Below are positions 1 to 64,000 of a DNA stretch of 64,000 nucleotides, in pieces. The stretch lies in NCBI GenBank assembly GCA_001632435.1, contig KV424001.1, positions 1-64,000 on the forward strand. Reading direction: 5' to 3'. This DNA is from Calocera cornea HHB12733 (taxonomy: Eukaryota > Basidiomycota > Dacrymycetes > Dacrymycetales > Dacrymycetaceae). The notes beneath the pieces were generated by a model. That model searched no databases. It worked only from the letters and a program-made list of their open reading frames with translations, and was not told the DNA's origin. How positions within the stretch are numbered: position 1 is the stretch's first letter; each line of letters opens with the position of its first letter. Position numbers and translations under genes: made by a program.

Positions 1-2172
1 GAACGAGCAGGTGGTGGTGGTGAGCTCGTTGATGCATGGGTATGCCTTTGTGAAGACAACATACATGCCCGCCGACAAGAAGATGGAGACGAGGGCGCCG
101 ACCATCTGAGAGTAGAGCTGGACACGGGGAGACGCGCCGAGGAGATGGGTCTGCGAGGACAATGAATAAGGGTGTGCGCGGATTCAAAAGTGTATACGCA
201 CCGTCTTCAAATCACCGAGCATGTCTGCACATTGCTCCGATGCGGCAAGGGCAATCATACCGGTCAACCCGTTGTTAAGCTGGTTGACAGTGGGAGCCTG
301 TCCAGAGCCCTTCGAGATACCACCGAAGATGAGCTGGGAGAAGTTGCCAAGGGTCGTGACAGGGATGACCGAAACACGCCCAGCGCACTCTGCTCCGATG
401 AGCGAGAAGAAGAACGCAATGATGATAGCAAGTAAAGTGATCCCTGGGTTTTGGTCAAACTACGTGCGGCCGGATAAGGTCAGAACGCTGGAATGACGAC
501 GCATGACAAAGTAGCTTACCTGGAACTTCATGACAATCATGCACATGATGGTGGACGCAACGGTTCCACCACCCCAGAGCCAGAAAGGAACCTGCTCATT
601 GAGGGGAACCGGGTCACGAAGGGAGTCATCCGCCTTGATGTCAAGGTTCTTGTTCGGGCGCAGCTTGTGGATAATGGGCTCGAGCATCATCGCGAAGGAG
701 GCGACGAGTGACTTGTAGTTGGCGCCAATTTCAGCGATGGATGCGCAAAGGAGGCACATGCAACCCGGCCAAATGAACCAATACTTGGGCGAAGGGGCGT
801 TCACCGGGTCATCCAGAATCATGTTAGAGTAGTTGATGTAGCCGGGGTAATCGGGGGACATGGCTGTGCCGAATGCCTGAGACGAAAATCAATCGCTGAC
901 GGGGGATCATAGAGGAAGGAGCTTACAACACCGGCCGCCACGATCGCAGGGCCAATAATTCCCCAGGCAATGATAGCACCGCCGGCAAAGCTGAAAGAGG
1001 CGTTGAGGGGGACAAGAAGACCGACACCAATGAAGGCAGGGGTCCACTCGAAAACCCAACCCTACGAACAGTCATGAGAGACGATCATTGAAAGTGCTGA
1101 ACGGCCATACCCAGTTCTCGGCACCGATGATTCCGTGCCAACCAGCCTTGTAGAACCAGTAACCCCAGTGCCAGTCCCACATAATTCCTATAACCATGGT
1201 CAGCATTCGTTTCCCCTAAAGATGCCACTGAGCATACCAGGCGCGTACTCCGAGACGACCCTCCAGGTGATGGCTATGAGGAAAGCAATCACGAGCGTCC
1301 ATGTCTTCTTCATGGCCACCTTGGCGGCGTTCTTGCCCACATGCAGGGAGCGAATCGTGAAGGCCGCGGCTACGCTGGATGGGAAGACAAGCTTAAGCTT
1401 GAGGATGTACAGACGACGGAGAGGCATCGTGAAGAAGATGCCGATGTAGGCGACCGCGAAAGTGAAGGTGATCAGGCGGCCAAAGTCAGCAGACGGGGAA
1501 GAACCCAGAAGTCCAAGCTGGTACGCGGCAGGGAATCCGGACGTGAACAGAAGACCGAGGGAGCCAGCAGCCTGAAGACGTGTTACAATCAGATCGGAGG
1601 GCTGTTGGCTCGGCTTACCGTAGCTGCACTTTGGCAGCAGACATTCTCCTTGGGCCCAAAGTAACCACCACCGAACTTTGAAGGAAGCGCAGTGGACAGA
1701 GGCTTCAGGATGGCGAAGCCAAGAATGGAACCGAACAAGGAAGCACCGAAGGTCCAACCGGTCTTCAGGCCGAGATAGACACTAGACAGCGATAAGTAAC
1801 GAGAGGTTGCAGAAAATTGCGTACTTACTTGCTCGCCGAGATGACAGCACCGAGTGCGGTGCCAACAAAAACAGCACGGAAGGTGAACTGCTGCTCAATC
1901 GGCGCATCAGGATCCTCAGGGAAGGGGTCGTCGGTTCCGAGTTGTTCGTAGCCATCATCATGGTCCTCCTCGGTGGACTCGACCGCAATGATCTCCTCCC
2001 CATATGGCTCCTTCTTCTCGTCTTCGTAACTGTTGCTGTCGGAGGCATGCAGATGGCTGTCTGCGGGTGCACTGTGGTGATGCTCGTGAGCAGCCTCGCC
2101 GGTCATCAGTTGAGGCTCGACCGGCTCGATCTGCGACCCATAGAAGAAGGTGTCTGGGTTGGAGGTCGCCAT
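1..2172 (-). CDS. OPT-family oligopeptide transporter (partial at left edge)
   Basis: This is a polytopic proton-coupled transporter of the OPT superfamily, which imports small peptides or related conjugates across the plasma membrane. The ATG is at 2172. An acidic, His-rich cytoplasmic N-terminus of about 95 residues comes first. After an intron the typical OPT entry into the membrane follows, with 'SNVYLGLKTGWTFGASLFG' spanning the splice near 1780-1830. Later exons hold several hydrophobic helices (about 1200-1600) and the segment around 'PKYWFIWPGCMCLLC' (about 700-790). At least five short introns interrupt it. The C-terminus lies beyond base 1, so the length is unknown. The family call is firm; the substrate and the PT versus YS subclass are not, though the long acidic N-terminus suits fungal peptide transporters. 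Confidence 0.88.
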
Positions 2173-3888
2173 TTTGCCGCAGACTTGGAGAGCAGAATCA
2201 GGCACCACAAGAGGGGGACACACAACCCGTAGCGATCCGAGAATTGTGGGTTCTCAGCCTTTTATACGTGCGCTCCAGAGTGTTATCAATGAACGCAATG
2301 CTCCAACCAATCTCCGTTCACGCGGGAGAACATTCACACCCAGATGCCAGCTCTGGGTGGGGTACCGTTTCAGGCACTCCGCCTGCAAGCGATAAGACAT
2401 CGGGATCCGCGGTAGTATTGTGACCCTTTGCGCCAGTGGCAAGCGATTCCATTTCTCGCAAGTCCGGACATCCACCGGGGAGACAGAGCAGCAAAGCGCC
2501 ATAGCAATTGGCGCTGCGCGTTTATGAAGTGGGCGAGGAGACTTGCCAGCGTCAAGAATAGAAACGGGATCGGTCAGCCCCAGCAAAGGCACGCGGGTCG
2601 CACGGAAGCTGTGCATGCCGACAGAAATAGCGCCGAATCCAGTTGAATCGGCAACTCGCCTTCTCCTCCATGTGTTCCATACACGTCACAAATCTACACG
2701 CATCGTTCGAGCTGGCTTGACCCGCCAATAATCCGCTTGTTAGCGAGTGGGAAACTATCCCGGTCAAATCGTCTTTCCATTCATCGAGTGTTCGTGGAAC
2801 ATCCCACCTCTAAAGCTAGCCAGCGTTACGAGTGCAGGAACGCCACGTCGCGGTCCATTTGGCCCACCAGAGTCCACGGATGGCCATTCTCCAATATTCC
2901 AGCGCATCCAACCGGAGTGGGCATATTTGTCAAGTCGTCTGCCAGTCATGGAACGCCTCAGAAGCAGGTAGAGCGGCCTGTAAGCTTTGAATAGAGTCAA
3001 ATTTTGACGGTGACCGTCCACGTGGTCCAGGAATTAATTAAAACGGATCCAATCCTTTGTCTCTGACTGCCGCGACGTCACCTCTCCAGTCGCCATGCAT
3101 GTCTGCGCCTCCTAATAATTGCACACGTTGTCGGGTTGCGAATCCTGTCCGCTACTTCGGCGCCCGACTAAAAAGGGAAGATGATCTGATGACCGTTGTG
3201 TTGCTCTAGCACAAACAAATCCGCGCCTTCGTTGCGCGGTTCGATCCCGCACAACAAGAGGACGGGTGATCTTCGCTGACGATCTGACAGACACCCTCCC
3301 GTAGGATCTCGTCGTGTCATGGGACATGGATGGCGTGAGTAGCGGTGCATTGCAACAAATACAAATGACCGGGGCCGGAATAGGAGAGGAGAGGATTGAC
3401 GATCACGAAGAGCACCCATATCCCTCAAGTGATATACAGGAGCCATGGGCCCGCAAGTGACTGTGGACGAAACCAAAATAGCTCCACCACACCGCCCGTT
3501 AGGTGGCTACGCGAGCATTGACCGACGTGAACCAACCAAAGCTTTCGACTTTGAGAGGAGAGGTCCGCTCGGATGCCGCAGAGCAAACGATTGAGCTGCG
3601 GAATGAGTAGTGATCTACTGGCATCGATCTGATGGTCTGATACTCGGCAAGTATTACAAGGCTGAAACTAGTACTGTACAAGTAACTTAACCGGCAACGG
3701 AGGGCGGGAGCCGCCCACAGCCAAACCCTGCCGGCGATGCTGCCGGGGCCGAGATGCCGGGGCCGAGGCATTCTGGGGACGCAACGCCACCGCTCTGACC
3801 AACCCAGCCAAAATTGGATCTGGACTGCCCACACTTGCTAGACGCCCGTTACGTTGCCTCGTGGTTCGCATTGTGAATCGACAATAAC
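2173..3888. other. Intergenic region between divergent OPT transporter and DPH1
   Basis: About 1.7 kb separates two divergently transcribed starts. Short open frames occur on both strands, but none has family resemblance, a plausible exon chain or a sensible start context. It should contain both promoters. A B-box-like GGTTCGATCCC lies at about 3239-3249, but no complete tRNA fold surrounds it. Confidence 0.6.
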
Positions 3889-5524
3889 ATGGCCACTGGA
3901 ACCGCAACTCAGGCACCCCCTGTAGCATCCACATCGTCGCAGCCGCCTTCGAAGCCAAAGAAGCGATTCGTGGGGCGCAGAGGCGGCGCTTCCAAGGCAT
4001 CGACCTCTGCTCCGTCAGCCGTCATCTCCTCTGGCATACCCTCATCAATACTGCAAGACCAAGCGTTGAATGCGGCGATCGCTCAACTTCCGGCCAACTA
4101 CTCGTTTGAGATACACAAGACGGTGTGGCAGATACGAAAAAATGAGGCCAAAGTGGTTGGGCTGCAGATGCCGGAAGGGCTGCTCATGTTTGCCTGTCTG
4201 ATATCGGACATAGTCGAGCGGTGCGTTCTTACACTAATGTCACTGGGTCCCGCAAGCTAAACATACGGACAGATTTACGGGCGCTCTTACTGTTATAATG
4301 GGTGACGTGACGTATGGCGCCTGCTGCATCGACGACTACACCGCGGTCGCGCTGGGCTGCGACATGCTGGTGCACTACGGGCACAGCTGCCTCGTCCCGG
4401 TCGACACCACAACGATCAAGACACTCTATGTCTTCGTCGAGATCGCTATCGACAACGCGCACCTAGCGCGTACGGTCCGGCTGAACTTCCCGGACGACCG
4501 GACCGAGTTCAGGAAGAAGCTGCGGGAGATAGAGACCGCCGAGCAGAGGGGGAAGATCACGACCGGGGACCAGATCGCCCCTGCTGTGCGGCATTTGGCG
4601 ATCACTGCGGAGGGAGAGGAGGAGCAGAGGGAGGATGTATTGCCCGTGAAGGACCGGACGCGGCTCGCGCTGGTGTCGACGATCCAGTTCGTTGCCGGGG
4701 TGCAGGCGCTGAAGGAGGACCTGACCAAGGCGTTGGAGACTCCAAAGTCGGCACCGGAAGACAACTCGCAGGCACTCGTTCAGTCAACCGAAATATCCCT
4801 GCATACCGGCGCATACGACATCACCATCCCACGATCGAAGCCGCTGTCGCCAGGAGAGATCCTCGGCTGCACCGCGCCGCTTCTGCCGGACGTCGACGCC
4901 CTCCTCTACGTCGGCGACGGCCGCTTCCACCTCGAGTCTATCATGATCGCCAACCCGTCCGTGCCGGCATTCCGATACGACCCGTACTCGAAGAAACTGA
5001 CGCGGGAGCGGTATGGGCACAGTGAGATGCGCGCGATCAGGGGAAAGGCGGTGGAAACGGCAAGGAAGAGCTTGGCGTGGGGCGAGGACGTACCCGCTGC
5101 GTCGCAGGAGGTCGACGTGCCGGAAAAGGAGCAAGTCGGCTGGGGCCTCGTGCTCGGCACACTGGGCAGGCAGGGAAATCTGCAGATGCTCAAAGCGCTC
5201 GCGCACCAGCTGTCCGTCCTCCCGCCGTCCCACCGGCCAGACATCACCCCTATCCTGCTCTCGGAGCTCTCCCCGCAGAAACTGTCCCTCTTCCCCCAGC
5301 TGTCCGCGTTCGTCCAGACGTCGTGTCCGAGGCTGAGCATCGACTGGGGCGAGGCGTTCCAGCGCCCGCTGCTGAGCCCCTATGAGTGCACCGTGGCGGT
5401 CGGGGGGATCAGGCAGTGGAGCGAGGGCGATAGGGGAGGGGAGGAGGGGTACAGGATGGACTTTTATGAGAAGGACAGCCCGTGGGCGAAGAGCAGGGCG
5501 AAGGGGAGGTTCGATGAGATCTGA
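3889..5524 (+). CDS. DPH1: Diphthamide synthesis protein Dph1
   Basis: Dph1 is one subunit of the Dph1-Dph2 radical [4Fe-4S] enzyme. It moves the 3-amino-3-carboxypropyl group of S-adenosylmethionine onto a histidine of elongation factor 2, the first step of diphthamide formation in the cytosol. Two exons, 3889-4220 and 4273-5524, join in frame across a 52-bp GT-AG intron and give 527 residues, longer than the usual 420-440 because of a low-complexity N-terminus. Family blocks visible are '[15 protein letters not shown]' (cluster Cys near residue 128), '[11 protein letters not shown]', '[13 protein letters not shown]', 'LGTLGRQGN' and '[14 protein letters not shown]' with the last cluster Cys. 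Dph2 lacks several of these, so Dph1 is preferred. Confidence 0.95.
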
Positions 5525-5751
5525 TGTGAAGAGTATCGGGAATATCAGCAATCTCTCTTGGATATACGTGCTGTATTGCTATACATTGTGCCACTAGAGG
5601 TATGACCGACCCAGAAGGTGCTCTTGCGGGCACACCTAGTAGGTCTCTCGGAGATGATGCCTTCGGCTCCGGAGTCCCTGACACTCGCCCGCCGCGACTT
5701 GGACAGAGCCGACCAGCCCGTCCGGTGTCATCCTCTCAAACTGTAGCACCG

Positions 5752-7226
5752 ATGGCCACGAACATTGGCGAAGCGCGGCGGCAAGCGGCGATGGAGAAAG
5801 CGCGGGAGGAGATGCTCGTACGGCTTGCCCTCTTCTCCCTCTCTTCCCCTCTTCCGTCCCAGCTGACCGGCTCGCAGGCCGAGTTCGAGCGTCAAAAAGA
5901 GGCGATCCGGGCCGAGACGGAGAAGGCGCGGCCGGGGGCCAACCGGTTCGTAGGCGTGCAGGACACGACGGAGGAGGCGCTGAAGAAGTCGACGGTCGGG
6001 CTGGTGCAGCTCGAGGAGTTCCAGAGCGCGCGCAAGGCGCTCGAGGAGGCTAAGGCACGCGAGGCGGCGCGGACGGACGAGCTTCGGTGAGTTGGCTCGT
6101 TGGCTCGTTGGCTGGACGCGGGCTGGCTTTGCCGTTGGGTGGGGGCTAAGGGAAGGGCATGTGTAGGGAGGAGAAGAAGGTCAAGAAGAAACGGAAGGCT
6201 GCGAGGAACAACTTGTCGTTTGCGATGGACGAGGAGGACGGGGAGGGCGGCCGATCGGGCCGGTCAACGCCGAAGCGCCCTTCTGCCTCTGGCTCTGCTT
6301 CTGCTGGTGCGTCGCGCGAGCCTACTGCAGCGCCGACGCCCGACCCGCCCGCGGGCGCGGAGGAAGCGGAGCGGCAGGCGAAGCGGGCCAAGCTGGGGAA
6401 AGCGCCTGGGGTGGACACGAGTTTCCTGCCTGACCGGGAGCGGGAGGAGGGGGAGCGGCGGGAGCGGGAGGCGCTAAGGCTCGAGTGGCTGCGCCGGCAG
6501 GAGGAGATGAAGGAGGAGGAGATCGAGGTCGTTTACTCGTACTGGGACGGGCAGGGCCATCGGAAGAGTGTGGTTGTGCGTTGAGTTTCCCGCGCGTTTT
6601 CTTGGGGGGCGCGGGCGACGGGTACGCGGTGCTGACGGTGGGACAGTGTAAGAAGGGAGACGAGATTGGGCGGTTCTTGGACAAGGTCCGCCAGCAGTGG
6701 AGCGAGCTGCGCGGCGTGAGCACCGACAATCTTATGTATGTCAAGGTCCGTCTTCCCTTGCCCCTCGCTGTGCAAAGGAGCGGCGCTGATAAGGAGCAGG
6801 AGGACCTGATCATCCCGCACGTAGGTCCTTGCGCTCCCTCCCTCCCTCAGCCTCAGATTGCAGGCTCGGCAGGACGTGGGCTGATTTCATATGGTACGCG
6901 TGTGCAGCACTACACGTTCTACGACTTTCTGGTGAACAAGGCGCGGGGGAAGAGCGGCCCGCTGTTCAACTTTGACGTGCATGATGATGTGCGGATGCTG
7001 GCGGACGCGACGGTGGAGAAGGACGAGGTGGGTGCCGTGCTGCTCCCTTCGTCTGCGTGGCTCAGCTGACCCATACGCTGGGTGCGTGCGTGCGTGCGCC
7101 CAGTCGCACGCGGGCAAGGTGGTCGAGCGGTCGTGGTACAACCGGCAGAAGCACATCTTCCCGGCGTCGCGGTGGGAGGTGTACGACCCGGAGAAGGCGT
7201 ACGGCAAGTACTCGATCAAGAGTTGA
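5752..7226 (+). CDS. XAP5/FAM50 family nuclear protein
   Basis: This is a homologue of XAP5/FAM50, a nuclear protein linked to splicing and chromatin; its biochemical role is not settled. Seven exons join in frame: 5752-5817, 5878-6086, 6167-6575, 6647-6745, 6800-6820, 6908-7027 and 7104-7226, giving 348 residues. The N-terminus is a charged helix. A basic stretch '[18 protein letters not shown]' comes next, then the conserved C-terminal domain with '[15 protein letters not shown]', '[20 protein letters not shown]', '[20 protein letters not shown]' and '[20 protein letters not shown]'. I chose ATG 5752 because family similarity begins there. The frame is open back to an ATG at 5602, which would add 50 poorly conserved residues. 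It follows DPH1 in tandem with a gap of about 230 bp. Confidence 0.92.
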
Positions 7227-7518
7227 GGGACGGAGGGAGTAGCTGTACTTTGTGGGATTGCAATGCATGTGAGGCGGGCTGAAACGGCCACCCCTAGTCA
7301 GCGGCGTGGGAGGCTGAGCAGGGGACAGACCCCCTCCCGATTCTGCCTCCGGCTGGCCGTGAGCATTTCAAGCTCGCAGCCCCGCGCAAGGGCGACACAG
7401 CACCACCTTAACCACACGACCCATCTTCCTAGCTCGCGACCTCCCTTCGCGCCTGGCTCACGTCGCTCGCGCTCCTCCCCCTGCTCGCTGTGCGAACCCA
7501 ACCCCCAACCCCACCCAA

Positions 7519-10500
7519 ATGCGCGTCCCCCTCCCGCTCCCCCTCCCGCTCCTCGCCCTCCTCCTCGCCCTCCCCTTCCCACTCGCCCTCGCCTCCCAGC
7601 CGCACCCACTCCCGCGCACATACCACTCCCACGCCTACTACGTCCTCCACTACACCCCCTCCCCCGCCGCACCCCTCGCACACGCCCTCGACGCACTCGG
7701 CCTCGAGCTCGTCGAGCAGGTCGGCGCAATCACAGATCATTGGCTCGTCCGCGCACCCAGGCCGGCGCGCGATGCCCTGGGCGCGAGAGGCGAGGGCGGA
7801 CCGGCCGAGGAGGACGAGGTGATCCTCCGCCTGCGCGCCCTGCAGCACCGCGCAACATCCCCGCTCACCGCCCGGAGCCCACAAGGCCGCCGCGCCCGCC
7901 AGCTCGCCCGCTCCGTCCGCTCCCTCCAGCCCCAGGTCCTCCGCCAGCGCACAAAGCGCGTCGAGCCTCCCCCTCCCCCTCCCTTCGCACCCCGCCACCC
8001 GTCCCTCCCCCGGCAAGAACCGCTCCCGCTCCTCCGGCCCGAGGGAAACTTCACGGCCCTGGACGTCGGCGCCTACCTGGGCATCGCCGACCCCGAGTTC
8101 CCGGCCCAGTGGCACCTCGTCAACGAGCAGAGCCCGTACAAGACTATCAACGTCACTGGCCTCTGGGACGAGGGCATCACCGGCGCGGGCGTCCGCGTCG
8201 CCGTCATTGACGATGGGCTCGATATGGATAGTGATGATCTGGCCGCGAACTATGTCAGTCCGATTTCCCGTTGTAGCCCCCCCCCCCTGCTCCTTGCATG
8301 GGACTCTGCTTGCACAAGTGTTCCAGGATGGTGCTGACGAGGACGTGGTTGTGTGCAGGACGCCGCCGGCTCGTGGGACTTCAACGACCACGTTCCCGAG
8401 CCCAAGCCGCGCCTCTCGGACGACCGGCACGGCACGCGCTGCACGGGCGAGATCGGCGCGGTGCGGAACGACGTGTGCGGCGTGGGCGTCGCCTACGACA
8501 CGCGCCTCTCGGGCATCCGCATCCTCTCCGGGCCCATCAGCGACGCGGACGAGGCGGCGAGCCTCAACTACGGGTACGAGGAGACGGGCGTGTACAGCTG
8601 CTCCTGGGGCCCCCCGGACGACGGCAGGAGCATGGAGGCCCCGCAGGACCTCATCCAGAAGGCCATGCTCGCGGGCGTGCAGGAGGGCCGCGGCGGCAAG
8701 GGCAGCATATTCGTCTTTGCCAGCGGGAACGGCGCGGGAAACGGCGACCAGTGCAACTTTGACGGCTACACAAACTCGATCTTCTCCATCACCGTCGCCG
8801 CCATCGACAAGAATGCGGACCATCCGTACTACTCCGAGGCGTGCGCCGCCAACCTCGTCGTCGCGTACAGCTCGGGCGCGGGGGACAACATCGTGCGTGA
8901 CTTTTTGCTTGTTCGACTGGACGACCGGTGTTGACGGACGGCGGGGTAGCACACGACCGACGTGGGGAAGAACAAGTGCACCGACTCGCACGGCGGGACG
9001 TCCGCCGCCGCCCCGCTCGTCGCGGGCGTGATGGCGCTCGCCCTGCAAGCGCGGCCCGACCTCACGTGGCGCGACGCGCAGCACCTCGTCGTCCGCTCCT
9101 CGGTGCACATCAACCCGGACGACCCGGACTGGGAGCAGACCGCGGCCGGCCGGCCGTACAGCTACAAATACGGGTACGGCGCGATCGACGGCTACACGCT
9201 CGTCCAGCTCGCAAAGACCTGGCAGCTCGTCAAGCCCCAGGCCTGGGTCGACGTCGGCGAGGTCGACCTGCCCGGCGCGGAGATGGACTGGGAGGGCCAC
9301 ATGACGGGCGGGACGGCCATCGGCGCCGCGGGCGTGAGCAGCGTGCTGCGCGTGACGGGGGACATGCTGGCGGAGAACAACTTTGAGCGGATGGAGCACG
9401 TCACCGTCCGCGTCTGGATCAGCCACCACAAGCGCGGCGACGTCGAGGTCCAGCTCGAGAGCCCAAACGGCATCGTCAGCGTGCTCGCCGCCAAGCGCCC
9501 CCGCGATACCGACGAGGCCGGGTTCAAGGGCTGGCAGTTCTCCAGCGTCAAGCACTGGTGCGTCCCCTCCGCTTGATTGATCTGGTCCGTGTGCACGCGC
9601 TGACAGCAGCCCAGGGACGAGGACCCAGTCGGCGAGTGGAAGCTCACCGTGCACGACCAGCAGGACCCGGCCAGCAACGGCTCCTTCCTCGGGTGGAGCA
9701 TGATGCTCTGGGGCTCCGTCGTCGACCCGGCCAAGGCGAAGCAGTGGCAGCTGCCCACCTCTGTCCCCGTGGACGACGACGAGGGCGACGGCGACGGCGG
9801 GGAGGACGGCGGGGAGGAGCCGCCTGCGACCGCCGGGGACGGGGCGGAAGCGACGCCCACGCTCGACCCGGGCGCGTCCAAGACCAAGCAGCTGTCCAAG
9901 CCTACCGACCACCTGCCGGGGGACCATTCGGACCAGACGGGCGAGGCGGACCGGCCGGCCTTCACGCCCAAGCCGCCTGGCGAGCCCGCAGGGTCCGGCG
10001 TGGCGGACGTCGAGGCGCCCTCGTCTACCCCCTCGGCCAGCGCCAGCGCCAGCCCGACGTCCATGCCCACCGCGCCGCTCGACGAGGGCTACTTCGACCA
10101 CATCAAGGACCTGCTCAAGGACTCAAAGTGGCTCATCGGCACCCTCGTCCTCGTCGCCCTGTTCGTCCTCGGCGCGGCCGTCTACTACTGGCGCAGGCGC
10201 CACCGCAGGCGCGCCGCGTACAAGGGCGTGGCAGGGGACGACGTCGCGATGAGCGCGATGGAGCACGGGCACGGGCACGGGAATGGGAACGGGAACGGGA
10301 ACGGGAATGGGAACGGGGCGGGCAGGTCCAAGGAGGTGTACGATCCGTTCGCGGTCACCGCTTCCGATGAGGAAGACGAGGACGATGCGGACGAGACCGT
10401 CGCGCTCACCAGTGGGCGCCCGAGGAGCGCCCGCCCGGAGGTGGGGTACCATGATGGGTTCCTGGAGGACGACGACCCGGCGTCCGCTGCGCCGCCCCGG

Positions 10501-10641
10501 CCGTTGTACAGGGACGAGCCGGACGACGGGAGCAGGACACGAGAGGCGGCGAGTGGGAGCGCCGGAGCCAAGCCAGACGACGAGCAACCGAAAAGCACTA
10601 CTAGAGAAGCGGGCACGGGGGACGAGCCGCCGCTTGTATGA
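7519..10641 (+). CDS. KEX2: Kexin-type proprotein convertase (subtilisin family, S8B)
   Basis: This is a calcium-dependent serine protease of the late Golgi that cuts secretory precursors after paired basic residues. Four exons (7519-8253, 8359-8892, 8950-9557, 9615-10641) join in frame to give 967 residues. Visible in order: a hydrophobic signal peptide, a pro-region, the catalytic Asp in 'VAVIDDGLD' (about D231), His in 'DDRHGTRC' (about H269), Ser in 'HGGTSAAAP' (about S441), the P-domain (about 520-690, including 'GWSMMLWGSV'), an acidic Ser/Thr/Pro-rich stalk, one transmembrane helix 'WLIGTLVLVALFVLGAAVYYW' trimmed at its ends, and an acidic cytosolic tail. The tail contains a hexanucleotide-encoded His-Gly/Asn-Gly run. 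All three triad residues are present, so the enzyme should be active. A long open frame on the opposite strand is a composition shadow. Confidence 0.96.
10262..10320 (+). repeat. Hexanucleotide repeat inside KEX2 tail
   Basis: About nine tandem copies of GGGAAC/GGGCAC-type hexamers encode alternating His-Gly and then Asn-Gly dipeptides just after the transmembrane helix of the kexin. The repeat keeps frame, so copy-number changes would lengthen or shorten the cytosolic tail without breaking the protein. Confidence 0.85.
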
Positions 10642-10796
10642 TGATATCCTATCCGCAATCTATTCCCTTTGCATACCGTCCTTGCGTGCACACATTTGCA
10701 TGAGTAAAATTGCATTAGTGTACAGACTACATGTGCCGAAAGTAAGTCAAAATGTCAGAACCACAGGAAGGTATAGAATGCAATGCACTACAGCAT

Positions 10797-13472
<2,676 letters not shown>

Positions 13473-13991
13473 GGCAGGCGATAGTGAGGAGGGAGGGGAG
13501 CGCGCACGGGCACGAGGGAGTTGAGGAGGAGAGTGGGCGGGAGGGCGCGACTCACGCGTCGCGCCTTACGGGTCCCTTCAGTTGGACGCGTCGACACGCG
13601 AGTTAGATTCCGCTAGCCTAATCAGCTCCCCTCCGATCGTCATACTCTACCCTACGACCCTCAGATAGTCCTCTGCATACTACTTGCTGGCAAACTCTAC
13701 TTTTGCTGTAGCTGGCAATGGGCCGTGAGCAGCCCAGGTTTCCTACATCGCTACGAAGATCAGCTCACCTTCTTTCTGAACGACGCCGGCGGCTCTGGCG
13801 ATATGTGGAAAGGAACCCAGCACGACGTCCCCATGCAAGCGCAGCCTTCGAGATCCTTCTGATCGAGTCACATTGACTTACGTGGAAACCCGTCCATTTC
13901 AAGCGGCCTTGACTCGACCCCAGCAAAACAGGCCATATTTATAACACGCTCTACACGCACATGTATTCAGTGCCTCAAAGCAGTTGCAGTT
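13473..13991. other. Divergent promoter region MCM7 / F-box gene A
   Basis: About 520 bp holds the MCM7 5' leader (GA-rich on the plus strand, 13480-13570) and the promoter of F-box gene A, including the motif at 13865 and a TATA-like tatttataa near 13935. No gene is seen. The 13.48-13.62 kb part reappears in diverged form at about 17.34-17.46 kb. Confidence 0.7.
13865..13879 (+). promoter_or_regulatory. Shared upstream motif, F-box gene A
   Basis: GAGTCACATTGACTT, an inverted AGTCA-n3-TGACT pair resembling bZIP (AP-1/Gcn4) half-sites, lies 113 bp before the ATG. A TATA-like element sits between motif and start. Confidence 0.55.
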
Positions 13992-15339
13992 ATGTCCGAT
14001 CTCTCTGAGCAAGAGCTCATTCAGCACTTCAGTGCTATGAAAGCCGGGCGTCTTGACAGCGCATTCGAGCTTACGCCATGGCAAGACACATACATCACAG
14101 GCAGTGGCCACGATGAAGGCGATACTGTCGACGAACTGATCACGTATCTTTGTCGAACCCTAAACGCTGTCAAACTTGTAGTCGCCACGGTATGTCTAGT
14201 TATGCTTAACAGCGGTACAGACTCTGATAACTTGTCAGCCCACCACACCATCCACTTCCAGTCGGTCTATTACGCTTGCTCACCTGCGCACCATCCACGC
14301 TTTGTCGGCCGACTTCGTACAGATGCGGCACTGCTACGACGTCTCACTCCACAAGCTCCGTTGCCAAGCCTTTCTATCCAATGCGCCTGTCGCCAAGGTC
14401 ACTCGCCTCCCGGACGACATCCTGGCTATGGTGTTCGAAGCTGCCTCAGATCCTCTGAGAAAGTCCTCAGAGTATGACTCTTTCATCTGTGGTGGGGAAT
14501 CGAGGAGATATCGAAAGCGCCCGACCCAAATCACCATTGCTGCGGTATGCTCGAAGTGGAGGAACATTGCTCACAACACCCCAGCTCTCTGGGATACAAT
14601 AATCCTCAGCTCGGGTCTGGAAAAAGAGGCATCAGACGAATGGTGCAAGCGAGGAAAATCGGTACCGATGCATCTCGGTGCCGTTGTCTCCAGCTGTACC
14701 GACGAAGACCGACCTTATCAAACCGTATTCATCAACAGTGTCAGCCATCGTCTACGATCACTCAAGCTCCATGGTCACAAGCTCACTCTTTACGATCTCG
14801 CTTTGGAGTGGATCATGCCAGCACCCCGCCTCCGAGCTCTGGAAATCGTCTACGACACTTGCTACTGTAGAGATTTGACAGTACCTCCTCAGGCCAATGG
14901 AACATTCATTCGGGCCCCGAGCTCCCTCCCAGCCCTGCGAAACTTGACAATTACTCCTTTGTCCTTTCCCTGGAGGACAGCCCCGGCCTTCGATGGATGT
15001 CTTTCGCCCTCGTTGCAATACCTGTCACTCGCATTCCAAGAACACCAGCCGCTACCCGACCTAAGGTCCACCCTTCGACTACTTGCAGGCGTGCCGAACC
15101 TGAACCATCTTCGGATGCGGAGCGTCCGGTTTTGCATGGATGCCCAGGCCGAGTGTACCACTGTCCTTGGGCTCGATCCCGTCCGTCTTCCCTGTCTCCG
15201 TTATCTCTATGTCACCACATGCCAGGGCGGCGACAGATGCTTCGCATGGCTACAGCTCCTCGACGCTCCTATATTGCGGACCGTTAACATCAATAACTCT
15301 CAAGTTTGGCAGAGGGTTCTGCGTCTGAATGGAAATTAA
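13992..15339 (+). CDS. F-box domain protein, tandem paralogue A
   Basis: This is an F-box-like protein, so probably a substrate adaptor of an SCF-type ubiquitin ligase; no target is known. Exons 13992-14189 and 14239-15339 join across a 49-bp intron to give 432 residues. The N-terminal module has 'MSDLSEQELIQHFSAMK' and 'FELTPWQDTYI'. A helical lead (residues about 75-115) ends in 'LHKLRCQAF'. The F-box core 'VTRLPDDILAMVFEAASDP' follows, with 'VCSKWRNIAHNTPALWDTI'. A leucine-rich repeat-like region leads to the C-terminal signature 'CFAWLQLLDAPILRTVNIN'. This is subtype I of the array (A, C, D, F). It is the first gene of the tandem block and is divergent from MCM7. Confidence 0.88.
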
Positions 15340-15782
15340 AGGCACGGTACGCCACGAGATTCCTGTTGTATACGGGTGTGCCAACATGTATTTTGCGTAG
15401 GCTGCGTAGTAGCTCGGGAAGGGATGTGTTGAACGATGAGGTTCTCACATTGATCAGGCGCGATCGATGAAAGGTCAAAATGGTTTCAGATGTGTTCGTA
15501 GGGGAATAGTGGGCTCCTTACACTATCCAAATCATGCAACGTTCGGTATGTGTACAATGCAACTGCTGTTTGGCAGCAAGCTCAGTTTAAACGAAGCCCG
15601 GTTTCAAGGCGTAGAACCCTCTATTGTCCTGCTTACGCAAGTCAACCCCGGCTCTGGCTGAGTCACTCTGAGTTATACCGGATGCTCCAGGAATACACCT
15701 GACTCGAACACCGTCACAATGCCGGAATTGCATATAACTCGAGCCAACACTTGTCATTCATTACACATGCGGTAGTGACAAC
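15340..15782. other. Spacer between F-box genes A and B
   Basis: The 443-bp spacer carries the promoter of gene B: motif at 15660 and TATA-like catataac near 15731. No other gene is supported. Confidence 0.6.
15660..15674 (+). promoter_or_regulatory. Shared upstream motif, F-box gene B
   Basis: GAGTCACTCTGAGTT lies 109 bp before the ATG, at the same spacing as in the other paralogues, with two changes relative to the genes A and C version. Confidence 0.45.
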
Positions 15783-17173
15783 ATGTCCACACTCTCCGAG
15801 CAAGAGCTTGCCACGCACTTCAGGTCTATGAAAGAGGGAGGTCTCGATGGTCCCCTTGACCTTGCACCGTGGCAAACCTCGTATTCATCGCCTCGTGATG
15901 AGTGTACACCATGCCCATCAGTGGATATTCTGGCCGATCACCTTTCTCACACCATCTCCACATTGGAAGCCATCCGCAACACAGTAAGCTGCCTAACACG
16001 GCACCCCTGAATCACCGTTTGACGACTGTCCAGACCCCAGTAACGGCAGGAGTGTTCCCCCGGCTAAGTGCAATCAGCAACGCATCAACCGAGTTTACGC
16101 AAGTAGAGCATGACTACCAGACTGCGCTGCACCAGCTCCGAAGTCATGCATTCCTTGCTACCGCACCGACAGCTCCGGTCACACGACTCCCCGAGCATGT
16201 CCTCGCGTTGATTTTCTCATACGTCAAAAGTGCCCTGAGGCATACCTCGTCCTCCCTCTATGACATCGACGACTACGATACAGATGAGCGTCCCTCGCAG
16301 ATCTCCTGTGCTTCTGTCTGCCAACGATGGCGCAACGTTGCCCATCAGGAGCCATCACTATGGAACCACATAATCTATGATGCCGGCCTCTCAAGTGATG
16401 CGCTCAGCACCTGGCTCAGAAGGAGCGGAAGTTCTGCGTCAGTGGATCTCACCTTGGTTGGACTTCCTGGCAATTGGCGATCATGGGAGCAACAACTTCG
16501 GTTCCTCAACAACATTTCTGGGCGACTTCGTACCGTTGTACTTGTAGGACATTGCCGGTTCCTACACTATATGGCTCAGCACTGGCTCACACCAGCATCA
16601 GGCCTAAAGGAGCTGGGATTTGAACATACGAAAGGGCGATGCAGGTACAAGACTCCAACGAAGGGAACATACGCTCGCGCACCAACGTCCGATGCCTTTC
16701 CTGTTCTGAGGGAGTTCAAGGTATCGAACGCGCACCCACCGTTGAGTCTGCTTTCAGCCGTGGATTATGTCCAAATTTCGAACAACCTCAGAGAGCTCAC
16801 GCTCGAATTCAGACGGACATCATCAGACTCGGACGCCATTCTCAAGCTTCTCCGCTCTTGCCCAAACTTGCATGTCCTCGTGATGAGCGATGTTTGTTTC
16901 TGCACCAAGGTCGACGTACAAGACACTGCAGACTCCATCGGTTCTCCAATCACCCTGGCAATTTTGAAGAAGCTTAGCGTCAGCCAGTCGCATGCGGTGT
17001 GCTGGAGGTGGTTGAATTTGCTCGACGTGCCTTCTCTTCAGCGAGTGGTGATGTACCCGAGAGGCTGGGAGCAGTGGCTCGCCCAGTGGAGACCAGCACC
17101 ACCAGCCCCAATACCGCAACCTCCAAAGCCAGTCCACCCACTGTCATTGATGGGGTTTACGAGGCGCAGGTAG
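15783..17173 (+). CDS. F-box domain protein, tandem paralogue B
   Basis: Two exons, 15783-15983 and 16034-17173, separated by a 50-bp intron at the same place as in gene A, give 446 residues. The N-terminal module reads 'LSEQELATHFRSMKEG' then 'PLDLAPWQTSY'. The F-box part is 'VTRLPEHVLALIFSYV' and 'VCQRWRNVAHQEPSLWNHI'. A leucine-rich region ends in 'WLNLLDVPSLQRVVM' and a Pro-rich tail. The C-terminal block (basic and Trp-rich, 'GWEQWLAQWRP') marks subtype II of the array (B, E, G), distinct from the 'TVNIN' ending of subtype I. A substrate-adaptor role is inferred from the F-box only. Confidence 0.87.
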
Positions 17174-17760
17174 AGTCATGCTGGATTGGAACCGCCGTTT
17201 TGCTATGGGGTAGAGAAATAGTGTAATTTGCAAACTGCGTCGCATTACTATGATAAAGATACATACAACGTACTTGGGGCTCTCCCGCTTGCAGGTATAT
17301 CAACATCATCATCATCCAAGTTCCATGTCAATCCAGTCGCTGTCCGACAGGAGGGAGGGAAGGGCAGACGGGCACGTGGGAGTTGAGGGAGCAGAGTGGG
17401 CGAGAGGCTCGTACAACGTGCGACGCGTGACTCATTCCGTTAGTCAAGTATTTCCCCTTCTCACCTTTACTTGAACTTAGACCACTCAGACCGAAATGCA
17501 ACTGTCTGCTTAACAAACTTGATGGCTGCTTCTAGAAACATATAATATGTCTCCGGTTTTGACTAACGCTCTCCGAAGCAATCTGCCGGCTATTGCCACG
17601 ACACGCGGACAGACATGCCGCCCTTGAACCCTTCGAGATCTTTCCGCCCGAGTCACATTGACTTGGCCAAGCATGATTCAGCCAATGCGGATGACAGCGC
17701 TTCTTGAGTATAATAGGCTGCAACTGCCTATAGGAACCGCATCTTGAGCGATAATCAGCC
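17174..17760. other. Spacer B-C with relic of the MCM7 5' end and gene C promoter
   Basis: Positions about 17300-17460 resemble, by eye, the MCM7 exon-1 stretch around 13325-13370 followed by the MCM7 leader 13485-13620. Examples are 'acgggcac', 'gggagttgagg' and 'agagtgggcg' in the same order. The rest resembles the gene A promoter, including GAGTCACATTGACTT at 17650-17664 and a TATA-like gtataata near 17708. No intact gene is present. Confidence 0.55.
17650..17664 (+). promoter_or_regulatory. Shared upstream motif, F-box gene C
   Basis: GAGTCACATTGACTT is identical to the gene A motif and lies 97 bp before the gene C ATG. It supports gene C having been a functional member before the retrotransposon insertion. 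Confidence 0.55.
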
Positions 17761-18093
17761 ATGCCGAACCTCACTGAGCAAGATCTTGTCCGCCATTACA
17801 ATCGCATGAAAGCCGGGTCTGTCGATGGTCCACTCGAGTTGGCACCGTGGCAAACCTCATACATGCCGGGTGTATCACACAATGCGAAGGATGGGCTGGA
17901 CAAGCTGGCTATCGGAATTTCTCGTGCTCTCCACAAGGTCAAGGACGTAACTGCAAAGGTGAACGCTCTCGTACAAAGAACATACATAAGCAAAGATCTG
18001 ACTGCTGTTAGGATAGCGTACCGTCGCTCAACCCTAAGTCAAACCCTCTCCCTCTTCTGCGTACCATCCATGGACTCTCTCCCCGGATCGCCG
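17761..18093 (+). pseudogene. F-box paralogue C, 5' part (split by retrotransposon)
   Basis: Exon 1 is 17761-17958 (66 codons, the same length as in genes A and F), starting 'MPNLTEQDLVRHYNRMK' and holding 'LELAPWQTSY'. A 53-bp intron ends at 18011. Exon 2 opens at 18012 and aligns with gene A through 'LRTIHGLSPRIA', where the LTR begins at 18094. The frame resumes in the same register after the duplicated GCCG on the far side, at 29129. Nothing else in this half looks broken, so the insertion is the only visible lesion. Read-through into the LTR would add unrelated residues and stop. Confidence 0.85.
18090..18093. repeat. Target-site duplication GCCG (left)
   Basis: GCCG immediately before the left LTR matches GCCG at 29125-29128 immediately after the right LTR, a 4-bp target duplication expected of LTR-element integration. 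Confidence 0.75.
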
Positions 18094-18481
18094 TGTACCT
18101 ATACCCTAATATCGGGCTGTAGGCTGCGAGACGCTGGGAGGGGGACTAATCGATAGCAGTGTCGAATCGCTTGTAGTAGATAGTGATAATATATCGATAT
18201 CGAATCAATTCGAGGCCTCGTGCGGCCGATGAGTGAACGGAAGGAGCGACGCGGTCGAAAAGGAAAGAGATCGCACTGGGGCCCGAAGGCATATGGAAGA
18301 GTTTCTATACTGCGGGCTGTGCCCGATCGGCATACCGACGGCCCGAATCGAAGACAGCGCGGGCCAGCGTGCGCCGAACCCGACCGTATCGACGATTCGA
18401 AGCGTCGATTGCTTCGATACGAAAGAAAAGAAAAGAATACATTGCTATCGATACTGCCTCTACTACCTTTCTAGCAGCACA
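18094..18481 (-). repeat. 3' LTR
   Basis: 388 bp, TG...CA. It differs from the other LTR at nine positions (18168, 18207, 18234, 18285, 18291, 18360, 18381, 18390, 18464), all transitions, eight of them in CpG dinucleotides. Confidence 0.95.
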
Positions 18482-19026
18482 TCCGCGGGGGACTCATCAA
18501 ATGACTGTCCTCAGTCATCTAGAGCGATGCCGAGGGGTCGTTCTTCACGGTCTCGGTCGGTTCGGTCGTCGAATCGGTCTTCTGGCCGTTGCGCGTAACG
18601 GCGGATCCGATCGAAACGGCGCCGATGGCGTTGCGAGCGCCAGCGGACGGGAAGGCCATCGACCGAAGGTTGGTCGGGTCGGTCGTTCGATAGTCGCTCA
18701 GCGCAAGGTGGCCGAGGACAAGGGATGCACATATGAGCGGGAGCGCGCGAGGCAGGGGCGTACGGCGTGCCGCGTTCGCAGGCGTAACGGTGGGCGTAGG
18801 CGTAGGCGTAAGCATACGCGCGAGAGCGAGCGCGTCGGGCGACGAATCGGTGGACAAATTCTCCATTTCGCGAGCGAGGTATACGGGCGAGGGAGCGAGA
18901 CGGTGACGGTCGAGGGAGAAGATCGAATGCCCCTTTCGAGGCTGCGCCCGAAGGTCCCTATGGGGTTTCGATGAATAGGGGTCCGATGATTCGATGACCC
19001 GGACCCCTATTCGCGTCCCTAATCCC

Positions 19027-19110
19027 TCATCGATTTGTAATCGGCCATTTATCGAATCGTCGATACGCTCATCGATTTGTAATCGACTTTTCGTCGAATC
19101 ATCGATACAC
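19027..19110. repeat. Two tandem copies of a 42-bp repeat
   Basis: 19027-19068 and 19069-19110 both start TCATCGATTTGTAATCG and end CGATACRC. They differ at a handful of positions and lie about 370 bp upstream of the cargo TATA box. Confidence 0.85.
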
Positions 19111-19482
19111 TTGTCGAGTTGCTTTTTGTACCGAATATTCCCAAGTGTCGCGTACCATTCTTCTGGCTTTTACGACGTCGATTTGTCCTCAGTCGTCGAT
19201 TCTCCGTACTTCTCTGGCCGCGGGGGACTCTGTATTCGTTGCCCGAATCCAAACTGGCCTCTTCTGGGAACTGTTGCATGCCTCGGTTCGATTCGATTCG
19301 GCTTCGAAACGAAAACAATTCTCGGTCAGCTGAGTCCCTTGACGCGTCGCGTCGCGTTGTCCCTATGCCGTGGGGGACTATGACTGTGCCTATCCCTAGG
19401 CACGACGCGCGATGGAAGACTTGGGAATAGGGGTCGCATCGCTTCGGAATGGCTAACGGGGGCATTTCGAGGGCGCGTCCGA

Positions 19483-19490
19483 TATAAATA
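19483..19490 (+). promoter_or_regulatory. TATA box of the antisense cargo gene
   Basis: TATAAATA lies 117 bp before the cargo ATG at 19607, on the plus strand and so opposite to gag-pol. Distance and strand fit a dedicated promoter independent of the LTRs. Confidence 0.6.
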
Positions 19491-19606
19491 GGAGGCGCTC
19501 ACCGTTTCGCTGCGTTGTGTCTTGCTCCCGAACGTCCATCGCTCTGGGCGGTTTCTCGACTTGACTGCTCTGCTGGGTTACTCTGTGACTGGCTGTACTG
19601 GCGGAA

Positions 19607-22470
19607 ATGGCGACTGGCGGCAGACGACTGACCGGAGCGGCGCTTCGCGCGTCGGAAAGGAAGGCGGACCGTCTGGCGAAGGAGGCGAAGGCTGCCCGTG
19701 GAGCGACTGAAGCGGCGGACGGCGACGCCGCGTCGCAGACGGGCTCGGCGGTTGGCCCGAAGGATAGCGATGAGGAGATTGACGCGTCTGCGGAGAAGGA
19801 CGTCGTCGACGAAGATCACGACCCCGACTGGGAAGACGCGGCGGACAAGACCACGTCGGTAAGTGTCGATGGGCGATGTGCATGTCGCGCGTGTGCGCTG
19901 ATCGGGACGCGCAGCCTGGCGGTATCGACGAAGACGTGGTCGAAGACGCCGATGGTGAGGAGCTCAAGCAGCCGAGCACGCCGCCGAAGGCTACGAAGTT
20001 GAGCGACGCGACGTGGAGGAAGAAAGGCGGTCATACGCCCAAGCGCAAGGAACGCGTCGATGTCGATGTCGACGGCGACGATGGCCCGGACGACGGTGCT
20101 GAAGGCGACCGTGCCAGCGTCGACACGCCTGGCGACGGCGTGCAGATTGTGGAGCAGGAGGCGAAGGTCGACGCGGCGGAGTCCGTTCTGGTAGGTCGCA
20201 CCCGCTGGGTGATGTGCGCGCACTAGCTGAGCTCCATCAGGCGCCCAGCCCAGAGCTGGGGAACATCGAAACGGCGCCGTCGAAGGCTTCGTCGAAGGTT
20301 GTGGTAAGTTCGCCGGCTTTGCTTCTGGAGCACAGCTAACATCAATCACCAGTCCACTGCGAGTAGTACGACGCTGGCGACAACACCGAAACGGGTTCGA
20401 ATCGTCGAGGAGGAGGTAACGGACGTGGAGGAATTGAAAGCGGTACGTGGTCGAATCCCCTAGCATCGTCAATTCTGACACTCTTGCAGCATTACGACAC
20501 GAAGGCGCTAGACCGCTTGCTGGCCACGATGCCCGAAGAGGAGGACGAGCTCGTTGAATGGGCGAACGCACCCGGCAACATCAAGCCGTTCCAAGTAAGT
20601 CGTTGCCGTTTGATTCGATTCGACGGTACTGACTTCTTTGCAGGTTGCTCTGGTGAAGGTGGTGCGGCGCGATCCCGTCGCCTTTCTCTTCGTCCCCATG
20701 TCCGTCGCTCGATACATGGGATTCTGGTTCCGCGAGAAATGGAAGGAAGTGAATGTGAGTGAGGTTGAATTTCTATTGACTGTTTTCTGACATGACTGCA
20801 GCGCGTCGGGCCACTTTGCGACGAGTTGGACCTTCCCTTGGGGGCGCCGCTGCGTTCCCCTTTCGAAGAGTGGGTGCCTGGATCGGGCGAGCGCACCGAG
20901 GATGCCATTGAGGACGACCTCATGCCTTACTCGCGGTGGGCGTTGCTCAAGCTGGACATCGCTGCGAGGAACCGAAAGCCGCTGCGGACGGCTGAAGATA
21001 TGGAGGTAGGTGTCTCGATATCCTCTCAATCGTCGATTTGTCGTATTAACGATTACCAGGACAACGAGCTCGATTTGAAGCAAATCAAGCGGGAGTGTGC
21101 GGCCTTCGAAGCGCTCGACAAACAGGGCCAGAAGAAGTGGTGCGAGGAGCATACGCCCGAGGCGAGGAAGGCTGCTCTGAAAGCCTTGTCGGTGAAGAAA
21201 TCGGGTGTGCGTGGCCCGTCCGATTCGAAGGCGTCCGACGCTTCGAAGGCGTCGAATCGTTCGGCTGCTTCCCGCGTCGAAAAGACGGTCGATACCGTTT
21301 CGACCGCACTGAAGGCCCTCTTGTCGTCTGTGGAGCCGCCTACGAAGTCGACTGCGATGAAGTCGACTGCCTCGAAATCGACTGCTGGGGCTCGAGACTC
21401 CTCGAAGGGCGCTCCCGAGGCGTTGGGGTCGAAAGCCCCTCCTAAGCCGACGGCGGCTAAGAAGTCCGCTGGACCGGTAAGAACCTCATTTCGATTCGAC
21501 GTCGTTGACTAACATCTGCTGTAGAATGACCCCGATCAATTCGTGGGTGCTCCCGTCGACGCCGACGTGTACACCAAGGGCTACACCGCAAATCACCGGG
21601 CGAAGTACGAGGCGTTCGTCCAGGGGCAGACGTTGTTCAGGCCCGGTCGTCACAATGACCCTCCCGTACGTATCGATTTCCGTTTCAGCGTCGATTCTAC
21701 GTTTCGACTCACATGGTCGTAGTGTGGCATGTGCACCAACAAGAAGCACGTATGCACCGGTGGCTGGAACCACGCCAACGAATCGACGGAAGGTTTCGAA
21801 AAGCCCGATGGTGTCGCCTGCCTCTCCTGCCGTGTTCGTGGCCTCGAATGCAGCTTCGCGAGCAAGAACAAGGGCCGTCCCAAAGCGGACAAGAGGGCGC
21901 GCGACGAGACCAATCAGGAGCCCAAACCGCCTGCGAAGAAGACGAAGACGAAGCTGGTGGAGGACCCCGAAGCCCGTAGGGTCGTCACCGCCAGTGTCGG
22001 CAGCGGGTATCAGGGTACGACGGTCCCGTATCGGACTTACGAGCTGCCCGAGCACGCTTGGGCGACAGAGGAAAGTCCTCTGTTCATCGCATATTCGTCG
22101 GACCTGGGTGAGTATCCGCGCGTTTCGTCGAATCAAGGCTAATCGAGCTCCAGAAACCGTTCTGCACCGCCTGAGTGAAGAATTCGCTCGCATGCGCGTC
22201 ATGAACGCCATTGCGGAAGACAACCTGAAGGTCATCCGCCAGGCCGTTACCGCCAGCGACGATCCGAAGTCCGAACAGATTCGCATCCTCGTGACTCCCG
22301 TCACCGGTAAGGAGTTGCAGCCGAAGAGGCGCTATCGGGTCGTGACCGGCGCCATTTACGAGGCCGCGTCCGAGGTCATCGAAATCGACGATGATGACGA
22401 CGACGACGATGAGGTGTTGGCGTTGAAAGCCAAATCAAAGGGCAAGGGGAAGCAGAGGGCGAGGGATTAG
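19607..22470 (+). CDS. Antisense cargo protein with Zn2Cys6-like cysteine cluster, unknown function
   Basis: I do not recognise this protein. Eleven exons (19607-19858, 19915-20190, 20241-20303, 20353-20442, 20490-20594, 20644-20754, 20802-21005, 21060-21476, 21525-21665, 21723-22107, 22154-22470) join at GT-AG sites with no stop, giving 786 residues. In order: a charged N-terminus, a globular part (about 230-370) with 'PMSVARYMGFWFREKWKEVN', a Ser/Lys-rich linker with 'KSTAMKSTASKSTAG', then six cysteines at about 554, 557, 564, 586, 589 and 596 spaced C-X2-C-X6-C-X21-C-X2-C-X6-C. Basic nuclear-signal-like runs ('KNKGRPKADKRARD', 'KPPAKKTKTK') follow, then an acidic patch of eight Asp and a basic end. 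The half-cluster spacing equals fungal Zn2Cys6 regulators, but the central loop is longer. A nuclear DNA- or chromatin-binding role is inferred. Confidence 0.8.
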
Positions 22471-22698
22471 TGCTGGAAAAGGGGGGGGGGGGAAACAATC
22501 TGTTATATGCAGCGGTAATGTAGCATCTCGAGATACTAGGAGCCAGAATGGGGGGCTCGATTCGATGTACGATAGTTAGTGCGGTGGTAAGAAATCGAGT
22601 GAAAATCCAAAGAGCGTGGGATCGAATCGACCGTTTCGAAAGGCTTGCTATGTTCTGTCTTCGGGTATGGGTATAGGAAGACTAGGCGAGAATCATCC
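22471..22698. other. Gap between converging cargo gene and pol, with G12 run
   Basis: 228 bp lie between the plus-strand cargo stop and the minus-strand pol stop. It contains AAAA followed by twelve G (22481-22492), purine-rich on the plus strand and so not a normal polypurine tract for this element's sense strand. It presumably holds both 3' ends. Confidence 0.5.
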
Positions 22699-25600
22699 TC
22701 ATGCCTCGATTCGACGCTCCGGTCCTTCGATAGATTCGACGGTTTCCGGCTCCGCTGTGTCTATGTCCTCTTCTTCGTCTTCGGCGATATCTGCTCCGAT
22801 CCCAGTGTTATCGAGGCCTTCGATGTTGCTTTCGACGACTTCCTCTACCATTGCCATGCCTTGGTCGATTCCGTCCGCGTAATCGGCATTATCGAGGTTT
22901 CGAAGTACCGTTTCGACCGCTCCCGAAAGGTCTTTCCGGCTTAGGTATGGAATCACTCGAAACTTCGCGATAGTATGTCTGAACACCGACCCGTCTAAAT
23001 CGGCCAATGTGTACGCGCCGCCCGAGTGTCTCTTGACCACTATGTATGGTCCAAGATACCGATGTTGCGTCTTGTCTCGCAGGGGCCCGTCGTGTCTACT
23101 GTTCCTCATGAGTACTAGATCCCCCGTGTCGAATCGATGATCGAATATCAGGTTCTCAAACTTCTCCCTGAAGCGTTCAGCGTTTCGAAACCTCGATCGC
23201 GAAATGCGCTCTTCGATATCATTCAGGTCTTCAGTCCGCTTCAGAAGTTGCCTGGCTCGATACGATATCAATTCCTCTCTCGATAGGAGCTGATTCGGCG
23301 GCGGTACAAGCCACGTTGCTTCGAGTATGTCCATAGGCAGTAATGGGTGTATACCGTGAACCATGTAGAACGGACTCATACCCGTGGCGCTGTGAATGGC
23401 TATCCTCTGAGCCCAGAAAACCGACGGTATGACTTCAGGCCAGTGCGAAACGTCTCCTGGAATACTTCGTACTATCGATTCGCGGACGCTTCGATGGCTC
23501 TGCTCTACCAGACCGTTGGCCCTCGAATTGTAGCTGGAGATTCAAATATGCGATAGGTGATACTTCTTCTGGAGATTCGATACCGCACTAACGTACGGAG
23601 TTCCGTTGTCGGTAACGATTTCTCCTAAGGCGCCCCATCGACATAGTACATTCTTGTACAGGAACTCTTCGATGACTTCCGCCGTTTCCTTTCGACATAT
23701 CATGTACTCTGGCCAGTGCGTCAACGAGCACCTGGCTTGTAGTACGAATCGCATGCCTCGATGACGTCCTTTTGAAAACGGCATAAGCATCGTATCGCAG
23801 TAAGCCTTGAAGAATAGTGGCTGCGGCAGTTGCACTGTGGGCGGAATGACTACGTGTCGCATCTGCTGTTTCTGACATTCCTCGCATGTTCGCAGGTACC
23901 ATTTGGCATCCTCGCCCATGTTCGGCCAGAAGAACCTTAATCGAAGATGCTCGTACGCGGTTCGGTATCCTCGATGCCCGATACCGTCGTGAACGTTTCG
24001 AAGTACGTTTAGACGCTTTTCGAACTCGATATACAAACGGTGCTCTCCATTCGGATCCCTTCGATAAAGGTCGTCCTCTCCCTGTAAGAAGTACTTCGAG
24101 CTCTTTTCGAGGAACGATTTCCATTGTGCATCCGTTAGTCCTTTCGGTCGTCGAAAGTTCCTAAGGTATTGTCGAATCGCCAATATCGCCTCGTCTGCTT
24201 GTCGCGTGGATTCGAGCCTCGGCAACGTCTCCTCCGGGGGGGCCGCAAAAATTGGAACTGGCGGCTTTGACGACTGTTCCAAGAAGAAAGTGTGGGACAA
24301 CCCTAAGGAGTCGTCATCGTCTGCTTCGGGAAATCAAGCATCGATTTCAGCTTGGTTAACCGGGGGCCGCCTCGAGAGTCCGTCGGGTGCCGTGTGCTTA
24401 TCAGCCGGAACGTGTCGAATTACGCCGTTGAAGAGGTGAATCCAGTGGATCCAGCGGTTAAGGGCGACGGTGGGTGCGATATCCGGGTGGTTCAGCATTC
24501 CCTGAATGGACTTGGCATCGACCTCGATATCGAACTCTGGAACTCCCACGAGCCAGATTCGAAACGCTTTTAACGCCTGATACACGCCGTACAATTCAAG
24601 CTTGACCTGGGAGTACCGGCTTTCGACGTCATTCCAGCCTATCGATCCGAATCGAGAGGGGCGACGTTTGCCGTTGGCGTCGTTCTGGTATAGGACGAAC
24701 CCGACGCCGATAGTCGAAGAGTCGACGGCTAGGGTGATTCGACGGCCGCTCTTGTAATCGATCGGTGTGAGGACGTTGTTACGCTCTGCTTCGAGCGCGG
24801 ATTGCTGGAGCTGACGCACCGCTTGCATTTCGATTTTGCCGAATTCGAAAGGCACGTCCTTTCGCTTCAACCTTTCAAGAGGTCTCGCTTTACGGGCGAA
24901 GTCCTTGATGAAGATGCGCATTATACCAACCGTACCGAGGAATGCTCGAACCTCTGTAAGGTTCTCACAGGGCAGTTTCCATTCGACAATTTTCTGGACT
25001 TTCGAAGGATCTGGCCCACAGCCGTCGTAACCGCATCGATACCCGAGGAGGATGATGTCGGGCACGCATAAGAGAGCTTTCGGGCCTGAAAAGGTAGCCC
25101 CGGCGTGCTGAGCGCGCTGAATGATTCGATGCATATTGCCTAGGTGTTCGAAAACGAATCGACGAATGCCTGGGTTATCAGGAATCGTTTCAAAACCACC
25201 GTCTGTTTCGTATCGGGTCTTGGGTCCTTTCACGCCGATGTCATCGATGAAGGGAGTCGTGAGATGTGGAATCTCGTGTTGGAATAGGAAATTCACATTG
25301 TCTTGCATAACTCCTGGCATGTTGTGGGCACCCATCGGGGCCACGGTGTAACAAAGCGGTCCGATCGGGGACTGAAACGAGGTATAGTCGCGAGACTCGG
25401 GATGCAGGGGGTGTTGCTCGAATCCCCGATAGAAATCGAGCAAGCCATAGCAGCCTTGCGCGCCGTAGTCTTCGAGAATGTGTTCGGTAAGGGGAGGTAC
25501 AGTGCTACTTCGAATCATCACGCTATTGAGCGGACGGGCGTCAATAACCAGGCGGAGCTCGCCGCTTTTCTTGGTTACGGCGAACACGCGAGATCGATAC

Positions 25601-26421
25601 GACGACTGTGAAGGCTCATACGTGCCAGCGGCGATCTTCGAACGAAGCATATCAATGACCTGGTCTTGTAGCGCTGGTGGAATCGGTATGTTTTTCTCCT
25701 GCCACGGAACATGGGGCACTGTTGGAAATATTACCGGATCGAAATACGCCGGGTCGAAACGACCAATCTCGGACTCCGTCCAAGCGAATGCCATCTCGTG
25801 CTCTTTCATTACCCAAGCCGCTAGTTTGACCTCTTCCAGTGTAAGAAATTGGTCTTTGTCGAGGTATAGTGCGTCGAATCGTTCCTGAGTGAGCCGCTTT
25901 CCCGGCATAAACGAAGGTGGGCGGGTTGGTAATCGTTTCATGTGCGCAAGTGGATCCAACGGGAATCGACGGCCGATTTTGAGGCTCTCAGGGTGTGCTG
26001 CCGCGACAGGCTTAACGCGGTCTTCGACTTTCTTGTATTTACGGACGGCCAGGACGTTGGTATACGGATTGTACTGATAGTGAGAATTTACAATGTCGAC
26101 GTCGAATTCGTCGATTCGGGGTATCGAAGGGTTCAGCGATTCGTGAAGAAAGACGTCTCTCCAAGGTGATCTCAGGTCATGGACTATCGAAAATCCGCTC
26201 CTTTCGGTATCGATTCCTTGGTCGTCACGACGTACTCTTTCGAGGTATTCGGGCACGTCAGGGTGAGTTCCTGGTAGCCATCGACGTAGTCCTTCGCCGT
26301 GCAGCTGAACAATGTAAGGAACGGCCGGCCTAGGAGTAACCCGACAGGCAGCCTTTCGGCAATGTGCACTTGGAACAATCCTGAGACCCGTCCGACGGAT
26401 ATTCTCATGTTCTTTACACAC
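22699..26421 (-). pseudogene. Retrotransposon pol (RT-RNase H-integrase), broken by two TGA
   Basis: One minus-strand frame from 26421 to 22699 is interrupted only by TGA at 24334-24336 and 23542-23544. Reverse transcriptase motifs include 'SRVFAVTKKSGELRLVIDAR' and the active site 'FIDDIGVKG' (Phe-Ile-Asp-Asp where YxDD is usual). RNase H shows 'LAVDSSTIGVGFVLYQ' and 'IEVDAKSIQGML'. Integrase has the HHCC zinc part ('HDGIGHRGY', 'CEECQ'), core Asp residues in 'AYCDTM' and 'IVTDNGTPY', and a GPY/F-type block 'HRYLGPYIVVKRHSGGAY'. An acidic tail without a chromodomain ends it. Both stops are explained by C to T in TCGA (Arg codon CGA). The frame is -1 relative to gag-protease with an overlap at 26184-26421, so a -1 frameshift is likely for expression; no classical slippery heptamer was spotted. 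Confidence 0.9.
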
Positions 26422-28736
26422 CCCATGGTGCTACTGACGCCGCCGTTGGCAGTCCTCATGCCGATTTTCTCCGCTGGGCTGAGCAACGTGTTGGTCTTTT
26501 TCCAGAGCGAGTGGTGCATAACGATTAGCGAGCACCCCGAATCGATACATCCGAGTATCGGAACGTTTCCGTCCCCGACGGTGACTTCCACGTCGCGTAG
26601 GCCAACCATCTCCGGAGCCACAGTGGAGGCGCCCGAGTCGTCAACGATACTGTCGATTCGACTATGCAACACCAAGCCAACCGCGATACCTGCGTGGCCT
26701 TCCCCTTGTCTGCGCATGTACGATTCGGCGGCCGTTTCCTCATCGTCCTCGATAGCTACCATTGCGTTCCAGACCGGCGTCGTACGAGCAACCTTTCGAG
26801 GCTGGGTCTGTTGCGATAAGTATTTGCGTACGTGCGGGGACATGGCCATAACCTCTGCAAGAGATAGTGATATGGAACTCTTCATGAGATTCGAGAGAAC
26901 CGTGTCGACGAGGGCTTCACTTTCGGCTGCTGAACGGTACTGCATACGTGGGGCTGCCTCTTTCGATTCGAACCGCTCAGTATTCTTGCTAGGGCCAGCA
27001 TCATTGCCGTTGTGAGTCAAAGATACCGGTTCGTCATCGAGGCTTTCGAATTCGACATGTTTCGACTTCCCCTTTCGAATCGGAGGATCAGGCTTGTCGT
27101 TGTCCGCACGGCCCGTAGCCTTCGCCAGTCTAGTTTCGAGGACCGATATGACGGATTGAAGCTCGTCTACTTCGCTCGTTTCGGTGTGGCCTAGGAGTCG
27201 CACATCGGCTTCTCGAAAGGGTAGGACGTCACTGTCGAATCGATCGTCGACTGAGAATGCCTGTATAATATTGACAGGTGTAGGGTTTCGATTCCCATTT
27301 CGATTTCGAGCCTCCACGTCGGCCGTCGTCTGGTTTGGGTTGCGCTGATGCCAAGAGAGGACCTTGTCCTTCATCCATAGACCTGGATACCTTGGTGGCT
27401 CGTCGCCATTGGGTAGCGCAATTCGATGTCGTGCGTTTCGAATGACCAGTCCTTTCTGAATATGTTCTTCTAGGTCCCGACAGTCCTTCGCCCAGTGCTC
27501 TACCGCTCCGCACCAGAGGCAGTGATTCGTGCCGCTATCGCCGCCTCGATTCCTGTCGCCTCGTTGGCCTCCTTGATTGTATCCTTGCTGAGGTTGCGCA
27601 TCGCGCTCCCGAAACTGACCTTGAGTGTTCTCATACTGCGGCGCTGGATGATCGAGTTTCGATTCGATACGGGATAGAAGAGCCAACATGCGCTCCTGTA
27701 TCGACCAGTCCGTTTCGACCTTTATCGAAGTGGAGGGCTCGACTTTGGTCGACGCTGTTTCGGACTCAACTTTCGCCGTAGGAATCGATGTTCCTAGCCT
27801 TAACGGCACAAAATCGACGCTTGCAGGGGTGTTGGTCAGAAGGAACTCGGCGGCCTCAGTAACATGCTCAATGTCGTACGGGTCACCCGGTAGAACATCA
27901 GGTTGCTTCATCATCAATCGAGTCCGTAGTTTCTCTTGGAAATCGAAGTGGAAGCCTCGCATGTACTGCTGGGCTCGTTCCATTGTCAATATCTTGCCCT
28001 TTTCCTCGAGCCATGTCGATATCATGAGGAATTGTCAATAGTACTCGCCGAATTGGGCCCGGCTCTCCATGGGGATCGCTGCGCTCTTACTGACTATCCT
28101 TTCGAGGTCGGTCTTCGTATACCGCCTAGTATCGTTGGTCGACCCGGGATACAGCCTGAGAACTGCTTTTCGAAATGCCGCGAAATCGGTCGGCACGGCC
28201 TTTGATTCAGGTAGCGACTCCCAGACTTGTGCCACATCGATATCCACGTACTTCAGACTGTAGTTGACCCACTTCTCTGGCGACACCTCATGCCCCTCAC
28301 ATAGCTGCTGCACGTCCTCTAAAAATCGAACAATGTGCTCTGGTCGGGCCGACTCCAAGACTGGGGCGTTTCGACTCGACCTCAACGGCATCATCGATTC
28401 CAGCATGTTGGGTGATATGGGTCGAAACGAAGCGTCGACGTCGGAGGGTACGGGTTGGTCAAGGAGGCGGTCAGAGGTTGTCGAGCTCGGAGGAGAGGTT
28501 AGCGTCGATGTCGACGGGTTCGGCGAGTTTTCTGAAACCAGGGGAGGCGGATGCGGATCCGATGCCTGGCGATGCGCTATCCGACGCGGTTGATATATCG
28601 GTATCTGGCTCCGAAAGGGTCTGCCGCTGCGGAGCGTCACGGTTGCAGATGGGTCTCGGGTCGCTAGACACCCCGACGAATTTTCGCTCGCCCGCTGTAG
28701 TAACCCCAACCAGAAATCCCTCGCGTTGGGCTCCAA
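26184..28736 (-). pseudogene. Retrotransposon gag-protease, broken by one TGA
   Basis: One minus-strand frame is open from the primer site at 28736 to TAG at 26184-26186, except for TGA at 28035-28037, explained as CGA to TGA. The first in-frame ATG is at 28406, codon 111 of the open frame, just before the capsid-like part ('RPEHIVRFLEDVQQLC', 'FRKAVLRLYPG'). Downstream are the zinc knuckle 'CLWCGAVEHWAKDC' (C-X2-C-X4-H-X4-C) and a retropepsin-like protease with the catalytic 'LGCIDSGCS'. Capsid, nucleocapsid and protease share one frame, as in many Ty3 elements. Without suppression of the TGA only an amino-terminal Gag fragment would be made. Confidence 0.87.
28718..28735 (-). other. Primer-binding site for tRNA-Lys(CTT)
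   Basis: One base inside the 5' LTR, the minus strand reads TGGAGCCCAACGCGAGGG. This is the exact 18-nt complement of the 3' end plus CCA of the tRNA-Lys(CTT) encoded at 57230-57311. The tRNA-Lys copy at 60490-60573 matches 17 of 18. Confidence 0.92.
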
Positions 28737-29124
28737 TGTACCTATACCCTAATATCGGGCTGTAGGCTGCGAGACGCTGGGAGGGGGACTAATCGATAGC
28801 AGTGTCGAATTGCTTGTAGTAGATAGTGATAATATATCGATATCGAATCGATTCGAGGCCTCGTGCGGCCGATGAGCGAACGGAAGGAGCGACGCGGTCG
28901 AAAAGGAAAGAGATCGCACTGGGGCCCAAAGGCGTATGGAAGAGTTTCTATACTGCGGGCTGTGCCCGATCGGCATACCGACGGCCCGAATCGAAGACAG
29001 CGTGGGCCAGCGTGCGCCGAACCTGACCGTATTGACGATTCGAAGCGTCGATTGCTTCGATACGAAAGAAAAGAAAAGAATACATTGCTATCGATACTGC
29101 CTCTACCACCTTTCTAGCAGCACA
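28737..29124 (-). repeat. 5' LTR
   Basis: 388 bp, TG...CA, next to the primer-binding site, so the transcription start for the minus-strand gag-pol RNA should lie here. It is 97.7% identical to the copy at 18094-18481. Confidence 0.95.
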
Positions 29125-29128
29125 GCCG
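29125..29128. repeat. Target-site duplication GCCG (right)
   Basis: GCCG directly follows the right LTR and matches the left flank. It belongs to the reading frame of the disrupted F-box gene C. Confidence 0.75.
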
Positions 29129-30195
29129 AGATATGCAACCATCACAAAACTGCGTTGCACAAACTTTGTTGTCAGGCATTCGTGTCGAACGCTCCTGTCG
29201 CCGAGATCACTCGCTTACCCGACGACATCCTGGCTATGGTGTTCGAGGCAGCTGCTGAACCATTGGGAGGGATTCACTGGCGTGAAGATGGCCAATTTTC
29301 AAGAAAGCGAAGATGTCCTGCCCAAATTGCAATCGCCGCGGTCTGCTGCCGCTGGAGAACAATCGCCCATCTCACTCCAGCAATGTGGAGTGTCGTAGAA
29401 TTGCATGGTGTTCGACAGCTGGCAGCAGCAGCAGAGTGGATCTCACGCGGAAAGTCAATGCCACTGGACCTGGTTGTTCACTTCCCTCGTTGCCAGGAGG
29501 AGGCTATATCGCTTCTGGTTGCACTCATCAACCGCGTCAGCCACCGACTGCGAACATTGGAGATATCCGGTCACAATGGGTCGCTCTATCGCGTAGCCAC
29601 GGACTGGATCGAACCAGCGCCCATGCTGCAGACGCTTTCAACAAGCTACGACGTCTATGAAGACGAAGATGGGCAGGGGTGGTGCAATTGCGACGACGAT
29701 CCTACGGATGAGATACGAACGACCTGCATTCGCCCACCATCATCCTTACCCGCCCTTCGCTCGCTATGTATATCCGTGTACGGGGACGAGTGGTCGACCG
29801 TCCCGGAACTCCACGGTTGTGTTTCGTCAAGCATACAGGACCTCACGCTGAGCTTTACGGGCTGGGGCCTGGCGGATTATGCATCCGTTATGCGACTCCT
29901 CGAATGTACGCCGAATTTGACCAGTCTGCGCTTCAAATTCGCGTACGGCAGTTCATGCGAGCACGAAAATGATACAGCGGAATGTGACGGTGTCGTAGGG
30001 CTTAAACCCGCGCATCTGCCTCACCTGCGATCGCTCCACGTGACGAACAGCCAGAGCAGGCCTTGCTTCCAGTGGTTGCGCCTCCTCGATACGCCACATC
30101 TGCGGACATGCAATATCAATAACTCTCAAGCCTGGCAGAAGGAGCTGCCACAGATCACCCGCTTGGGTTCGGGTTACAGCGCGTCTGGATCATGA
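29129..30195 (+). pseudogene. F-box paralogue C, 3' part (split by retrotransposon)
   Basis: Continuation of exon 2 of gene C. It opens 'ICNHHKTALHKLCCQAF', then the F-box core 'ITRLPDDILAMVFEAAAEP' and 'VCCRWRTIAHLTPAMWSVV', a leucine-rich region and the subtype I ending 'CFQWLRLLDTPHLRTCNIN'. It runs without a stop to 30193-30195. The frame is open back into the LTR, so a chimeric transcript starting in the LTR could be translated from there, but no natural start is seen. With the 5' part it would make a normal-length member of the family. Confidence 0.85.
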
Positions 30196-30769
30196 CATCG
30201 TCTACGCTGTATTTACTTGATCTGGCGCATGTGGATTATGGGATCTGCAATAGGACCAAAGGCAGTGACCACCCAGGCACATAGTATGGCTTATGTATAG
30301 GGTCACAAGCCGGAATATGGGAAGCGGGGTAATGAGGCTGCGCTCCCCCCTCAATAATGCTGATGCCGAGAACGTAGCTACTCATTTCGTCGCAGAGGGT
30401 ATCTGTATTCCATGATATTTCGAAACAGCTGGTAGCACACATGCATCTAATAATAAACAACAGACGCCAATAATTTAGGAGTGGCTTCACTCCAAGGCGA
30501 TATTAGTGAGAGAGAAGCACTCTGGTAGGTGGACGCTTTGCAGGTCAGGAAGAAGAAAACCTGGCGGATGCCATAAGGGATCTTTCGAAGGACATCGTGG
30601 TTGCTTCTAGAACGTGGCTCCCCCCGCGACGAATTCCGGCCCCCATCGAGTCACAGTGACTAAGTAGACGTAACGCAGGCTCATTGACTTGGCTTCACTG
30701 CGGGATGATACATTTATAAATTCTCTTTCGCAGTCCCTGCTTCAAGCCCTCACTTCAACGAACACAAGC
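30196..30769. other. Spacer between F-box genes C and D
   Basis: 574 bp with the promoter of gene D: motif at 30648 and TATA-like catttataaa near 30709. 'TTGCTTCTAGAA' near 30601 echoes the gene C upstream region. No gene is seen. Confidence 0.6.
30648..30662 (+). promoter_or_regulatory. Shared upstream motif, F-box gene D
   Basis: GAGTCACAGTGACTA lies 108 bp before the ATG at 30770. AGTCA and TGACT halves are both intact. Confidence 0.55.
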
Positions 30770-32119
30770 ATGTCCAAACTCTCTGGGCAGGAGCTCCTCC
30801 ATCACTTTCAGGCTATGAAGCGTGGAACCGCTGCTGGACCATTTGAGCTTGCTCCGTGGCAAGAGGACTACGGATCCATGGATGCGGCACATAATGAGCA
30901 AGACGCCATTGATGATTTGATTACGCGTCTTTCTCAGGTTCTGGACACAGTCACGGGTGTCGGTAATGTTGTAAGCTCACCAGTGCTGCTTAACTTTCAA
31001 GGCATACCAAGCATTGTTTAGACCGCAGCAGCATTGGATACTGTGTCGTCTGATCCTGTGGCTGATCTGCGCAGTATTCACACCCTGTCGACCGAGATCG
31101 ATCAGATTCGCCATGCTCACGATCTCGCACTGCACAAGCTTCGTTGTCAAGCCTTTCTGTGGAACTCCGGGCATGCACCAATAACACGCTTATCGGACGA
31201 CATTCTCGCCATGATATTCAATGATGCCGCTGATCCGTTGAGGAAGTCGGTAGACTCTGTGGTGTATATCCTAGGCGGTGATCGAGAGAAACACCGTAAG
31301 CGTCCAACTCAGATGACGATCTCATCAGTCTGCTCGAAGTGGAGAAGAATCGCACATGACACTCCAACTCTCTGGGATAGAATGATCATGGATCAGGGGT
31401 TGATGCCAGAGGCGGCAGACGCTTGGTGCTTGCGTGGGAAGGATGCAGTCCTGGATCTTGTTGTGTTATTCCTTGACTGCCTGGACGAGGAGCACCGGTC
31501 TTATCGAATCTCCTTCATCAATCAGGTCAGCCATCGCTTGCGATCTCTCAAACTGGTCGGGCACAAATTTGCACTATACGAAGTGGCTAAGGGTTGGACA
31601 ATGCCAGCTCCGCAGCTCCGAAAACTCGAGCTCAAGTGCCACTACTGCAATTGCCAAAATCCCAATATTCCTTCAGCCGCCAACACAACGGTCATTCGAG
31701 CACCGGAATCTTTGCCGTCGTTACACTCATTGACGATTTCGCCCATTCACTTCGCGTTGCAAACTATACCGGCACTTGAGGGATTGTTGTCAGCATCATT
31801 ACCAGTGCTATCACTGTACTTGGAAGACTCCCTACCGGCTTTGGCATCCACTCTTAGGCTTCTTGCGAGTGCGCCGAATATTCAAGATCTTGATTTGCGA
31901 AACGTCCGATTTTGCGAGAACGCTCATGCTGAGTGCACTGCCCTACATGGCCTCGAACCGGTATATCTTCCTGGTCTTGAGATCCTTCGTGTCAGCACAC
32001 GCTATGGCTCTGACAAGTGCTTCAAGTGGCTGCGGCTCCTCCACGCACCAAGCCTCAAAACCGTCAACATCAACGGCTCTGAGAAGTGGCAGAAGGAGCT
32101 ACCTCCGAACAGGAACTGA
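30770..32119 (+). CDS. F-box domain protein, tandem paralogue D
   Basis: Exons 30770-30970 and 31022-32119 flank a 51-bp intron and give 432 residues, the same size as gene A. I chose ATG 30770 because the in-frame ATG at 30689 overlaps the TATA-like element. The N-terminal module is 'LSGQELLHHFQAMKRG' and 'PFELAPWQEDY'. The F-box region is 'ITRLSDDILAMIFNDAADP' with 'VCSKWRRIAHDTPTLWDRM'. Leucine-rich repeats lead to 'CFKWLRLLHAPSLKTVNIN'. It is subtype I and closest by eye to gene A. The likely role is SCF substrate adaptor; the target is unknown. Confidence 0.87.
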
Positions 32120-32875
32120 GGGGTATTTTGTTTTTCCCCTACATGTGGCTCGCATAGTACTGACCTGTGCTCAGAACGGGTTCTACATGCTCTTTTCTGT
32201 AGGCTATCGTCTCGGAGACCAGAAGAGCGTCCTGAGCTCTAGGAGCTCGGGGACATGGAGCTATTGCTGGAATGCTTCAGGTGGCTTAAGATGTGCGAGG
32301 TTCCAAGCATGTATTCGGCGGTAATTGGGTGGACCTCGAGTCGGGTCAAGAGATTGTAATAGGACTGTCGTGACAAGCCGGAATGGAGCCGTGGGGCCGG
32401 TCAGCGGTGTAATAGAATTTGTGACCTTCCCTTTATGTACGAGTGTTGTCGGGCAAGGATAGTGAGAAGAAGGATGTTCTACAGGGTGATTAAAGACTGT
32501 ACACAGTATGCTGCTTTTCTGGCTAATGGCTCAATAGAGATGTGACGTACTCGTGGGGCAGAACGATGACAGCTGCATGTACAATGTCAACCACTGGGCG
32601 CCAAATGAGGGAGCGCAGACACTGCGGCGCTCCCTTCTCAACGCAGGACACCAAACCCGGCAGGTGACCACGATGACTTATACTTCTGCAGCGTTACATG
32701 ACTTCGTCTGACGTTCTAGACTGAGTCAGCGAGAGGGAGGCCTCTTCTGTCTGAAGTATCGACCAGCCTGGCTCGTCGCTGGGCTCTCATCTCAACTGTC
32801 GCCGTTGCACGGGAAGTGTCCTCTCCCCACTGTCCGAAGGATCACATCAACATCAGTCCACACCAGTCCCGGAAG
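32120..32875. other. Spacer between F-box genes D and E
   Basis: About 750 bp without a supported gene. A TGACG...TGAGTCA block at 32709-32728 resembles the gene G upstream region ('ctgac', 'ctga(c/g)tca'). 32816-32875 is open in the gene E frame and resembles the family N-terminus, but has GTG where an ATG would be expected. Confidence 0.55.
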
Positions 32876-34301
32876 ATGCTACCGTGCAGTATTGGTGGTC
32901 CTCTGGAGCTTGCACCTTGGCAGACGGGATACTCTGCGCATATCACGGCTCAAAGTCCCAATGATGATCCGGCTTCCGGGATATCTCTACGAACCGCTCT
33001 CGGGACCTTGACGACAATGGTAACGCTCAAAAGAACAGTGAGTTTGTCCTTCCTACTGTGACAATGTTAGTTGCTCATGGTCTATCCGAATTCAGGACGA
33101 TGAAGCCGTACGCCTATCCTCGAACACGTTGGCCCACCTGAAGGTAATAGCTAGTTTGACCTCTATTGTGAAGCAACTCCGTTACAAGCATGACAAATAT
33201 CTCCACACGCGCCATTGCCGAGCGTTCCTGCTTGCAGCACTATCGGCTCCAATCTCACGCCTGCCAAATGAAGTCTTGATCCTGATTTTGGAAGAAGCCG
33301 CCCAGTATATGCGGTGTCCCAGCCAATCCTTCAAACCCGACGTGTGGACTAGAGATGGGGGGGGACGACAGCCATCCCAGGCAATTGCATCCCAAGTCTG
33401 CCGGCAATGGAGAGCGGTTGCGCTCGGTACCGCCTCGCTCTGGACGCGTTACCAGATCGGTCCACATAGCCCTCCGCAGATCGTGGACCTGTGGTTTTCT
33501 CGAGCAAGGCACGCGCCGCTAGCGCTCAAGCTGCAAGTCCCGCATCGGAAGAAGGAGCAGCACGTCGAGTTCTTGCGGCTGCTTGACGAGCTTTCTCCGC
33601 GCTTGCACGCCCTCGTGCTGTCTGGCGATCACACGTTCCTACAGTTCGCAGCCGCTCGCTGGGTCCGTGCCGCACCCTTGCTGGAAGAGCTGGAAGTACA
33701 AATCACCGAAAGCAGGCTTCACCATACTCAACTACAAATGGAATTCGCCAGACCATCAAAACGACGTCCTCCACGCTCCGTCCCGGCCCTGCGTCATATC
33801 ACCTTCAGCACACTCTACCCGCCATGGTGGCACACCGTGCTGGCCTGGCCACCCGGTGTACGTCAGGCCCTCCGCAGCCTGCGATTGGAGCGGCACACGC
33901 ACGTGCACGCCCCACACACCCTACACCTTCTACGCGCCTTGCCAAATCTAGTCTCACTGCACATCTCGGGGATTGGGGAGTTCTGGGAGGATTCCCTCGC
34001 TGCCGTGCGCCAGGGGACGGAGACTCGCGTCCCGCTCCTTGCGCTTAGGGAGCTGGGAGTCAGCCCCCCCAAGGAAATGCTGTACTGGGGCGACGGGCCC
34101 GAGATTGCGGCATCGAACGTGTATTGGGAGTGGCTCGCGCTGCTGGACGTTCCAGTCCTGCAGAGGGTGGTCGTGCCCGGGGATGGGTGGCAGCGGTGGC
34201 TCCCGCAGTATCGGCCGGTGAAAGTCTCCTGGAAGGGCTCGGAAAACAGGGCAGGAAGGAGAAAAATCTGGTGGGTATGGCGGCATTTGGCAGGTTCCTA
34301 G
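32876..34301 (+). CDS. F-box domain protein, tandem paralogue E
   Basis: Exons 32876-33037 and 33096-34301 give 455 residues. The first in-frame ATG is 32876, only eleven codons before 'PLELAPWQTGY', so most of the 'HFxxMK' lead-in of the N-terminal module falls upstream. The frame is open to a GTG at 32816, where a start comparable to gene G would lie; the gene may have lost its original ATG. The F-box region is 'ISRLPNEVLILILEEAAQY' and 'VCRQWRAVALGTASLWTRY'. The C-terminus 'YWEWLALLDVPVLQRVVV' places it in subtype II with B and G. A substrate-adaptor role is inferred. Confidence 0.82.
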
Positions 34302-35073
34302 AAGTCGAGGTGGTTATGCAGAGCAACTTTGGCATGGTGTCCTATTTCGAGTATGAGACCTGGGGAACGGAGGTGTGGCGCACATATGTGACTGGCAGCA
34401 GGGTCATGATTGGACGAGGGCTGGGAGCGAAACGCGATGTGGACACCAGTAAGGATCAAAGCTTCCATCAGGGGGCTCCTCAGATCAGCAGCCCTGAACT
34501 GTATACGTAGACCCAGCATGCAGAGCACGAATACAGTTTTTTTCCCGAGTTGCCAAGGGCACAAGAGATAGTAATCAAAGAGCATCCACCGCCCAAGCTC
34601 AAATGATCATAAGGTTTGGATTGCAGCATTGGTGTAGCTGTGGGTGCACAGCAATCCCTCATGGCACGTCACACGACGATATTTATTGCCCCCGCCCTCC
34701 GCCCCTCATGGACCCATGGCCAGTGCGGGGGTCCAAGTACTGTTTGTACTCTTTCCTGGTCACCGTCCACATGCACTATACCTCGAAACACAGTTAACTT
34801 ACTTGCTCAATAGACCTTACGCCACCCTTGCGACGTGTAAACAGTTGATGATACTCTGAAGGAGCTTGGTGGTCTTTCTCGAACATTTTACTATGCGTCC
34901 GTGTCCTTTGGAGAAGACGCGTACACGGGTATGCCAACTTTCGAGACGATTCCACGCGAGTCATGTTGACCTGTCACTAGTGCGGTGGGTGCACTTCACC
35001 CCATCTAGACGATAAGTGCGAAGGGTATAAGTAGTCGACACCAAGATGCCATTTTAGGTTAGTCAAATCGGCC
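34302..35073. other. Spacer between F-box genes E and F
   Basis: 772 bp. It contains GGATCAAAGCTTCCATCAG (about 34455), which recurs in variant form after genes F and G, and the gene F promoter with the motif at 34958 and a TATA-like gtataagta near 35027. No gene is supported. Confidence 0.6.
34958..34972 (+). promoter_or_regulatory. Shared upstream motif, F-box gene F
   Basis: GAGTCATGTTGACCT lies 102 bp before the ATG at 35074. The AGTCA half is intact and the TGACT half reads TGACC. Confidence 0.5.
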
Positions 35074-36436
35074 ATGTCAGACCTGTCTGAGAAAGAGCTT
35101 GTCCAGCAATATTCTTTGATGAGCGAGGGCACGGTCGAGGGCCCGTTCGAGCTAGCGCCGTGGCAGACATCCTACGTGCCTGGAGCAAGGCATGAGGAGA
35201 GAAAAGCCATTGACGAGTTGACAACGCGTCTCTCGCGTGTTCTGGATGCTGTCAAAGGGATCGTTCCAAAAGTGAATACTTTGTCAACCCGCGGCACATA
35301 TGACTCACTATTTCTAGTGCACCAAACAAGAGGAAACTGCCAGCTATGAGCACTGTCCTGCTCTCAGCACAGTTGCAACCCTATCGACGGAAATCGACGA
35401 GCTTTGCCACTATTTAGATCTGGCGCTGCACAAGCTCCGTTGTCGAGCATTCGTTGCCCACGCCCCAGTGGCAAGCATCACACGCCTGCCAGACGACATC
35501 TTGGCGAGGATCTTCGAGGCCGCTGCAGAGCCTTTGCGGAGCAGATCGGACTCCCTCTGTTACATGCGTGATCCTGAGCAGGCGTCATACGGGAGACGCC
35601 CGGTCCAGATTACCATCACCTCGGTGTGCTCACGATGGCGGACGATCGCGCACAACACGACGGCGCTCTGGAACTCGATCGTCTTTGACGCGCTCCTGCC
35701 GCTGGAAGCCGCGGAAGAGTGGTGTTCGCAAGGCAAGGCTACGTCGCTGGACCTCGTCCTTGTATTCCCGTGCTACCCGGAATACGAAGAAGACAGAGCG
35801 AACAGGGTGGAGCTGCTCAATCGCGTCAGCCATCGCTTGCGGACGCTGAGACTGGTCGGCCACGAGGCAGCGATCAATCTTCTCGCCTCGGAATGGACCG
35901 CCCCGGCGCCACAGCTGCAGGTGTATGAACTGCAGTCCGAGTTCTGCTCCTGCTGGGAATATAACGTTGTCGGGAATGACGTCCCAGCGCGGATGCGCTC
36001 GCCGTCCTGCTTTCCGGCCCTGCGCTCGCTCGAGCTCTGCCCACCGTACTTCCCATGGACGACCATCTCGGAATGCGACAGCTGCTGCTCTTCGTCGGTG
36101 GCGGAGCTGAGGCTGACGTTCAAGCGCTGGCACCAGCCTGACTTCGCCTCCGCATTGCGCATCCTCGAGGTGTTTCCTAGTTTGCGCACCCTCCGGCTCA
36201 ATAACATGAGCGTGTGCTCCGACATGGCGCACACCACGGACGCCGCGGAGTGCAGCGCCATCCTGGGCCTTGCTCCGGTACGGCTGGACCTGCTCCAGTC
36301 GCTGCACGTGACGACCGGGGGTGGGGATGAGGAGTGCTTCCAGTGGCTGAGGCTGCTCAACGCGCCGAACCTGCGGACCGTGGACATCAACCATTCCCAG
36401 AGATGGCAGAGGGAGTTGTTGCGCCTCCACAGTTAA
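35074..36436 (+). CDS. F-box domain protein, tandem paralogue F
   Basis: Exons 35074-35271 (66 codons, exactly as in gene A) and 35318-36436 flank a 46-bp intron and give 438 residues. The N-terminal module is 'MSDLSEKELVQQYSLM' and 'PFELAPWQTSY'. 'LHKLRCRAF' precedes the F-box core 'ITRLPDDILARIFEAAAEP' and 'VCSRWRTIAHNTTALWNSI'. The leucine-rich part has many Cys-Ser pairs, and the end reads 'CFQWLRLLNAPNLRTVDIN', subtype I. GC at third codon positions looks higher than in gene D, so the long minus-strand open frame over it is a composition shadow. Confidence 0.88.
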
Positions 36437-36846
36437 GGCTCGGGGCACGAGCAGCACTGGCATTGGGCTGGCTTGGCGGTGTGAAAGGGTGTTCGTCTAG
36501 GTGAAGGTTAGGATCGAAGAGAGATGTGAGGATGGAAACTTCCATCAGGGGATCCCCTAGAACGGTTCTTATCTGTGTAGCTCCGTGAGTAGATAGCATT
36601 TCAAACTGATCCCAATACTCTGGTAGGATAACATTGATGACTGGAGTTCAATCTAAGATACAACAAATGTATGAGTGGAAGGGGAAGAGTTGGATGGGGC
36701 CGTTGCGATCACTGTGACTCAGTCCTCGAGGCTTCGCATGACCTCATCTGACAGTGTAGCCTGACTCAACCGCGAAAGCGCAAGGCTGCTACCTTAACCT
36801 CTGTCGCTCGGCGTTTGGCTCTCCTTCTCAATCTCTCCCTTGAACG
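36437..36846. other. Spacer between F-box genes F and G
   Basis: 410 bp. A variant of the recurrent 3' block (GGATGGAAACTTCCATCAG, about 36531) is followed by the gene G promoter with GATCACTGTGACTCA at 36708-36722. Confidence 0.6.
36708..36722 (+). promoter_or_regulatory. Shared upstream motif, F-box gene G (inverted form)
   Basis: GATCACTGTGACTCA reads on the minus strand as TGAGTCACAGTGATC, close to the gene D motif, 125 bp before the ATG. Confidence 0.4.
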
Positions 36847-38304
36847 ATGGCTTCTCATTTCCAAGCAGAGAGAGTACACCACTTTCGGGATATGAGGTCT
36901 GGTACTGTTGAGGGTCCTTTCGAGCTCGCACCCTGGCAAACTGGATACTATCTCGACGAGAGGAGGGAATTCCTGGCTGAGAACGGGACCATTGTGCTTG
37001 CCCTACACATGTCCCTTGTGCTCGGTCAGGCAAAGAAACTCGCGCATGGGAGAGTGAGTTTCGGTTTTCGCATGTATCGTCAGGACTTGCAGCTCACGGG
37101 ATGCCTGGAGCAGAGGTGCAATAAGCGTCCGATGCACATGGCGAGCTCCCCCACCTACTGGGCTCGGCTTGAGAAAGCAGCGAACATGACCGCCGACCTC
37201 GCCCAGGTCCGCTCCCAATACGACATGCTTGTCCACGCACTGCGGTGCCGGGCCTTCCTACTGAGCGCGCCGACAGCTCCGGTCCTGCGCCTATCCGAGG
37301 ACGTCCTCGCACTGATCTTCGAGGAGGCCGCCGAGTGCCTGCAAGGGTATACCGAGCCGAACCGGTGCTCCTACGGTGGGAGAGAGCACGGGGCCCGGGG
37401 AGTTCGTCAGCCGTTCCAGGCCGTCGCGGCCATGGTCTGCCGGCGGTGGAGGACAGCCGCACTCGGCACAGGCACGCTGTGGACACGCTTCGAGATCGAC
37501 TGCCGCGTGCCCTGGGAGACGGTCGACCGGTGGGCGGGCTACTCCAAGAAGGTGCCGGTGGAGGTGCAGCTGCTTCTGCATTGCAAGAGCAAGAGGGCGT
37601 ATGCCGCGTGCCTGCGGACGCTCAACAGCGTCACAGATCACTTGCGCTCCCTCACGCTCACGGGAGACGGCTCGTACCTCTCATACATCGCCGCGCGCTG
37701 GCGGCGCACCGCACCCCTGCTTGAGCAGCTGGTGGTAGTCACCAGCACCAGTGACGAGGACCGCGCGCCCAAGCTGCGCGCCGACTTCCGGCGAGCACCG
37801 AAACCGCGGGTTCCGCGTGCATTGCCGGCCCTGCGCCATCTCACCCTGGATACGCTCTACCCGGGGTGGTTCTACGCCGTGCTGTTGTGGGACGGCGGGA
37901 CGCGCAACGCCCTGCGGACGCTGCGGCTCGGGCGGCACACGCACGCCGACGTGTTCGTCACGCTGGCCCTGCTCCGCCTGTTCCCGAACCTCGAGACGCT
38001 GCAGCTCTCCGGGATGGGCTTCTTCTGGCGGCAGACGTCCACCGAGCTCAAGCTGCGGGAAACACCGCGCGTGCCGCTGCGGTCGCTGAGGCAGCTCGAG
38101 CTCAGCCCCAGCAGAGCCGTCTCGGCCTCTCGCCAACATGCGTGGCATCAGTCGGCGGCCCCGTACATCGAGGCGATGTACGCGTGGCTCCAGCTGCTGG
38201 ACGTCCCCGCGCTCGAGCACGTCATCATACCCGATGAGGAGGGGAGGTACTGGCTCCGGCATGCGCCGGCCCTGAAGAGCACGGCGGCGGAGACGACCGC
38301 TTGA
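36847..38304 (+). CDS. F-box domain protein, tandem paralogue G
   Basis: This is the last member of the array. ATG 36847 starts 'MASHFQAERVHHFRDMRSG', followed by 'PFELAPWQTGY'. The whole span is one open frame, but by analogy with the other members an intron probably starts at 37054 (GTGAGT) and ends near 37092 or 37113; both choices keep frame. The helical lead ends in 'VHALRCRAF'. The F-box core is 'VLRLSEDVLALIFEEAAE' with 'VCRRWRTAALGTGTLWTRF'. The end 'WLQLLDVPALEHVIIP' makes it subtype II. It is GC-rich, and several long antisense frames over it are shadows. Confidence 0.86.
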   Translation: MASHFQAERVHHFRDMRSGTVEGPFELAPWQTGYYLDERREFLAENGTIVLALHMSLVLGQAKKLAHGRVSFGFRMYRQDLQLTGCLEQRCNKRPMHMASSPTYWARLEKAANMTADLAQVRSQYDMLVHALRCRAFLLSAPTAPVLRLSEDVLALIFEEAAECLQGYTEPNRCSYGGREHGARGVRQPFQAVAAMVCRRWRTAALGTGTLWTRFEIDCRVPWETVDRWAGYSKKVPVEVQLLLHCKSKRAYAACLRTLNSVTDHLRSLTLTGDGSYLSYIAARWRRTAPLLEQLVVVTSTSDEDRAPKLRADFRRAPKPRVPRALPALRHLTLDTLYPGWFYAVLLWDGGTRNALRTLRLGRHTHADVFVTLALLRLFPNLETLQLSGMGFFWRQTSTELKLRETPRVPLRSLRQLELSPSRAVSASRQHAWHQSAAPYIEAMYAWLQLLDVPALEHVIIPDEEGRYWLRHAPALKSTAAETTA

Positions 38305-39343
38305 TGAGCGGAGCAGCCAAGCTTGGCACGTGGGGTTGAGCATCCTGGGCTGACGGTGAGGTGCGGGGGAGTACCAGGGTTGTGCGATGTAACCAGTTAG
38401 CGGAGTGGGGGTCAACGAGCCGCACTGTTGCTGGGATCGAAACGAGATGGGAGGATCGAAGCTTCCATCAGATGTAAATGATCGCCCTGAACAGTTCTGA
38501 TATCCCAGTCCCGGAAGGCAGAGCACCAAACGCAGTCAGTTGCATTTCTCAGTTATCCAAAGTGCATAGCAGACCGTAACAGTAGCAGGTTAACAGTAAG
38601 AGGATAGCAAGGCTGCATTATTGTCACGCCCTTTGATGGGTCCGCGTCTCACGGACGCAGGTTGGGACCACGCGGCAACAAATGAAGGGCGCCGTTTTGC
38701 ACCCTCGCCCCCCAAATAGAGGCCGAGACCCAGGCTCTGCTGTTCGGTCCCTTGCGCCCAGCGGTTTGCGGGCGAGGGGTTCCGTTGGTTGTGTGCTTGT
38801 GTCTCGCCGCGTGCCCCCGTCCCCTCCCTCCGTTCAGTCCCCTCTCCCCGCCCATTGCCTGCCTCCCGTCGCTCGTTTTGCCCACACCACTCCCCTGTCT
38901 TTCCTTACACCTGCAACCAGCGCCAGCACATCCACATCCCCCACCGCGTTGAAGTGCTCTGAACCGCTTCGAAGGTTGAAGCCGCCCGTCCGTGCCAGCG
39001 CTCGATCTCCACCCGCTGCCGTCGGCGAGGGTCTCAGCCCGTGACCTGTCCTCGCGCTACCGCCCACACTGCCCAGCCGCCCCCGCCGCCCCCTCAGCGA
39101 CACTGCCCCTCTGCGCTACCCTTTGCGTTCGCCTTCCGCACTTGGTTACTCAGGCCATCCATCCATCCCTCCCTCCTGCCCCCTCCCGCTGCCGCTGCCG
39201 TCGCGTCTTGCTTGGTCGGATACACGCCCGCCCAACGGTAGGACACGACCCGCCCGTCCGCTGCACTCGCTCTTTGAACTCCTCCCTCCCCTTCTTACCC
39301 GCCTTCCCTCTCTCCCTTCCTCCCACAACAACAAACGCACACC
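38305..39343. other. Spacer between F-box array and GH26-like gene
   Basis: About 1 kb. GGATCGAAGCTTCCATCAG at about 38453 is the third copy of the block seen after genes E and F. The remainder is C-rich and T-rich (38800-39340), like a basidiomycete promoter and leader. No gene is supported. Confidence 0.6.
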
Positions 39344-40903
39344 ATGGCCCGCCTCCTCCCCCTCCTCCTCCTCCCCCTCGCCCCGCTCTCCCTCGCACAA
39401 AACACACACTCATCCTCCCACACCCCCACATCCACCGCCCACGCCACAACACCCACCACCACCGCCCTAGCCGTCAACGAGCCCCCCGATGGCTCCCTCT
39501 ACTTCGGCCTCTGGGTAGACACCTCCGTCACATCGGGCGACTCCCCCATAAACGCAAACGCCCGCCTGGGGCACAACATCTCCTGGTTCCAGTTCTCACA
39601 GAACATCCCCGTCGACGAGTACAACGACGTCACCGGTGTCGGCGGAATCATCAACGGCACAAAGGTCTTCGAGACCAACACAGACGCCGGCATATACGTC
39701 ACCGTCTACCCACTGCAAGGCTTCGGCGCCGTGACGCAGCAGACCGTGCGTCGCTCCCTCCCCTTGCTGCCCCGCTACGCGCGTGCTGACCCCCTCCGCG
39801 CAGATGGCCGCCCTCGGCGTGCAGCTCCAGTCGTACGTCAACGCAGGGCACGCCGTCTTCCTGCGCTTCGCGCCCGAGATGAACGGCAACTGGTTCCCGT
39901 ACTCGACCCAGCCCTCCGCCTTCGTCGCCACCTGGCGCACACTGTACACGACCATCAAGCAGTCCTGCCCGACCTGCGGCCTCGTCTGGTCCCCCAACGC
40001 CGCCATCGGCTACCCGTACGGCATCACCCTCGACTCGGTCACGCTCCCCGCGGACCAGGCGCTGCTCGACACGAACGGCGACGGTCAGCTGGACCTGAAC
40101 GACGACGCCTACTCGCCCTACTACCCCGGCGACGCGTACGTCGACTGGAACGGCGTGTCCTACTACTACAAGGGAAACTACCCCAACGACTACAACGTCG
40201 TCCAGCCCCAGGGCTTCTTCGAGGGCTCCATGACCGGCGTGTTGCCCGAGGTCGACGAGATCGGCCAGACCACGACGCAGTACACGCCGTTCTACGACAA
40301 GTACTGCTTGAACACGCCGTGCATGCTTTCCGAGTCGTGAGTCCCCCCGTGCCACTTTGGATTTGAGCAGTGCTGATGCGTCGGCGTTTGTGCAGCGGCG
40401 CAGCGTGGAAGGTCAACCAGACCGGTCAGCCAGACTGGCTCACCGTCTCCCCCACGCAGGAGCAGGTCCAGTCCGGCTGGTGGCGCGACGGCATCACGAA
40501 CGAGACCTTCCTGTCCACCTACCCGCGGCTGAAGATGATCATGAACTTCGAGTGGGAGAAGGTCGAGTCGGACGGGAACATCCCGACGCTGCGTGATTTC
40601 CGCCTCACCAACGCCACCGACGTGCTCGACGCGTTCGTCCAGGACCTCGAGACAGTCGCACAGCGCTACGTATGGGCCAACTACGTTCCCCCGCCCGCAT
40701 CGGGCTCAGGCTCCAACCCCGACGCCCAGGTGCCCCTCCCCCAAGTGACGGTGCACCGCGCGACGCCGTACCGAGCAGTGGTGCCAACAGCGCTCAGCCT
40801 GTTCTTCTCCGGCGCACAGGGGTGGGCAGAGCTCAGGAGCTACGCGCTGGTAGGCACGGCCGTCGTTGCAGGCGTAGCGGCGGGCGTGTCGCTCGTCCTC
40901 TAG
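39344..40903 (+). CDS. GH26-like secreted glycoside hydrolase, probably membrane or GPI anchored
   Basis: This is probably a beta-mannanase-type (GH26 superfamily) enzyme acting outside the cell. Exons 39344-39745, 39804-40336 and 40396-40903 join in frame to give 480 residues. A signal peptide 'MARLLPLLLLPLAPLSLA' is followed by a Ser/Thr-rich stretch. The block 'FLRFAPEMNGNWFPYS' matches the GH26 acid/base region (Glu of E-M-N-G). 'GLVWSPNAA' and 'MIMNFEWEK' follow as later strands, the last a candidate nucleophile region. The C-terminus is a Pro/Ser/Gly spacer and the hydrophobic end 'YALVGTAVVAGVAAGVSLVL', typical of a GPI signal or tail anchor. Substrate is not shown; GH26-like proteins include cell-wall as well as plant-glucan enzymes. 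Confidence 0.78.
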
Positions 40904-41716
40904 CCTGCTCCCTGCTATCCCGCTGTTCCCCCGTGCCCGCTGGTGGACGGCCGCTTTCCTCCCTTGTCGCTCTCTTGGTCACCTCGGTCGAACCCTCCTC
41001 CTCCCCTCTTTCTCTGTGCTGTTCTGTAGGCTTCTTGCACCGCACCCCGTTCTCGTAGGCGCTGGCGCGCCGGTCCATTCGTTTGCACTCCGACCAACTT
41101 GCCGTTCCGACCCCATTTCATCCTCAAGTTTGCTTCTAATCCTATCGAACCTTTATATATCCCCTTCTTCCGCTTCTTGCATTGCTGCTTGTTGCTTGCG
41201 GTCGGTTTCAGCGCGCAGCTTGTCTCGCGACGTATCGCCTATTCCTTGCGATGCCCCCCGTTGCGTCGCATTGTGTTGTGCACTTGCACTTGCACTCGCA
41301 CCCATCCCTGTAGTACACTCCCCGCGCTCGCCCATGCGCCGCTCAGACGACCCCCCCGTGTCAGACTAGTCGTACTCTAGATACCGTATATACCGTGCCG
41401 AAGCCGCGCCTGGCGTTGGGCTGGGTAAACCGATGACGCTGTTCGTGCGCACCGCGCCTGCGTAGGCGGCAGCTTGGCCAGTTACGTAGTCGACGTTGAT
41501 CAACCGCGTGGGCAACCGGCATGAGCAAATGGTATGCATAACCGAGTTCAGAAGCCGACTTTGGTGCTTAGCCGACTTAGGCAACCGGCCTGAAATTAAT
41601 GATACATACAGTACACTGGCAGTTCCAGTACCCCATTGGGCGTTTGAATGCCGGTGTTGGCCACGGTCCAAACGACGCTCGAGCAGCAGGCCGAAATCGT
41701 CGAGGACAGCCGGCCT
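40904..41716. other. Intergenic region, converging 3' ends
   Basis: About 810 bp between the GH26-like stop and the GNAT stop. It is pyrimidine-rich at first. No gene is supported. Confidence 0.6.
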
Positions 41717-42454
41717 TCACGCCGGCTCGACCTCCCTCCCCCTCGCCCCGTCCCACCTCCCAAAGTCCATCACCCAATACTCGCCCACCTCGCTCGGCAC
41801 CCTCCTAAACCCCAGCTTGACGTACCACCGCCGGCCCTCCTCGTTCCTGCTGTCGATCCCCGCCCACACGCCCGTGTAGCCTTTGCAAGTGAGGTGCTCG
41901 ACGACCGTGTTGACCATCTTGCGGCCCCAGCCCGAGCGCTGGTACGCGGGGAGGATGTCGATGTGGAAGTGCGACGGGTAGAGGGAGGTGATCTCACTGC
42001 CGGTCTTTGGCGGCTGGCGGGGGTGTCAACCTACTGTCGGAGTAGACGTACGCAGAAGAAAGTAGGGGGGACACACCTTGGCGAATAGCTGGTAGAAGTG
42101 CTTGTCCGCGTCTGTGCCCTCGCCGCCGACGGGGTACTTTGCAGCCAGCTTCGGGAAGTACTCTTGCGCCATCTGTGCCTCGAACGCTGGCGTGTCATAC
42201 GCCCCGATGATGTACCCCACTACCTCCTCTTTCTCCTGATCTGCACTTTCGCTCTTGCCTGGTTCAGGTCCGTCGACGAGGACGAACGCGTACGTGCCGG
42301 GCATAAGCACGTACGGCTCTGCATAGACGAGCCCGAGGAGCTCCCCGTGCGAGTGCAGGTGCTCCGCGCTCGTCCCGTAGTTGCCGGTCAGCAGGCAGAT
42401 CTTGGACAGAGCGGGCGCGTCCGCTGCCGTCCCCGGGCGAAGGTGCAGGGGCAT
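41717..42454 (-). CDS. GNAT-family N-acetyltransferase
   Basis: An acetyl-CoA-dependent N-acetyltransferase of 224 residues from two exons (42454-42077 and 42013-41717) with a 63-bp intron. The N-terminus 'MPLHLRPGTAADAPALSKI' is a typical first GNAT strand and helix. 'EVVGYIIGAYDT' is the central strand. 'LHIDILPAYQ'-like text (seen as 'FHIDILPAYQRSGWGRKMV') gives the pyrophosphate-binding Q/R-x-x-G-x-G/A loop, and 'RRWYVKLGFRRV' the C-terminal motif. The layout resembles the family related to the acetyltransferase-like domain of metazoan O-GlcNAcase and its S. pombe relatives, but the substrate is unknown. Confidence 0.85.
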
Positions 42455-42737
42455 CGTCCGGCTGGAGTGGGTATATGGGCGCGATAGAGGGGACTGTCGC
42501 GCATACAGCGGGGTCGGACGAGCATGCTGGCCCTTTGTATGTGTGGAGTAGCGGGGGAGGGTCGGCTTTTCCTCGGATCTACAGGACCGCAGACTTGCAG
42601 TACATGTACATCGTGACCATCGACAAATTCGACATGTGAAACGACAGGCAGAGGGAAGATATGTACAGGGAAATTTCCGATATGGAAGACACACGACGGA
42701 GACGGGAAGCATCGACATAACAAGTCATCATCGCCGT

Positions 42738-44370
42738 CTATAAACCAGTGGCCTGCCTCGCTGACCGATTTGCAATAGAACCAATGCTCCCCCGCCTCAC
42801 TGTACGAAACACACTTCCCAACATGCGTGTTATGTCGATGACTGGCAGCGGCGTTTTTTGTTTGCCCCATTGGTTGCACGAGCCGTTGTTGACCTGCAAT
42901 GAGCGTAGATAGGGGAAGCATGCCTTGAGCGCCGACGCTGCTGCTTCTGGAACGCCGGGTGGGGGCGGGCATTCGAACAGCGATAGTTCGCTCAAAGGCG
43001 AAGAGCACGTTTGTCTTCCAGAAGACAGGATGCTATCGCTGTTGGCTAGTGAGCCTCGCAATGCCAACCTCGTCAACCTCGGGCAGTGTTTCGCCAATTC
43101 CGAAAGTCCCAGTAGAGTCGCTCGAACGGACAATGGGGAGGGCCGTCCATGATAATTCATGTGCCCGAAGTCGAACGTTTCCAATTGCGGCCAATTCCGG
43201 GCGATCTTGTATAGATTGTCGTCGGTGATGGTGGCAGGCGTTGCTCCTTGGTTGACAACCGTCATTACCGCCATCTCGTGACAGTCCAGTAATGCGTCGA
43301 ACCAATCGAAGGGATACTCAATGACGACTCCCCTGCTGCAGATGAAAATGACGTTCTTCAGATGAGGATAGTTGTTTGCCATGATTCTTGTCGTAGCATT
43401 GTGCCATTGTATAGGTGAAGGGCTCGGTGAACTCTCTAGATTCAGCGTCGTGAGGAGAGGGCATTCCAAGTTCTCCAGGAAATGAACAAAGGAATCAGCA
43501 TGTTGAGCGCGTACACGGAGCGTATCGAGGACAGGAAGCTCCACTGGTGTGATAAATTCCCCCGCAGCAACGGAGAGAGTGAGCCCTTTCAGATTTGAAA
43601 GGGTGGACAGGGCAGTTACAGTTCGAGGTCCATAGGCAAAGTGGCCGATCTGTAGATCTGAGAGCTCAGGTCGCGCTTGGCAGATGCGTTCGGTAAAAAT
43701 CTCCAACGACTTGGCTTCTCTGGTCCAGAATTCACTGTAGGCGCCAGAGATGCGGAGGTGATCGAGTCGGTCTGGCCGTAGAAGAGGTTCAAGGAATGCG
43801 CCAAGAGTATCACCCTTGCTCGCGTCTGGGACCTCCGCCAGTTCTTCTTCACAGTCAATCTGGATGTAGACCTGCAGTTCCGGTAGCTGTGAGGATCCAA
43901 GGCCGATTGCGTTGAGCAGGAATGGTGGATGTGAGGCGTTGATGGTCAACGTATGCAGCCCAGAAAACATCTGTCGCAAATGGATGCTCCCCACTTTGGA
44001 TATAAACGACGTCAGATCATCGTTGTCGAGGTATTCATGCAATTTCAAGCGTTTAATGCGCCGCACGTAAGTGTTCAAGCGGCCTAGCATGTCGGCTTCA
44101 GCAACGGATGTGCTTTCTTCATCGATGTGGTGGCTGTCCGGGCCTTCATTTCCCTTCTGCGTACACTGAGTAATGCATTCATAAAGCAGTAAGGAACCGC
44201 ACCAAGAAGGGGGAAAGGCGCTCCAGTCCGGTATTCAATTCGAACCATACATCGTCCATGGCAAGTTCGAACAGCGAGCGGCAGGTGAGACCCAACGCCA
44301 GATCGGCCCCATGCTCCACGAAACGCAGAAGATACCGGACAACATCTTCGACCCGCCACAGATGATGCAT
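42738..44370 (-). CDS. F-box/leucine-rich protein (not of the tandem array)
   Basis: Exon 1 (44370-44203) encodes a short F-box: 'MHHLWRVEDVVRYLLRFV' followed by 'LALGLTCRSLFELAMDDVW'. Exon 2 (44156-42738) encodes leucine-rich repeats such as 'LRQMFSGLHTLTIN', 'RPDRLDHLRISG' and 'LSNLKGLTLSVAAGEF'. Total 528 residues. It lacks the 'ELAPWQ' module and reads on the opposite strand, so it is a different F-box lineage common in Agaricomycetes ('MHxxLxxxE' start). Its role as an SCF adaptor is inferred from the domain only. Confidence 0.8.
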
Positions 44371-44930
44371 TGTTGTCCTTCTGATGAGCGAAAGGTCCGC
44401 TGTGTTATGCAGATCAAACCGACTTGGCAGACTGCTCAGAAAGAGGGGAAGTAGAAGGTGACGAAGGACTTGTAAGTGGAAAACATTTGCTACGCAGCTT
44501 TGGCTGTGGTTGTAGGGAAGCCGATCTCGTGGGCGCAGGGTTAGGATGAAATTCCATACCCGGCATTGTCCGGCATCATTTGGCGTTTCCCGGAACCGGT
44601 GTGGTCCCTTCTGACTCTTGACACATGCCATAGTCCCCGTGGCTCAGTGAGGCGCAACGACAATGCGGTATTAACGCGCTAAGAACTAACTACGTCAACC
44701 GCATAATGCACTCTTTCATACCACAATTATGCGCATGTCACTCCGCGTCGACATTGCCGATCGGACATCAAGTCACTGATCCGCTGAAATCGAGAGATGC
44801 TCGATGGACCGGGTTGCAGCGCACATTTGGCAGGAACGCCGATGTGACTTGAAGCGGGATCGGAACAAAGCGGACAGGGAATGCTGCTGTCATCCTCGTG
44901 TGACTCTTGAAGGCATACCTCGGGGCATCG
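44371..44930. other. Intergenic region upstream of the minus-strand F-box gene
   Basis: 560 bp between the UPF1 stop and the F-box start. It should contain the F-box promoter and the UPF1 3' end. No gene is seen. Confidence 0.6.
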
Positions 44931-47900
44931 TTAGAACTCGGTGAAGCCTGATTGACTAGGCGCGTATTGCGACCGCATGTCCTCATAGTCGGCTAGATCC
45001 CCCTGACTCTTGTAGTCAAAGGTTGAGAGCGTGCCCATGTCGGTGCCAGCCATCGATGTGAATGACAGCTTCCGACGAAGACGGTCCGACTGTGAGTAGG
45101 CGATGCCGCCTTGTGAAGGCTGACTAGGCGGAATAGCCGAAATGACTGAACCGCTGTCACCCAGGCTGCTCTGCGGCAGGTCCTGCGAAATCATTGAGGG
45201 CGCGTATCCTGCCTTGCGACCGTTTTGGCGAGGCGGAGCGGCGAAGGGACCAGGAGCGGTACTAAACAACGGAAGGCCATTGGAGTAAGGCGCCTGCGAG
45301 ACCACCGATTGTGCATCGGCAGGAATGTATGCAAGAGGGTCGTGGGTCCTGAAGTAATTGGAGTCGAAGCGACCGGGCGTTCCACTGTTCCGGCTATCGT
45401 TGGTCGGAGGTTGAGACATCGCGTCGCGTGCGTTGACTTCATGACGGCGTGTGAAGGGGTTCATGGCCTGGTCCAGGGTGCGACGAGGCTTGCTGAACTG
45501 GATCATAGACGGCTGCAGGTTGTTGAGAGGACCTTCGACCAGACATCCTTTCTCCTTGTAATGGGTAAGAAGGTAGTGCCAGAGCGGGTGCTGCATAAAC
45601 CTATCAGTGGCTGTATAGACTGCGTCGCAGCCAAAGCTCACCTTGCTCAAGACCTTGGGATTCCCGAGAATGACAACACCGTACTTCGCACGCGTCAGAG
45701 CGACGTTCAAGCGCCTAGGATCGTTTAGGAAGCCAATGCCTTGATGCTCGTTGCTCCTGACACAGCTGAGAATGATGTAGTCTTTCTCGCGTCCTTGAAA
45801 GGCATCCACGCTGGCAACTTCGATTTCCTTATACAGCTCCTTCTTCAGAGATCCGTTGAACTGCATGTAGTTGACGACGTAGGATCGTTGACCTTCATAC
45901 GGCGTGATGACACCAATCTGGTTCGGCATCACTCCAGACTTGAAGAATTTCGTCACAATCTTCTCAACATTGGAAGCTTCCGTCCTGTCATTCCATGGTC
46001 AGCTCTATCGCAGCAAGAATCGAACGCAGCACACCTGTTTAGGAAAGACGTTCCACTGGAAGATATTTCCTCCTGCCCAAGGTTCTGGTAGAAGAACATG
46101 GGCATGTCCGGCACAGGCCAGGGGAAGTCGATATTCTTGCGAAGCCGCTCGGGAGCAGTGACACCGTTCTGGAGTGTACCTTCGTAGAACATGTTCGACG
46201 GGAATTCCGACAGGCAGGGATGCATCCTGTACTGCACTTGCAAGCGAATTGGTCGATTTCCGAGTACAACAAGGCGTTCAAAGAGTGACTGCGTCAGGCC
46301 CGCACGAGCCGCCTTTTTGTTCATTATGACGGGGCCCAGTTGCTAGAAAGGGTGTCAGGACCATATGAACACTGTTGGAGAAGTGCGCTGACCTGGTGGT
46401 CACCAACCAGGACAACCTGTTTGCAGCCCAGCACCAGCGGAATCATACATTCTGATGAGTAGTCAGCTAGTGTTCAGATATAGGTAAGATCGCAGCGCAC
46501 CAGGCTCGGCTGCCTGGGTAGCTTCGTCGATCAGAACAGTCCTGAACTTCATCTTTGCCAATCTTGGATCTCCGGCACCGACGCAAGTACAACAGATAAC
46601 ATCCGCAGCATTGAGAATCTCCTTCTCACTGGCACGAACCAACGCCTTGTACTTCTTCTCATCGTTCTGACTCAGTTCTCCTTGCTCATTTTTCAGTTGG
46701 ATGAGCTTTTGAAGCTCGGCTTGGCTCGTGTTGGCGGCAACCAAACGATGGAGAGTGAGGAAGTCGATGGAGGAGCTCAGCGCCTCGCGGGACTTGGCGG
46801 TAAGACGAACGACCTTCAGACCAGTCAGGTGTATACGTTCGGTTAACTGGTCCACAGCGACATTGGACGGTGCGCAAACGAGAACCTGACCCGGGTTCAT
46901 ACGACATAAGTGATAGATGATCGACGCAGAGGTGACCGTCTTTCCGGTACCGGGCGGACCCTGGATCAGGGAAATTGGCTTCTGCAGGACGCTCTTGACA
47001 GCATACATTTGAGAATGGTTGAGTTCCGGCAGCCCGGGTGCAGAGAACCTGTCGGAATGTAAGCGCGAGAACAGGTCAAAGTCAGATTCGGCATACCTCT
47101 TGGGCATCTGCGTCCTGAGGACTTGAGGCTCGAGCTCATGGCCCAACAGTTTATGGTACTAGATGGTATGTTAGTATGAGATCCCAGGAACGAAGTCGTC
47201 CCGTGCTCACTATGTATCCACTAACACTCTTCTCATCCACGGCAAACGTTTTCATAGCGAGCTGCATACGGTCGAAACTCGTGGATTTCCATACAAAATC
47301 GGCTGAAAAGTTGTGAGTACACTCCGTAGGCACTCCATCGGGACGGCGCAGTTCAAGCCCGATTTCGTCGGAGACATCTGGGGTAATGTCAGTGAGTGGC
47401 AAAACTCCAGCGGTTTCGCTACCCACTGTTCGGAATCTTGATGACGTGGCCGACGCCCTCCCAGGGCTTATGCATCTCGCCATCGTATCGGAGCCTCAAT
47501 TCATCGCCAACTGCGAGGCGGACCTCCCCACTCTCCAGCTTCGGCATACAGAACCATGCAACGCGCTTCTGATTTAAGCCGAGGTCCCAACGAACGACAA
47601 TGTCGGTTTGGGTCTGCGATTCCTTCAGTCTCTTGTCGTAGTCGGCCTCGATCTTGACCAATGGACCAAAGATATTCTGATATTGGTAGGCGTCTTCGTA
47701 GCTACGCATATTGTCATCAATCTCAACGTCGGTGTTAAGGCGGAATATGGAACGCACCGAAGCAGGATTGGCTGAGGCTCGTCATCAACCCCAGGCCGCT
47801 CGAGATCTTCAAGTGTCGCGGTGGCATTCTCACGCCAGAGATCCTCCAGCTTGTTGATCTGCTGGAACGTGATCTGCCGAGCCCTCATTTGCTCCTGCTC

Positions 47901-48603
47901 GCTCGGAGGCTTCACCAACCAGCTCAGGAACTGCCGATCATCGATCAGCGGCGCCCAAAGGCTAGTGTTCCAGGTTATGTCTTTAGATATTGCTGCGCAT
48001 GGCTGGCGGCACAGGAGAACAACGACAGTGTCGCTCTTGGCCGGAATGAAGCCGAGCATGAACACGTTCTTGCTGCCGCAGTTGTAACATTCTGGCGTCG
48101 TTTCGCCCAACGGCGATTCTTTGTGCAATATCACTTCCTTGTGTTTCGCTCGGACCAAGTGGTTGACTATGTGCGATGCCGATGAAGATCCACGGCCATT
48201 GCAGAACCACTTCTGGCAGATGAGGCATCGGACAACCGACGCAGGCGCATGTATGCCGCAGTAGCTACATCAAACGCTGAGTCATTGGACGAAACGCGCG
48301 TAAGCGCTCGGCATACCTGCATGCCCATTCCGGCAGTTCAACATTCTCTTTGGACTCGTCCATATTGCCATCTAGGTTTCCATCCAGATCTTCCAAGACT
48401 TCTGACTTGGCGCTTAACGACATGTTCTGCATCTGCGCAGTGACCGAGTCCGCGTTCGCATGCTGGTGGTTAGCGGCATGTGCCGCATGGTTATGCTGGG
48501 TCGGGACCGTACTGTTTAAAGTATATCCCGAGTATAGAGACGTGGTATCATCGAAGGCCGGCTCATACTGGGATGCACCTTCGAAGTGCTCGAACGCCTC
48601 CAT
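44931..48603 (-). CDS. UPF1: ATP-dependent RNA helicase Upf1 (nonsense-mediated decay)
   Basis: Upf1 is the superfamily 1 helicase at the core of nonsense-mediated mRNA decay. ATG 48603 starts '[15 protein letters not shown]'. Several introns follow. The Cys/His-rich domain that binds Upf2 is visible as '[13 protein letters not shown]', '[10 protein letters not shown]', '[10 protein letters not shown]', '[12 protein letters not shown]' and 'LLCRQPC' (about 47990-48280). Helicase motifs are Walker A '[15 protein letters not shown]' (about 46960), DEAD-like '[13 protein letters not shown]', '[13 protein letters not shown]', '[19 protein letters not shown]' and '[12 protein letters not shown]'. 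The C-terminus is rich in Ser-Gln, as in Upf1 tails targeted by phosphorylation. It is divergent from MTHFR across about 320 bp. Confidence 0.96.
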
Positions 48604-48927
48604 CGTGCTTGACGTCGTGGTTTGTCTATAAGTCGAGGATGAGTGCACCTGCGCCAAGGCCGGTCCCTAGCTCGAGCTGCCACCGCGTCTGACGGGATTT
48701 GCTTCCGTGGCTGCTGAATGGTGGAGAACCGTTCACCCGCGCCGTATACCGATCATATGTGCGCTGACTCGGCCGACCAGTAATTCTCTCCTTCTACGAT
48801 CGCTTTGGGCAGCGTTTCGGGTTCGATCTAGAGCTGAAGTGCTTACCGTGCTCTCTGGTCTGTTGCTGAGTGACTCTTGGTGTTGCGGGAAGTTGACCCG
48901 CCAAGTGTGGAAGATTTTACGCCGCAA
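48604..48927. promoter_or_regulatory. Shared divergent promoter UPF1 / MTHFR
   Basis: 324 bp between two divergent ATGs. No clear TATA box. It must carry both promoters and leaders. Confidence 0.6.
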
Positions 48928-51263
48928 ATGAAACTTACCGAAGCCATCTCGCGGCATGTTGCCTCCACAAGTACGCCCTACTATACCCTGGAGTTTTTCC
49001 CACCTCGGACCGATTCTGGCTTTGAGAACCTTTTGGCCCGTCTTTCTCGGTTGTCGGTGGTTAATCCAGTGGGACTTTCGATAACATGGGGTGCCGGTGG
49101 ATCTACCAAGCAACGGAGCTTGGATCTGGCGGAGGCCACACAGCGGGAAAATCCTGTGACTATTCTCCACCTTACCTGCACGAACATGGAACGTGCCATG
49201 CTGGACGATGCTCTGGATGTGAACAGCTTCTGCAGTGACTGCTATGGGCATGTCTGATAGCCGTTCTAGAGTGCCAAAGCCCGGGGTATCCGGAACATTC
49301 TCGCGCTCCGCGGAGGTCAGCGCTTCTGTTTCTAGCCCGAGCTTCCGTTTGACATCTTTTTTTCCTGGGTACAGATCCGCCACGCGGGGAAGAATACTGG
49401 ATTCCATGCGATCCGCAATTCCAGCACGCGTCGGACCTTGTCAAATATATACGTAACCGCCATGGAGACGAGTTCTGCATCGGTGTGGCAGGTGAGACTT
49501 TGTAGGTACATCCAAGTCATTGCTTACGTCCCTTCAGCATATCCCGATGGTCACAGCTTTGACGAGGACACGGAGCTGGCAAATTTGAAGACGAAGGTGG
49601 AGGCGGGTGCCGAGTTCATCATCACCCAACTCTTCTACGACGCGGACGGATTCTTAATCTGGCTGAGGAAAGTGCGCGAAATCGGTAACCAGGGTCCACA
49701 AATCTGGAATGTGGCTTGTGTTCCTGACCGTCTCCATTTAGGAATCGAAGTCCCGGTGCTTGCGGGTGTGATGCCGATCCAGTCATATGCGTCCTTCCTC
49801 CGCATGACCAAGCTGTGTGCGAGCCGAGTGCCACCCTCATTGATAGCCTCTCTCGAACCTATTCGGGTTCGTGAGCCCCGAATTCAGCCGGCCACCGGAA
49901 ACTGATAACGCTCCTTCCAGCACGATGATGAGGCGGTGAAGGACTTTGGAGTCGACTTTGCCACCGACATGATCCGCACAATCACGTCGACGAAGCACAA
50001 TGGTCCCATTGTTCAGGGGGTACACTTCTGCACGCTGAACTTGGAGAAGAGCACATGGAGGATCTTGGACAAGCTCGGATGGATTGGTACCAGCACGCAT
50101 GTGCTGGAGGAAGGCAAGAACCGTCTGATCCAGGTGTGATTGTCTCCATAGTCGCTAGCCGGCCAGGCTAAACAGTTGCTATCCTTCTAGCCGGATTCTA
50201 ATGCACCTCTATCGTCTTCCTCGCTGTTAATCACTCCACAAGATGCGGCTTCTGCGGTGGCGCCGAAAGATTCCGAGAACTCCGGCACAATTGCGAATAC
50301 CACCACCACGTTGCCTGCACTGCCCGCCAACCAGGCTGCCACCTGGGATGACTTCCCAAACGGCAGGTTTGGCAGTGCAGATAGCGCTGCCTTCGGTGTG
50401 AGGGACCCATACAAGAATGAACTCGGCTTGACGGTAGGTTTCTTGCCGAGCGATAGCTCAGCGAATTTGGCTCACAGTGCCACAGACAGCGGAAGTGCAT
50501 CGATTGTGGGGCCAACCAGAAACAATAGACGACCTGACCGCTCTATTCCTCAAGCATCTTCGCGGCCATTCACCGTTTTCAACCACGCCTTGGTCACCGA
50601 ATCCCATCGCAGCCGAGACCAAGCTTATCCTCCCGCATCTTATCGAACTCACATTACGCGGGAATTGGTCCGTCGCAAGCCAACCCGCTGTGGACTGCGC
50701 CCGCAGCGACGACGAGGTGTTCGGGTGGGGCCCTAAGGACGGCTTCGTTTTCCAGAAGGCGTTCTGCGAATTTTTCTGTGAATCGGCCACCCTCGACCGT
50801 CTCAGGGAGAAGGCTACCATCGTAGATACTGTGAAATTCTTCGCTGGAAATGCCAAGGTGAGCCCACAACGTTCAGGCTTTCAGACAACTCCACACGCTA
50901 ACGTGATCATGCAGGGTGAGATGGTGACAAATATGGCTCTTGGTGAGTCGAATGCGGTGACATGGGGTGTGTTTCCCGGGAAGGAGGTGATGCAACCTAC
51001 GGTTATTGAGCGCGCAGCTTTCCAAGCGTGGGCAGTGAGTCTTGGAGCACGTCCTGCTGGAAGCAGTGTTTCGCTAACATGTTGCTTTCCTTCCTTAGGA
51101 GGAGGCCTTTGGGATTTGGTCCGAGTGGGCGCTGTTCTTTCCGCCGGCGTCTCCGACGCGTCAGCTGCTCGAGCGCGTGCGTGATGAACGCTGGCTCGTG
51201 AGCATCTGTCATCACGATTTCAAGAACCCCGACTCGCTCTGGGACTTTTTGCTTGAGACATGA
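48928..51263 (+). CDS. MTHFR: Methylenetetrahydrofolate reductase
   Basis: It reduces 5,10-methylene-tetrahydrofolate to 5-methyl-tetrahydrofolate for methionine synthesis. ATG 48928 starts 'MKLTEAISRH'. The FAD-binding TIM barrel is shown by 'YYTLEFFPPRTDSGFENL', 'LSITWGAGGST', 'ILHLTCTNM', 'IRNILALRGDPPRG', 'FCIGVAAYPDGH' and 'GAEFIITQLFYDAD', with 'VLAGVMPIQSY' later. A linker and the C-terminal S-adenosylmethionine-sensing domain follow ('DEVFGWGPKDGFVFQKAF', 'NAVTWGVFPGKEV', 'EAFGIWSEWALFFPP'). About seven short introns, all with in-frame joins where checked. It ends at TGA 51261-51263. Both domains look intact, so feedback control by S-adenosylmethionine is expected. An open frame upstream to 48877 lacks an ATG. 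Confidence 0.95.
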
Positions 51264-52743
51264 CTCTGCTAAACGACCCGAGGTGGTGGGCAGATTGTTG
51301 GAGTAGACGCGCGTTGTATTTGAATAGGCTGTGTCAATTATCGGAGAACCGGCTGCCGTGCGGGACAGAAATTTCGCGGCCCGTGACCTCCCGTGACGTG
51401 CATCTCCGTTGATGCCGTACGATGTGCGTTTGTCATTATTGTATGCGCATAAGTTGGTGTGGGAGTGGATTCTAGACCGGGTATGCGCTTAGAGGAGGCC
51501 CCGGTTGGTGGTGCATCGTGGGAGCCGCCAGCACGCGTGTTTGCCGATGAGCTGCGCAAGGCGCGATTTGCGGAACGGCTCCTCACTTTGAAGTGACCTC
51601 TAGACCCTTGTGGCGGTGCTCAGAAGGCCCGGGAGCATAATTCCAGCCAATGATCTCGATAAGGGACGCTCGCCTAAATAGGCGGGCATGTGGTGCCGAA
51701 CGCAGGGTCCACGGCTCCACAGAACGAACACGCGGGAAGTTTCATATGAACCTCTTTGGAGGAGCCTGGCTCTCACCGCCCCCGGTCCTGGGTTATTCAG
51801 GGGGCTCTAGCGCCTGCCGCCACAGGACGGCCACACCGGGACGCCCTCTCCAGTGCCCTTCCTACTTCCCTCCCTCACAAGCGAGTGTAAATCGCATCTA
51901 CTCTCCCACTAGTCTCCTCGTCATTCAACTTAGCCGCTTGCAGTCACTTTTGAAATGGTAATACGTGCATAGCAATTACCTCGGCGGCCCGATTTGTAGC
52001 ATGGTCCGACGCCATCGCGGAACGAGTCTGAATCGTAATTTGCATCCAGCCGTCCCGAACCCCCCGGTGCCTGAACGCCTACGTTAGCCCGCGCGGCGGG
52101 TCTGGCTCGGAAAACAGACAGCGAACCTGCGGCGGGAGCCGCGCCCCCGCCATGCATTCTTGTCCACCGCTGTTTCTCTTCTGACTGTAATCTCTGTCAC
52201 AGCCCCTTTTCCCACTCCTCACACTTCGCTCCTCATCGTACAACCTTCCCGCTTAACCCCACCCGGCAGTGAGGCCCCCACCTTGTAGCACTGCTCCCGG
52301 TTCCGTGGTCGCCTGAGGTCTCAATCGGGCCGTTTTGACGCCAACGGTAAGAGCCCTCCAGCTATCGGTGAGCTGTTTACGCGCGCGCCTGGCCTTCTTA
52401 TTGGTCACCCGCGTTCGATCATTCCGGATGGAATTCAAAACATTGTCCACGCGCCACCCACCCTTCTGATACTTACAGCTGGTCTCTTTAGCGTGCGCCT
52501 CGAGGTGCGGCAGGTACCAAGCGCCTCCTTTTCTCCCCCTCTTTGCCAACTCCCACCTGCACGTTCGGGTGGCCGTCAAGACGCGCATTCGTAATCTCGC
52601 TTCAGTGTCGCGTTGTCACCCTGTGTGGCGTCCGGGAGCGCTCACATTCCTTTCCTTACGGCATACCCCCGGATCGTCCGTCCGCTAGCTTGGTCAACAT
52701 ACTTCTTTCCTCTCTTCAACTTCACCATCGTCATTCTCGTGCC
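51264..52743. other. Intergenic region upstream of the C2H2 gene
   Basis: About 1.5 kb with no supported gene. The stretch near 51900-52740 is rich in C and CT runs and looks like promoter and leader of the zinc-finger gene. Short open frames on both strands have no family resemblance. Confidence 0.55.
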
Positions 52744-54177
52744 ATGGAGCTCTCTTCTATCTTGAACCCAGTGACTGAAGACGAGCGACACGACCCCTCG
52801 GCAGATCGATGGGACGACCCTGAGGGCCCTCCTCCGCCTAGTGGCTCTGGCAGTCAAGTAGCACCTATCCCCGGCAGAAAATACCCATGCAAGGTCTGCG
52901 AACGGGTGTTCACAACATCAGGCCATCTCAGCCGACACATGAAGGTGCATACCGGCGAGCGCAAATACGTGTGCCCTTTTCCCGGCTGCGACGTCAAGTG
53001 CAATCGCTCCGACAACCTCTTGCAACAGTCAGCAATTTTTTCCTTCATTCAAATATTGTAGTACAAACCGCAGCGTTTGATCCTCCAGCTATCGCGTTCA
53101 TCTGCCCAAAGAAGAAAGGAAACTAGGAAACTCACACATTCGAGACTCTCTGCGACGAATGAACTCTTATGCCTCCTCCTCTTCCTCCACCGGCCAAATT
53201 TCACCCGCCGTTTCTGAGCCTTCGGAATTCCTTCAAGGCCCTTCTCACTCTCCGATACTTCGACAACACGGCCCATCTCTATCTCCCCAGCAAGCCACGA
53301 CTTCACACTATCCTGGTAGGCTCCGTTTCTTTCCGATGGATATTTACGTGGCAGACTGACGATACGCGCAAAGTACCAGCGCATTACACGGCATCGCACT
53401 ATACTACAGCCAGCCCGGCACCACACCCCCTTCACTTAGTACCACCGCTCCAGCGGTCGCCGCAGCAGCCTCAGCAGCGCCAAGGCTACCCAAACGTTCC
53501 TTTCATCCAGTCACCAACTCAAGAATCAGGGCCTTATCATGCTGACGCACCCCAAGACGACGATGACGACCACGACGATGAGTCAGCCTCCTCTTCCGAA
53601 GGCACCGGTGATGAGGACGACGATGACGAGGACGAGGAAGAGGACGGCGAGGGCGAGGCTCCTCAGCCGTCCACTAACGCAGGCGTCAGTCGCCAAGGCG
53701 GCTTCCCGGTTTCTTCCAGCCGCGACGAAGGCCGATAGCGAACGATTCGCCGATGGGGCGCCGACCCATCCCTTCACGTCGCCTGGTTTCGACGTATTAC
53801 GACCTTTGACTGGTCAGCAGAGCCCAGCCCACACACGCACGGTGACGCCTACTGGCCATGAACGAATCCCAACCAGCACCAATGCACCAGCACCGCTGTG
53901 AGTCGGGTGGCCACTCGTTGACAACGCGTCCATCGTTGCTGACGTGGCACTGGTCGTTGCAGGTGTGCCGCTCGGCTCCGCCGTCCTGGTGGTCAAATCA
54001 CGTCCAACCATCCAGGCAGCTTCGCCAACCGAAGCTAGTGCAAGCCTCGAGCGCTCGATCGCCATCGTGCCGTCGAGCCATCAAGAGCCACCTTCAGGGC
54101 TCCATGTTCTCAACAACGTGTCAGCGAAGAACCTCATTGGACACGTACCAGACCGCAACGGCGGTGACTGCCGTTGA
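52744..54177 (+). CDS. C2H2 zinc-finger transcription factor (Nrg1/Mig1-like), 3' end uncertain
   Basis: Starts 'MELSSILNPVTEDERHD'. Two adjacent C2H2 fingers: 'CKVCERVFTTSGHLSRHMKVH' split as C-X2-C-X12-H-X3-H, linker 'TGERKYV', and a second finger starting 'CPFPGCDVKCNRSDNL' whose last histidines ('HYRVH') are completed after the first intron (53028-53088). The layout is that of fungal glucose or stress repressors such as Nrg1. Exon 2 runs from 53089 to about 53308 (Ser/Pro-rich). An acidic Asp/Glu region follows to 53738 in one frame. A further exon pair (about 53740-53897 and 53959-54177) in another frame may belong to it if an unresolved intron lies near 53690. The fingers are firm; the C-terminus is not. 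Confidence 0.75.
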
Positions 54178-55047
54178 CGGCCAACCAAATTCCCAGCATC
54201 GCGAGCGCTCCATACCCGCCGACAGAGGCTTGAATACACGGCCTGGTTGTTGCTGGCCGACCGGGGTACCACGATGGGAGGATTCGCGAGACCCTTTGAT
54301 GGCCTATGACTTAGTTTCCTTTAGCAACATTTCAGCATTTGAAGACACGAATATATGCAATTATGCCCAGTACAGGGAAGTTCCATAGACACCTACAAAC
54401 CGAGGAAAAGCACAAAAAATCACCGACAGTGGGCTGGCACCGCGAAGGAGTGCAGGAGCGAAAAAAGTGGAGGTTAAGGGCCGGTCGGTGAGACATGCCA
54501 CCCACGGCGGGTGAGTCCGTCGGTGGTGCGGGGTGGTGCGGCCACTACAAAGGTGATAGGTGGAGGAGGGGCCTTGCTCGTCGACTGGAGGATTGGCGAA
54601 GACGCACAGTGGCATGGGCGTGAGGAGTCGGCGATCCATAGGTGGACGGCAGAGGTGCTGAGTGGTATTGTGAGCGGTGGTGGCTTGGCAGAGTGGGCAG
54701 GGGTAGAATTGGGTATAGAAGTGAGAGGATATGGGCAGGGTGGGATGCATAGCAGGGCTTTATACTGGTTGTCGAGAGGAGATATGCGAGTATATGCGCG
54801 TGTCGTCGCTTTGGCGAAGGACAGCGAGGGGTCCAATGGGAGAATGTGGCGTTTGGGTCGGCGCGGACCGAGGCTCTCGATAAGCGGTGTGGCATACGCG
54901 TGGTCAGCGGACCGTATTTTTCTATGCGCAGCGCTGTCCGTATAGCAACTAAGAATTCGTGCATCGCTGTGTGGAACGTTAGAAGGCATTCTCAGAATAA
55001 CGGTACCACCTTCGGCGCACCTGAAATCATAGTCCGACATAAAGCCC
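54178..55047. other. Intergenic region between converging genes
   Basis: About 870 bp. Overlapping open frames occur on both strands (54474-55124 minus, 54511-54945 plus), but neither shows a motif or plausible splicing. I see no gene here. Confidence 0.5.
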
Positions 55048-55819
55048 TCATGCACTCTCATCGCCTTCCTCAAATTCTTCGGCTTCCTCCTCGTCTTCCA
55101 GCCCTTCGTCATCCTCCAGATCACCCTCCTCCTCTCCTATGTCGTCCTCCTCTGCGCGTTCGTACGATATGTCGCCCTCGGCCTCTTCCTCCTCTTCCTC
55201 TTCTTCGCCCTCCTCGTCTTCTTCAGCATCAAGGTCCTCGATCTCTTCGTCCAAATCAGGCCATTCGGCGAGATCGACTACGGCTTGGCCATCCTGGCCC
55301 CCAGGGACGATTTGGGCGGCCTGGAGCAGAGGTCCGGCCTCGGGTGGTGTCGCAGCTTGCTGGGGAGAGCCCAGGGTCGCGTCCTGCACATCCAATTCGT
55401 CGTCGGACTCGTCCTTATATACAAGATGTGGAGTGAGCAAAGCCAGAAGGGATTCGCCAATAGAGCGTGATGACGTACCCCTTCCTGTTCTCGGTCGGCC
55501 GACTCCTCGAAGGCCGTCTGCAGCTTGCCGTGGGGGATGAAGATGGTGTTTCCTGTTTCCCGTATTGCGCGCAGCTGCATCATGACACCGGTTATTACTT
55601 CGAACCGGTTCGCATAAGATCCACGGAAGTGGGGCGAACCTGTGATTTCACCTCGTTCTCCTCGTCACTGAGGTCGTCGGCCTCCGAAGCTTGGTCCCGC
55701 CGCTGCCCCAAGCGATACCAGACATAACGTGGATTTGGAGTGGGGTGCGGAGTAGGCAGTGAGGGGTGGTACAGCGGGAGGCGCACTTGGCCCGGTATGA
55801 GCGTAGAGGAGGAGGCCAT
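55048..55819 (-). CDS. Small acidic protein, possibly APC/C subunit 15 (Mnd2-like)
   Basis: Three exons (55819-55652, 55574-55479, 55413-55048) join in frame to 209 residues. The N-terminal part has 'HPTPNPRYVWYRLGQRR'. Exon 2 has 'IRETGNTIFIPHGKLQTAFE', which resembles the short helix-plus-strand block of fungal Apc15 ('IR.fG..w..P.G..kT..' pattern from memory of the family). The C-terminal half is almost entirely Asp and Glu, as in Apc15/Mnd2. If correct it would be an anaphase-promoting complex subunit promoting turnover of checkpoint complexes. The resemblance is weak and the acidic tail alone proves nothing, so treat the function as a hypothesis; the gene itself is well supported by its splicing. 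Confidence 0.6.
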
Positions 55820-57229
55820 GGGTGCGAGGAGGAGGAGAGGCTGGGAGGCGAGGCGGGAGCGGGAGCGCGAGACGCGTGGGTGAGACGCGCAGCGGAATGT
55901 ACGTCGAATCGCGTCCCTAGCTATGACGTAGGTCCCTTCCTCTTGCTTCACACGACCCGCCATGCCGTTTTCTCATTCACAAAACTCCACGGAGCTACAC
56001 CAGAGTTAAACCTAATTCCCATTGAATGTCTCCCGCAATGCCATCATTGTGGATTCGACCGGTGCAAGGAAGCATTTCCCCACACACTCGTCATGGTCTG
56101 GAGCACATTTGCCGGTCCCTTACCGGTGGTGCTTCTTCCCTCCCTCTCTCCTTGGCATTCTCCCGTTCGGTTGGGTGTCTATATATGAAGGCTTGGTGTT
56201 GTAGCAATCAATGTCGGATCTATTACGAGACAACTACGCCCTTGCGAGAAGCACGGATATTCATTGCATGACGTACCAAGTGGAGTACGGGTTCGTCGTC
56301 ATTGCAAACGCCGACAGCGACACCGCAAGAGAACGCTCGTCACACTGTCTTCTCCGACCGAGCTCACGCGGATTGTGGAGTAGGGCGCCTATCATGTATT
56401 CGGATGTTTTGTCGCCGTTGCGCAGGAAGCCCGGGCGTGCGCCGGCTCGTGTGCTCATGCAGGCTAAGGCCGCTTGGAAGACTCGCGCAGTGCACGTTGC
56501 GTCTCAAGCGGAACTCGACGCCTACTTCAGTGCGATGAAAGTGACGGTTCTGTCAATTGAATCGTTGAATGATGGGTGTATATAGGACGCGGGGCTAGTT
56601 GAAAGCGGCGTCGGGGGTTGGAGGCGCCGCATACTCATGGGCTCGGTTGCATGTCTTCAATGACGTTCGCTCCTCGGGACCTGTTATCGTCCTGCTTGGC
56701 TGGAAGAACTGCGCCGGCAGTGCAAACGTCACTGCATAGCAAGGAGTTTCGAAGCGGAGGCCTGCTTTAGTGCAATGGGAGTGCGGGTTCTACCGAGTTG
56801 GCTCGTTAAGTAAATGGCATTAGAAGAGGTAAGGTGCCCTAGTTGACAGTTGGACGGGAATGCTGCCATAGCGGTTCAGTGAACACATGATGCGTGGTAT
56901 AGGTTTTGCGGAGCGGTTTAAGAGGGCAGGGTGCAGTGTGGGGTGCAGAGCGGGTGGTGCGACCTCCGGTGCCCGGTTCAAGGTGATAGGGGCCTGCACA
57001 GGCACTAGAGTGGAGCGCGGGTGTATCCCAATGGCGGCTGCACGGGTGTTAGCACTGATAGTATTCCGACGAGAGTACTACTGTGCTGCGTGGTTCTACT
57101 CGCAAGGGGAGGGTGGATTGAATGTAGAATAAGGACTGGGACAGGATGAGTTGTCGATATGTTTAGTGTACCCGGTAGAGGGGCGGGTAAAATGACTAGA
57201 ACTGGAGAGACGCACCTCCAACAGCCTTC
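55820..57229. other. Intergenic region with possible F-box N-terminal relic
   Basis: About 1.4 kb. At 56488-56550 the sequence encodes 'QAELDAYFSAMK' and shares CTTCAGTGC-ATGAAAG with the start of F-box gene A. A weaker echo is at about 56760. An open frame 56211-56585 starts 'MSDLL', also like the family, but lacks 'ELAPWQ'. I see no functional gene. Confidence 0.45.
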
Positions 57230-57311
57230 GCCCGGCTGGCGCAATCGGATAGCGCGTCAGACTCTTACTGAGGGTATCTGAAGGTTGCGAGTTCGACCCT
57301 CGCGTTGGGCT
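57230..57311 (+). tRNA. tRNA-Lys (anticodon CTT) with short intron
   Basis: Cloverleaf: acceptor GCCCGGC paired with GTTGGGC, D-arm GGCGCAATCGGATAGCGC-like, anticodon stem TCAGA/TCTGA with anticodon CTT at 57264-57266, T-arm GCGAG-TTCGACC-CTCGC. An 8-nt intron (57268-57275) sits after position 37, the standard place for nuclear tRNA introns. Its 3' end with CCA is exactly complementary to the retrotransposon primer site at 28718-28735. It ends about 250 bp before the CENP-C gene on the same strand. Confidence 0.95.
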
Positions 57312-57563
57312 AATGGTAAAATTACCTTTTGTCCATCTCTTTGTTGAGTACTTAGTGCGCATTTGTCAGTGTGCTGTAGTGACCGACTTTGCGACGGAGG
57401 CAAATAGGTCCCTTGGGACGCGCTGAGCGCCTGCTCAGTGGAGGTCCTGAACGGTCTGCATATATAACGGTGACTGCATGCTGCTGCCCTGGACGAAGAG
57501 ACCAAGACTAGGTGCAGTGGTCCTTGGAGGGGTTACAACGTTTTTCATCTCCTCTTTCAGCCA

Positions 57564-60171
57564 ATGAGTAATGGCGATATCGTTGTGTTCACTCCACCTC
57601 GAAAAGTATTGGATATCAGTTGTTGTCTTTCATCACGTGATATCAGCCTCCGCAGAAGGAAAACAAATCCCGCGTCACCCGCGTCGCATCACGCGCGGTA
57701 GGCCCTATCGGCTCCTCCGTCCCATACGACCTCGACGTCGGCGACACCGAGCACGACAGTGTGCACAGCGACACCATGGCCGATTCATCGCAAATACAAC
57801 GGACACCTGGAGGGACCCGTCGTCGTGGACCTCCGAAACCACATCAGCCTTTCCAGCACGATGAACTTGCTCGTGGAAAGTGCGTCACTCGATCCTAGCC
57901 ACGCATTGCACTGTCTGACCACCGGCGTTTCTCACAGGCGAACTGGCAAGACTATCAAGGTTGTAAGCAGAAACGAGGAAGACATGGAAGATTTCGACGC
58001 CCTTATGATGTCCGGCGGGACATCCGTTGCGGCTGGTCGAGCACGGGCGCGTAATGCTGCAGCGCGACCCAATCCCAGCCCTCTCCGGCGGCAGCTTGGC
58101 CAAAACGATGATCGTGGCGAGGACTCAGACGAGGTATCGATGGAGATTGACACGAGTGAGCACGGCTGCGCCGCGCATCTCGCTCCTTGGCTGACTTGCT
58201 GTAGGTATCATGGGAGCCTCAGGCGCATATTTCGAAGGACGTGAGTTATCACCACCTTCGTTATGGGGACGGACTCCTAACATGTTGTTCAGCATCCGCC
58301 GTAGGCGCTCGTTCTCGTGCCGGTCGTCACAGCACAGTCGACTACGACGAAATTCCCTCTCCTGGTATGTCGCGCACAACCCGGCGCAGGTCAAGCGCAC
58401 CCCCCACAAACAAGAGGACACCAACCAGTAATCGACGTGGAGCTGACGTCGATGAAGATGATGAAGATACCAACCTTCTCGGGAGCGCTGCGACCAGCCG
58501 CGCTACGCTTCGCACAACGATCCGCCCAGACGCCGGCTCACGAAGGAAGACGGGTAACACTCTGCTCCCTCAAGGAGAGGTGGATGACGATGATGGTGGA
58601 GTGGACGAGATCGAGGAGATCGCGGATCCATCGCCTTCAACTACACGACGCCGACGGACAAGACGGTCAGAAGCAGCTGACGAAGAGGTGGTTTCCTCTG
58701 ATCGTAGAGGCAAAGGCAAAGGCAAAGGGGGACGAGCGGTTGAGGAAGACGATACCGACCACGATGCGGAACCTATTCATGATGATGACAACGCTCCACA
58801 GTACGATGACGATGACGACGGCATGAACTTGAACGAGGCCGACGAGGAGGCGATGGCAGAGGAGAATGGCGAAGTTGCTGGCGACGAGGAGGACGAAGAA
58901 CCCGCTGCGCAAGAGGAAGAGAGGGAGGAAGGCACGCCATCCCCACCGCCGAAGAAGCAAGGCCGGCCAAGGAAGGGTGAAGGCGTCAAAGAGCTGGCAA
59001 TGCGGAGAAGGGCTGAGCGGGCGGGGAAATCTAGAAGCTATGAACGTGGGTCCAGTCCCACCTCCTCGCGTGCTCCTCTGACCCTTCTGCAGGTGGAGTC
59101 AGTGAAGTCATTGATGTGCATGCCGAGGGTGAAGGCCACTACTATGACGAGCAGGGCCGGCGTCGAAACGCACGTGTACGATATGGCCCCCTCGAGTACT
59201 GGCGCAACGAGAAAGTCGTCTATGGTCGACGCCAATCGGGTGTTGCCGTCGTGCCGGTCATCAAGCAGATCATCAAGGTGGCGCCAGACCCCGTCAGACC
59301 GGTGGGAGGGACTCACAAGCGCCCGCACAAGCGGAAGTCGGTGGACGATAACGGCGACGACGACGATGCACCGCTGGTCAAGCGAAAGAGGTCAGAGTCG
59401 GTGTATCATGATGCTGAGGAGCCGCCGGAGAAGGGCTGGGACAAGCAGACGGATCCGCTGGGCGTCGTCATCGAGTACGTCACCAAGAACGAGGTTGAGA
59501 GGCGTAAGTACCGTGTTCCGTTGTGCCTTCTGCAGCTCTAACACCTCTCGCAGGCATCGCTTTCACCGAAAGCATGATCGAACCGCGCGAAGCTGCAAAT
59601 GCTCGGTTCAAATTCCAAAAGATTTTTGGCGATGGCGAATTCCTTGCAGCGGGCATGCTTTCAATACCGATTGGAGAGACGAAGCCAGCCAAATCGTCGA
59701 AAGATAACAGTTATGTAAGTAGTATCATTGACATCGCCTCCCGGGTCCCGCTGACAGCACCACAGGTGTTCTATGTCATCCAGGGCGCAGTCAAAGTCCA
59801 AATATACCGCACCTCCTTCCTCATTTCCGTTGGCGGAATGTTCCTTGTACCTCGTGGTAACGTTTACTCGATCGAGAACGTGGCCGAGCGCGAGACGATC
59901 TTGTTCTTTTCTCAAGCGCGTAAGATTCCGGAGGACGGCAGTGTCAGCATGCACGATTCGCAAGGTATGTCATGACCTGATTGCGGAGAGTACCTCTGAC
60001 ATCCATGTAGGAACACCTATAAAGCGACACGCGAGCATGACCCCGGCTCCTTCTGAAGGTCGATTCTCAGTACCTCCGCGCAGTCGGTCAGAGATTGGCG
60101 ATACGCCCAGCACAGGGCGATCGGCACCGCGCGCAACATCCTTGCGACCGAATGGTAATTCTAGACGCTAG
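57564..60171 (+). CDS. MIF2: CENP-C / Mif2 kinetochore protein
   Basis: CENP-C links centromeric CENP-A nucleosomes to the outer kinetochore. The probable start at 57564 gives 'MSNGDIVVFTPPRK', joined over a 50-bp intron to 'KENKSRVTRVASRAVGPIG'. The middle is long, acidic and Ser/Arg-rich. The CENP-C signature is near 59155-59230: 'RRNARVRYGPLEYWRNEKVV', with the Arg and the aromatic pair that bind CENP-A and the H2A/H2B acidic patch. The C-terminal cupin dimerisation domain follows: 'ARFKFQKIFGDGEFLAAGM', 'VFYVIQGAVKVQIYRTSFLI' and 'GGMFLVPRGNVYSIEN'. It ends in a basic Ser/Pro tail at TAG 60169-60171. Several introns. The signature plus cupin order is diagnostic; the N-terminal exon is the least certain part. 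Confidence 0.93.
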
Positions 60172-60489
60172 CTTCAGCAGCGTTGTTGCCTTCTTATACC
60201 TTTCCTGTGACGGGGGCTTCCTGTTCTGGACATTGTTGTACCGCGGCTCCTACGCGATAATTGTGCTATAATAATGCAGGGAGGAATTCATTTGTTAGTG
60301 TTGGTCATACAGCAACCGATGTTGCCAAAAGGGGTCCGCCCGAATGTGGCGATCATCTATCTACTGGCGGAAAACCCTGTCGGCCCGGTTCTTCTGCTTC
60401 CGCCCGGTGTTAGCGACTCGGTGCAAAAAGTTTCAAATGACACAGCCCATCTTGCTTACTTGACATGGGCAAAAGAGATGTTTTCCGTT

Positions 60490-60573
60490 AGCCCGACGCG
60501 AGGGTCGAACTCGCAACCTTCAGATATACCCGGGGTAAGAGTCTGACGCGCTATCCGATTGCGCCAGCCGGGC
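60490..60573 (-). tRNA. tRNA-Lys (anticodon CTT) with short intron, second copy
   Basis: Same cloverleaf as the copy at 57230-57311 but on the other strand. The anticodon is complementary to AAG at 60537-60539. The intron after position 37 is about 10 nt and different in sequence, and the acceptor 3' strand reads GTCGGGC instead of GTTGGGC. The mature bodies are otherwise nearly identical. The two copies point towards each other with CENP-C between them. Confidence 0.95.
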
Positions 60574-60685
60574 GGCAAGATCCAAGGCCTCAGTTAGAGT
60601 ACAAGACACAATTCTTGCTCCTCACTCCGCGTTCTACAAACCAGAGTTTCAGGACCATCCCATCTTTATTTAAACACGCTCCACC

Positions 60686-60780
60686 TCGGTGCCTACCTGC
60701 GCATCGCCGACCCCGAGTTCCCCGCACGAGTCCGATGGCACCGCGGGAAGGAGCAGAGTCCGCACAAGAACGTGTGCAAC
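60686..60780 (+). pseudogene. KEX2 fragment relic
   Basis: The stretch encodes 'AYLRIADPEFPA' and then 'EQSPHKN', matching 'AYLGIADPEFPA' and 'EQSPYKT' of the kexin at about 8070-8150. There is a small insertion between the blocks. Only about 90 bp is recognisable, so it is a non-functional fragment. Confidence 0.7.
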
Positions 60781-61362
60781 CCACTCTCGTTCCAACATGA
60801 CCGTGAACCACCCGCCAGACATCACACGACTACCCGTCGTTGCTCCTTACACTCGCACCGGAACTCCAGACAGCATCTACTAAACCCTTACCGCACTTCG
60901 CCGTCCACGCTCCTTCCTACTTGCCCACTACCACCACCCCTCGCCTCCCACATCGCCACAATAATTTTCTGTTCGGGGGCACTCGCATATACAGTAGAAG
61001 ATAATCGAGACCTGTAAGTTACGGGTCTTATTAGGCGGAAATGCTGCAGGACACTCCCGTTGCCCAGTGGCCAATGACACTCAACCTCGCCGCGGAGGTC
61101 ACAACGACCACCCACTTCGCTCTCCTACACATCCTCATGATACGTGAGACTTCCCGGTGCCAGGTGCCCAGCAACACCGGGAGGGTCGCTACAGCCTCGA
61201 TCGCGCATATCGCTTACGGAACGCTTCCCAAGATCCATTTTGGCCAACTTTACGGATGTGTTACATAACTAGCAGAAACAACGTCCTGATTAGCTTCCAT
61301 CCTCTGTCTCCTGCACAGAACACACAGAGGGGCGCACCATGACGTTGGACAGCTGGCAAGCT

Positions 61363-61416
61363 CACGAAGCACGAAGCACGAAGCACGAAGCACGAAGCAC
61401 GAAGCACGAAGCACGA
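61363..61416. repeat. Heptamer tandem repeat (CACGAAG)n
   Basis: About 7.7 perfect copies of CACGAAG in 54 bp, in intergenic DNA. Confidence 0.9.
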
Positions 61417-62172
61417 GGGCAGACGTCCTGTCCGCGGTCGCTCATGCTTCTGCTGACTTCACCGAAAGACAGACGCTCATGACCCCACTACCGCTGTACT
61501 ACAGTATCCAGTGCGCACTGTGCCTCTCCTCCCTTCTCCCTCTCCCGCTCCCGCTCCCGCTCCTCAGCCCTGCCATCCCGCATCCCGCATCCGGCTCTGC
61601 CCCGGACCGCGCGCGGCTCGACCATCCTCGCCCCAGCCAATTGCAAGGCCAGCCCACCAATTGAAGGCAAGGCCGCGGCGGTGCTATGGCGTTCCTCGAG
61701 ACGCCCTTTTTGTATGTATGTATGTACAAGCACGACCCACCAGACGCGAGCAGAGAGCGCGTGCGGCACATAGGGGTGGTGCCCCTCACGCTACGATACG
61801 ATTCGACACCGACGATGGGGGAGCTGGGGGCGGCCCGAGGGTGCATATCGGTCAACCAGTCCAAGCTACTGCGGGCCCAGAGGCACCCCTCCCGCGCGTC
61901 GGCACCCGCACGTTTCTGCTCTGTGTCCGCAAGGGCGCCGGCGGGGAGAGAGGCAATGTAATCTTTTCAGAAGTGTTCCGTGATACAGTAATAAGTATGC
62001 TTTGGATGATGTGAGAAGTCGAGGTGGACACAATGACAGTGTTGGTACTCGCGCGGTCGCCCGAGCTCTGGGTGGTTGATGGAGCCCTCACGGCGCTTGA
62101 CGGGCGTGCACTTGCGCCTGCATTACCCCCCGCGCGCCCATAAACAGTACAGTATGTACAATAGCACCCCGG

Positions 62173-63649
62173 CTAATACTGCAGCGTCTCGAGCACGCTG
62201 TCGAGTATCCTGACGGCGTCCGGAATATAAAACTTCTCAAAGGCGAGCGGGACGGGCGTGTCCCAGCCGGTGACGCGGCGGACGGGGGCCTCGAGCTGCA
62301 AGAACAGGCGGTTCATGACCTCGCTCGCGATCTCGGCGCCGACGCCGCCGGACCGGCCGGCCTCGTGCACGATGACGAGCCGGCGCGTCTTGGCCACGCT
62401 GCGCAGGACGGTGGGGAGGTCCCAGGGCATGATCGTGCGCAGGTCTATGAGCTCGATCTTGGCGCTGCGGAGGGAGGGCGGGACGAGCGCGTCCAGCGCG
62501 GGCGGCGGCGTCCGCAGGAGCGACAGCGCCGCCTCGCAGTGGTACAGCGGCGTGCCGTACGAGAGGAGGGTGAGGGCGTCGCCCGGGAGGAGCACCTCGG
62601 CTTTGCCGAGCGGGAGCTCGAAGTCTGCTGTGGGCACTTGCTCGACTGCGGCGGGGAGGGGGTTAGGCACGGGGTGGGAGGGGGGGAGGGGGACGCACTG
62701 GCGCTGCGGTAGAGGATCTTGGGCTCGAGGAAGATCACCGGGTTCGGGTCGCGGATCGAGGCGAGGAGGAGGCCCTTGGCTTGCAGCGGCGAGCGGGGGA
62801 TCACGATCTGCGCATGTAGGTCATTGCGTCATCCCAGACGAGAGGCAAGGCGGGCACGCACCTTTATGCCCGCGGCGCCGAGGAAGAAGCCCTCGGGGCT
62901 CTGGGAGTGATACAGGCCGCCGTGGCCGACGCTCATCGTCGGGGCGCGGACGGTGAGGGCGCCGACGTTGTACGCGCCGCCGGTGCGGTAGCGGAGCTTT
63001 GCGGCCTCGTTGACGAGCTGGTCGAAGGCCGGGTAGATGTAGTCGCTGAACTGGATCTCGGCGATCGCCGTGTGGCCCATCGCGGCCAGGCCGATGCCGA
63101 AGCCGGCGATGCCCTGCTCGGTGAGGGGCGTGTTGAATACGCGGTCGCGGCCTGGGGAAGGTTAGGGTGTGCTGAGAGGGAGAGGCGGTGAGAGGGGGCC
63201 GCACCAAACTCCTCTGCGAGGTTCATTGTGCACCTGAATACGCCCCCGAATGCGACGTCCTCGCCGAAGACGAGGGCCGAGTCGTCCTTGAGGAGGGCGA
63301 TGGCCATTGCGTCCCTGACTGCCTGGTATGTGTTCATCTTGCGTGTCTGGCGGGCGGTGTGTGTGCCGGGCTCGTCGCGGAGGGCATCTGGCTCGTCGTT
63401 CCAGGTGATGGCGGGTGCGCGGAGGGCGGCGTCGCGGGATGTGCGGAGGAGGCGGGAGGTGGCGACGCTGGGGAGGTGGCCGCCGGGCGGGGGGGGCTCG
63501 GCGGCGTCGTGTGCGAGTGGGCGGGAGGGGGTGGGGGGAGAAGAAGGCCTCGGAGGGCGCGGGGTGAAGGGGGCGAGCGGGGAAGAGGCGGGAAGCAGGC
63601 GAGGGCGCGGGCGGGGTATAAAGAGCGTGCGAGGCGGGTGGGCGGGCAT
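62173..63649 (-). CDS. BCKDHB: Branched-chain alpha-keto acid dehydrogenase E1 beta subunit, mitochondrial
   Basis: The E1 beta subunit forms an alpha2-beta2 thiamine-diphosphate enzyme that decarboxylates branched-chain keto acids in mitochondria. ATG 63649 starts an Arg/Pro/Ser-rich targeting region of about 90 residues. The pyrimidine-binding domain follows: '[19 protein letters not shown]', '[17 protein letters not shown]', '[20 protein letters not shown]' and '[20 protein letters not shown]'. Later come '[15 protein letters not shown]', '[20 protein letters not shown]' and the C-terminal transketolase-like domain with '[11 protein letters not shown]' and '[20 protein letters not shown]'. 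Three or four introns. The residue pattern ([12 protein letters not shown]) favours the branched-chain enzyme over pyruvate dehydrogenase beta. It ends at TAA 62173-62175 on the minus strand. Confidence 0.93.
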
Positions 63650-63751
63650 GGTGACCCTCTGTGTGCTGGTTGCTGGTTGCCCCAACGGACGGTGGACGGT
63701 GGGTTATAAACCCCCCAGCGAGACAGACGAAGAGAAGCCAACGGTCCGAAG
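63650..63751. promoter_or_regulatory. Compact bidirectional promoter with TTATAAA
   Basis: Only 102 bp separates two divergent ATGs (63649 minus, 63752 plus). A single GGTTATAAACC at 63702-63712, palindromic in its centre, could act as TATA box in either direction, about 50 bp from each start. Confidence 0.5.
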
Positions 63752-64000
63752 ATGGTCTACGCTCGCCAGTCCTCCCACCACGGCCCCAGGCACGGCGGCT
63801 CCGCGGTCAGGGCCCCCTCCCACGCCCACGCCCACTCCGCCTCCGCCTCCGCCCCCGCCGCCTTCGCCTCCTCCTACGGCGCCTTCCCCCTCACAATCTC
63901 AGACGCAGACGCCCTCTTCTGGAAGGCCACCCTCGGCATGGCCTCCACCAACGCACACGCACACGCACACGCTCCCGAGGAGACGAGCCTCACCGCGCCA
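63752..64000 (+). CDS. Unknown protein, 5' part only (runs off the right edge)
   Basis: ATG 63752 opens a frame to the end of the window (83 codons). It starts 'MVYARQSSHHGPRHGG', is very rich in His, Ala and Ser ('HAHAHSASASAPAAFASS'), and then reads 'FPLTISDADALFWKATLGM'. I do not recognise the family. The ordinary ATG context and TATA-like element upstream support a real gene. Confidence 0.6.
   Translation, partial: MVYARQSSHHGPRHGGSAVRAPSHAHAHSASASAPAAFASSYGAFPLTISDADALFWKATLGMASTNAHAHAHAPEETSLTAP

Follow-up and report, generated by a model that had tools for sequence, protein, structure and literature searches.

A Ty3-type retrotransposon of the basidiomycete Calocera cornea HHB12733 carries an intron-rich gene between pol and the 3′ LTR, on the strand opposite to gag-pol. 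Comparison of the copies of this element, and of two related families, indicates that a Ty3/Gypsy clade in this fungus harbors the antisense gene as a resident accessory gene, as opposed to a one-off capture. The gene has 11 exons and 10 introns, encodes a predicted protein of 786 aa, and occupies positions 19607–22470 of the + strand of the window, the 64,000-nucleotide stretch of DNA that was analyzed (contig C88 below). The gene model is supported by exon joining, a coding scorer, the models available for other copies, dN/dS, and splice-site conservation.

The carrier element extends from 18094 to 29124 (11,031 bp), with gag-pol in the sense direction on the − strand. It is bounded by two LTRs of 388 bp with TG..CA ends, the 5′ LTR at 28737–29124 and the 3′ LTR at 18094–18481 (both −), and by a 4-bp target-site duplication, GCCG, at 18090–18093 and 29125–29128. 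Duplications of 4 bp, read by eye, flank all three copies for which both flanks are available. An 18-nt primer binding site at 28718–28735 (−) is complementary, again by eye, to the CCA-tailed 3′ end of a tRNA gene at 57230–57311. The gag-pol region (22699–28034, −) encodes an aspartic protease, a reverse transcriptase (RT), an RNase H, and an H2C2 integrase; in a Pfam scan of the − strand the protease, RNase H, and H2C2 integrase score above their cut-offs, and RT and rve score below theirs. The LTR pair, the target duplication, the tRNA primer site, and the protease-RT-RNase H-integrase order identify the carrier as a Ty3/Gypsy element. Its gag-pol is interrupted in the window, where it occupies more than one frame and contains in-frame stops; in C20 it forms an open frame of 1,595 codons. 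The two LTRs of a copy differ at 9 of 388 sites in the window, 1 of 389 in C20, 1 of 387 in C59, and 13 of 387 in C5. All 24 of these differences are transitions, which would fit host methylation of cytosines in such copies.

The exons of the antisense gene lie at 19607–19858, 19915–20190, 20241–20303, 20353–20442, 20490–20594, 20644–20754, 20802–21005, 21060–21476, 21525–21665, 21723–22107, and 22154–22470. Joined, they form 786 codons and a stop, and all ten introns are of the GT..AG type and 46–57 nt long. The eleven exons and the 786-codon frame agree to the base with those proposed in a preliminary description of this DNA. A splice-aware coding scorer recovers the identical model on the + strand, with a score of 318.8 compared with 4.0 on the − strand and 13.0 on the reversed sequence; this scorer was trained partly on the window gene, and its training includes families 1 and 2 (defined below), so that only family 3 is an independent case. 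For three other copies, the genome project's gene models on the respective contigs give the same protein (CALCODRAFT_483673, 786 aa; 482262, partial; and 479376). Two alternative acceptors of the second intron also keep the frame, giving 789 or 781 codons, and the acceptor chosen in the preliminary description is used here. The box TATAAATA, which that description had noted together with the exons, is found at 19483–19490 (+), approximately 120 bp before the ATG, and is kept in all seven family-1 copies. The antisense gene has its own predicted TATA box; its start lies some 1.1 kb internal to the 3′ LTR, and it is read in the direction of pol. Its ten introns are predicted to be spliced.

We searched the whole genome (32.1 Mb, one genome) at the DNA level for the family of the window element, which we call family 1; the family counts are lower bounds, and many repeats end at contig breaks. 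The antisense gene has eight DNA matches. Five are long (the window, C20, C59, C36, and C5), two are cut by contig starts (C63 and C201), and one is a 336-bp fragment on C21. The 5′ end of the gene is present in seven copies, and in each of the seven the 3′ LTR of family 1 lies 1.11–1.13 kb from the ATG. Every intron with both ends present retains GT..AG (62 of 62 in the seven copies), in keeping with the earlier proposal that an accessory gene riding antisense can keep its introns through retrotransposition. Splice dinucleotides vary in 0 of 40 columns, compared with 145 of 413 columns in intron interiors (Fisher P = 1.3e-7; seven copies).

The preliminary description had also suggested computing dN/dS among copies. 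The ratio is 0.12–0.28 in all 21 pairs, which points to selection on the protein. Third codon positions diverge more than first and second positions in every pair, and introns diverge more than third positions in 19 of the 21 pairs, the exceptions being C20-C5 and C36-C5. We considered the possibility that the frame is an artifact of a GC-rich overlapping ORF on the gag-pol strand, such as an env-like gene, since the − strand of the window does have runs of 325 and 281 codons without a stop. In four control pairs, however, dN/dS is 0.65–1.53 for the three stop-free segments of that strand, and additional stops interrupt them in some of the copies. When the spliced columns are read in the remaining five frames, the ratio is 0.91–2.69 in the same pairs, apart from one sense-strand frame that has dN/dS of 0.25–0.40 yet contains 14 stops. 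An env-like sense-strand ORF is refuted by these ratios, by the disparity in coding score between the strands (4.0 and 318.8), and by the conservation of the splice sites, and the probability that the frame is such an artifact is close to nil.

The antisense genes of C20 and C59 differ with a dS of 0.154 and a dN/dS of 0.20. Two indels separate them, both intronic, and every splice site is kept. Because the LTR pairs of both copies are nearly identical, the insertions are young, and a dS of this size means that nearly all of the divergence between the genes predates insertion. The pattern indicates that purifying selection acted across rounds of retrotransposition. Between the window copy and C20, dS is 0.117 for the antisense gene and 0.127 for pol (824 codons compared), and the match between the two values implies that gene and pol travelled together. 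The corresponding dN/dS values are 0.24 and 0.05, so the antisense gene is less constrained than pol; in two pairs that involve the decayed C5 copy, the pol ratio is 0.16 and 0.20. The C5 copy has a broken antisense frame and, over the pol segment compared, seven stops. In C59, element positions 536–4856 (gag to RT) are missing and the antisense gene is whole.

Genes in the same place are also present in the nearest other Ty3 families as judged by pol, namely family 2 (C21, 61% identity) and family 3 (C127, 48–58%; C251, 42–56%). In C21 the antisense gene lies downstream of pol (L067 3475–5767) and is modeled with 8 exons, 7 introns, and 631 aa; a codon-scored model has one extra intron, a later start, and 605 aa. 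The ends of this element are a 95-bp exact repeat, found at L067 and L075 and split by an assembly gap. Comparison of C21 with a second copy, C247, shows differences at 47 of 387 intron sites and 46 of 1,533 exon sites, with all seven introns of the GT..AG type. Two family-2 members are annotated by the genome project (CALCODRAFT_478889 and 489118), and ten further contigs carry relatives by sequence match (E 3.4e-10 or better). The family-3 gene of C127 encodes a predicted 563-aa protein, scores 172.8 compared with 2.8 for the other strand, and is located between pol and a 3′ LTR that is truncated where the contig stops (LTR match of 299 bp, 98%). From C251 the coding scorer returns only a 257-aa frame.

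The three families have a distinctive exon in common. In each, the exon with the cysteine cluster opens with the first cysteine codon directly after a phase-0 intron and closes at a phase-1 intron; in the window the phase-0 intron is at 21666–21722 (+) and ends exactly before that codon. The phase-1 intron is farther from the cysteines in family 1. Families 1 and 2 additionally have a phase-0 intron at the same alignment place in the helical core, after residue 262 and residue 74, respectively, and a second phase-0 intron within three residues of the same place, after residues 299 and 117. BLASTP aligns the two proteins in two collinear stretches (E 0.016 and 0.030 with filtering, 9e-8 without), and hhalign gives a probability of 6.3%. 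Taken together, position, orientation, intron places, and this weak similarity make homology of the family-1 and family-2 genes probable. The family-3 protein has no significant similarity to the others (best E 0.17), and its homology is probable from position, orientation, and the cysteine exon.

A second element with the gene in the same place was the key check named in the preliminary description, and seven family-1 copies together with families 2 and 3 now provide it. A one-off capture is rejected by these multiple copies and by the same-place genes in two more families. A host gene that was captured antisense and has since drifted as a passenger, with no role in the element, would account for the short host-like introns and the TATA promoter, and for the broken frame of the C5 copy. 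Against this origin, all 61 protein matches fall on the eight element-copy contigs and none at a separate host gene, and both the selection across transposition rounds and the shared location in three families are at odds with a drifting passenger. For family 1 this origin is contradicted, and we consider it highly improbable.

Zn2Cys6 proteins follow the pattern C-X2-C-X6-C-X5-12-C-X2-C-X6-8-C, in which a loop of 8 is within the usual range. The family-1 protein has its six cysteines at residues 554–596 (21723–21851, +), right where exon 10 begins, with the spacing C-X2-C-X6-C-X21-C-X2-C-X6-C that was originally described. Two C-X2-C-X6-C halves are present in both family 1 and family 2, and the family-2 cluster (C-X2-C-X6-C-X8-C-X2-C-X6-C) fits the pattern. 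The family-1 cluster, with its loop of 21, and the family-3 cluster (C-X2-C-X15-C-X13-C-X2-C-X7-C) do not, and the cluster comes late in the protein. In a Pfam scan of six proteins, the Zn2Cys6 profile PF00172 appears for two, at 7.6 and 8.6 bits against a cut-off of 21, and is unlisted for the other four. Membership in the Zn2Cys6 family, to which the cluster was likened at the outset, is not borne out by these scores and the 21-residue loop. The cluster is probably zinc-binding, and it is followed by basic runs. Spliced, the gene would yield a charged protein, for the most part disordered, that combines a helical core with the six-cysteine cluster.

AlphaFold models are of too low confidence to be useful (mean pLDDT 36.3 and 35.5). 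A PDB sequence search gives no match for family 1 and six irrelevant weak matches for family 2 (best E 0.81). Protein database searches match only Calocera cornea (3, 3, and 5 matches among 7,996, 7,990, and 7,994 candidates scored); these searches need shared 5-residue words and thus cannot show absence from other fungi. Among viral contigs, 152 pattern matches include no relative. The six proteins scanned with Pfam contain neither a TRP28 domain (PF04195) nor the VANC domains DUF1985 and DUF287.

Each of the three families is also strewn with a short word of its own. In family 1 the motif GATTCGA/TCGAATC occurs at 39 sites within the 11,031 bp of the element (18094–29124), compared with 4 in the remaining 52.8 kb of the window. 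The maxima of five shuffles are 11–12, the host rate would predict 0.8, and the sites occur in both orientations (18 and 21). Family 2 has ATAACGC 34 times in 10.3 kb, and family 3 has TCCGGAA 28 times in 11.2 kb; outside the element, the 52.8 kb of the window contain 1 and 4 copies, respectively. Counted free of overlaps in families 1, 2, and 3, GATTCGA has 39, 0, and 1 sites, TAACGC has 2, 63, and 1, and TCCGGA has 1, 10, and 37. Each word was selected for being the most frequent in its family, so the only informative points are its excess over shuffled sequence and its scarcity elsewhere. In 11-kb host windows the commonest 7-mer occurs 8–19 times. Canonical CGG-type target sites of Zn2Cys6 proteins find no support; CCGG is present only in the TCCGGA of family 3.

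The family-1 word reaches its highest density in the antisense gene's introns and in the LTRs, and is also present in gag-pol. Introns and exons of the antisense gene carry 9.9 and 1.3 sites per kb in family 1 and 37.8 and 2.1 in family 2; the introns of the family-3 gene have no motif site. Non-coding motif sites are slightly better kept than other 7-mers in five of five pairs (0.69–0.80 compared with 0.59–0.67; 13–15 sites per pair), which amounts to a trend and not to proof. Across the part of pol compared, the four sites show no better retention (3/4, 1/4, and 2/4 in three pairs, compared with 0.72–0.81).

We also examined 18 Ty3 loci outside the three families (2.3–4.3 kb). Sixteen stay within the maximum of ten shuffles and two exceed it, C1 with the 8-mer AGCGAAAT 10 times and C153 with the 8-mer CCTGAACC 21 times. 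The C1 locus was predicted to carry an antisense gene, and none is found in the 2.6 kb after its pol; the gene is thus not a requirement for such motifs. In the family-3 pol locus the most frequent 8-mer occurs 7 times, equal to the highest count in 20 host windows of 4.2 kb (7). Two of the 16 other loci have a weak word, AATCTCGA, in common, 5 and 6 times.

A DNA-binding regulator role for the antisense protein is a reasonable guess. Introns in the sense direction of a retroelement are spliced from the genomic RNA and lost, and for this reason such a gene would be held antisense. By established retrotransposon biology, antisense introns would not be spliced from the sense genomic RNA and would pass through reverse transcription intact. 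The spliced protein may then enter the nucleus and bind the word scattered over its own family, GATTCGA in family 1, TAACGC in family 2, and TCCGGA in family 3. Bound copies of the family would be marked and might thereby escape silencing or be transcribed. An element-encoded nuclear DNA-binding regulator that recognizes its own family's word, and so marks copies against silencing or for transcription, is the account that we favor, at a likelihood a little short of even.

Other roles for the protein were weighed against the same evidence. It may act on element RNA or particles, for example in packaging, export, or as a Gag-like chaperone, with an RNA-binding cluster or a structural zinc and with words that are unrelated to it. 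A charged protein with a cysteine cluster, basic runs, and a low-confidence, perhaps disordered, model suits such a role, as do the unmet Zn2Cys6 profile and the dispersed words in 2 of the 18 other Ty3 loci. The words are nevertheless family-specific and densest in the antisense introns of families 1 and 2, and the gene's own promoter would make the product independent of the packaged RNA; we regard an RNA or particle function as rather unlikely. The gene might instead limit its own element, either through a protein that acts as a transcriptional repressor or copy-number control or through an antisense transcript that pairs with the genomic RNA. Transcription of the element's 3′ part in the antisense direction could yield double-stranded RNA, a role discussed for plant antisense ORFs in PMC7264820, and a protein that binds DNA could serve in repression as well as in activation. 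The dN/dS of 0.12–0.28 in all pairs is selection at the protein level, however, so the protein matters and not only the transcript. Self-limitation in either form seems to us unlikely.

Antisense genes between pol and the 3′ LTR are a kind already known from plants and from the Boty elements of Botrytis. The plant elements Grande, RIRE2, and Retand are described as carrying antisense genes in this position (PMC7264820, PMC11963269), and 97% of Retand clusters are reported to carry antisense ORFs with a TRP28 domain and suspected DNA binding (PMC11963269). According to these two accounts, the plant genes resemble the Calocera gene in place, in orientation, in being present in most copies, in having their own promoter (Grande), and as suspected nuclear or DNA-binding regulators. 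The Calocera gene differs in its ten introns and in lacking TRP28; the word "intron" is absent from the main text of PMC7264820 and PMC11963269, and the sections consulted of both mention no dispersed family motif for the plant genes. The preliminary description knew of no described fungal counterpart, but Boty-like elements of Botrytis cinerea are reported to carry brtn, an antisense gene in the interval from pol to the 3′ LTR (Zhao et al. 2011, as cited in PMC7264820, PMC8365987, PMC4227169, and PMC5987419). As described there, brtn is likewise antisense in a fungal LTR element and in the same place. Its host is an ascomycete, whereas Calocera is a basidiomycete, and the likeness is one of description; no Botrytis protein is among the protein database matches, which required shared 5-residue words.

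The closest parallel for the dispersed words comes from a DNA transposon. In Arabidopsis, VANC21 is reported to bind a nine-base motif that is dense in its own VANDAL family, mainly in non-coding sequence including introns; VANC proteins lift methylation, and the VANDAL transposase is far more conserved than VANC (PMC5735166). By that account both systems have an element-encoded protein that outpaces the core enzyme in evolution and a dense, short, family-specific motif that extends into the gene's own introns. VANDAL elements differ in being DNA transposons, in the DUF1985 and DUF287 domains, in the arrangement of their motifs as tandem repeats of one orientation, and in that function has been shown there (PMC5735166). 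The Calocera words are scattered, occur in both orientations and also in gag-pol, and are candidate binding sites. We therefore use the VANC likeness as a working analogy, not as membership. A fuller proposal would be that an antisense, intron-bearing zinc-cluster protein and an element-private word co-evolve in each family for self-recognition and protect fungal Ty3 elements from methylation or silencing, as a convergent LTR counterpart of plant VANC. In this complete form the idea is rather unlikely.

Our limited literature searches found no many-intron antisense gene in a fungal LTR element. As far as these searches show, the basidiomycete case, the ten conserved introns, the cysteine exon common to three families by position, and the family-private words are new. 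A review has asked for examination of antisense and spliced transcripts (PMC7264820). The genome-project models name the genes described here only as hypothetical proteins, so comparable genes in other fungi may have escaped notice. The findings show that a gene with many introns can persist under selection in a retroelement lineage, through round after round of retrotransposition, while it is held antisense. They also offer, in fungi, a testable pairing of proteins encoded by an element with DNA words private to it. Should the words prove to be binding sites, self-recognition of element copies and counter-silencing would become testable with a single recombinant protein.

The family-1 copy at C59:46300-52989 (C-numbers denote contigs of the Calocera cornea genome) is young, with 1 difference in 387 between its paired LTRs. 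Element positions 536-4856 are missing from this copy and the antisense gene is present there in its entirety. The C59 copy thus derives from a full element by a deletion that removed most of gag-pol.

The primer site of the element is matched by the 3' end of a tRNA gene at window positions 57230-57311. ARAGORN assigns this gene to Ser (anticodon act); on our reading, it is perhaps a Lys tRNA gene with a short intron. The same primer word is also present at sites that lack the family LTR, on contigs C17, C109, C232, C251, and C298.

Two other Ty3 loci, on C1 and C153, each carry their own dispersed word (AGCGAAAT and CCTGAACC, respectively), and a weak word, AATCTCGA, is common to two further Ty3 loci (L058 and L064). 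No antisense gene was found after pol in the stretch examined at the C1 locus.

The window element is preceded by 102-nt repeats (68-71%; 13991-14092, 15782-15883, and 17760-17861) and flanked on either side by 111-nt repeats (77%; 14350-14460 and 29158-29268), and may lie within a tandem gene cluster. Within the LTR pairs of four copies, namely the window element (18094-18481 and 28737-29124) and those on C20, C59, and C5, all 24 differences are transitions, a pattern that suggests methylated cytosines or a process resembling RIP.
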